The notes under the pieces were generated by a model. That model worked only from the letters and a program-made list of their open reading frames with translations, did not search any database and was not told the DNA's origin. From positions 1 to 33,905 of the forward strand of contig NZ_NQKW01000025.1 of NCBI RefSeq assembly GCF_002252625.1: 33,905 nt of DNA, in the 5' to 3' direction. The DNA comes from Synechococcus sp. 1G10. GTDB taxonomy: Bacteria > Cyanobacteriota > Cyanobacteriia > PCC-6307 > Cyanobiaceae. Positions 1 to 33,905 of the stretch are shown one piece after another (within the stretch, counting starts at the first letter, position 1; the number at the start of each line of letters is the position of its first letter). The position numbers were made by a program, and so were the translations under genes.

Positions 1-168
1 GTGGAGCGCCTATTCCGAATCAAGGTGGACGCCTTCGACTGGAATTGCCCCCAGTTCATAACGCCCCGCTTCACGGTGTCGGAACTGGAGGAGCGGGAAA
101 GGCCCCTGCGGCAGCGCATCGCTGAGCTGGAGAACGAGCTGCAGGGCCTGCGCAGACTTCCCACGTAG
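1..168 (+). CDS. C-terminal end of a pyridoxamine 5'-phosphate oxidase-like flavoprotein (partial)
   Basis: The frame is open from the left edge to a TAG, giving 55 residues; the start lies outside the window. The segment RLFRIKVDAFDWNCPQFITP resembles the C-terminal part of PPOX/split-barrel FMN-binding proteins of the 'general stress' kind, where a comparable Phe-Asp-Trp-Asn-Cys-Pro motif occurs. It is followed by a charged helix (EERERPLRQRIAELENELQGL) typical of the family's tail. The substrate cannot be told from this fragment. No terminator hairpin is obvious after the stop. Confidence 0.6.
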   Translation: MERLFRIKVDAFDWNCPQFITPRFTVSELEERERPLRQRIAELENELQGLRRLPT

Positions 169-371
169 CACCTCGAACCTGTCGTGATCGGCTCAGCTTT
201 TCGATGCAGTGCAGAAAAACAAGCGAGTGACACTGGATTCCGCCAGCAGATGGAAGCTGATATCCCTATCCTGATTCTACATGTCACGCACAGTCTGGCC
301 CCATGCATGCGAGCTGAGGCGCTGATGTCGTGCCGAATTATTTTAGGAATCTCAGGCAGGTCGATCCATAT
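169..371. other. Intergenic gap, nothing supported
   Basis: A 66-codon frame exists on the plus strand (184-384), but it has no recognisable motif, no ribosome-binding site, and runs into the 3' end of the opposite-strand DJ-1 gene. I see no terminator or RNA here. Confidence 0.5.
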
Positions 372-1061
372 TCAGGGCCGCTGATCAAGCGCTGCGAGAA
401 CGAGTGTTGCCACCGCCTCTGACGAGGCCGGGTTCTGACCAGTGATGAGATTGCCGTCCTGGCATGTGTAGGGCTGCCAGTCGTCGGCTTTGGAGTACTT
501 GGCGCCACGAGCAATCATCGTGTCCTCGACGAGGAGAGGAACAACCTTGGTGAGGCCGACAGCTTCCTCTTCAGAGTTCGTGAAGCCAGTAACTTCTCGC
601 CCTTTTACAATGTGCTCACCGTTTTCATCATGAGCATTGACAAGAGCAATCGGAGCATGACAGACGGCGGATACGATCTTGTTTGTCGCCCAGAAGTCTT
701 CAATCAGCTGAATGGACACTTTGTTGTCGACAAGATCCCAGAGCGGACCGTGCCCTCCGGGGTAGAAGACCGCGTCAAAGTCGCCAGCCGAGAGCGAGTC
801 GAGCCTGGCGGTGGCGGCTAGAGCGGCATTCGCGGCGCTGTCGGCCTTGAACCGACGGGTCGCCTCGGTCTGAGCGCCAGGATCATCACTCTTGGGATCG
901 AGCGGCGGCTGCCCGCCCTTGGGGGAAGCCAATGTGATCTCTGCTCCTGCGTCTTTGAACACGTAGTAGGGAGCGGCAAGTTCTTCCAGCCAGAACCCCG
1001 TGGGGCGGCCCGTATCCCCAAGCTGGTTGTGTGAGGTGAGAACGACAAGGATTCTGTTCAT
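372..1061 (-). CDS. DJ-1/PfpI family protein (Hsp31/glyoxalase III-like)
   Basis: This 229-residue protein has the DJ-1/PfpI fold signature. The nucleophile elbow AVCHAP carries Cys134-His135, and Glu26 in GFWLEELAAPYYVF is the conserved acidic partner. The FYPGGHGPLWDL strand-turn at about 99-110 fits the Hsp31-like subgroup, whose members act as glutathione-independent glyoxalases or deglycase/holding chaperones. The length matches the roughly 230 aa of the subgroup, and Cys, His and Glu are all present, so it is probably active. It is transcribed alone, with an AGAAGA-type ribosome site before the ATG. The exact substrate is inferred from the family only. Confidence 0.88.
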   Translation of the reverse strand: MNRILVVLTSHNQLGDTGRPTGFWLEELAAPYYVFKDAGAEITLASPKGGQPPLDPKSDDPGAQTEATRRFKADSAANAALAATARLDSLSAGDFDAVFYPGGHGPLWDLVDNKVSIQLIEDFWATNKIVSAVCHAPIALVNAHDENGEHIVKGREVTGFTNSEEEAVGLTKVVPLLVEDTMIARGAKYSKADDWQPYTCQDGNLITGQNPASSEAVATLVLAALDQRP

Positions 1062-1122
1062 GTTCTTCTCGATTCTGTCTACGTGTGAGTGTCAGCAAGC
1101 CTTGGCTGGCGGGCCTGGCACA

Positions 1123-1659
1123 TCAGGCAGTGGCCTCATAAAGATACCTCTGGAAGCCTGAAAAGAGCTGGCCGATGACTTCGGGCCTGCCAAGATCTGC
1201 CACGGCATCGGCAATGCTGTTCTGGTAGCGGAGGCGCAGCAACGGGGTGAGCTTTTCCTGGGCAAGCTCCTGCACGCCCATCGTCACGTAGTGCTGGAGA
1301 ACAAAGTCCAGAAAGAGCTGCTGCTTGCTGGTGAATCTGGAATGGATGTAAATGCGTGCATGCTCGGCGCGCGCCTCGCGGGGGATGGGCTGCAGAGCAT
1401 AGGCCACATGGGCCAGGACATCAAAAAGATCGCTGTTCTCGGCATCAATGATCGACTGCATCTCGGCCAGCTGGGCTGCACCAAAACCCTTCTCCTCAAG
1501 GCCCTGCAGCAACCTGCTGTGCGTGTCTGGTGAACTCCATAGCGCTCGCAGCTCAGCTTCATCCTTCACGAACTCCGGCAACTTGCCATAGAGCAGTTCC
1601 AGGAACTGCTGTGAACTCATCGGTGTGCCGTCTTGGTGCCAGAAGCTGGTCACCATCAT
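1123..1659 (-). pseudogene. Type I restriction enzyme R subunit (HsdR), C-terminal remnant
   Basis: The 178-residue frame resembles the C-terminal helical domain of EcoEI-type HsdR: FWHQDGTPMS at the start, then SDLFDVLAHVAYALQPIPREARAEHAR, and LQHYVTMGVQELAQEKL-PLLRLRYQN near the end. HsdR is normally about 800-1100 residues, with nuclease and DEAD helicase domains ahead of this region. Neither is present upstream, where the HEPN gene begins 86 bp away. HsdM and HsdS genes are also absent from the window. It is therefore a scrap of a lost type I restriction-modification system. Whether the stub is still translated is unknown. Confidence 0.8.
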
Positions 1660-1744
1660 GTGCTGAATGGAGCGGCGCGGGTTTCGGCCTCATTCATGGA
1701 ATCAGCGAAGCCACATGGGTGAGCAGATCAGCGCAGCGCTGGTT

Positions 1745-2077
1745 CTAGGCGGGACGATCCAGGTTTTCCAGATCCGGTTCTTCGTCGTAGCGGCGCAGGA
1801 CGGCAAAGAGAGTGAACCGGCTGAGAGCCATGAAGGGCTCGATGGCAACACCTTGATCCCGCAGCATCTATAACAGCAGCCGGAGATTGTGCGTGAAGGG
1901 AGGTTGTTCTCGAGCCAGAACCAACAGCCAGGCTTTGAGGGATTTTTCCGTGGCCTGTTCGAGATAGAAACCCCAGGTGTCCTCCTCGAAGACGGAGGAG
2001 TCCGCCATGGCCATGGCGGCACGCAGATCGCAGTGGGCGATGCGCAGAAAAGCGGCCGACGTCTCAGCTGGCGCCAT
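1745..2077 (-). pseudogene. HEPN-domain toxin of MNT-HEPN pair 1, interrupted by an in-frame amber codon
   Basis: The reading frame starts at an ATG overlapping the end of the nucleotidyltransferase gene by 14 bases, the usual coupling of MNT-HEPN pairs. It encodes an HEPN helical domain: APAETSAAFLRIAHCDLRAA, then YLEQATEKSLKAWLLVLA and FTHNLRLLL. After residue 69 a TAG stops it (1868-1870), but the same frame continues to 1745 with another 40 family-like residues (MLRDQGVAIEPFMALSRF ... RYDEEPDL). A CAG-to-TAG change would explain this. HEPN proteins in such pairs are usually RNase toxins. Truncation probably inactivates it, unless the amber is read through. Confidence 0.75.
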
Positions 2078-2447
2078 GCACGGGCTCCGCTGGCTCAAGA
2101 CGCCGGCCATAGCGGAAGGCCTCGGCAATCACATTGATCTGCCCATGACGCCGCTCCTCCACCTCACTGGCGGAGTAGAGCAACAGCTCGAGGGGCAGGC
2201 GGTGATGGGCCAGCTTCCAGCCCAGGGCATCCGTCTCCTCAAAGCGCGAACGCTGCGCCAACCAAGCGTCCGGCACCGTCACCAGCAGGTCGAGGTCGGA
2301 ATCGGGCCGGGCGGTTCCACGGGCGCGTGAGCCAAACAGGCGCACCTCGGCGCCGGGGATCGCCGCCTGGATCTCGGCCGCGATGGTGCCCAGTAGCGGC
2401 TCATCCACCACGTAGTGATAACTGGAGGGGCGGGCCGAGGCGGTCAT
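2064..2447 (-). CDS. MNT-type nucleotidyltransferase (antitoxin of pair 1)
   Basis: This 127-residue protein carries the minimal nucleotidyltransferase signature GSRARGTARPDSDLDLLV at about 40-57, with the metal-binding Asp-X-Asp pair intact. Characterised MNT partners of HEPN toxins neutralise the toxin, in MntA by adding AMP to a tyrosine of HepT. The gene precedes and overlaps its HEPN partner by 14 bases. The residues needed for catalysis look complete, in contrast to the broken partner. The protein family is certain; its role as an antitoxin is inferred from arrangement. Confidence 0.85.
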   Translation of the reverse strand: MTASARPSSYHYVVDEPLLGTIAAEIQAAIPGAEVRLFGSRARGTARPDSDLDLLVTVPDAWLAQRSRFEETDALGWKLAHHRLPLELLLYSASEVEERRHGQINVIAEAFRYGRRLEPAEPVHGAS

Positions 2448-2537
2448 GGGGCCAGTTTGGCTCGGGCTGGCTGGATTTGCCTGCTGTTCATCGGTGCGGG
2501 GGGTGCGATCTGCTGACGAAAGCGCAGCAGGACGCGC

Positions 2538-2894
2538 TCAAGGGGTACCAGCCGGCGCTGGGTCGCGGCCATAGAGAACCTGCCCCACCCGCGCGATGTG
2601 CTCCAGCAGGCTCGGGTGGCGGAGATCGCTCAGCCGTGAGAGATCGATCATCCAGGGCAGCAGCAGATCATCGAGCTCGGCTTCGATCCGGGCCATGGTG
2701 CTGCTGCTGATCGCGGCTCCGATCAGGGTGAGGTCGATGTCGGAGCCGGGGCGGTGGCGGCCGATGGCGCGCGAGCCATAGAGAATCGCCTTTTCCACTG
2801 AAGGATGGGCGGCCAGAACCTCCTGGATGGCGCTGATGGCCGGCAGGGGCAGGCCATAGCGCTGGGGAGTCGGCGTGGGGGAGGTGGTGGTCAT
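2538..2894 (-). CDS. MNT-type nucleotidyltransferase (HI0073-like, pair 2)
   Basis: A 118-residue nucleotidyltransferase with GSRAIGRHRPGSDIDLTLIG at about 40-59, including Gly-Ser and Asp-X-Asp. The C-terminal part (LPWMIDLSRLSDLRHPSLLEHI) matches HI0073-type proteins, which pair with HI0074-type HEPN proteins. Its ATG overlaps the TGA of the upstream HI0074-like gene (ATGA at 2891-2894), so the order here is HEPN first, MNT second, the opposite of pairs 1 and 3. It looks intact. Confidence 0.85.
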   Translation of the reverse strand: MTTTSPTPTPQRYGLPLPAISAIQEVLAAHPSVEKAILYGSRAIGRHRPGSDIDLTLIGAAISSSTMARIEAELDDLLLPWMIDLSRLSDLRHPSLLEHIARVGQVLYGRDPAPAGTP

Positions 2895-3187
2895 CGCGAG
2901 GCGTCAGCCAGGGCGGCGAACTGATCGTTCAGGGCGCAGAACGCCGGATGGAAGCGATCGATCACCTCGCGGGCGATCGTCTGGGCCTGTTCGAAGTTGT
3001 AGGTATGGGAGGATTGGTTGCGCGAGCGGATCATCCCCATCCAGGTTTCGCCATCGGCGATCAAGCCCTGCTGCTCCAGTTCGCTGAGCTCCCGCGCCTG
3101 TGCCAGCTGCACGCCGCGCTCGAGCACCAGCAGCGCTCGCTGGAAGTTGTCGAAGCGCTGGAGCCAGCGGAGGTCTGAGCCGGTCAT
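2891..3187 (-). CDS. HI0074-type HEPN protein with an apparent internal deletion (pair 2)
   Basis: The 98-residue protein begins like an HI0074-type 'nucleotidyltransferase substrate-binding' protein (LRWLQRFDNFQRALLVLERG) and ends like one (DGETWMGMIRSRNQSSHTYN, then VIDRFHPAF). The HEPN RNase motif R-X4-H-X-Y is present as RNQSSHTY. Family members are usually about 130-145 residues; here the middle block, normally holding an FEFTHELAWK-like helix and the GSRD segment, is missing and ELEQQGLI runs straight into DGETW. The frame is preserved, so a shortened protein could be made. Loss of two helices makes normal folding doubtful. Confidence 0.75.
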   Translation of the reverse strand: MTGSDLRWLQRFDNFQRALLVLERGVQLAQARELSELEQQGLIADGETWMGMIRSRNQSSHTYNFEQAQTIAREVIDRFHPAFCALNDQFAALADASR

Positions 3188-3207
3188 GTCGTCAGAGTAG
3201 GGAGGGT

Positions 3208-3438
3208 TCAGGCAGCGGACCGACTGGCTGCTCTGGCTCGGCGCGCCTGGGGAGGCAAAGTTTGAAAGCGATGAGCGGACAAGGGCCTTGGATTGATCTC
3301 AAGATTGCGAACAACGGCATCGACCGTTCGTGGATCAGCCCGGAAGTCTTCAAGTCCCATCCCGCTGACATAGCCGCTGATCTTGATGCATGCCTCCTGC
3401 ATGTCGGCGACAAACAACCTCCAGTCACGGCGCGACAT
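3208..3438 (-). pseudogene. HepT-like (DUF86) HEPN toxin, 3' truncated (pair 3)
   Basis: The first 48 residues (SRRDWRLFVADMQEACIKISGYV ... RTVDAVVRNLEI) are a good DUF86/HepT N-terminus. After NLEI the sequence turns into unrelated NPRPLSAHRFQTLPPQ and stops. Full HepT proteins are about 110-140 residues and carry the RX4HXY catalytic motif in the second half; that half is absent here in every frame I read up to the next gene. The ATG overlaps the end of its MNT partner by 14 bases. The protein, if made, should lack RNase activity. Confidence 0.78.
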
Positions 3439-3745
3439 GAACCAGGCTGCTCAGGATCAACGGGCGACGGTTCTCCTTGATTCCGTCGGCAGCCACCAGA
3501 TCAACCTTGCGACCCAGCAGGCCTTCCAGGCGATCGGCCAGGTGCATGAAGCCGAAGCCGATGGGCTCGACAAAGCTCACCAGGATGTCCACGTCGCTGC
3601 TGGCCGTCTGCTCATCGCGGGCAAAGGAGCCAAACAGGGCCAACGTGCTCAGCCTGAACTCTCTGGCCAGATCTGGGTACTGCTCACGCAATACCGCCAC
3701 GACCTCATCGCGGCTGGAGCAGGTGTGGGCTACGGGGGCGGCCAT
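3425..3745 (-). CDS. MntA-like nucleotidyltransferase (antitoxin of pair 3)
   Basis: I place the start at the ATG of MAAPVAHTCSSRDEV, giving 106 residues; the frame is open further upstream (to 3865) but those residues are not family-like. The motif FGSFARDEQTASSDVDILV carries GSF and the Asp-X-Asp pair, and the C-terminal part (LEGLLGRKVDLVAADGIK) fits MntA-type AMP-transferring antitoxins of HepT. It overlaps the truncated HepT-like gene by 14 bases. It is apparently intact. Confidence 0.83.
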   Translation of the reverse strand: MAAPVAHTCSSRDEVVAVLREQYPDLAREFRLSTLALFGSFARDEQTASSDVDILVSFVEPIGFGFMHLADRLEGLLGRKVDLVAADGIKENRRPLILSSLVHVAP

Positions 3746-3888
3746 AGCGGCGGCACGGCTTGGATGCTCAGTGTAGGAACGGGTTCTGTAAGCCAACGGC
3801 GACGAACGAGCCGCAGCATTCCAGGCGGTTTTATCGGCAATCAGTTGTCTTGTTCCGTCCACCAATTGACGTCTCTGATGTCCGGGTC

Positions 3889-4269
3889 TTACGCAAGAAT
3901 CTTCTCAAGCGCTTCCGCCACACGCTGGACCTGGGCTGTCGTGTCGATCTTCTTCAACCATTTCCTGATTGTCGGCTTGCAAGGATCGATGAAACAGAGG
4001 AACTCGTCAGCGTCTCCGCTCTGGTGGCCACAGCAGAGAGCAAGATGAAATCCGTCCTTCTTGATGGGGATGTACCATCCCCAGTCTTCTGGAATCATCT
4101 CATCAGTTTCAATTCCACAGTCAATGAACTTTGCCACGAGATGCTCTGCAAGTCGTTGGTCCCAGAGACCTGGATTGATCTTCTATTCTTCGCCCTCATA
4201 GGGCAGGAACTTTGCCGACCGGAACTCGACAAGTGTTTTCTTCGTTCTCCTATCAAACGATGTGACTGA
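3889..4269 (-). pseudogene. Conserved hypothetical protein interrupted by an in-frame amber codon
   Basis: Reading the minus strand after the in-frame TAG at 4270-4272 gives SFDRRTKKTLVEFRSAKFLPYEGEE, a TAG at 4183-4185, and then KINPGLWDQRLAEHLVAKFID continuing to DEMIPEDWGWYIPIKK ... DEFLCFIDPCKPTIRKWLKKI. The two halves read as one protein of about 120 residues. The C-terminal half alone is open from an internal ATG at 4137. I recognise a conserved bacterial family with an acidic, Trp-rich middle but cannot name its function. No start codon remains between the upstream TAG and the first conserved residues, so I call it broken. Confidence 0.6.
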
Positions 4270-4356
4270 CTAGCGCACAAAAGATGCAATATCGACTAAA
4301 ACGCGCCCGGTAGAGATGCGGATTAGGCTCAACTGGTTTAGGTTTGGGGCCTGAGC

Positions 4357-4701
4357 TTACTCATTCCTGGCTATGTCAACGGAGATTTCCACCGCCGGAA
4401 TCGATCCTCTGTTCTCAAGCCAGTGTGTGGTATTTCTGTCCTCGGGCCAGCCTACTCCCGGTCCATAGTCGGTAGCGACTCCATTTCGATGGTCAGTGAT
4501 CGTCCCTTGCAGTATGTAAACGGTACCCGGTCTGTCTTTGTGGTCATGAATCGGGCCGAAGACGCCTCCAGGCTCGATAGTTACCATACGCATTCGAAGT
4601 TGACGCCCTGCCATGCCCTCGATCTCAGGGCCAAGGTCAACGGTCGCAAGTGACTTAACCGTAACACCTTTCGTCTCAGGTGACACCTGTTCGTTGCTCA
4701 T
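4357..4701 (-). CDS. Small single-domain cupin protein
   Basis: A 114-residue protein whose centre is a cupin barrel: EPGGVFGPIHDHKDRPGTVY supplies the first motif with His52 and His54, YILQG closes it, and PEDRNTTHWLENRG supplies the second-motif His93. The metal-binding glutamate of the canonical first motif is not obvious, so metal coordination may be atypical. Cupins of this size act as isomerases, dioxygenases or small-molecule binders; nothing here tells which. It stands alone between the broken hypothetical gene and the CPBP protease. Confidence 0.8.
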   Translation of the reverse strand: MSNEQVSPETKGVTVKSLATVDLGPEIEGMAGRQLRMRMVTIEPGGVFGPIHDHKDRPGTVYILQGTITDHRNGVATDYGPGVGWPEDRNTTHWLENRGSIPAVEISVDIARNE

Positions 4702-4808
4702 CGTGTTCTCCTCTCTGTACTTCCAAGCCTAACGCTCAAGATCAGCGGCGGAAAGAAACTGGACGAAGCGATTTAGAACTCATTGAGACCGCCCGCTGTA
4801 GCTTGATG

Positions 4809-5744
4809 TTAGACGTCCAACTGCGGACGAGTGATCTTGCGACTCCAGGAAGGTGGCACGATCAAGCCGCGCCGCACAGCCAGGATCAGCATGACCGCGG
4901 TGAACGCAAGACTCACCAGCATGGCGATCAGCGATCCCTCCATGCCAGCGCTACCACCGGTGAGCAGTTCCGGGCCTTGGAAAGTGGTCTTGAACAGGCC
5001 CGGTGAGGCTGAATTACCTGATATGGCACCTGAGAAGACTTTTCCCATCGTGTAGTTCCAAGCTCCGTGAAGGCCAATGCCAATCCACAGGCGGCGGCTA
5101 ACCATAAAGGGCACGGCCAGCAATGGACCGTAAACGAAGGCGATGGACGCGACACCTGCAAAGGTTTCGCCTGTGTTCCCGGCGTGCACGTAGCCAAACC
5201 AAAGGGAGGAGACAACCAGCGCCACCCAGCCGCCGAACACGCCCTCAAGAATGCGAAACCACACGCCGCGGAATAGCAGCTCCTCGCCAAAGGGTGTAGT
5301 GAACGTCCCCCCAGTCACCCCTGCCACTAAGTTCTGCCAACGGTCGATACCCTCGATGCGGTAGAGACCGAGAGCCATGTCGATCAAGACGCAGGTGGTG
5401 AATAGGCCGAAGCCGAGCAGCAGACCGATGACGAGTTCGCGACCTAAACCGGGTAGAGCGAGTTCGCTGACCTCTCTACGTTCCAGAAAATGCGCGTAGC
5501 TCCAATACACGAGCAGCAAGTTCGCGATGATGAACGCGCCTGTGAACAGACCTGAGGGGATGAACAGGGGCATTCCTAGGCCTGATGGGAACGTCAGCAT
5601 GTAAGCGTTGCCTGACCAATGCACGTAGAGCAAGAGGTTGTTAAGCACCAACAAGCTGACAAACGGATTGCGCATGAAACGGAACAGCCTGAGGATTCTC
5701 GGATCCCTTTGTGCGTCAGCATTGGTATAGATCTTTGAATCCAT
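4809..5744 (-). CDS. CPBP family intramembrane glutamic protease (CAAX/Abi)
   Basis: This 311-residue polytopic membrane protein carries all three CPBP motifs: EELLFR with Glu154-Glu155 and Arg159, FGYVH at 183-187, and HGAWN with His226 and Asn230. These residues form the active site of Rce1-type intramembrane proteases. At least seven hydrophobic segments are visible. Bacterial members serve in bacteriocin self-immunity or peptide and prenyl-protein processing. The neighbours do not suggest a substrate. Confidence 0.88.
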   Translation of the reverse strand: MDSKIYTNADAQRDPRILRLFRFMRNPFVSLLVLNNLLLYVHWSGNAYMLTFPSGLGMPLFIPSGLFTGAFIIANLLLVYWSYAHFLERREVSELALPGLGRELVIGLLLGFGLFTTCVLIDMALGLYRIEGIDRWQNLVAGVTGGTFTTPFGEELLFRGVWFRILEGVFGGWVALVVSSLWFGYVHAGNTGETFAGVASIAFVYGPLLAVPFMVSRRLWIGIGLHGAWNYTMGKVFSGAISGNSASPGLFKTTFQGPELLTGGSAGMEGSLIAMLVSLAFTAVMLILAVRRGLIVPPSWSRKITRPQLDV

Positions 5745-5993
5745 TGATCATCTCCATGTCGGATGGTTGAAGGATTGAGAACGGCTAACGATTAACTTGT
5801 CATTGGGTGGTTCCGAGAACCATCCGTCAGTCTCTCCCCCATTCCACGAAACACTTGCTTCGCAGCATTGGTGATGCCATGAACACCTGATGAGGCCTGA
5901 TTGTTGGAAGCCGCTATCAAAAAAGGAGCGGTGGTTCTCGGACCAGTGAACCAACTGTTCACAGGGATGCAGTCCGATGTCCTGATCAACAAC
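5745..5993. other. Intergenic gap with a short repeated hairpin word
   Basis: About 250 bp without a convincing gene. The word GGTTCCGAGAACC (near 5811-5823) is nearly palindromic, and a related GGTTCTCGGACC occurs at about 5933. Read leftward, the second sits before a T-run (the run of A on the plus strand at 5919-5924), which could form a weak terminator after the TMEM175-like gene. Short frames here have no recognisable motif. Confidence 0.3.
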
Positions 5994-6590
<597 letters not shown>

Positions 6591-6860
6591 TCAATACAAC
6601 GATGAACAGGTGCTGGTGGGCGTGAGCTTCATCAACGACCACAGGGCGCCGTATTGATCCTGGCTAAGCGACAACTCGTTCTGCATGCGTTTGGCCATCG
6701 GTGAGCCCGGAGCCGCCGTGGCGCCCAGCTCGGTGTTGATCACCGCCAAGCCCTGGCACATCTTCTCGATGTCGGGGTTGAGATCACTGCTGGCCCGGGC
6801 CGGCAAGCCCAGGCACAGCAAGCTGATCACCACGCCCGCAGGCCAGCTGCGGGCGCTCAT
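6591..6860 (-). CDS. Small secreted protein downstream of nrdJ
   Basis: I start this at the ATG that overlaps the nrdJ stop (ATGA at 6857-6860), giving 89 residues. MSARSWPAGVVISLLCLGLPARA looks like a Sec signal peptide with cleavage after ARA. The mature part has two cysteines (MCQGL and TCSSLY) that could form a disulfide, and a helix QNELSLSQDQYGALWSLMKL. I do not recognise a named family. Coupling to nrdJ by the stop/start overlap and to the TMEM175 gene by zero spacing suggests one transcript. Confidence 0.7.
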   Translation of the reverse strand: MSARSWPAGVVISLLCLGLPARASSDLNPDIEKMCQGLAVINTELGATAAPGSPMAKRMQNELSLSQDQYGALWSLMKLTPTSTCSSLY

Positions 6861-9235
6861 GAGGCTGGTTTGGCCAGAGGCATCAGGCACTTGTCGGAAT
6901 CACAGCCGGCTGGTCCAGCTTCCACCAGTTCGCCCTGGTCGTAACGCTGCAGCGCTTCAAAGAAATCTGCGGTGCGGCAGCGGGCGGCCACCTCCTGCTG
7001 CAGGCGGGTGTAGGTGGCCTGGTCGATTGGCTCGAACGGCAGCCGCGGGAAGGTGGCATTGGCATCAAAGCGGGCCAGCAGCGCCGCCGAGATGTAACCC
7101 TCTCCTCCATCGATCGCCTGGTGGATCGCCTCGGCCAGTGGCTCGATCTCGTTTTCGCGGAACTCCACCGTGGCGGAGGTGTTATGGGCCGTGTAGTGCT
7201 TCTGCACCTGCATGTAGAAGTCGAACTGGGCCAGCGCCGAGAAGTTGTTGATCTCCACCGCATCAGCGCCTGGGATGTTCGCCCAGCTCACCTCAGTGGG
7301 GATCTCCACCAGCCATTCGCCGCAACGGGGATCAAAGGGATCATCCAGCAATCGCCCCTGCTCGTCCTTATCTGATTGGCTGGGCACGATCGTGTAGCCG
7401 TAGTCCATGCAGGCCAGCGCCACCGGATCATTCTTGCGGAAGGTGATGCGACGGATGAAGCGCTGCGCCTTGGGGGGATGCCAGCCGGGGGACGCGCCCG
7501 TGAGCAGGCTCTTGGTGCCGGCCGGTTGCACCGTGGTGCAGCGATTGGGGCGACGCAGGCCGTGGCGGTCGCAGTAGTCCCACACCGCTTCATTCACGAT
7601 CTGCTTCCAGCGCCCCAGGTACTCCGCTTCCTGGGCCTTGAACTTCAGCCCCTGCTCCGTTTCAGGGCGGCCCTGCTCCCACCACTGCAACCAGGCAGTG
7701 CCGAAGGCATGCACGAAGAAGTCGAAAAGGCCGGTGAAGCTCACCCCCACAATCGGATCCCAGGCGCGGCTCTGGCGGTAGCGCTCCACTTCGAAGTCGT
7801 GATTCAGCAGGCAGGCCACCGCCAGGCCGCCAGCTTTGAAGGCATCGGCCTGGGCCTGGTGGTCAGCCGGATCAATCCGGTTCAGATGAACTTCAGCCAG
7901 GTTGCAGTGGAAATCAGCACCCAATATTTCACCACATGGATTTAGACCATATCGCCCTAATCTGTGCTCCAATTCATTATCTTCAATCTCCGGATGATTC
8001 AGCTGCAACCAGCGGCCCGCCTCCTCGCGGCCCTGGTCGCAGTAGATGCCAACGAATTCATCGCGCAGCTCGGCGGTGGGGAGCAGATCGGCATTGGAGC
8101 GAGCAATCGCCTCCGGCGCGAACTGGATTGCTCCTTCGCCGCTCTGGAATTGCTTCACCACCGCCTCCAGCACCACTTCTTTCGAGGGGCGGCTGTGGAA
8201 CACCCGGGTGTGGTTGGCCATCCGCAGCGCATCGCGCTCGGGGTCGATGCTCCAGTTGCCCTCGGCGTCCTGCTTCCAGAGGTTCTCCTTGGCGCCAGCA
8301 GCGGATGAATCCTCCGCGGAGAACTGACGCATGCCGGCGCTGCGGCGGATGTTGCCGGCCACGATCGTGACCGCCGCCTCATCGATCAGCAGGCAGCACT
8401 CCACCGAGGTGAGCCGGCGGCCGATCGCCTTGTTGAGGATCTGGACCACGCGGCCGTAGAGGTCGCCCAGCTTCACGGGGTTGGCCATGCCGCCGAAGCC
8501 CTTGAGCGTTTCGCCCACCGGCCGCACATCGGAGAGGTCCACACTCACCGTGATCGGCGTCTCGGCGTCGAAGCGCTCATCACTGCTGAGTTCCAGCAGC
8601 AGCTGATAGCTGTCGACCCAGCCGCGGCGGGTGTCGCCCACCTTGATCTCGACCCGGTTGCCATCGATGCTGTGGCTGGTGGCCTCCTGGCGTTCTCCGG
8701 CGGGGGTGAGACCGATCGGGCTGACGCTCTCGATCACCAGCCGGTTGCGCACCAGAGGCAGCCGCTCAATCAGGTGCGGTTCGATGATGGCGCCGGTGCC
8801 GCAACCCATCATCGCCAGGTCCATCATCAGACCGAAGGCTTCCCAGTCGATCAGGTTGGTGGAGGTGCAGTTGTAGGCGCCGGAGAAGTTATGGCGCTGC
8901 TCGATCCAGGGCGTGCCACCGATCCACAGCCAGCGCCCCGACGGCAGCGCCTGCTGGTGCTTCTGCATGCGCCGGATCAGCTCCACTTCCTCGCCATTGA
9001 GATGGCCCAGCTGGCGCAGACCCTCCAGGTTGCGCTCGGACACCTGGTGCCAGCTCTCGCGGCCGTCCGCGGTGCGGCGGGAATAGGTGCGGTAAAAGAC
9101 GGGGTTCGCCGCCGGGGCCGTGGCAGGGAAATCGGAGTGGGGACCCGCGGGGGCGCCGGGGGTCGTTTCCGCGCTTGGCGGAGTGACCTGCGCGGTGCTC
9201 CGTTGGATGGTCGGGGGCGTAATCGACAAGGTCAC
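6857..9235 (-). CDS. nrdJ: Adenosylcobalamin-dependent ribonucleoside-triphosphate reductase (class II RNR)
   Basis: A 792-residue enzyme of the monomeric Lactobacillus RTPR type, which reduces NTPs to dNTPs with adenosylcobalamin as radical source. Cys434 in LNPCGEI is the predicted thiyl-radical residue; Cys123 (GAYNCTSTN) and Cys444 (DFHCNLAEV) fit the redox pair; Cys778 and Cys783 in CDSDKC at the tail fit the shuttle pair that passes electrons from thioredoxin. The N-terminal 40 residues are low complexity and outside the fold. No class I nrdA/nrdB appears in the window. Oddity: the codons around residues 409-446 are AT-rich and rare in this gene (see findings). The ORF is continuous, with no intein or intron. 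Confidence 0.95.
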   Translation of the reverse strand: MTLSITPPTIQRSTAQVTPPSAETTPGAPAGPHSDFPATAPAANPVFYRTYSRRTADGRESWHQVSERNLEGLRQLGHLNGEEVELIRRMQKHQQALPSGRWLWIGGTPWIEQRHNFSGAYNCTSTNLIDWEAFGLMMDLAMMGCGTGAIIEPHLIERLPLVRNRLVIESVSPIGLTPAGERQEATSHSIDGNRVEIKVGDTRRGWVDSYQLLLELSSDERFDAETPITVSVDLSDVRPVGETLKGFGGMANPVKLGDLYGRVVQILNKAIGRRLTSVECCLLIDEAAVTIVAGNIRRSAGMRQFSAEDSSAAGAKENLWKQDAEGNWSIDPERDALRMANHTRVFHSRPSKEVVLEAVVKQFQSGEGAIQFAPEAIARSNADLLPTAELRDEFVGIYCDQGREEAGRWLQLNHPEIEDNELEHRLGRYGLNPCGEILGADFHCNLAEVHLNRIDPADHQAQADAFKAGGLAVACLLNHDFEVERYRQSRAWDPIVGVSFTGLFDFFVHAFGTAWLQWWEQGRPETEQGLKFKAQEAEYLGRWKQIVNEAVWDYCDRHGLRRPNRCTTVQPAGTKSLLTGASPGWHPPKAQRFIRRITFRKNDPVALACMDYGYTIVPSQSDKDEQGRLLDDPFDPRCGEWLVEIPTEVSWANIPGADAVEINNFSALAQFDFYMQVQKHYTAHNTSATVEFRENEIEPLAEAIHQAIDGGEGYISAALLARFDANATFPRLPFEPIDQATYTRLQQEVAARCRTADFFEALQRYDQGELVEAGPAGCDSDKCLMPLAKPAS

Positions 9236-9370
9236 GGCAATGGGGCCGGGATGGTCTGCGGAGCCTAGACGCTACGGGTGGGTACCGCCAGTGGGGCACA
9301 CCACTAGGGATGCTGGATTTCTGCGGCAGCCCCTGTCACATCAACGCTGAACGGGACATCGGCCTGAGGC

Positions 9371-9928
9371 GTGCCTACGCTTCCGCAACAGGTGCGCCTT
9401 CAACAACCACCGACAGCCTTGGAGTTCGCGCGCTGGTTTGTCCTGTTCATCGCCGCGCTGCTGGCCTGGACCGGCCTCGCCTATGCGCTCCACCGCCTGG
9501 CACACCACGACGGCCGCTTGAATCTGCTCCACAGCCTGCACCGAGCCCATCACGCCCCCGGCTATCTGCTGCAGCCACGGATCCTGCGCTGGCATCACCT
9601 CCTCTTCTGGTTCGACACCAGCGCCGAAACGCTGGATGTATGGATCACGCTCACCCTGCCGGCCCTGCTGATCGCCGCTCTGCTCCCCGCCCAGGGTCCC
9701 GCCCTGCTCGGCCTCCACTATCTCTATGAAATCCTGCTCAGTGATCAACGCTTCGATCACAATCCCGCCATCGGCGGATCGATCACCCGCGTGCTGGCCT
9801 GCGGCACCTATCACCTTCAGCATCACAGCAATCCCAGCCGTCATTTCGGTCTGATCCTCACCCTCTGGGACCACATCTTTGGATCGGCGGCCGATGGACG
9901 TGAGCGGACACCACGCCTAGGGTCCTGA
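9371..9928 (+). CDS. Sterol desaturase/fatty acid hydroxylase family membrane protein
   Basis: A 185-residue membrane protein with the three histidine clusters of the di-iron fatty acid hydroxylase superfamily: HRLAHH at 41-46, HSLHRAHH at 54-61, and YHLQHHSNP near 147. Members hydroxylate or desaturate sterols, carotenoids or fatty acids (CrtR-like and BKT-like enzymes are relatives). Two or three long hydrophobic helices surround the clusters. The start is a GTG after CCTGAGGC. It is divergent from nrdJ with about 135 bp between start codons. Substrate unknown. Confidence 0.85.
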   Translation: MPTLPQQVRLQQPPTALEFARWFVLFIAALLAWTGLAYALHRLAHHDGRLNLLHSLHRAHHAPGYLLQPRILRWHHLLFWFDTSAETLDVWITLTLPALLIAALLPAQGPALLGLHYLYEILLSDQRFDHNPAIGGSITRVLACGTYHLQHHSNPSRHFGLILTLWDHIFGSAADGRERTPRLGS

Positions 9929-9948
9929 AATCCGGTGGCAACGCACGA

Positions 9949-11727
9949 ATGACGGAGGATGGGCGCCAAGGAGCCCAAGCAATCACTGATACCCCTCATA
10001 GGCGTCTGCGCTGGCCCTTTCGCTGGCGCATCGCTCCCACCCTGGCGCTGATCTTCACCGGAACGGTCACCGTCGCCACGGTGATCAATGGCATCGTCGT
10101 GACCACCAGCAGCCTCGGTGTCGCGCAGCAGGCCACCGCAATGCGCCTGCGCGAGGCCACCCGAACACTGGCCGCCGAGCTCGATGCCGACGATCTGGCC
10201 ACCTTGCGCGATCCCTCCAAACAGAGCGATCCGATCTATCTGCGCAGCCATGCCCAGCTGGCGCAGGCGCTGGATCACATCGAGGGAGTGCGCTTCATCT
10301 ACACGCTCAGGAAGGTGTCGGGGAAGCCGAAGGATGCATTCTCCCGCTATGCCTTCGTGGTGGATGGAACACCCTACGGAAGCAAGGATTTCGAAAAGAT
10401 CGGTGCGGTGATGACCACCAGCCCCAGCACCGACGCCCTCCACCGCATCTGGCAGACCGGCCGTTTCGAGGTGGACCGGTCCTTCGTGACCGATCAGTGG
10501 GGCACCTGGCTCTCGGGCTACTACCCGCTGTTCCGTCGTGATGGCAGCTTCGAGACGGTGCTCGGCATCGATATTTCGGCCCAGAGTGTTGTCGATGAGC
10601 GTGAGCGCATCCTTCGCACCCTCTCCCAGGGGTATCTGCTCAGCCTCCTGGTGCTGTTACCGGCAGCCGCGATCTTCGGCCGCCGCATCAGCGGCCCACT
10701 GCGCCGCATCAATGACCGACTGCTGGCGATCTCTCGGCTCGAGCTGAATCCCGCCAAGCCGCCGCCGCCGCTGAAGTGCCAGTGGGTGCATGAGATTCAT
10801 GAAATCTCCAACTCGCTCACTCGTGTGGAGAGTGCCCTGGTGGATTTCAACCGCTACGTACCCGCCAGCCTCGTGCGCAAGCTGGTGGTGCAAGAAAGCG
10901 CTATCCCGCTGAACGGCGAAGTGCGGGATCTGGCGATCATGTTCACCGACATCATCGGCTTCACGGGCCTCACCGAAAAGCTCAGCCCTGAAGCGATCCT
11001 CCACGCACTCAACGAATACTTCACCATCATTCATGACTCCGCCGAGCACACCCACGGCATCCTCGACAAATACATGGGCGACGCCGCTCTGCTCTTCTGG
11101 GGGGCACCCGATGCCATCGAGCAGCCCGCCCGTGCCGCCGTCGAAGCGGCACTGCTCTGCTATCAGGGGATCGAAGCGCTCAACGAACGCTGGAATCAGC
11201 AGGGTTCATCACTGCGCTTCAGCACCTGCTTCGGCCTCGATTACGGCTCCGTCGTGGTGGGCAACATCGGCTCGACCACCCGCGTCAATTACACGATCGT
11301 GGGCGACCGCGTCAATCTCTGCAACCGTGTGGAGACGGTGAACCGCCGCTACGGCACCCACATCCTCGCCACCCGCTGCCTGATCACAGCTCTCGGTGCC
11401 GCCGCCGAGGACTATCTGATCATCAAGATCGACGATGCCCGGCTGCGGGGCATCAGCGAAACCGTCGAGCTATTCGAGATCCGCTGTCGCCGCAGCGAAG
11501 CCAGCCCCGCCGATCTCCGCTTCGAGGCCAGCTTCGCGGCGGCATTCGAGGCCGCCGCCGAGGGGCGCATCGCCGCGGCGATCTCCAGCATCGAAGCCCT
11601 GCCGGAGCCTTACCGGAGTCTTCGCTACGTGCAGATGGCGCTTCACCGCCTGCACGACCCTCACGTGGATCCGAATCATCCAGAAGTTTTGGCCGGGTTC
11701 TCTTCCCGCCGTGACGCCAATCCCTGA
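9949..11727 (+). CDS. Membrane-bound class III adenylate cyclase with extracytoplasmic sensor and HAMP
   Basis: A 592-residue protein. A first membrane helix (about 29-51), an extracytoplasmic sensor segment (about 52-222) and a second helix (about 226-244) are followed by a HAMP-like linker and a class III cyclase domain (about 325-512). Metal-binding aspartates are Asp334 (FTDIIGFT) and Asp378 (DKYMGD); Lys374 and Thr449 (NYTIVGD) match the adenine-selecting Lys/Thr pair of cyanobacterial CyaC-type enzymes; Asn456 and Arg460 (VNLCNR) complete the site. The product is expected to be cAMP. Its stop overlaps the start of the next gene (TGATG), suggesting co-translation. The ligand sensed is unknown. 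Confidence 0.92.
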   Translation: MTEDGRQGAQAITDTPHRRLRWPFRWRIAPTLALIFTGTVTVATVINGIVVTTSSLGVAQQATAMRLREATRTLAAELDADDLATLRDPSKQSDPIYLRSHAQLAQALDHIEGVRFIYTLRKVSGKPKDAFSRYAFVVDGTPYGSKDFEKIGAVMTTSPSTDALHRIWQTGRFEVDRSFVTDQWGTWLSGYYPLFRRDGSFETVLGIDISAQSVVDERERILRTLSQGYLLSLLVLLPAAAIFGRRISGPLRRINDRLLAISRLELNPAKPPPPLKCQWVHEIHEISNSLTRVESALVDFNRYVPASLVRKLVVQESAIPLNGEVRDLAIMFTDIIGFTGLTEKLSPEAILHALNEYFTIIHDSAEHTHGILDKYMGDAALLFWGAPDAIEQPARAAVEAALLCYQGIEALNERWNQQGSSLRFSTCFGLDYGSVVVGNIGSTTRVNYTIVGDRVNLCNRVETVNRRYGTHILATRCLITALGAAAEDYLIIKIDDARLRGISETVELFEIRCRRSEASPADLRFEASFAAAFEAAAEGRIAAAISSIEALPEPYRSLRYVQMALHRLHDPHVDPNHPEVLAGFSSRRDANP

Positions 11728-12251
11728 TGGGACTCCAGATCGCGCACCGCATCGCCGCCAGCCCCGTTCATGGCCTCGGCCTGTTCAGCCTGGCGCCGCT
11801 GGCCGCCGGCACGGTGCTCTGGCGGTTCGAGCCCGGCCTCGATGACGCGTTGCGCCTCGATTCCCTCACCCCCTCGCGGCGGCTGGAGCTTCTCCACTAC
11901 GGCTACACCAATCCGGCCCGACCCGGCTGGGTGATCGTCTGCGGCGACGGGGCAAAGTACTGGAACTTTCCACGACCCGGCGAGGCCGCCAATGCGGTGC
12001 TCTCCGGGCTCACCGAGCACGGTGAACACCTCGTGATCGCCGCGCAGGCCATCCGCCAGGGAGAGGAACTGCTGATCGAGGCGGCCTCCGATGCCGACTA
12101 CATCCGCAAGCTCAGCCATCTGCTGGCACCTGGCCCTGTGGTGGCGGTGAGGCCGATGGCAGGCTGGGGCAATGAGCAGCACTTCCACCAGCAGCACCAC
12201 AAAGGCACCACAGAGCGGGGCCGTGGACCCCGAGCAGCAGGCCCTGGCTGA
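11726..12251 (+). CDS. SET-domain protein
   Basis: The start ATG at 11727 overlaps the cyclase stop. The 174-residue product begins [31 protein letters not shown], the SET-N signature, and continues with NAVLSGL and [20 protein letters not shown], corresponding to the NH(S)-like and ELT(F)DY-like segments of SET methyltransferases, though the usual catalytic Tyr is not clear. Bacterial members of this type are of unknown substrate. The last 27 residues overlap the start of prfC in another frame and look non-family, so the functional domain probably ends near residue 140. Confidence 0.72.
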
Positions 12252-13845
12252 GGCCGTGGCGCGGCGGCGCAATTTCGCGATCATTTCCCACCCCGACGCG
12301 GGCAAGACCACCCTCACCGAAAAACTGCTGCTCTACGGCGGTGCCATCCAGCAGGCCGGTGCGGTGAAGGCCAAGGGCGAGCAGCGCAAGGTGACCTCCG
12401 ACTGGATGGAGCTCGAGAAGCAGCGCGGCATCTCGATCACCTCCACCGTGCTCCAGTTCGACTACGACGGCAGCACGATCAACCTGCTCGATACCCCCGG
12501 CCACCAGGACTTCTCCGAGGACACCTACCGCACCCTCGCCGCCGCCGACAACGCGGTGATGCTGGAAGACGCCGCCAAGGGCCTCGAGCCCCAGACCCGC
12601 AAGTTGTTCGAGGTCTGCCGCATGCGGCGGATTCCGATCTTCACCTTCATCAACAAGATGGACCGGCCGGGGCGCGAGCCGCTGGAGCTGATCGATGAGA
12701 TCGAGAGCGAGCTGGGCCTCACCTGCTGGCCGGTGAACTGGCCGATCGGCAGCGGCGACCGCTTCCGCGGTGTGATCGACCGCCGCAGCCGCGACGTGAT
12801 CCTGTTCACCCGCGCCGAGCGAGGTCGCCAGGCCGCCGAGCGGCGCCTGGCCGCCGGCAGCCCCGAACTGGCCGAGCTGGTGGAGCCGGAACTCCTGGCT
12901 CAGGCCATCGAGGAACTGGAGCTGCTGGATGGCGCCGGTGCCGACCTCGACCTGGAGCTGGTGCATGCCGGTGAGCTCAGCCCGGTGTTCTTCGGGTCGG
13001 CGATGACCAACTTCGGCGTGCATCCCTTCCTCGATGCCTTCCTTGAGCTGGCCCAGCGGCCGGTGGCCCGCACCAGCCACGACGGCCCCGTCGATCCGCT
13101 GCGGCCCGAATTCAGCGGCTTCGTGTTCAAGCTCCAGGCCAACATGGACCCCCGCCACCGCGACCGCATCGCCTTCGTTCGGGTCTGCTCGGGCCGCTTC
13201 GACAAGGACATGAGCGTGCGCCATGCCCGCAGCGGTCGCACCATCCGCCTCTCCCGCCCCCAGAAGCTGTTCGGCCAAGGCCGCGAGGTGGTCGAAACCG
13301 CCTACCCCGGTGATGTGATCGGCCTCAACAACCCCGGCATGTTCGCCATCGGCGACACCCTCTACGTGGGCCAGAAAGTGGAATACGAGGGCATTCCCTG
13401 CTTCAGCCCGGAGATCTTCGCCTGGCTGCGCAACCCCAACCCCTCGGCCTTCAAGAGCTTCCGCAAGGGGGTCAATGAGCTGCGCGAGGAGGGGGCGGTG
13501 CAGATCCTCTACGACACAGACGCCAGCAAGCGCGATCCGATCCTGGCGGCCGTCGGTCAGCTGCAGATGGAGGTGGTGCAGTACCGGCTGGAGAACGAAT
13601 ACGGGGTGGAAACACGCCTGGAACCGCTTGGCTTCAGCGTGGCTCGCTGGGTGGCGGGTGGCTGGCCGGCGCTGGAGAAGGTGGGCCGCATCTTCAACTG
13701 CAAGACCGTGCGCGACGCCTGGGACCGGCCGGTGCTGCTGTTCAAGAACGAGTGGAACCTCAACCAGCTCAAGGAGGATCACCCCGAGCTCGAACTCAGC
13801 GCCGTGGCGCCGGTGGTGAGCGGCGTGGAGCCGATCGCGATCTGA
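12172..13845 (+). CDS. prfC: Peptide chain release factor 3
   Basis: A translational GTPase of 557 residues with RF3 features: G1 [10 protein letters not shown] at 38-47, switch segment [15 protein letters not shown]3 [14 protein letters not shown] at 107-120, and G4 NKMD at 161-164. The C-terminal LGFSVARWV and NEWNLNQL match RF3 domain III. RF3 recycles RF1/RF2 after peptide release. The ATG at 12172 gives an 80-bp overlap with the SET gene; a GTG at 12223 ([15 protein letters not shown]) would be nearer the E. coli N-terminus and cut the overlap to 29 bp. I keep the ATG but am not certain. Confidence 0.95.
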
Positions 13846-13905
13846 GCCACAGCCCGCCGCTGGCCTCGCCAGAATCAATTGCAACGAAAGGTCAAGGTGA
13901 CGGCC

Positions 13906-14130
13906 ATGCCTCAGCCGATCTGGCTGGTTCGCCCCCGCCGGGATGGAGGGTCTGATTACGTCCGCTTCCTGCCCAGCCATGAAGCCGTGGAGATCCGCGA
14001 AGGCAGCCACCTGCCCCCCCAGATGCCCCTGCTCAAGCGACGTCACTGGCTGGCGATCGAGGAAGCCGAGGCCCGGCGCCTTGAGCTGCAGCAGGACGCC
14101 GGCTACCACTGCAGCGAACCCCTGTTCTGA
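13906..14130 (+). CDS. DUF1651-like small picocyanobacterial protein
   Basis: I start at the ATG of MPQPIWLVRPRRDGGSDYVR, giving 74 residues; the frame is open 27 bp further upstream. The pattern WLV-RP ... VRF, then G-X-LPPQMPLLKRR and EEAEARRLELQQDAGY fits the DUF1651 layout common in Synechococcus and Prochlorococcus. No function is known for the family. It is soluble, basic and without a signal peptide. Confidence 0.65.
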   Translation: MPQPIWLVRPRRDGGSDYVRFLPSHEAVEIREGSHLPPQMPLLKRRHWLAIEEAEARRLELQQDAGYHCSEPLF

Positions 14131-14236
14131 GCCGCAACCATCAGGCCATCAGGTCTCATTCAGCCCCTGATGCACAGCGCCTCGCCCCGCGCCTCGATAC
14201 GCTCGGGCCACGACCCAGCCCCACGCACCGGAGGCC

Positions 14237-14926
14237 ATGACCATCGGTTCTGAACCTGCCCCCAACGGCAGTCCCTACGAAAGGCTCGGTGTCACCCCCG
14301 ACGCCAGCTTCGATGAGGTGCAGGCGGCCCGCCAGCATCAGCTCGACGCCGTCGCTGACGACCCCCAGGCCCGCGCCAAGGTGGAAGCCGCCTACGACGC
14401 GGTGTTGATGGAGCGGCTGCGGGAGCGGCAGCAGGGCAAGGTGAGCAGTGCTGCGGTCAGCGCCTCCAAGCGGGAGGAGATCAAACCGCCGGTGGCCAGG
14501 GTCCCCTCCCGGCCTGCCCTGCCCCAGTTGCCCTCCCTGCCCCAGTTCAGCGGCGCCAACAAGCTGCATGCTCCCAGCTTCTCCCTGCCCAACATCGCCC
14601 TGGCCGAAGGCCGTGAGCGCTGGTTTCCCCTGGTGGCCGATGGCTTGCTCCTGCTGCTGCTCCTCGTCACCCCGCCGGGTTCAGCCGAAGTGCTGCTGGC
14701 CCTGGCCACCGGCGTCACGGTGGTCAATCTCAGGCGCCGCAACGGTCGCTTCCTGGCCGCCGTGGGCTGGAGCTTCGCCCTGCTGAGCGTTGGCCTGCTC
14801 CTCGGCGGTCTGCTGACACTGGGGCTCGATCCGTCCCTGCCGCTCGGGCTGCCCCTGTCCTTGCCGCAGGTGCAGAGCCTGCCGGCCCTGATCCTGCTGC
14901 TGCTCGGCGCCCTGCTGATCGCCTAA
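14237..14926 (+). CDS. CPP1-like protein: J-like domain plus membrane segments
   Basis: A 229-residue protein. Residues 12-58 form a J-like domain ([20 protein letters not shown] ... [15 protein letters not shown]) without the HPD motif. A proline-rich linker follows, then three or four hydrophobic segments ([16 protein letters not shown] onward). This layout matches the CPP1-like/DUF3353 family, whose plant member stabilises protochlorophyllide oxidoreductase in the thylakoid. It is convergent with hslO, the two stop codons overlapping (TAA 14924-14926, TAG on the other strand 14923-14925). Confidence 0.85.
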
Positions 14927-15837
14927 GCCAGGGAGAACTCGGCGATCAGCTCCCGCAGCTCACCTTCCTCCACCCCATACACCTCGTTGCAGAAGTGGCA
15001 GGTGAGTTCGGCGCGGCCGTCCTCGCGCAGGATCGCGGCGAGTTCCTGCTCACCCAGCATTCGCAGCGCATTGACACTGCGGCGGCGGGTGCAGGGGCAA
15101 TGGAAGGTCACATCCTGACGGGCCTCGGCGTCCTCCAGCAGCTGGGGATCGAGGTCGGGGAAGATGTCTTCCAGCAGCAGCTTGAGGTCGTCCTTGCAGG
15201 CGGCCAGGCGAGCGCTGAAGCCGCTGATCTCCCGGCAACGATCCTCCAGCAGCGCCACCAGCGCCGGCTCCCGCGCCGCCTTGGGCAGCACCTGCACCAG
15301 CACGCCGCCGGCGCAACGCACCCCGCTGCTGTCGATCTGCTCGCCCACGAACACCGCCGAGGGTGTCTGCTCGGAGTGGAGCAGGTAGGAGGCCACATCC
15401 TCACCGATGCCGCCGCTCACCAGCTCCACCGTGCTGCTGAACGGCTCCCCCTTGCCCTGGTCGCGCACCACATGCAGGTAGCCGGTGCCGGTGGCCTGGC
15501 GGAAGTCGAACTGATGCTGGCCGTCGTCCTCCTCGATCAGGTCGAGCTCCAGGCCCGGATTGCCCACGTAGCCGCGCACGCTGCCGTCGCGGCCCGCATC
15601 CACCATCAGCCCGCGCAGGGGTCCATCCGACTGGATGCGCAGGTTCACCCGCCCGTGGGCCACCTTCATCGAGCTGGCCAGCAGCAGGCCGGCCGTCATC
15701 GCCCGCCCGAGCAGGGCCGTGGTGAGGTACGAGAGCCCATGGCGCCGCCTGGCATAGCGGCTGGTGACCGTGGTGAGCGCCGCCACCAGGCGTATTCCCC
15801 CATCGGCCGCCGTGGCCCGCACCAACTGATCGGGCAT
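14923..15837 (-). CDS. hslO: Hsp33 redox-regulated chaperone
   Basis: I start at the ATG of [17 protein letters not shown], giving 304 residues; 21 more codons are open upstream but look non-family. The Hsp33 fold is clear ([39 protein letters not shown]), and the C-terminal zinc centre is CPC followed 30 or so residues later by CHFC (CXC...CXXC). Under oxidative stress the four cysteines release zinc and form disulfides, turning the protein into a holding chaperone. The gene is separated by 19 bp from the upstream ABC ATPase, so one transcript is likely. Confidence 0.95.
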
Positions 15838-15856
15838 CGCTGCGCCCTCCGCCAAC

Positions 15857-16504
15857 TCAGGGCATCGTACGAAGTGCAGGCAGGGCCTGAAGGCTCCCAT
15901 CGCTCAGCCGCCAGGCCTGCCCCACCACCCCCTGGAACACCTCCGGCTCATGGGTGACCACCAGCAGGGCCCGCTGGCGGCCGAGCTGGGCGATCAGCTG
16001 CAGCACCTCGTGGCGCACCGACCAATCCAGCCCGGCGGTGGGCTCATCCAGCAGCAGCAGCTTCGGGTCGCGCAGCAGCTGCACCGCCAGGGCCAGGCGT
16101 CGCTGCTGGCCGCCGCTGAGCCGCTCCGGCGCCTGCTGCAACGACACTCCCTGCAGACCCACCTGGCCCAGCACCGCCTCCAGCCGCTCACTGCCCAGCC
16201 GCCGCTGCCCCAGCTTCAGCTCCTGGCCCACGCTCAGTCCGAGGAAATGGCGTTCGGGGAACTGGAACACCAGGCCGCTCAGCCAGCGCCGCTGGCGGGC
16301 TGTCACCGGCTGGCCCTGCCACAGGATCGTGCCGCCACTGGGTTCCGCCAGCCCGCTGATCAGCTCCAGCAGGGTGCTCTTGCCGCTGCCGCTGCGGCCC
16401 GCCACCAGCACCGGCTCACCTACCGGCAGCGTCAGATTGATGTCGCGCAGCACCGGCTCAGGCGTGGTGGCCGGGTGGTAGCGGACCGATCGGAGCTCCA
16501 GCAT
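15857..16504 (-). CDS. ABC transporter ATP-binding protein, ECF/Cbi-like, cyanobacterial type
   Basis: Taking the ATG of [12 protein letters not shown] as start gives 215 residues. Motifs in order: Walker [10 protein letters not shown] at 36-44, Q-loop [11 protein letters not shown] at 79-89, signature LSGGQQRR at 129-136, Walker [13 protein letters not shown] at 149-160, and a VVTHEPE switch. The FQFPE Q-loop is characteristic of ECF and cobalt/biotin importer ATPases. A closely similar stand-alone ATPase is conserved in cyanobacteria and plastids (ABCI11/NAP14-like). No permease is adjacent, so its partner must be encoded elsewhere. Substrate unknown. Confidence 0.88.
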
Positions 16505-16589
16505 GGGGGACCACGGACCGCACCAGCTTGCAGTAGCCGCCACCGTGTTTGATGGGGGTCACCAGTCGATGCTGAAAGGAGCAACGCAC

Positions 16590-17042
16590 ATGGAAATCCG
16601 CTTCCGCGAGGTGGATCCGTTCAACTGCTGGATCTGGGTGCGCTTTCCCGAAAATCCCGGTCAGGGAGAGCGGGGCTACGTCGACACTGTCTTCGACAGC
16701 TGGTTCTTCCTGGGCAAGCTGGGGGGCTTCAACGCCGAAAGCCTGCAGGTGCATGAGGAGGGGATCGACCTCAGCGCCATGCACTACGACATCGATGCCG
16801 CCGAGGCGACCCTCCCCGCCCTGATGCACAGCATGGGTGAACCGGAATACCGCGACGACTGGTGCCGCTGCTGGGTCGACCTGGGCACCAGCGATGGGGT
16901 GGCCCTCGATGTGCTCATCAACGCCCTGCGTCAGCTCGACAACGACGTGGTGGAGATCGAGGAGATCGTGATCGGCGGCGTCAATGACGACTGGCCCGTG
17001 GAGGAGGTGCCCGAGGCCCTCTTCCCCCACGGGGCCAACTGA
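16590..17042 (+). CDS. DUF3531 family protein
   Basis: The start is the ATG of MEIRFREVDPFNCW, preceded by AAAGGAG at a good distance; the frame is open 87 bp further upstream without family-like sequence. The 150-residue product (GYVDTVFDSWFFLGKLGGFN, AMHYDIDA, EPEYRDDWCRCWVDLGTSDG) matches the DUF3531 family, restricted to cyanobacteria and plastid-bearing eukaryotes. Function unknown. It ends 5 bp before rsmE and is probably co-transcribed with it. Confidence 0.88.
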   Translation: MEIRFREVDPFNCWIWVRFPENPGQGERGYVDTVFDSWFFLGKLGGFNAESLQVHEEGIDLSAMHYDIDAAEATLPALMHSMGEPEYRDDWCRCWVDLGTSDGVALDVLINALRQLDNDVVEIEEIVIGGVNDDWPVEEVPEALFPHGAN

Positions 17043-17047
17043 GGCCA

Positions 17048-17842
17048 GTGGTGCGTGAGCTGCGCCGCCTGCTGATCGCCCCCGAGCGGCTGGCGGCTGG
17101 CCCCAGCCTGGCGTTGGTCGCCGAGGAGAGCCGCTACCTCAGCCGCGTGCTGCGCTACGGCCCCGGCCAGCGCTTCGCCGTGGCCGATGGCCGGGGGCAG
17201 CTCTGGAGCGCCGTGCTGCTCGCTGGGTCCGAGGCCCGGCTCGAGCAACCGCTCGACCAGCCCCTGCAGCGCCAGGAAGCCCCCAGCCCCTGGCTGGAGC
17301 TGGCGGTGGCTGTACCCCGGCTCGATTTCGATGTGGTGGTCCGCATGGCCTGCGAGCTGGGGGTGGACCGCCTCCAGCCGCTTGTTGCCGAGCATGGGGC
17401 CATCCGCGGCAGCTGGAAGGCGAACCGCTGGCAGACGATCCTGCGCGAGGCCTGCGAGCAGTGCGAACGCCTCTGGCTGCCCCAGCTGCTGGAGCCGCTG
17501 GAGGCGATCACCTACCTGAGCGAACCGCGCTCAGGGCTGTCGCTGCTGGCCAGCACCCGGGACGCGGAGTTGCCGTTGGTGGGCGCTGCCCTGGCACAAG
17601 GCGCAGCTGGTGATTCAGCTGAGGTAATCCCTGGAGTGGCGCTGGCGATCGGAGCGGAGGGCGGCTGGAGCCCACCCGAAACAGCGGCCGCGCAAGCTGC
17701 CGGCTGGCAGGCCGTGAGCCTCGGCCCCCACATCCTGCGCACCTCCACAGCGGCGGTGGCGGGTCTGGCCTCGCTGGTGCAGTGGCGCGAGGCCAGGAGC
17801 CTGCCGCTCAGCGGCCGAGCATGCCGCTCGCCATCTCCTTGA
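17048..17842 (+). CDS. rsmE: 16S rRNA (uracil-1498-N3)-methyltransferase
   Basis: A GTG-started 264-residue SPOUT methyltransferase. The N-terminal PUA-like part includes ESRYLSRVLRYGPGQRFAVADG; the C-terminal SAM-binding knot contains LAIGAEGGWSPPE and SLGPHILRTSTA, diagnostic of RsmE. It methylates U1498 in 16S rRNA. The last 12 residues (SGRACRSPSP) overlap the 3' end of the opposite-strand Ala-rich gene by 35 bp. Confidence 0.94.
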   Translation: MVRELRRLLIAPERLAAGPSLALVAEESRYLSRVLRYGPGQRFAVADGRGQLWSAVLLAGSEARLEQPLDQPLQRQEAPSPWLELAVAVPRLDFDVVVRMACELGVDRLQPLVAEHGAIRGSWKANRWQTILREACEQCERLWLPQLLEPLEAITYLSEPRSGLSLLASTRDAELPLVGAALAQGAAGDSAEVIPGVALAIGAEGGWSPPETAAAQAAGWQAVSLGPHILRTSTAAVAGLASLVQWREARSLPLSGRACRSPSP

Positions 17843-18212
17843 ACATCCCCAGGTTGGCGCCGGCGCGGCGGCGGGCCTTGGGCAGCGCTCCGGAAGGTGC
17901 CAGGCGCTCGGGGGAGAAGGTGACGACGCTGGGGGCCGGCCGGTTCTCCTGCTCCAGGCGCAGCTCAGCGGCGATCGCCTGGGCGGTGGTCAACGCCGGT
18001 GCGGCTGAGGTGGCTCCTGCAGCGGCTGAGGTGGCAGCGGCTGCAGGAGCTGCCTGAACTCCAGCGCCCACCGTGGCGGCCGCGGCCGCAGCAGCTTCAG
18101 GCTTGGCACTCTTGCCCTTGGCTGGCTTGGCCGCCACGGGGGCCACCACCGCTGGCTTGGCGGTCGCGTCCTTGTCGAGGTTGAGGAAGAACCCCTTGGG
18201 CTTGAAGATCAT
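17808..18212 (-). CDS. Alanine-rich conserved picocyanobacterial protein
   Basis: A 134-residue basic protein. Both ends look conserved (MIFKPKGFFLNLDKD at the start; RRRAGANLGMFKEMASGMLGR at the end), with an Ala/Pro/Lys-rich low-complexity middle of about 60 residues. There is no signal peptide or membrane segment. I recognise the ends as recurrent in Synechococcus-type genomes but know no function. The tail MFKEMASGMLG may be an amphipathic helix. Confidence 0.65.
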   Translation of the reverse strand: MIFKPKGFFLNLDKDATAKPAVVAPVAAKPAKGKSAKPEAAAAAAATVGAGVQAAPAAAATSAAAGATSAAPALTTAQAIAAELRLEQENRPAPSVVTFSPERLAPSGALPKARRRAGANLGMFKEMASGMLGR

Positions 18213-18364
18213 GACGCCGGCCAGCCAGGACGTATGGGCTGATTATCCGCCGAGACGACTCCGCCACCGCCTGCCCTTAGGGGAGTGCAACAGAGGCCTG
18301 CCGCGATGCCGGCAGCGGCAGCGCCATCGGCGACGGGGAAACTGGTGGTCTCTGTCTGTCCGCC

Positions 18365-19111
18365 ATGCCTCCCGCCATGCCGCCTGCGGACCAGTGGCTG
18401 CTGGCCTTCGGGATCAACACCGTGCTGATCGCCCTGGCCCAGCGGCTGCCGCTGCTCACCAGGGCCGGCTGGGTGCACGCCGGCATCCTCGGCACCCTGC
18501 TCTGGGGCTCCCTGGGTTGGCGTGGCTGGCTTGCGGTGGTGCTCTATCTGGCCCTGGGCTCGGCCGTGACCCGGCTGGGAATCCGGCGCAAGCGGGAGCA
18601 GGGGCTGGCCGAGGGTCGCGGCGGCCGGCGCGGCCCAGAGAACGTCTGGGGATCGGCGGCCACCGGCGCCGTGCTGGCCCTGCTCACCACCCTGCCAGGA
18701 GCGCCTGTTCCCCTGTTGATGCTGGGCTTTGCCGCCAGCTTCGCCGCCAAGCTGGCCGACACCTGCGGCAGCGAGATCGGCAAGCGCTGGGGCCGCACCA
18801 CCGTGCTGATCACCACCCTGCGGCCGGTGCCCCCAGGCAGCGAAGGGGCCATCAGCCTGGAGGGCTCCCTCGCCAGCCTCGGCGGCAGCACCGTGATGGC
18901 CGCGGTCCTGCTGGCCCTCGGCCTGCTGCCCACCGCCAGCGCGGCCCTGCTGGTGGCCGCGGTGGGCCTGGTGGCCACGCTGATCGAGAGCCTGATCGGC
19001 GCCACCCTGCAGGGGCGCCTGGTCTGGCTCAGCAATGAACTCGTGAACGGCCTGCAGACCTTGATCGCAGCCCTGCTGGCGATGGGCCTGGCACCGCTGC
19101 TGGGGCTCTGA
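18365..19111 (+). CDS. DUF92/TIGR00297 membrane protein, VTE6-like (phytyl-phosphate kinase family)
   Basis: A 248-residue protein with about six hydrophobic helices. The segment GSAATGAVLALL ... FAASFAAKLADTCGSEIGKRWG is the DUF92 core, and PPGSEGAISLEGSLASLGGS the second family motif. The Arabidopsis homologue VTE6 makes phytyl diphosphate for tocopherol and phylloquinone synthesis, and cyanobacterial members are thought to do the same. The assignment is by family, and other CTP-dependent polyprenol kinases are related. Its 3' end overlaps the opposite sigma fragment by 83 bp. Confidence 0.85.
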   Translation: MPPAMPPADQWLLAFGINTVLIALAQRLPLLTRAGWVHAGILGTLLWGSLGWRGWLAVVLYLALGSAVTRLGIRRKREQGLAEGRGGRRGPENVWGSAATGAVLALLTTLPGAPVPLLMLGFAASFAAKLADTCGSEIGKRWGRTTVLITTLRPVPPGSEGAISLEGSLASLGGSTVMAAVLLALGLLPTASAALLVAAVGLVATLIESLIGATLQGRLVWLSNELVNGLQTLIAALLAMGLAPLLGL

Positions 19112-19709
19112 GCGCCGGCCAGACCGGCGGGGCATGGCGGGTCTCGACCAGCTCCATGATCTCTCCGCGCAACAGCAGCACCAGAGCATCGAAGCGCCGC
19201 TGAATGACCCGGGCCGGCAGCCCCTGATCCACCCCCAGCCGCCGCCAGGAGGCGCCATGCAGCACCCGCTCCAATAGCAGCTGGCGCTGGCAGGGATCGA
19301 GCCGATCCAGCCGGCGGTTCACCCAGCGCTGGTTCTCGCCTTCGCAACACAGCGACTCGTCCTCCCCCTCATGCTCAGCCCGGCGCGACTCCGGCCGCTC
19401 CCGAGCCGGCAGCCGATCCAGCAGCGTCCAGCCCCGCTCGTCCCCTTCAGCGGCGGGGGCATCGAGGCTGCAGAGCCGCAGGGCCTGGTGCAGCTCCAGT
19501 GCCTCGCGCCAGCGCTGGGGCGAGCAGCCCAGGGCAGCCGCCAGCGCCTCCTCCCCCAGGGCCGGCAGCTGAAGGTGCTGACGCTGTTGCTGCAGGGTCT
19601 GGCCGCGGCGGTGCAGCTCACGCAGCTGGCGGGAGCAGCGCAGCGGATGGCCGTGATCGCGCAGGTGGTGCTGCATCGCCCCGCGGATGTAGGGACTAGT
19701 GTCAAGACA
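19029..19709 (-). pseudogene. Sigma-70 family factor, truncated before region 3
   Basis: The frame reads SPYIRGAMQHHLRDHGHPLR at its start, the end of sigma region 2/start of region 3, followed by region 3 (QLRELHRRGQTLQQQ ... ALGEEALAAALGCSPQRWREAL) and a region 4-like part (LDRLDPCQRQLLLERVLHGASWRRLGV). Core binding and -10 recognition (region 2) are missing: six codons upstream of SPY the frame hits TGA (19710-19712) and unrelated sequence begins. A normal factor would be about 300 residues. This marks a rearrangement or insertion junction near 19,700. Confidence 0.8.
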
Positions 19710-20640
19710 TCAAGCCAAATGACTTTATTCCACCCGGCAGCATCGGAGCGGTGCTGGCAGCTAAGTCGCTAACGCCTGGACCTGACCACAGCCAGCACAC
19801 AGGAGGTGGATGCGATCGTCCCGGATGGCCGGACCGTGGAGATCATGCGCACCGCCGGCAATGCGAATGCCCTGCGCGGCTGCCCGCCCCATCTGCTGGT
19901 CCTGCGGCTTGAGGATGAAGGCACTGACCAGGCGATCAACAACGGCCCCGGCGAACGGGTATGGGCAGCGGCTGGGAAGACCAGCAAGCGAAATGGCCAG
20001 CGGCAGATCGGTCTGGCAACGCTGGCCCGCCTACAGCAGGATGTGCCTTCAGCAGATCAGCTCCACCGAGATCTGACCGCCCCTGGAAATCCTCTTTGCA
20101 GTCGCAACTGCACCGATGAGCGCCCACACCCCTCAGACGGCCCCAGACAAGCCGCCAGCCACCCATCGGGGCACTCCAAGCTGAAGCACCGCGCCAACGA
20201 ACCTCTGAGGCCCATCACCAGCAACCAGACAGCCTCCGAGGTGCTCGCCGGCCTGCTCCTTGAGAGCCTCAAGGTGGAAATCAGTATGGCGCCCGAGGGC
20301 GTGGCCCTGGCAGGGGCGCTCACGGACTTCCTGATGCCGGATGAGGAGGCGAAGGGGGCTGACGGGCCTCCGCCGCAGCTTCAGTCTTGGAACCCTCGCC
20401 ATGCCGGCGGATGGGCGACGCCCTCCCTCTGCACCGACCCGGGGACAGCGCCGCTGCGAGAAGCCGATCCCCACGCGAGACTGCGGGTGAAGCGCGGCGA
20501 GTCAGTGGTGGTGGCAGAAACCGGTGAGCCCTGTTGGTTCAGGGGCGTGATCGCGGCGCATGACCACTTCAGTGATCCGATTGCGCCCTTGTGCCCCAAA
20601 TCATCCAAAATAACGCGTTATTCTTGTGATGGTTGTCACA
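19710..20640. other. GC-rich block at the island border, coding strand unresolved
   Basis: A GTG-started plus frame runs from 19806 through this block and into the secreted-protein gene at 20706, but its first 280 residues resemble nothing I know. The minus strand also has coding-like third positions from 20052 down to a TAG at 19770 (RCQTDLPLAISLAGLP ... RIHLLCAGCGQVQALAT), preceded by an in-frame TAG. A 22-codon plus frame starts at 20115 (MSAHTPQTAPDKPPATHRG). I cannot decide which, if any, is real; the block may be a mosaic of gene fragments. Confidence 0.3.
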
Positions 20641-20705
20641 GCATTGCAGTATCAGGAATGTCATTTTACCGCAACAAAATAGACGAAGTAGCTAAGTCCT
20701 CAATA

Positions 20706-21095
20706 ATGCTTCGCGCTCTTTTTCTCTCGGCAATTCTATCTAATGTCTGCTTGGCCAAGCCTGCGTACGCTGGATGTGGCGATTGGAGCGGCATGGCCCA
20801 AATATGCTACAAAGGGCGTTGCGAGATACAGCGAGGGACGCGTCATTGCTCAAGCGTAGGATCTGGGAATACATTTGAAACCGTTGGTGGCTACCAATTC
20901 TGGTACGATGACTATGTTGCCAACCTTCCGACTACTCTTAAGGTGACTCGAATGGAGCAAGTCCTTTGGGAGGGCGCGCCTGAGGATTCCCCGTGGAGTA
21001 TCTTTGTTTGCGGGGATACGATTTTCCGTAATTCGTGTGATGAGCGGAAGTGGGTCGACCCGCGTACTGGAGCAGTTACAAATGTCTACGAGTAG
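20706..21095 (+). CDS. Small secreted cysteine-containing protein
   Basis: I use the internal ATG of MLRALFLSAILSNVCLAKPAYA because it opens a clear Sec signal peptide (cleavage expected after AYA) exactly where base composition changes from GC-rich to more AT-rich. The mature part is about 107 residues with several cysteines (CGDWSGMAQICYKGRCE, HCSS, VCGDTIFRNSCDE), fitting disulfides. Aromatic-rich stretches (GGYQFWYDDYVANLP) suggest a small beta fold. No named family recognised. Confidence 0.68.
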   Translation: MLRALFLSAILSNVCLAKPAYAGCGDWSGMAQICYKGRCEIQRGTRHCSSVGSGNTFETVGGYQFWYDDYVANLPTTLKVTRMEQVLWEGAPEDSPWSIFVCGDTIFRNSCDERKWVDPRTGAVTNVYE

Positions 21096-21140
21096 GGCCT
21101 TTTAACAAGTCAATGGCCCCAGCTTGCTCCAATCCCAGCT

Positions 21141-21187
21141 CACCCATTCGGGGGATCTTCGCAGCTATCCCCCGCTTGGGGGATACA
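21141..21187 (-). repeat. Double palindrome of the ATCCCCC-N4-GGGGGAT family (copy a)
   Basis: The perfect palindrome TATCCCCCGCTTGGGGGATA lies at 21166-21185 and a second, less regular one (CCCATTCGGGGGATC) at 21143-21157. Read on the minus strand, the pair matches the double unit at 30399-30447 almost base for base. On the plus strand it is followed by GGTGAAGAGG, the reverse complement of the flank found before copy b. Confidence 0.8.
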
Positions 21188-21280
21188 TCAGAGGGGCAGC
21201 CGGGTGAATGGTGAAGAGGAGCAGGGGCGACCTCTACAACAACCTCAAGATCATGAATACAAGCCAGATTGCCTTTCTAA

Positions 21281-21365
21281 GGAACCTCTGATAAACCCGA
21301 TAGAATCAGCACAGGTCAAAGGTTGAGACTGGGAACGGATGGCCATCCCCCTCCAACTGATAGGG
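21281..21365 (+). mobile_element. Terminal fragment of an IS5-type element (copy 1)
   Basis: The segment starts GGAACCTCTGATAAACCC and continues ATAGAATCAGCACAGG ... GGTTGAGACTGGGAACGG, matching in order and spacing the reverse complement of 24004-23945, where a fragment of an IS5-like transposase follows. Here similarity stops after the CTCCAACTG word, before transposase coding sequence. CTAA stands directly outside the end, a typical IS5-family target word. Confidence 0.65.
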
Positions 21366-21423
21366 GCACCCAGCAACCAGCCTCATATACCAACTTATCG
21401 CCACCGGTTCAACAAGCAGAAAG

Positions 21424-22077
21424 CTACAGACCTAGTGTTTTCTTTCTCAAGGCTTCATGCTCTTCGGAAGTGATGAGACCCTGATCGAGCATCTGCTTGA
21501 ACTCCTTCAATTGGTCAGTTGATGTAGCAGATGACTGTACCTCGGCCACCTTATTCTCGGTATTCGATTTAATTCCTGGATCTGGCCTCCCGGCATCCAC
21601 CCATCTGGCCACAAGGGCATTCATGTCCCGTTCGTACGTCTGAGTGCTAAATGCGACCCATATCAAGACCATTACTCCAGGGACAATAAACATGAACAGC
21701 CCAAGGATAACAAGGACTGCGACAAGACAACCATTCGGCGCTTCCGGTACGGGGAAGCCCATGGAGCGAGCCCAAGCCACTGCCTTGGCACGATTACTAT
21801 ATGCACTGCCCCCATGTGAGCCCAGGGAACCCAAGGGTCTTCCTCTGTAGATCTCCTTACCACTTGAGTCTCGCAATACAAACTCGCCTTCAACATTCGA
21901 AGAGTGTTCAATTGAAGGTGGGCGGCTTTGAGTTATACGACCATAGATCCTGGCTGTCTCAACAATATCTTCAAACTCTTTAAGAGTTAAAACTCTATCA
22001 GTAGAGCTGTTGGTTGATTGCTTGGAAGACTCGTCGGCCAGGGAAGGATTTGCAGTCTTGTTGGTTTGGATGTTCAT
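21424..22077 (-). CDS. Membrane protein with C-terminal SHOCT domain
   Basis: A 217-residue protein. After a polar N-terminus, a hydrophobic stretch at about 117-143 (GCLVAVLVILGLFMFIVPGVMVLIWVAF) forms one long or two short membrane helices. The last 31 residues (DQLKEFKQMLDQGLITSEEHEALRKKTLGL) are a clear SHOCT oligomerisation domain. The middle part carries EFVLRDSSGKEIYRGRPLG and SNRAKAVAWARSMG. SHOCT proteins are often linked to membrane stress or mobile DNA; no specific role can be given. Confidence 0.8.
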   Translation of the reverse strand: MNIQTNKTANPSLADESSKQSTNSSTDRVLTLKEFEDIVETARIYGRITQSRPPSIEHSSNVEGEFVLRDSSGKEIYRGRPLGSLGSHGGSAYSNRAKAVAWARSMGFPVPEAPNGCLVAVLVILGLFMFIVPGVMVLIWVAFSTQTYERDMNALVARWVDAGRPDPGIKSNTENKVAEVQSSATSTDQLKEFKQMLDQGLITSEEHEALRKKTLGL

Positions 22078-22308
22078 TTCTGGAGCGATGTGATGATGGT
22101 AATAGGAGTCATTGGCGTATGGCCTTGTCTGGCACAGAGCATGTAAAGCTTCCTGGCGGCTGCGGAGGTGATTGTTTCGAGTTTGAGCAATACTGGTCGG
22201 GCCTTCGATGCCTTTCGATGCGCCACATCAGAAACGAATCGCAGCGACTTGATTCCTCTTGAAGAGTGTTTTGCTCAGGCCGGTCCAACATGGGATCCAA
22301 GATCTAGA

Positions 22309-22778
22309 TTAGCAGCTTTTAGTGGCCAATAGTGCACTCTTGGCTTCGGGAACTGATAAGTCAAAGTTAACTGTGTCTTTCAAAAGGGTAAGAATTTGAA
22401 TTCTTACTCGGCTGTCGTTCTGCCATTTTGATGGCGCAAGAGAGAATATATCAAAGCTTTTGTAGGGCTTAAAGTAACCATGCAGATTCCAGCGATGGGG
22501 GCCTGAGTCGTTGTATCTGACCCTAGACATCTGGACACCACCGTGCCCACGCATGTTGATGAATAAGGTGCCATCTGAAGATATTTGGACTTGCGCTCCA
22601 TACTCTTTGCTTGTTGCTGTACAAGTGACGGTACCTTCAAAGCTGTCCTCCCCTTTATGTATATCCCAGCCCTCCACTGAGCTGATCACAGGGCCTAGCG
22701 GCTTGGCATGCGCAAGGTTGGCTGCACTGATGCTGCTGCTGCGACAACCGCAGAAAGAAATGCAGATGACCACTTCAT
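22309..22778 (-). CDS. Secreted protein whose signal peptide is in a shifted frame
   Basis: The main frame (to 22773, GTG start) encodes ISAANLAHAKPLGPVISSVEGWDIHKGEDS and a small beta-rich domain with SFEGTVTCTATSKEYGAQVQIS. Its own N-terminus is not a signal peptide. An ATG at 22778 in another frame gives MKWSSAFLSAVVAAAA, an excellent signal peptide start, but that frame ends at a TAG (22695-22697). The two would join if the frame shifted within the GCA repeat at about 22730-22742, giving a signal with AHA as cleavage site. Either a frameshift mutation, a slippage site or a sequencing error explains this. Function unknown. Confidence 0.6.
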
Positions 22779-22811
22779 GATCTTGAGAAGGTTGTAGGGG
22801 TCTCCCCCCTT

Positions 22812-22866
22812 GACCTCTTCACCATCTTCCAGGCCTCCCCACCGCCACATCCCCCAGTCGGGGGAT
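22812..22866 (+). repeat. Dispersed palindromic repeat, left arm of an inverted pair (copy b)
   Basis: The 55-bp unit begins GACCTCTTCACCATC and ends with the palindrome ATCCCCCAGTCGGGGGAT (22849-22866). By hand alignment about 41 of 55 positions match the reverse complement of 22934-22988. A flank CCCCACCGCCACATCCCCC also recurs at copy d. Confidence 0.8.
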
Positions 22867-22933
22867 ATTGCACCGCTATAGGCAAGCTGTGGACAACTAA
22901 ACGTCTTCTTGACTCCCTACAGGCCAGCCCAGG

Positions 22934-22988
22934 ATCCCCCGATTAGGGGATGTGGTGAAAGGTGCACCCAGGGGATGGTGAAGAGGTC
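22934..22988 (-). repeat. Dispersed palindromic repeat, right arm of an inverted pair (copy c)
   Basis: Contains ATCCCCCGATTAGGGGAT at 22934-22951 followed by GGTGAAAGGTGCACCCAGGG and GATGGTGAAGAGGTC, in inverted orientation to copy b with a 67-bp spacer. The pair lies between divergent genes starting at 22778 and 23156. Confidence 0.8.
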
Positions 22989-23117
22989 AGAGAGGAAAAG
23001 GATCGTTTTCGATTCGCCTCCTTCTCACCCGCACCACCTCCTCTTATGGGTTTCCGTTTCAGCCGGTCCGTTCCCCATCCGCCCTTCCGGAGCCCAGGCC
23101 CCTGACCATCACCGCTG

Positions 23118-23136
23118 GCCCCGAGCGTGTCGGGGC
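23118..23136 (+). promoter_or_regulatory. GC hairpin leader, copy 4
   Basis: GCCCCGAGCGTGTCGGGGC forms a perfect 7-bp stem with a 5-nt loop and ends 19 nt before the ATG at 23156. The following bases CATCAATCGCC resemble the CATCCAGCC after the hairpin in the 27.9-kb copy. No gene ends just upstream on this strand, so it is not a terminator of a preceding gene. Confidence 0.65.
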
Positions 23137-23155
23137 ATCAATCGCCAGACAACCA

Positions 23156-23569
23156 ATGAAGCGCCTCCTCCTCGCCGCAGCACTACTGCTGCCTGCAGCA
23201 CCTGCCTACGCCTACCCACAATGGATGGTGGTCAGTGACGACCGCACAGTCGTCATCGACATCAATTCGATCAAAGACCACGGCCAGGGGGTGCGCTCTG
23301 TCGTGATGTCGAATCTGAGCACAAAAAGCATCACGCATGTTGCAATTGCCTGCAAGGAATGGCAATACGCATCTTTCGGCGTTGGCCCACGGCTTATTAG
23401 TCCAAGCACTGCAATTGAGGTGGCGGCACTGGCTGTCTGCCCTGGTGATCGCCGTGATGCGGTGCGCAGCGTGATGAAGACGCTGGTGCCGACCAGTGAC
23501 CCGCTGGAGGACATCCCCCATGCAGTGCCGCCTGTGCTGTCCCCACCCATCCCCAGCCCTATCTACTGA
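23156..23569 (+). CDS. Secreted protein, surface-adhesin-E-like, paralogue 1
   Basis: Residues 1-19 (MKRLLLAAALLLPAAPAYA) are a Sec signal peptide. The 118-residue mature part begins YPQWMVVSDDRTVVIDINSIKDHGQGVRSV, which resembles the W...-D-x-x-S-I-x-x-x-G opening of surface-adhesin E-like domains, and carries two cysteines (IACKEWQY, AVCPGD). It shares this layout with the product of 29950-30327. The C-terminus is proline-rich. A hairpin leader precedes it, and a 33-codon frame overlaps its stop (TGATG). Function unknown. Confidence 0.75.
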   Translation: MKRLLLAAALLLPAAPAYAYPQWMVVSDDRTVVIDINSIKDHGQGVRSVVMSNLSTKSITHVAIACKEWQYASFGVGPRLISPSTAIEVAALAVCPGDRRDAVRSVMKTLVPTSDPLEDIPHAVPPVLSPPIPSPIY

Positions 23570-23670
23570 TGCCTAGCAAACGCCGTGTCTTCGCTGTCCG
23601 TGTTGCCGTTACCACCCCCGCCATCATCGAGGAGATCGCCGCCAGCCACGGCTGCTGGAGCACAGCCTGA
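23569..23670 (+). CDS. Microprotein overlapping the upstream stop (33 aa)
   Basis: The ATG overlaps the TGA of the secreted-protein gene. The peptide MPSKRRVFAVRVAVTTPAII EEIAASHGCWSTA has a basic start followed by a possible strand-helix, loosely like the beginning of a ribbon-helix-helix protein, and may be a truncated gene. Only the coupling arrangement supports it. Confidence 0.35.
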   Translation: MPSKRRVFAVRVAVTTPAIIEEIAASHGCWSTA

Positions 23671-23830
23671 CCCACCACCACCGCCCAGCCCCTAGCGAAT
23701 CGCATAAACCCATTCCAACTGACGTCGTTCTCACCGGCACTTGTCGCGGCGCCAGCAACACCAGTGCCTATCGCCTGGCCGGATCTTGTGGGTCCACAGT
23801 CAACGCTTCAACCCCCTAACCCAGGCGCTA
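23671..23830. other. Intergenic, no gene recognised
   Basis: A 71-codon plus frame (23741-23956) exists, but it lies largely antisense to the IS5-type transposase fragment and is probably a shadow. I see nothing else here. Confidence 0.4.
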
Positions 23831-24004
23831 CTACGTCTGATCCGTCAGCGTGGTCTCCATCTCATCGAAGAAGCGCTGGCGACGCGTACTCTTTTTTGCG
23901 TAGGTCTGCTCGTAGTCCGTGAAGGCCCAGCTGGAGGGGGCTGCTATCCGTTCTAGTCTCAATCTTGGATCTGGACTGATTTTAGCGGGTTTTTCAGATG
24001 TTCC
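23831..24004 (-). mobile_element. IS5-type element fragment with transposase N-terminus (copy 2)
   Basis: On the minus strand, from the end word GGAACATCTGAAAAACCC at 24004, the fragment runs into a frame reading SSWAFTDYEQTYAKKSTRRQ RFFDEMETTLTDQT before TAG (23831-23833). FTDYE ... KKxTRRxxFxxEM is the usual N-terminus of IS5-family DDE transposases (about 300 aa when complete). Only about 35 residues survive. The end sequence matches 21281-21365 in inverse orientation. Confidence 0.72.
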
Positions 24005-24120
24005 TTGGGTGGCAGACGGCTGCTTGCGGATCTTGCTACCTAATCAAGTCGGGGTTTGGAGCTGGATCAATTCATCATGCTTACTGGAATTTCTAGCTCG
24101 GCCCTAAGCAGTTTCGTCTA

Positions 24121-25200
24121 TTACGCGCGGATTGTCAGACCGGTAGGGTTATTCAGGTCAGAATGCAGTATAACTTGATCGGCAGAAACATTCCCATCTG
24201 CTCCCGAAGGAAATGCTACTAACCTGCCGGATATATCGGAAGCATAAATCCTTCCAGCCTCATCCACTGCAATCCCAAATGGCTCCATAAAATCGATACT
24301 TGAAATAGTACGGGCAGGCGCGACATTTCCATTCGCGCCGGGCGAAAAGATTAAGATTCCGCTTCTCAGGGGATTGGGGTTAGAGGTTGTACTCCGATTG
24401 ATCACGAATAGTTTATCAGTGCCATCAATCCAGATATGACCAGGATTATCTAGGCCTGAATTGCTTCCAGTTATGCTTATGGTGAATGCTGGAGACACAA
24501 AGCTGTTGGCCTGAACCACGAAACCTCTAATCTCGCCTCCATTTGCTTGGGTAGGATCAGAAACAAAAACCATTCCAGATGAGTCCAATGCAATCCCGCA
24601 CAATGCCGAAAGACCCGTTGCAAGCCCTCCGGAAGGCTGACTTAGCATAGGAGTTGATGGACTAAGTGCTGCACTGGTCGAGAATTCAACTACTGTGCCC
24701 TCCCCTTCAATTCCGTTTGCAACCAACACATTGGCGGGATTATTGCGTCTAACTAGTGCAATCGGATTTCTAAGCGAATCTAGGGGAATGACGCCAGGAC
24801 TAATGCTTACTGATTGGATGGTGAAGAGTGGAGGAGCATCGCCGTGTGCGTCTTCAGCATAAACAGTTATGAATGGCTCGTCGACACCCGGTATCGCAGG
24901 ACCAAGGTTCGCGACCCATATTCGATTTAATCTGTCAACCGTAACGTCAATTGGGTTTTGCAGGCCAGTAGCATAGCCTTCAATCTTTCTTAGTGGATTA
25001 GTACTGATTCTTCCATTCTCATTTAACTCAAAACCCAGAATGCTATTGCCGCCATGATTTGCTACATAGAGCTCTCGCGCCGGTGCACTAAAGGGAGGCG
25101 GATTGATTCGAGGAAAGAGTATTCTGCCGACGAATAGAAACCCGGATACAATTGCCACCGCAATTAGGACTAAAAAGCCGTTGGCAATTGAATACTCCAT
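24121..25200 (-). CDS. Membrane-anchored beta-propeller (NHL/SMP-30-like) protein
   Basis: I start at the ATG of MEYSIANGFLVLIAVAIVSG, giving 359 residues; 16 codons upstream are open. One membrane helix (about 5-28) is followed by a secreted propeller with recurrent blades: LYVANHGGNSILGFE, RIWVANLG, GIALDSSGMVFVSD, HIWIDGTDKLFVIN, GIAVDEAGRIYASD. The repeated xxVDxxGxIYVxD pattern is that of NHL/SMP-30 six-bladed propellers. Codon use is AT-richer than in the core block, consistent with foreign origin. Ligand unknown; there is no enzyme motif. Confidence 0.85.
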   Translation of the reverse strand: MEYSIANGFLVLIAVAIVSGFLFVGRILFPRINPPPFSAPARELYVANHGGNSILGFELNENGRISTNPLRKIEGYATGLQNPIDVTVDRLNRIWVANLGPAIPGVDEPFITVYAEDAHGDAPPLFTIQSVSISPGVIPLDSLRNPIALVRRNNPANVLVANGIEGEGTVVEFSTSAALSPSTPMLSQPSGGLATGLSALCGIALDSSGMVFVSDPTQANGGEIRGFVVQANSFVSPAFTISITGSNSGLDNPGHIWIDGTDKLFVINRSTTSNPNPLRSGILIFSPGANGNVAPARTISSIDFMEPFGIAVDEAGRIYASDISGRLVAFPSGADGNVSADQVILHSDLNNPTGLTIRA

Positions 25201-25332
25201 TAGGCCTCTTGAATAGTGAGTATTATTACTACGCAAAATGTACCGCAAACCAGATCCATGTCCTGATTTGCCTCTTGAAAGTTAATGCCTGCCAATTAAT
25301 CCAATCACAGGATCTTCTTATAGCTTCACTTT

Positions 25333-25695
25333 TTGCAAAGGCCTCGCCTGGTTAGCAGTAAATCTGCTGATGGCTGGAGCAGCCTTCCCAGCCGGCCATT
25401 AGCCAGGAAAGACGAGGCATGCGAGTGGGTGGCGGCGTTTGTCGACTGGTACAGCCACCCGGGCGGCACCGCCACAGCGGCATCAAATTCGTCACGCCCC
25501 ATCAACCTCACAGCGGAGCCGCCAGCACAATCTGCAAGCAGCGAGCCGATGCCTGCGAGAAGCTCCGTAGGACAAATCCATCACGCTGGAGCCGAACCAC
25601 CCCGCTGCTTGCACCAACCCGTAGAAGTGTGGATCAACAAGCCACCAGAAGAGCCCGAACCGATCTACGCGTTACCCTTAATTCAAGCCGCCTGA
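25333..25695 (+). pseudogene. IS3-family transposase (OrfB) C-terminal remnant with frameshifts
   Basis: Joined across two frameshifts the plus strand reads EACEWVAAFVDWY, then HSGIKFVTPHQ, KQRADACEKLRRTNPSRWSR, then VEVWINKPPEEPEPIYALPL to LIQAA and a stop at 25693-25695. WV-X-FVxWYN-HRHSGIxFVTP is the hallmark C-terminal rve/DDE part of IS3-group transposases (IS407/IS2-like), followed by the usual WxNPP tail. Only about the last 120 residues remain; no matching OrfA or terminal repeats were identified. Confidence 0.8.
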
Positions 25696-25771
25696 GTGGC
25701 AGCCAAGGAGTGACAACCTCCCTGAAAGTCACCGGGCCTGCTTAGACTTGAGGGAACTTACGGATTGGCTT

Positions 25772-26413
25772 ATGCTATCAACGAAAAGACTTACGCGCGC
25801 ATTCCTTGCCTCACTTGTAACCGCATCTCCTTTTCTGTATCAAGACTCTGTGCTTGGCCAGGTTTTTGACGCCCTCTGCGAAGGTGACACGAAGTGCAAG
25901 ATTATAGTTGGCGATCAACTTCTCTCGGCAGGCTCAACCAATGTGCCAGCAAATAGAATTATCTCATGGGGTGAGACTGAGGCCAAATCAAAAAGAAAGC
26001 CAGAGCTTTGCCTGCTAAGCATCACTGCATGCGCCCTGACTATCTTTCATGATTATCGTTACTATGTTGATTATGCGACGGCTGATGGCGAATTGAGAAA
26101 GCTAGACTTCCGGTTTATCAATGACAAGCCTGCTAAGCAGCTGTCTCGCAAGCTGACATCTCTTACCAATCTCGCAAGCGGTCAAACCAGTGAAAAAACT
26201 GCGAGTTGGGCTGATGCAAGACGAGGAGAAGTTAAATACCAGAAATTTGTCGAAAGCCTAAATTGCTCACCGACCCTAAAGCCTTACAAGTGTAGCTACA
26301 ACACATATCTAGAGTCAAATCCCGCTGCCAAGGCGTGGGCCAAGGCCAACCCTTCACTAATACAAAGCCAAATGGTTCTAATGAAGGCAATAGAGGTACT
26401 CCCAAAGCCTTAG
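25772..26413 (+). CDS. Secreted hypothetical protein
   Basis: I prefer the ATG of MLSTKRLTRAFLASLVTASP over an upstream TTG because it opens a signal-peptide-like N-terminus (about 30 residues, cleavage possibly near VLGQ). The 213-residue product has paired cysteines (DALCEGDTKCK, LCLLSITACAL, LNCSP/YKCSY). Tyrosine-rich HDYRYYVDYATADGELR suggests beta structure. AT-richer codons than the core block. I recognise no family. Confidence 0.65.
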   Translation: MLSTKRLTRAFLASLVTASPFLYQDSVLGQVFDALCEGDTKCKIIVGDQLLSAGSTNVPANRIISWGETEAKSKRKPELCLLSITACALTIFHDYRYYVDYATADGELRKLDFRFINDKPAKQLSRKLTSLTNLASGQTSEKTASWADARRGEVKYQKFVESLNCSPTLKPYKCSYNTYLESNPAAKAWAKANPSLIQSQMVLMKAIEVLPKP

Positions 26414-26632
26414 TCTACACTCATGTAACACGAGAGGCCCCCCATTTCAGGAAAGATGTCACCCAACTTATTCGTACACCCGGGGGCTTGAGGACATGAC
26501 TAATGCGCGGATATAGCGAGGCCGTCAGGGCTGATGTGAGGAGGTAGATGAGCCCGCCGCACAGGCAGAGCGTGGCCCGGATGTCAGAGGAGTTGGGCAC
26601 GATCTTATCCGTGAGATGACAGATGCTCGGGC
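26414..26632. other. Gap with a doubtful TTG-started frame
   Basis: A minus frame 26421-26636 begins at a TTG overlapping the stop of the next gene (TTGA) and contains a hydrophobic stretch (CLCGGLIYLLTSALTASLYP). It may be a decayed membrane protein at the end of the operon. No other support. Confidence 0.3.
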
Positions 26633-26812
26633 TCAACAGTCACCAGTCGCCTCACCGCCCAGCGCGATCACGACCCGATGCAACTCCTCCATCTGGTCCA
26701 AAAGCTCCACTCGCTCCGCTGACGTTGAAGACGGATCGCGGATCTGGGCCATGATCTCCGCAAGCTCCAATAGCAGTGCATCACGCCGAACCAGGCGGTC
26801 ATCAGGGTCCAT
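26633..26812 (-). CDS. Small helical protein (59 aa)
   Basis: The ATG of MDPDDRLVRRDALLLELAEI overlaps the stop of the upstream 30-codon gene (TGATG); a GTG one codon earlier is also possible. The peptide is acidic and almost wholly helical (LLELAEIMAQIRD, AERVELLDQMEELHRVVIAL), like a short coiled coil. A similar small acidic helical protein lies at 31592-31771. Function unknown; it may be an accessory or dimerisation partner of the GIY-YIG protein upstream. Confidence 0.55.
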   Translation of the reverse strand: MDPDDRLVRRDALLLELAEIMAQIRDPSSTSAERVELLDQMEELHRVVIALGGEATGDC

Positions 26813-26904
26813 CACTCAGTGCCCAGGTCCAGCTCATCGGCCAGGGCCAGCACAGCGCCGAGCGTTAAAGGGATCACTGTACGTTCATGTTTCTGGCTGA
26901 TCAT
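26812..26904 (-). CDS. Microprotein between two overlapping genes (30 aa)
   Basis: The ATG overlaps the TGA of the GIY-YIG-like gene, and its TGA overlaps the ATG of the next gene. The peptide MISQKHERTVIPLTLGAVLA ends LADELDLGTE. It is too short for family assignment. Its position, filling exactly the space between two genes by stop/start overlaps on both sides, is the main evidence. Confidence 0.5.
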   Translation of the reverse strand: MISQKHERTVIPLTLGAVLALADELDLGTE

Positions 26905-27617
26905 CACTGACCCATCGCTGCCATCAGCGCAGCAAGCTGAGGGTCAGTCAGGTGGAACAGCTCGCGGTTGCCCGCACCAGTCACTTTCTGGTCTTTGATC
27001 TGCCTATGGATGGCCTTTTCGATGGCGACCGCTTGGTCCATGCTCTGCACCTTCATCAGTTGCAGCGTCACGGCTGGCACGGGCAGCACGTTCTGCTCCG
27101 CATCACGACGGTCGGGGTTGTTGGTGATGCCTACCTTCAGCCAGCGGGTGCCGTCTGCCAGGGTCCATTGCTTGAGATAGACGAAACCACAGGTCTGTGA
27201 GCGTGCGTCGTTGATTGCGGCGGCAATGCTCGCGGCAAGTGCGTTGTCCGCGCCTGCCACTTGCGGGCGGGTGGCTTGGGCAAGCCTGGCTGATTTTTCG
27301 GCTTTGAGCTTGGCTTTGATGATGTGGGTTCGGTGCTGCTTTAGTTCTAGTTCTACAACTTCTAATCGCGCTTTGTATTTTTTAAAGAAAGGGAATTCGC
27401 TGCTCATGTGCGCCATTCTCTTAAGCAGTTGGTTGATGATGGCGATGGCTTCCTCGGTTTCCGCGAGGGTGAGTTTGCTTGCCTTGAGTCGACATGCCTG
27501 GTTGCAACGCGAGGTGGTAGCCGCCTGGCAGTTCCCTGTTGTCCAGCCGAGCAGGTTGGGGGCTGCGATGGGTTCGTAGGCTTTATGTCCCCACGGATCG
27601 GGAAGGGCGTCGGTCAT
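26904..27617 (-). CDS. GIY-YIG/T5orf172-like nuclease-domain protein 1
   Basis: I start at the ATG of MTDALPDPWGHKAYEP (237 residues), directly behind the hairpin leader; the open frame upstream overlaps other features. The N-terminal half has a coiled-coil-like helix (about 80-115). The C-terminal domain (144-203) reads GFVYLK ... RWLKVGITNNPDRR ... QAVAIEKAIHRQ, corresponding to the GIY, YIG (here KVG), Arg and Glu positions of T5orf172/MUG113-type GIY-YIG domains. This subgroup is common in phages and islands. Activity is plausible but unproven. Confidence 0.75.
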   Translation of the reverse strand: MTDALPDPWGHKAYEPIAAPNLLGWTTGNCQAATTSRCNQACRLKASKLTLAETEEAIAIINQLLKRMAHMSSEFPFFKKYKARLEVVELELKQHRTHIIKAKLKAEKSARLAQATRPQVAGADNALAASIAAAINDARSQTCGFVYLKQWTLADGTRWLKVGITNNPDRRDAEQNVLPVPAVTLQLMKVQSMDQAVAIEKAIHRQIKDQKVTGAGNRELFHLTDPQLAALMAAMGQ

Positions 27618-27651
27618 GGGTCGGTAGGTGTGGCGTGGAAAGGAATGGGAT

Positions 27652-27669
27652 GCCCCGATTGCTCGGGGC
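27652..27669 (-). promoter_or_regulatory. GC hairpin leader, copy 1
   Basis: GCCCCGATTGCTCGGGGC: 7-bp stem, 4-nt loop, 34 nt before the start codon at 27617 and after the stop of the zinc-ribbon gene (27680). Flanks GTGGAAAGGAATGGGATGCC and GGCGGGCG (plus strand) recur in copies 2 and 3. Confidence 0.65.
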
Positions 27670-27679
27670 GGGCGTTGGG

Positions 27680-27862
27680 TCAGGAGGTGCAGCGGAGACA
27701 GCGCCACGCCGTCCCCTCTGGCCTCCGCATACAGCCGCCCAACACCGCCACCGCCTGACCTGCCTCCACCTGGGCGATGGTCTCGGGGACGGGAAAGCCG
27801 TAGATCACGGGCAGCATGGGGGCAGCGCAACGCGGGCAGAGCGGTGGGTCGGCGGTGGCCAT
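27680..27862 (-). CDS. Small zinc-ribbon protein
   Basis: A 60-residue protein with two zinc knuckles: CPRC at 9-12 and CLRC at 55-58 (WRCLRCTS). Between them MLPVIYGFPVPETIAQVEAG and AVLGGCMRRPEG follow the layout of a widespread family of tiny bacterial zinc-ribbon proteins (PMLPIVYGYP...GGC...WRCxxC). It probably binds one zinc ion; partner unknown. It is preceded by hairpin copy 2 and followed by copy 1. Confidence 0.78.
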   Translation of the reverse strand: MATADPPLCPRCAAPMLPVIYGFPVPETIAQVEAGQAVAVLGGCMRRPEGTAWRCLRCTS

Positions 27863-27894
27863 GGGGCGGCTGTAGTGGCGGTGATTGGCTGGAT

Positions 27895-27913
27895 GCCCCG
27901 ATGCGCTCGGGGC
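27895..27913 (-). promoter_or_regulatory. GC hairpin leader, copy 2
   Basis: GCCCCGATGCGCTCGGGGC (plus strand) forms a perfect 7-bp stem with 5-nt loop, 32 nt before the zinc-ribbon start at 27862 and just after the stop of the 67-aa gene. The conserved neighbourhood extends about 60 bp. Confidence 0.65.
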
Positions 27914-27929
27914 GGGCGGACCGCTGTGG

Positions 27930-28133
27930 TCAATTCATCAGGGCGCTCAGCCGTTCCTCATCCGCCCAGAAGGCATCAGGATCGTGGGGTGGTTCGGTCG
28001 CATCAGCAGGCAGGCGGCTGAACATGCGCAGCTGCGTCATCAGGCGGATGCGCCCTTCACGGCGGCAAAGCTGCTCGTCGGTGAGATCAGGGCGCTCAAG
28101 GCGCAGTTCTTCGATCGAGGGGGGCGGTTGCAT
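27930..28133 (-). CDS. Small hypothetical protein (67 aa)
   Basis: MQPPPSIEELRLERPDLTDE begins a small, charged, helical protein (EQLCRREGRIRLMTQLRMF, DPDAFWADEERLSALMN). No family recognised and no signal peptide. Support comes from good third-position GC, ATG start and position inside the leftward stack with hairpin leaders on both sides. Confidence 0.55.
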   Translation of the reverse strand: MQPPPSIEELRLERPDLTDEQLCRREGRIRLMTQLRMFSRLPADATEPPHDPDAFWADEERLSALMN

Positions 28134-28162
28134 GGCTGTGGCGAGGGTGGCGGTGAAAGGAA

Positions 28163-28182
28163 TCCCCAGATGCGCTCGGGGC
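28163..28182 (-). promoter_or_regulatory. GC hairpin leader, copy 3
   Basis: Plus strand TCCCCAGATGCGCTCGGGGC: the same hairpin with one extra A bulged in the left stem, 29 nt before the start at 28133 and after the stop of the secreted-protein gene at 28196. Upstream flank GGTGGCGGTGAAAGGAAT matches copies 1 and 2. Confidence 0.6.
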
Positions 28183-28195
28183 GGTCGGTGGTGGA

Positions 28196-28603
28196 TCAGC
28201 GAACCGTGAACATGACGGTGGCGTAGCGGCGGGGCGCGGGTTGGCTCGCAGCGCCGCTGCCCATGCGATAGGTGGTGCGGATCGTGTAGTTGCCGGACTC
28301 GGGCAGCCGAACCCCTTGCTTATCGTTTGGGGCGCAGTAGCTGCCGCCGCCGCAGCCCAGCTCACGGCCTGATGGCGTAACGACTGTCCAGGTATAGACC
28401 TGTTCGCTGCTAAGCCAGATGCGCTGCCCTTTTGCCATTCCCAGCGCGAAGCTCTTGTCTGCTGTGAACTCGTCATGCCCTGAGGTCACATAGCCTGCCC
28501 AAAGTCCTGAGTCAGATCCAGCGGCGAAGCGAATCGGGGTCTGGGCGCAGACAGGGCTTACCGTCAGGGCGACGGCAGCGGCGATGGCGACAAAACGGTT
28601 CAC
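28196..28603 (-). CDS. Small secreted beta-sandwich-like protein
   Basis: GTG-started; residues 1-20 (MNRFVAIAAAVALTVSPVCA) are a signal peptide. The 115-residue mature domain (FAAGSDSGLWAGYVTSGHDE, GMAKGQRIWL, WTVVTPSGRELGCGGGSYCA, RLPESGNYTIRTTYR) has the strand rhythm of prepeptidase C-terminal (PPC)-like sandwich domains. A disulfide between the CGGGSYC cysteines is possible. It follows one copy of the 165-bp duplication. Function unknown. Confidence 0.72.
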   Translation of the reverse strand: MNRFVAIAAAVALTVSPVCAQTPIRFAAGSDSGLWAGYVTSGHDEFTADKSFALGMAKGQRIWLSSEQVYTWTVVTPSGRELGCGGGSYCAPNDKQGVRLPESGNYTIRTTYRMGSGAASQPAPRRYATVMFTVR

Positions 28604-28623
28604 GGCTTGATTTGCTGGTGTGA

Positions 28624-28788
28624 ATTGGTGGCTGGACTTACGAGCCTTGGATGCGTCGGACTAGGGGCGACCATGCGGACCCGCATTGAACGCATCACCG
28701 TCGGGTACCCACTCTTGAACCGTCTGCATGGCATCCACCTGATCAACTTCCTCGGGTGGCACTGTCTGGTTCTGGGCAGGCTCTGCCA
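28624..28788 (+). repeat. 165-bp direct repeat, copy 1
   Basis: Starts ATTGGTGGCTGGACTTACG and contains CGCATTGAACGCATCACCGT and GGGTACCCACTCTTGAACCG; ends near TTCTGGGCAGGCTCTGCC. It matches 29780-29941 over its whole length with small indels. On the minus strand it precedes the gene starting at 28603. Confidence 0.88.
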
Positions 28789-28792
28789 ACAT
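28661..28792 (-). CDS. Microprotein inside repeat copy 1 (43 aa)
   Basis: The ATG is two bases after the TGA of the upstream gene. The peptide (MLAEPAQNQTVPPEEVDQVD, then AMQTVQEWVPDGDAFNAGPHGRP) is acidic. The corresponding frame in the second repeat keeps TVQEWVPDGDAFNAG, including a synonymous GAG/GAA change, but has TAG for the preceding glutamine. This suggests it was coding in the ancestor. Function unknown. Confidence 0.45.
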   Translation of the reverse strand: MLAEPAQNQTVPPEEVDQVDAMQTVQEWVPDGDAFNAGPHGRP

Positions 28793-28794
28793 GG

Positions 28795-29064
28795 TCAGAT
28801 GGCCCTGAACAGCTTGAGCTGGGGCACTGCGTAGTTGGTCACGAACGACCTGTCGATGGTGAACTGAGGCTTGCCCTGCAGCGACTTTTTGTTGGTTCGG
28901 TGGTTGAGCCCTGTCGCCAGCGCCCTAACGGTCATCGGTCCATTGGCCATGAGCCGGTGGAACATGAGGTCAATGGTGCTCTGGATGTTGTTGAGCCTGG
29001 CGACTTGGTATGAGGCGAACACCCTGGATGTGAGATCAATGAGCTGTGAGTCTGAGAGCGGCAT
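28795..29064 (-). CDS. Small hypothetical protein (89 aa), possibly helix-turn-helix
   Basis: MPLSDSQLIDLTSRVFASYQ opens a helical protein; GPMTVRALATGLNHRTNKKSL could be a helix-turn-helix segment followed by a TIDRSFVTNYAV strand region. No family recognised. It lies 36 bp after the GIY-YIG-like gene 2 and two bases before the microprotein gene. Confidence 0.55.
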   Translation of the reverse strand: MPLSDSQLIDLTSRVFASYQVARLNNIQSTIDLMFHRLMANGPMTVRALATGLNHRTNKKSLQGKPQFTIDRSFVTNYAVPQLKLFRAI

Positions 29065-29100
29065 TGTGAATGGTGGGGTGGATTGGATGGATGAGACGAT

Positions 29101-29763
29101 TTATGGCTTGGTGGCCATCGCGGCTTTCTGCTGGCAGATGACGAGCTGAGACGGCCACATACGCATGTGGCGAACAGCAAACTCCCAAGGGCCCAACGCT
29201 TGTAAGTCGTTGTGCAGCTCCTCGATAATCGGCACCATGTCCTCAGCGGGCATGGTACGGATCTCGCTAAGACCAACCCAGTGCGCCATGTCGGCTGGGT
29301 ATTGTGTGCCACCGCGAGTGGCCTCCAGAACTGCTTGCTCCAAGAGGAACGCATCGCGACGAGTGGCGAAAGCGATTCGCAGCCGCTCGTCTCCATACTC
29401 CCCTTGAGCGTTGGTGGCTCTGATAGAAGGGTCGATTGAAATGCCGACCTTGCAATGGGTGTCGCTGTAGCGTTTCAGCTTGAACAGGTACAGATAGGTC
29501 TTGCACTCAGCGGATACCCGGAAGCGGCCAGTCCTATCGATCACATGCTGCATGTTGTCGGACTTGCAGGTGTTGGCACCGGAGATGCCTGCACCAACGA
29601 TGCGGCTTCCCATGACGGCGGCGCGTACGCCGTATGCCGCCGCGAGATCGCCGACGGACTCACCACCCAAGTAGCGGTGGCAGATGATTTCAAGCTCGGT
29701 TGGCTCGGCGTAGGGGTTGATCAGATCAACCTCAGTGGGGTCGTGGTAACGAGTGATGATCAT
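29101..29763 (-). CDS. GIY-YIG/T5orf172-like protein 2 with N-terminal helix-turn-helix
   Basis: A 220-residue protein. Residues 29-57 (HRYLGGESVGDLAAAYGVRA AVMGSRIVG) look like a helix-turn-helix. Residues 89-150 read TYLYLFKLKRYSDTHCKVGI SIDPSIR ... RDAFLLEQAVLEATRGG, again fitting the GIY (YLY), YIG (KVG), Arg and Glu positions of T5orf172-like domains. The rest (MAHWVGLSEIRTMPAEDMV) is unassigned. It is the second such protein in 3 kb, and both are in the leftward stack. Repeat copy 2 lies just upstream. Confidence 0.68.
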   Translation of the reverse strand: MIITRYHDPTEVDLINPYAEPTELEIICHRYLGGESVGDLAAAYGVRAAVMGSRIVGAGISGANTCKSDNMQHVIDRTGRFRVSAECKTYLYLFKLKRYSDTHCKVGISIDPSIRATNAQGEYGDERLRIAFATRRDAFLLEQAVLEATRGGTQYPADMAHWVGLSEIRTMPAEDMVPIIEELHNDLQALGPWEFAVRHMRMWPSQLVICQQKAAMATKP

Positions 29764-29779
29764 TGTTGAGAGTGTTTAG

Positions 29780-29941
29780 ATTGGTGGCTGGACTTGCGTG
29801 CCTTGGATGCGTCGGGGTAGGGCCTTCTTCACACCCGCATTGAACGCATCACCGTCGGGTACCCATTCTTGAACCGTCTACGTGGCATCCATCCGATCAC
29901 CACCTCGGATGGCGCTCTCTGGTTCTGGGCAGGCCCTGCCA
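29780..29941 (+). repeat. 165-bp direct repeat, copy 2
   Basis: Matches 28624-28788 with the core CGCATTGAACGCATCACCGT-CGGGTACCCATTC intact. On the minus strand it ends 16 bp before the start of the gene at 29763 and follows the stop of the secreted-protein gene at 29950. The reading frame of copy 1 is broken here by a 1-bp indel and a TAG. Confidence 0.88.
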
Positions 29942-29949
29942 GCGGGTGA

Positions 29950-30327
29950 TCAATAATTAATGACACCGGAGTAGTCCGGTGCCTCGGGCTCGGTGGTCGC
30001 TACTGGCACCTTCAATGCGCGGCGCATCGAGGCCTGGTTTTCACCGGGGCAGATCGCATAGGCCATTACTTCACCGTTTGTCTTCGTCGAAATCGGAAGC
30101 CAGCCAGAGCCGGTATTGAACTGCCAGGTTGGGCAATGGAAAGATACGACCACAGCCGGTCCTGATGCGAGGCTAAGAGTTAGTGATTTCACGCCTTTGC
30201 CGTGATCTTTTACTGAGTTGAAATCAAAGGAATGCCCTTTGGACAGTGGGACCCACTGGGGGTAGGCCATTGCGGGAGCCGGTGCCAACAGTGCGGCCGC
30301 GGCGAAGATGGAAAGAAAGCGGTTCAT
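29950..30327 (-). CDS. Secreted protein, surface-adhesin-E-like, paralogue 2
   Basis: Signal peptide MNRFLSIFAAAALLAPAPAMA, then YPQWVPLSKGHSFDFNSVKD-HGKGVKSLTLSL, matching 23156-23569 in the YPQW, DFNS-KDHGxGV and cysteine positions (FHCPTWQF, AICPGE). 125 residues, C-terminal part acidic and proline-containing. It is the first gene of the leftward stack and sits 71 bp from the double palindrome d/e. Function unknown; it resembles surface-adhesin E-like domains only weakly. Confidence 0.75.
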   Translation of the reverse strand: MNRFLSIFAAAALLAPAPAMAYPQWVPLSKGHSFDFNSVKDHGKGVKSLTLSLASGPAVVVSFHCPTWQFNTGSGWLPISTKTNGEVMAYAICPGENQASMRRALKVPVATTEPEAPDYSGVINY

Positions 30328-30522
30328 GGGTTTGCGGTGGTGAAGCGGCGGCGGTGGTTGCTTCGTCCCTTCACAATCCCCCGGACGCCCCCACCGCTAC
30401 ATCCCCCAGCCGGGGGATCACCCGCAAGATCCCCCAAGTGGGGGAGAGATCGATCCCTTCGTGCTGGATCAGCGGGTGTGCCCACGGCGGGTCAGACGGA
30501 TGACCAACGCGCAACAGCTCCT
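30328..30522. other. Upstream region of the leftward stack
   Basis: Contains the double palindrome listed at 30399-30447. No gene recognised; plus-strand frames here are shadows or lead into the IS481 remnant. The promoter of the leftward gene stack is likely in this interval, but I cannot point to a -10/-35 pair. Confidence 0.35.
30399..30447 (+). repeat. Double palindrome of the ATCCCCC-N4-GGGGGAT family (copies d and e)
   Basis: ATCCCCCAGCCGGGGGAT (30401-30418) and ATCCCCCAAGTGGGGGAG (30429-30446) stand 10 bp apart; the unit equals the reverse complement of 21141-21187. The preceding CCCCACCGCTACATCCCCC matches copy b. Confidence 0.82.
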
Positions 30523-30744
30523 AGGCGAACCAGTCCCTACACGCCTCGAACAAACGGCAAGGCGGAGCGATTCATCAAGACAATCCTGGCCGAGTGGGCC
30601 TACGCGATGGCCTACGCCAATTCAGACGATCGGAACCGGTAGCTACCCAGCTATCTGGCGATCTAAACCGGGCGCAGGTGCCACATGGTCTGGGAAGGTC
30701 TTACCCCCTTTGAGCAGCTCAGCCTGCTGCGGGCTGCTGAATGA
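30523..30744 (+). pseudogene. IS481-type transposase C-terminal remnant
   Basis: The frame reads SPYTPRTNGKAERFIKTILA EWAYAMAYANSDDRNR, a TAG, LPSYLAI, a TAA, then GRRCHMVWEGLTPFEQLSLL RAAE and TGA. YTPRxNGKAERFxxTxxxEWAYA is the catalytic-Glu region of IS481-family integrases. A TGG-to-TAG and a TAC-to-TAA change account for both stops, so the stretch has decayed in place. The first 200 or more residues are absent. Confidence 0.82.
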
Positions 30745-30789
30745 CCTGAAGGGAAATCACACCTAGGATCCGCGAACCCTGGTCCAAGC

Positions 30790-31572
30790 ATGGATCTGAC
30801 CCATCTCCTGCAGAACATCCCCACGCTGCTGGAGGAGTACGGCCAGCTCCTTGAGGGGAAGACCATCGTGGCCTGCCTCGGCAACACCAGGTGGCTGGGC
30901 GCCTTCATCTGCATCAACCCGATCACCGAGCACGTGGTGGGTGCCTCCACCACCGAGGAGGAGGGCTATCAGCACGTGCTGCAGCACAGGCCCCACTTCC
31001 TGCTCGTGAGCGAGAGCCTGCATGAGGGGGCGGGGGTGTCGCTGGTGAGGCGCGCCGAGCGGTTCCATCCCGATACACGCACCATCCTGATCACCAACCG
31101 GGAGTCCACCGCCGTGATCGGCGAGGCCCTGGAGGCAGGCTGCGATGCGATCTGCTTCGAGACGGAGGACTTCACGCCTGTGTTCCGGATCGTCGCCGGC
31201 GGTGGCGTCTACTACCCCAAGGAAGCGGCCAGGGTCCTGCAGCAACAGCAGCAAAGCCAGCGCAGAAGCGATGCGACCCCGGTCGAGAGCCTCACCGAGC
31301 GGGAGGTCGAGGTACTCACGGGGGTGATGCTCGGACTCTCTAACAGAAACATCGGCGAGCGGCTGTACGTCTCCGCGGAAACAGTGAAGACCCACGTAGG
31401 CAATGTGATCAGCAAGCTCCAGGCGCGAGACCGCACCCATGCCGCCGTTCTGGGCGTGGCTCTGGGGATCCTTTCACTGGAAGCTGCTCTGAACACCGGC
31501 CCGGCCTTCAGCCTCTGGGGGGATGGCACGGCTGCAGAAGCCCTGAACAAGGCTTCTTCTCGTGGCTCCTGA
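30790..31572 (+). CDS. LuxR-type regulator with an atypical receiver domain
   Basis: A 260-residue protein. The C-terminal 167-225 region (LTEREVEVLTGVMLGLSNRN IGERLYVSAETVKTHVGNVISKL) is a GerE/LuxR helix-turn-helix. Residues 24-125 look like a receiver fold (TIVACLGN ... HFLLVSESLHEG ... TRTILITNRESTAVIGEALEAGCDA), but the usual phospho-acceptor Asp at the end of strand 3 is replaced by Ser74-Glu75. It may act independently of phosphorylation. A Gln-rich linker joins the domains. No kinase gene is nearby. Good core-like codon use. Confidence 0.87.
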   Translation: MDLTHLLQNIPTLLEEYGQLLEGKTIVACLGNTRWLGAFICINPITEHVVGASTTEEEGYQHVLQHRPHFLLVSESLHEGAGVSLVRRAERFHPDTRTILITNRESTAVIGEALEAGCDAICFETEDFTPVFRIVAGGGVYYPKEAARVLQQQQQSQRRSDATPVESLTEREVEVLTGVMLGLSNRNIGERLYVSAETVKTHVGNVISKLQARDRTHAAVLGVALGILSLEAALNTGPAFSLWGDGTAAEALNKASSRGS

Positions 31573-31591
31573 GACTGGCCGGCACATTTGA

Positions 31592-31774
31592 TCATTGTGG
31601 CTCCACTTCTTCTGCCAATGCCAGCACCGCGCCGAGGACCTGCTCGTAGTCGGCTGCCAGCTCAGTCTTTCGCTCGGGTGTGATCCCTGGCTCTTGAATC
31701 CCCCGCACCAATCCAGGCAGGCGTTCGCGCAGCATGGCCAGGCGAGCCAGGCGTGGGTCCAGCTGGCTCATCAT
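31592..31774 (-). CDS. Small helical protein (about 60 aa)
   Basis: I start at the first Met of MMSQLDPRLARLAMLRERLP rather than six codons upstream. The acidic, leucine-rich peptide (GLVRGIQEP, ERKTELAADYEQVLGAVLALAEEV) resembles in size and character the product of 26633-26812. It lies downstream of the nuclease gene on the same strand. No family recognised. Confidence 0.5.
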   Translation of the reverse strand: MMSQLDPRLARLAMLRERLPGLVRGIQEPGITPERKTELAADYEQVLGAVLALAEEVEPQ

Positions 31775-31804
31775 TGTCCTGTCCCATCCCACAGGTCAGG
31801 CTGA

Positions 31805-32488
31805 TCAGCGAAGGGATTCACAGGCCACCCCATCCCCATTGCGGTCCAGATACGTGTGCCCTTGCCGCAGTAGTTCCTGAGCACGGCCAAAGCTCCCGAT
31901 GCTTTTGCAGGTGGTCCTGCTGCCAGTGCGCACCACCCCACCCTTGCTGGATGTAAGTGATTCTCTCCCAGCAGGTGTAGACGTCGAATGTCTGGATGGG
32001 TTCCGGCGGCTTTGGCGCCAATCCCATGGACGGGTGATACCACCGGTGACAGCCCACACACCAGATCGAGCAAACTCGGCCTGACGTTCGGCTCCCAGGT
32101 AGGCGGCCTGATCGCACCTGCTGAGGTACTGCCGGTAGGCGAAAGCTTGGCCGCTGCGGACCATCGCCAAGTTGACGTTCACACCTCCATGGATCACTTC
32201 GGCAACGGTGCGGCCATAGCGATCTGTATCGAGAATTCGGAGCGTCACGCCACTGCCCACCGGAGCCAGCCGCTGTAGCTCCTCTCGTGAGGCCATTCCG
32301 TAAGGGGCCTGTGCCGTCTCGGGTGCATCAATGCAGGCCAGGCGGATCGTGATGCGGCGGCTGCCATCTGCAACGCGCAGGGTGTCGCCATCACCGATCG
32401 AGATGACGGAAGCGGCAGAGGGTGACGCCGATGATGATGAGCTGGCCGCAAGGAGGACCATGGCGGCAATGGGTAGCAGGAGTCTCAT
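31805..32488 (-). CDS. Secreted thermonuclease (SNase) with C-terminal Excalibur domain
   Basis: The ATG of MRLLLPIAAMVLLAASSSSS gives a signal peptide and 227 residues in all; 13 upstream codons are open. The SNase domain has ITIRLACIDAPET (catalytic Arg, Asp and Glu) and DTDRYGRTVAEV (second catalytic Arg), then GGVNVNLAMVRSGQAF. The last 12 residues DRNGDGVACESLR form an Excalibur calcium-binding motif. Expected to degrade DNA/RNA outside the cytoplasm in a calcium-dependent way. Confidence 0.9.
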   Translation of the reverse strand: MRLLLPIAAMVLLAASSSSSASPSAASVISIGDGDTLRVADGSRRITIRLACIDAPETAQAPYGMASREELQRLAPVGSGVTLRILDTDRYGRTVAEVIHGGVNVNLAMVRSGQAFAYRQYLSRCDQAAYLGAERQAEFARSGVWAVTGGITRPWDWRQSRRNPSRHSTSTPAGRESLTSSKGGVVRTGSRTTCKSIGSFGRAQELLRQGHTYLDRNGDGVACESLR

Positions 32489-32540
32489 TAAGGAGCTGGT
32501 GGGGTCTTTCACCCGTATTCCCAGCACGATCTCAGCCTCT

Positions 32541-32571
32541 CCACCTAATGGTCATCCCCTGATCGGGGGAT
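32541..32571 (+). repeat. Dispersed palindromic repeat (copy f)
   Basis: Contains CCACCTAATGGTC followed by ATCCCCTGATCGGGGGAT (32554-32571). Same orientation as copy b. Confidence 0.7.
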
Positions 32572-32720
32572 TTGTCCGTTTATCTGTGTTTTGGCAGGCA
32601 AGGAGATTAAATCGCTGCGAACTGGCTGCTGCAGATGCACGGATCGGCGTAATGGCAGATAAGGCAACACAGCATGGTGGCCACAAGGGGCGGTCCTTGG
32701 CGAGGCAAGCTGCTCAGTTG

Positions 32721-32751
32721 ATCCCCCGAATGGGGGATGACGAGGTGGGTT
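32721..32751 (-). repeat. Dispersed palindromic repeat (copy g)
   Basis: ATCCCCCGAATGGGGGAT (32721-32738) followed by GACGAGGTGGG, the inverse of the flank of copy f. Copies f and g form an inverted pair about 150 bp apart. Confidence 0.7.
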
Positions 32752-32989
32752 GGTGGGTGTGATTGTTAAACAGTCATGTCCATTCCACACGAGACCATGC
32801 CATGGGCCCTTCACCTCGAACTGGTTGACTTGTCCTGCGATCTGATGCTCAGGATGGAGACTTCATTGCTTGAGTGACATTCATCTACGCCTCCGAGGCC
32901 AGATGAATACTGCCTCTCCTAGTCTCAATCTCTTGCTTTTGCGATCACGATTAAGCACTTTCAATGGATTGTCGAATCATTCAGCTCCC

Positions 32990-33905
32990 ATGACCATGCT
33001 TCTCAAGAAGTTAAAATCATGGCGTCGTAGCTCATCCGCTACGAATACCATGATTACAGAAGAGTCTCTGGTAGTACGCTTTGGCGTTTTGCTCAAAGAT
33101 CTCAAAGAGACCTATGGCTGGTCTGCACTACGCGCCATGTCAGCCGAGGATTTACTCGTGCTCTTGGAGCGATCAGTCCGTAGCGACAATGACCACAGCG
33201 CTATGCGCGCCTTCATCTCATGGATTCAGAGCGGCCTTCTGGAGCTGCTTTCAGTCCCACCCCGACAGAGGGACAGGTACTGGCCAGATCTCGCCGTCAC
33301 GCTTGGTTACTCCACAGATGTGCTGGAGACATCCGCTCGACGGTTGGATCGAGCATTGGGCCTCTCTCGTGGCGACCGTTTCTCTCCTGCGCTCCACGCG
33401 GACACTGACGCATCTCGACCCCCTGTTTTCTTTGGGATCCGAATGATGCCTCTGCTGGCTGGGGGGGCCGTGATCATTCTTGCGAGCGGTATGGCTCTCG
33501 CCATCCAGATCACCCGCTACCGGCAGGAAGTGCTTCGCCAACAACAGGCCACTCAGGAGCAGAAGGCCGAACTTGATCGGGTCAAACGACAGTTATCGGA
33601 GCGAGAGAAGGCCGCCGCCAACCAGCCGACTGCCCGCTCCCTGCCGTCATCGGTACCTGATGAGCTGCCCCGACCATCATTGCCGGCTGGTATGCCAGAA
33701 CCTCCCATGCCAGCACCAGCGTCGCCCCTTCCCTCCCCCGATACCGCATCTGCGTCCAGCGACCTGCGCTGGGATGGCTGCGAGCAGGGTGGAGACACAG
33801 GATCAGCACCGCAAACCGGTGACACTTGGTGGCCGGTTGTCGGTCAATCGGAGTCGCTTGAGGCCGTTCAACGTCACTGCCGTGGCGATGCCTTCCGTAA
33901 CCGGG
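32990..33905 (+). CDS. Membrane protein with coiled coil, Pro-rich linker and SPOR-like tail (partial)
   Basis: Open from the ATG at 32990 (MTMLLKKLKSWRRS; a second ATG lies at 32996) to the right edge, 305 codons without a stop. In order: a helical cytoplasmic domain (about 22-140: LVVRFGVLLKDLKETYGWSA, ARRLDRALGLSRGDRF), a membrane helix (about 158-180, LLAGGAVIILASGMALAIQI), a coiled coil (RQQQATQEQKAELDRVKRQL), a long Pro-rich stretch, and WWPVVGQSESLEAVQRHCRGDAF at the edge, resembling the start of SPOR-like tails in picocyanobacterial proteins. That last match is from memory of similar sequences. Role unknown; possibly envelope or division related. Confidence 0.7.
   Translation, partial: MTMLLKKLKSWRRSSSATNTMITEESLVVRFGVLLKDLKETYGWSALRAMSAEDLLVLLERSVRSDNDHSAMRAFISWIQSGLLELLSVPPRQRDRYWPDLAVTLGYSTDVLETSARRLDRALGLSRGDRFSPALHADTDASRPPVFFGIRMMPLLAGGAVIILASGMALAIQITRYRQEVLRQQQATQEQKAELDRVKRQLSEREKAAANQPTARSLPSSVPDELPRPSLPAGMPEPPMPAPASPLPSPDTASASSDLRWDGCEQGGDTGSAPQTGDTWWPVVGQSESLEAVQRHCRGDAFRNR

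Follow-up and report, generated by a model that had tools for sequence, protein, structure and literature searches.

A hairpin-bearing stop-to-start spacer present in about nine copies across the accessory islands of one picocyanobacterium

The hairpins and genes of the window

The stretch of DNA analysed in full, referred to here as the window, comprises the 33,905 nucleotides of contig NZ_NQKW01000025.1 of Synechococcus sp. 1G10 and carries four copies (c1 to c4) of a short spacer lying between a stop codon and a start codon. The copies and their neighbours are as follows.

23046..23105, plus strand: 19-codon open reading frame, possibly a gene remnant; its TGA is the stop of c1
23103..23155, plus strand: spacer copy c1 (TGA 23103-23105, hairpin 23118-23136, then ATG 23156)
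23156..23569, plus strand: 137-aa protein, secreted-looking by eye, downstream of c1
26904..27617, minus strand: 237-aa GIY-YIG-like (T5orf172/MUG113) protein, downstream of c2
27618..27682, minus strand: spacer copy c2 (TGA 27682-27680, hairpin 27669-27652 with GCAA loop, then ATG 27617)
27680..27862, minus strand: 60-aa protein with two CxxC motifs, between c3 and c2
27863..27932, minus strand: spacer copy c3 (TGA 27932-27930, hairpin 27913-27895, then ATG 27862)
27930..28133, minus strand: 67-aa protein, family unassigned, between c4 and c3
28134..28198, minus strand: spacer copy c4 (TGA 28198-28196, damaged hairpin 28182-28163, then ATG 28133)
28196..28603, minus strand: 135-aa secreted-looking protein, upstream of c4
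30401..30418, no strand assigned: palindrome II, ATCCCCC-N4-GGGGGAT, heading the run of minus-strand genes

Exact hairpins of the form GCCCCGA-N-TCGGGGC were recovered at 23118-23136, 27652-27669 and 27895-27913, as the sequence-only reading had stated, and these three matches are far above chance, with none found in each of 100 dinucleotide shuffles. The fourth hairpin, at 28163-28182, is present with the one extra base that had been described, located in the 3' arm, but its outer pair is gone, and the top predicted fold of this copy differs from the shared hairpin. The distances from stem to start are 19, 34, 32 and 29 nt for the four copies, all in the sense orientation of the downstream gene, in agreement with that reading. 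The three spacers at 27.6-28.2 kb had been described as sharing some 60 bp; they are indeed related, with 50 to 51 identical positions in 72 aligned columns for each pair, but the 18-mer quoted for them, GGTGGCGGTGAAAGGAAT, has a single occurrence, at 28146. A scan of the window against Rfam at the gathering score returned no matches.

With regard to the neighbouring genes, the GIY-YIG-like label holds, since the 237-aa protein matches MUG113 and T5orf172 (with a search frame one codon longer), while the zinc-ribbon label of the 60-aa protein agrees with its two CxxC motifs by eye but has no Pfam match behind it. The domain search gave no match for the 67-aa protein. The 137-aa protein is 44% identical to a 125-aa protein encoded at 29950-30327.

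Copies elsewhere in the genome and in other sequences

Nine related copies of the spacer, usually carrying the hairpin, were found in the genome, with four in the window, two on contig C13 and a single copy on each of contigs C7, C23 and C76. All nine scored at least 41 bits with model R2 in comparison to 17 bits for the next match in the remaining 188 kb, a separation that is partly circular, and all nine lie outside credible flanking genes. The length of the spacer is 53 to 74 nt in the seven copies that have a start. Both the flanking genes and the flanking DNA of the copies are mutually unrelated; this, together with the presence of nine related copies in one genome, bears out the proposal that the element is duplicated. 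Judged from sequence comparison, some nine rounds of copying have thus placed the spacer in accessory islands of this one picocyanobacterial genome.

In a search of 300 genomes of the family, model R2 identified no strong copy in the other 299, and weak matches with E of 0.014 to 0.084 in 12 other genomes were counted as noise because about 30 chance matches are expected at an E of 0.1 per genome. With model R1, over nine genomes of the genus, the loci listed outside the genome of origin, G000 (11 besides L005), did not carry this hairpin by eye. The generic hairpin pattern matched in four of 60 genomes, including that of origin. One of these matches (G003) falls inside a coding gene, which we take to be an epimerase, and those in G047 and G043 have flanks unlike ours by eye. 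A pattern scan of named genomes gave 115 stretches; among the 80 listed, the two with cyanobacterial titles (L081 and L109) again represent the coding gene matched in G003.

A BLAST search with the spacer gave nothing better than E 0.01 against phages (19 and 78 records) and nothing better than E 0.03 against plasmids (128 records), and the rows shown were mostly coding sequence. Two window proteins had no relative in the viral contigs. The extended pattern CGCCC-GCCCCGA-N5-TCGGGGC matched eight times in the viral contigs, representing six different sequences by eye, four of them with a GCGCA loop, in comparison to one match for the TGCCC variant intended as a control. The 24-mer composed of CGCCC and the hairpin is present in four viral contigs, in three of which a stop precedes it by 9 to 14 nt. 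Among the 133 pattern sites, CGCCC precedes five of the 23 GCGCA loops (two of these sequences being identical) in comparison to two of the 110 others. A post-stop hairpin was counted at five of the 23 GCGCA sites in comparison to 12 of the 110 others, but an open frame of at least 100 codons also encloses 21 of these 23 GCGCA sites.

Stop-anchored geometry and conservation of the stem

In message order the layout consists of a stop, about 12 nt rich in C and A, GCCCCGA-GCGCA-TCGGGGC, about 28 nt rich in C and A with no Shine-Dalgarno motif, and a start. The stem begins 12.5 ± 1.7 nt past the stop in eight copies (range 10-16 nt), whereas the distance from stem to start is 27.6 ± 8.0 nt in seven copies (range 19-39 nt), and the two spreads differ (Levene p 0.003). 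A stop codon occupies the same position in all nine copies, with a credible upstream gene in five, and a start codon follows in seven; the orientation along the genes is uniform in the seven copies with a credible downstream gene. The copies share no sequence immediately before their starts. In the three minus-strand copies of the window, the stop of the preceding gene lies 10, 16 and 13 nt before the hairpin, which had been missed previously. At 23118 no gene had been seen to end upstream; this is correct if tiny open reading frames are ignored, but a TGA closing the 19-codon ATG frame (47 codons from GTG) lies 12 nt before the hairpin.

The results showed that the description of the element as a 5'-leader is not well supported, because the constant distance is that to the upstream stop rather than to the start, and five of the nine upstream frames are credible genes; the conservation of distance to start codons, which had been put forward as a check, did not appear (19-39 nt). 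When the placement of the hairpin at 3' ends was considered in the same way, the outcome was both, with a stop before nine of nine copies and a start after seven. Since its position is set relative to the stop, the spacer is intercistronic, and a leader before four genes is half of the story. On the whole, the sequence-only reading is partly confirmed in what it observed and partly supported in how it interpreted this.

The hairpin is the most conserved part of the spacer. The other proposed check, for compensatory changes, found them in none of the seven stem pairs, four of which are invariant while three vary by broken pairs alone. Stems are damaged in five of the nine copies, one of which has lost the 5' arm, and four copies retain perfect 7-bp inverted repeats. 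In comparison to their own shuffles, only c2 folds clearly better (z -3.3), the others ranging from -1.5 to +0.6. With compensation lacking and damage seen in five of the nine stems, an RNA role of the spacer is plausible but not proven, and the regulatory role once suggested for it is not demonstrated.

The perfect inverted repeats and the lack of any sign of selection on pairing would also be expected of a palindrome acting at the DNA level as the binding site of a regulator or nucleoid protein, which we regard as quite unlikely, since such a site needs neither a stop-tied distance nor a single orientation along the genes, and the operons are already headed by a separate palindrome. The Start Associated Sequences (SAS) and extended SAS (ESAS) of Cluster K mycobacteriophages offer a comparison here. 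They are repeated inverted repeats found beside the starts of unrelated small genes in a single orientation, as in our case, with paired changes that likewise give little support to an RNA stem, and ESAS may be a DNA-level protein site; SAS lies 3-7 bp before the start, unlike the spacer, whose distance to the start varies over 19-39 nt and whose fixed distance is to the stop (PMC3203893).

Candidate origins and roles of the spacer

A GC-rich stem shortly past a stop codon resembles a Rho-independent terminator, and the hairpin could be a partial terminator or attenuator reducing expression along the operon. Hairpins with a similar stem and a T-tail occur at three places in the genome, and c4 was listed by a simple, loose terminator scan. 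However, the other copies have no T-run (the bases after the stem being ATCC, ATCA, TACC, TTCC and the like), the next gene starts only 19-39 nt on, and the scan showed no excess (8 in comparison to 7.0 ± 2.7). A Rho-dependent end with a stabilising hairpin was also considered and rejected, the best score for Rho (TIGR00767) in the genome being 23.7 bits against a cut-off of 509.45. A terminator role is therefore very unlikely, and the earlier view of the hairpins as something other than simple terminators finds support in most copies, c4 being listed nonetheless.

In E. coli, REPs located within about 15 nt past a stop codon reportedly cause ribosomes to stall (PMC12306157). The spacer, like a REP, is a short, extragenic, GC-rich palindrome with several similar copies per genome close to stops, and the stem lies within 15 nt of the stop in seven of the eight measurable copies (10-13 nt), c3 being at 16 nt; unlike REPs, it has nine copies rather than hundreds to thousands, is always post-stop, and resides in a genome without a Y1/RAYT transposase. 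This difference bears on the possibility of a mobile hairpin, of REP/RAYT or MITE type, inserting after TGA. The TGA is retained where no gene ends, namely at C7, which has a credible gene on neither side, and at c1 and C23, which have tiny upstream frames, and the flanks are unrelated. Against this, the Y1 transposase family PF01797 gave no match in the genome in comparison to matches in five of 14 control genomes, there are only nine copies, and a clean target duplication was not seen. We thus consider such insertion hardly probable, and the earlier term mobile fails in the REP sense.

The row of small unrelated genes with a repeat behind each is reminiscent of integron cassettes, and an intact integron integrase is encoded elsewhere in the genome (C60:1157-2092, 464.5 bits, cut-off 265). 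An attC-type recombination site is nevertheless extremely improbable, as a crude search for RYYYAAC boxes paired with GTTRRRY boxes gave no pair that overlaps with one of the nine copies, and no integrase match lies on the window contig. Short repeats in picocyanobacterial islands include PRE1 and the tRNA-linked repeats of Prochlorococcus; the spacer differs from these in not being a tRNA fragment and in its fixed intergenic place after stops.

The spacer may also be a functionless by-product, copied with island DNA by recombination, with its hairpin decaying. The decay of stems without compensation and the C7 copy without genes are consistent with this, as are further island repeats such as one of about 165 nt (28616-28788 and 29780-29948) with two relatives on C23. 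We find this somewhat unlikely, given that the stem is the peak of conservation, the stop-to-stem spacing is nearly constant and the flanks of the copies have nothing in common.

The reading we put forward, tentatively and with somewhat less than even confidence, is that of a duplicated post-stop punctuation hairpin in multi-gene messages, REP-like in its nearness to the stop and not a switch at gene starts. A ribosome on the stop codon would have the stem at its leading edge, free to fold; the folded stem could slow or hold the terminating ribosome, protect the upstream frame at its 3' end, and set that frame apart from the unstructured leader preceding the next one. The copies would have spread through duplication or recombination of island DNA without a dedicated transposase. 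Points against punctuation are the uncompensated damage to the stems, the folding of c2 alone clearly better than its shuffles, the C7 copy without credible genes and the 16 nt of c3, which is beyond the REP limit. Cyanobacteria are described as having no Rho. Synechococcus elongatus is reported to be largely devoid of stabilising 3' hairpins (PMC13289151), which also counts against punctuation; given both circumstances, a repeated post-stop hairpin in a cyanobacterial island would be a concrete and readily tested case of message punctuation.

A bolder and improbable extension is that the spacer serves as a reusable stop-hairpin-start joint for operon assembly in this lineage, bringing its own stop, a hairpin and an unstructured leader free of Shine-Dalgarno motifs. 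Little is known about how newly arrived small island genes enter working operons; if the unit were such a joint, unrelated small genes could be slotted into regulated island operons, those operons could be understood as modular constructions, and the 24-mer in viral contigs would imply that phages, too, carry this joint or make use of it.

As a separate observation, a palindrome heads several island operons and co-occurs with a LuxR-type regulator; a LuxR-type protein of 260 aa is the candidate binder of ATCCCCC-N4-GGGGGAT. Palindrome II of the window is likely a control site for the minus-strand gene run, and the link between palindrome and LuxR-type regulator is perhaps more testable than the hairpin spacer.

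Copies of the spacer in the genome and its relatives

Three perfect copies of the hairpin GCCCCGA-N-TCGGGGC were found in the window at the positions that the sequence-only reading had given, and none occurred in 100 shuffles of the window. The fourth reported hairpin is present; its 3' arm has one base too many and its outer pair is gone, and a fold that includes the flanks favours a different structure. All four are indeed oriented with the downstream gene, whose start lies 19-34 nt further on. The three neighbouring spacers at 27.6-28.2 kb are clearly related, as had been proposed (50-51 identical of 72 aligned columns for each pair), although the 18-mer quoted as their common sequence occurs once rather than three times. 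The repeated stop-to-start units around these hairpins are the following spacer copies.

23103..23155, plus strand, spacer copy c1
27618..27682, minus strand, spacer copy c2
27863..27932, minus strand, spacer copy c3
28134..28198, minus strand, spacer copy c4

The generic hairpin pattern occurs four times in the genome, three times in the window and once on contig C7. A covariance model with five copies as input (R1) added C13:3510 and C23:78909, with E values of 2e-6 and 0.003, respectively, and gave weak matches at C76:18393 (E 0.94) and C13:2924 (E 6.35), both of which were judged to be real copies. The C76 copy is backed by BLAST against C13 (85% over 41 nt, E 1e-4), and C13:2924 was counted on its sequence and its location between two genes, while the remaining weak R1 matches, such as C76:28568, a T-tailed terminator, were excluded. 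The model from all nine copies (R2) scored them at 41 bits or more over 188 kb and the next match at 17 bits, a separation which is partly circular because the same nine copies built the model. Among 300 genomes of the family, including this one, R2 found strong copies in this genome only, along with weak matches in 12 others (E 0.014-0.084); the spacer repeat is private to this genome among the genomes searched.

Position of the stem relative to the stop codon

From stop codon to next start, the spacer has the conserved order TGA, CCACCACCGCCC, hairpin, ATCC, and a CACC-rich sequence, with the hairpin as its best-conserved section. All nine copies have a stop codon in the corresponding position. 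This codon closes a credible gene in c2, c3, c4, C13:2924, and C13:3510, a doubtful 162-codon ORF at C76, a 10-codon ORF at C23, and a 19-codon ORF at c1, whereas it ends no ORF at C7. Between stop and stem lie 10-16 nt (mean 12.5, sd 1.7, n = 8, leaving out C76, which has lost its 5' arm), and between stem and start 19-39 nt (mean 27.6, sd 8.0, n = 7, leaving out C7 and C76, which are without a credible start); the variances are unequal (Levene p 0.003). The main correction to the sequence-only reading, which had taken the hairpin for a leader before a start codon, is that the starts do follow 19-34 nt downstream but the position of the unit is set by where the upstream frame ends. No kinship was found among the ten flanking proteins, the best non-self match (E 0.049 over 23 aa) being probably one between signal peptides, and a comparison of 300 nt of flanking DNA gave only neighbour-copy overlap, hairpins, one palindrome II (ATCCCCC-N4-GGGGGAT), and short chance matches.

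Stem pairing and proposed function

Compensatory changes, which the sequence-only reading had suggested looking for, were not seen: no stem pair is changed on both sides, four pairs being invariant and three deviating only through broken cells, and 94.8% of the 58 stem cells pair. The stem is perfect in c1, c2, c3, and C7, carries a bulge, lost base or mismatch in c4, both C13 copies, and C23, and has lost one arm in C76. Folding was clearly better than that of shuffles for c2 only (z -3.3), the other eight falling between -1.5 and +0.6. Selection for pairing is not demonstrated by the nine copies, though their hairpin is better conserved than the rest of the spacer. The strongest rival to the message punctuation proposed below is a functionless spacer copied through recombination.

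Several other readings were rejected. The terminator scan listed c4 alone among the copies and no excess overall, which does not support an intrinsic terminator; T-tailed hairpins with a similar stem occur at three sites in the genome, and Rho gave no match above the cut-off there. A transposase-borne element was discarded with no Y1 transposase in the genome. An integron attC was set aside as well, none of the copies carrying attC boxes in a crude scan, despite an intact integron integrase elsewhere in the genome. No Rfam family matched in the window.

The repeated unit carries a stem at a near-constant distance past the stop codon. Given the ribosome footprint, a stem placed so would probably meet the front edge of a ribosome that is terminating. 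The post-stop stem of the spacer would stand at this edge, where the hairpin may retain the ribosome, protect the end of the upstream frame, and set that frame apart from the unstructured leader of the next one. We propose by analogy that the hairpin could serve as message punctuation, because of the stem position after the stop and because of two REP reports, according to which E. coli REP hairpins no more than 15 nt from the stop cause ribosome stalling and reduced translation (PMC12306157) and REP hairpins make 3' ends more stable (PMC13289151).

Stop-proximal REPs are the closest known system in proposed working, the spacer being a REP in the loose sense only, without a RAYT. Closest in layout are the SAS/ESAS repeats of Cluster K phages (PMC3203893), where the authors likewise found little support for an RNA stem; membership was rejected, as the spacer lacks a fixed distance to the start. 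Literature searches, several of them on neighbouring questions, gave no title naming such a repeat, which is not proof of its being unpublished. Four viral contigs (L185, L189, L192, and L200) have CGCCC followed by the hairpin with a GCGCA loop. A stop lies 12, 9, and 14 nt upstream of the hairpin in the first three, respectively, and the model scores of all four are as expected because the contigs were found by pattern. The CGCCC flank accompanies 5 of 23 GCGCA-loop sites versus 2 of 110 others, which is no more than suggestive of a link between flank and loop.

Gene runs, palindrome II and other repeats

The spacers lie in gene runs of the following order.

Window, minus strand: palindrome II at 30401, 125-aa secreted-looking gene, 220-aa gene, 89-aa gene, 135-aa secreted-looking gene, spacer, 67 aa, spacer, 60 aa, spacer, 237-aa GIY-YIG-like gene
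Contig C13: palindrome II, secreted-looking gene, a second one, spacer, a third one, spacer, 86-aa gene

The c1 and C23 copies are downstream of palindrome II, and the spacer is preceded there by a tiny ORF alone. From their spacing, we infer that the genes of these runs may be co-transcribed. None of the motifs GGAG, GAGG, AGGA and AAGG occurs within 35 nt upstream of eight island genes in the window, one more row having been excluded for its mis-set start. Such a motif precedes 8 of 17 other window ORFs, whose starts are unverified, and its distance to the start is not proper in every case.

Exact copies of palindrome II number 10 in this genome, 4 in G008, another genome of the genus, and 0 in the other 7.

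21167, 22849, 22934, 30401, 32554, and 32721, palindrome II in the window
30790-31572, plus strand, LuxR-type regulator

Close relatives of the regulator (87-97% identity) comprise two more copies in this genome and two in G008, and occur nowhere else among the nine genomes; more distant matches are found in 9/9. The palindrome lies approximately 370, 340, and 280 nt upstream of the regulator on C5, C23, and contig C41 of G008, respectively, and a one-mismatch palindrome lies approximately 350 nt upstream on C9. Together they look like a candidate regulator and operator for the island operons, a pair which merits its own study.

At 30480-30642 (plus strand), a remnant resembling an IS-type integrase by eye (...NGKAERFIKTILAEWAYA...) adjoins palindrome II. 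A lone attC-like site, GTCTAAC...GTTAGGC, stands at 4727-4814 (minus strand); the integron integrase is intact at C60:1157-2092 (minus strand) and a broken one lies at C23:96027-96395 (minus strand), and a crude scan of C60 over its first 12 kb found no attC-like site. Three further repeats were observed.

Repeat of approximately 165-180 nt: window 28616-28788, 29780-29948; L059 (C23) 4497-4678, 5684-5860
tRNA-Pro-like 3' end repeat: L062 (C13) 15887-15945; L063 (C7) 14589-14633; L064 (C9) 8325-8403; L067 (G008) 8432-8510
CATCGTTAACC...GAGGCGGGG repeat: L060 (C76) 5007-5069, 18494-18572; L066 6583-6660; L067 2905-2959

The first lies between island genes, its four copies being 77-85% identical and at least one of them readable as a short ORF (MLAEPAQNQTV...). 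The second, whose resemblance to the 3' end of a tRNA-Pro gene was judged by eye only, would fit the attachment sites that an island inserted at a tRNA should have. The third is short and common to this genome and G008, and the C76 spacer copy lies approximately 60-100 nt from one of its copies.
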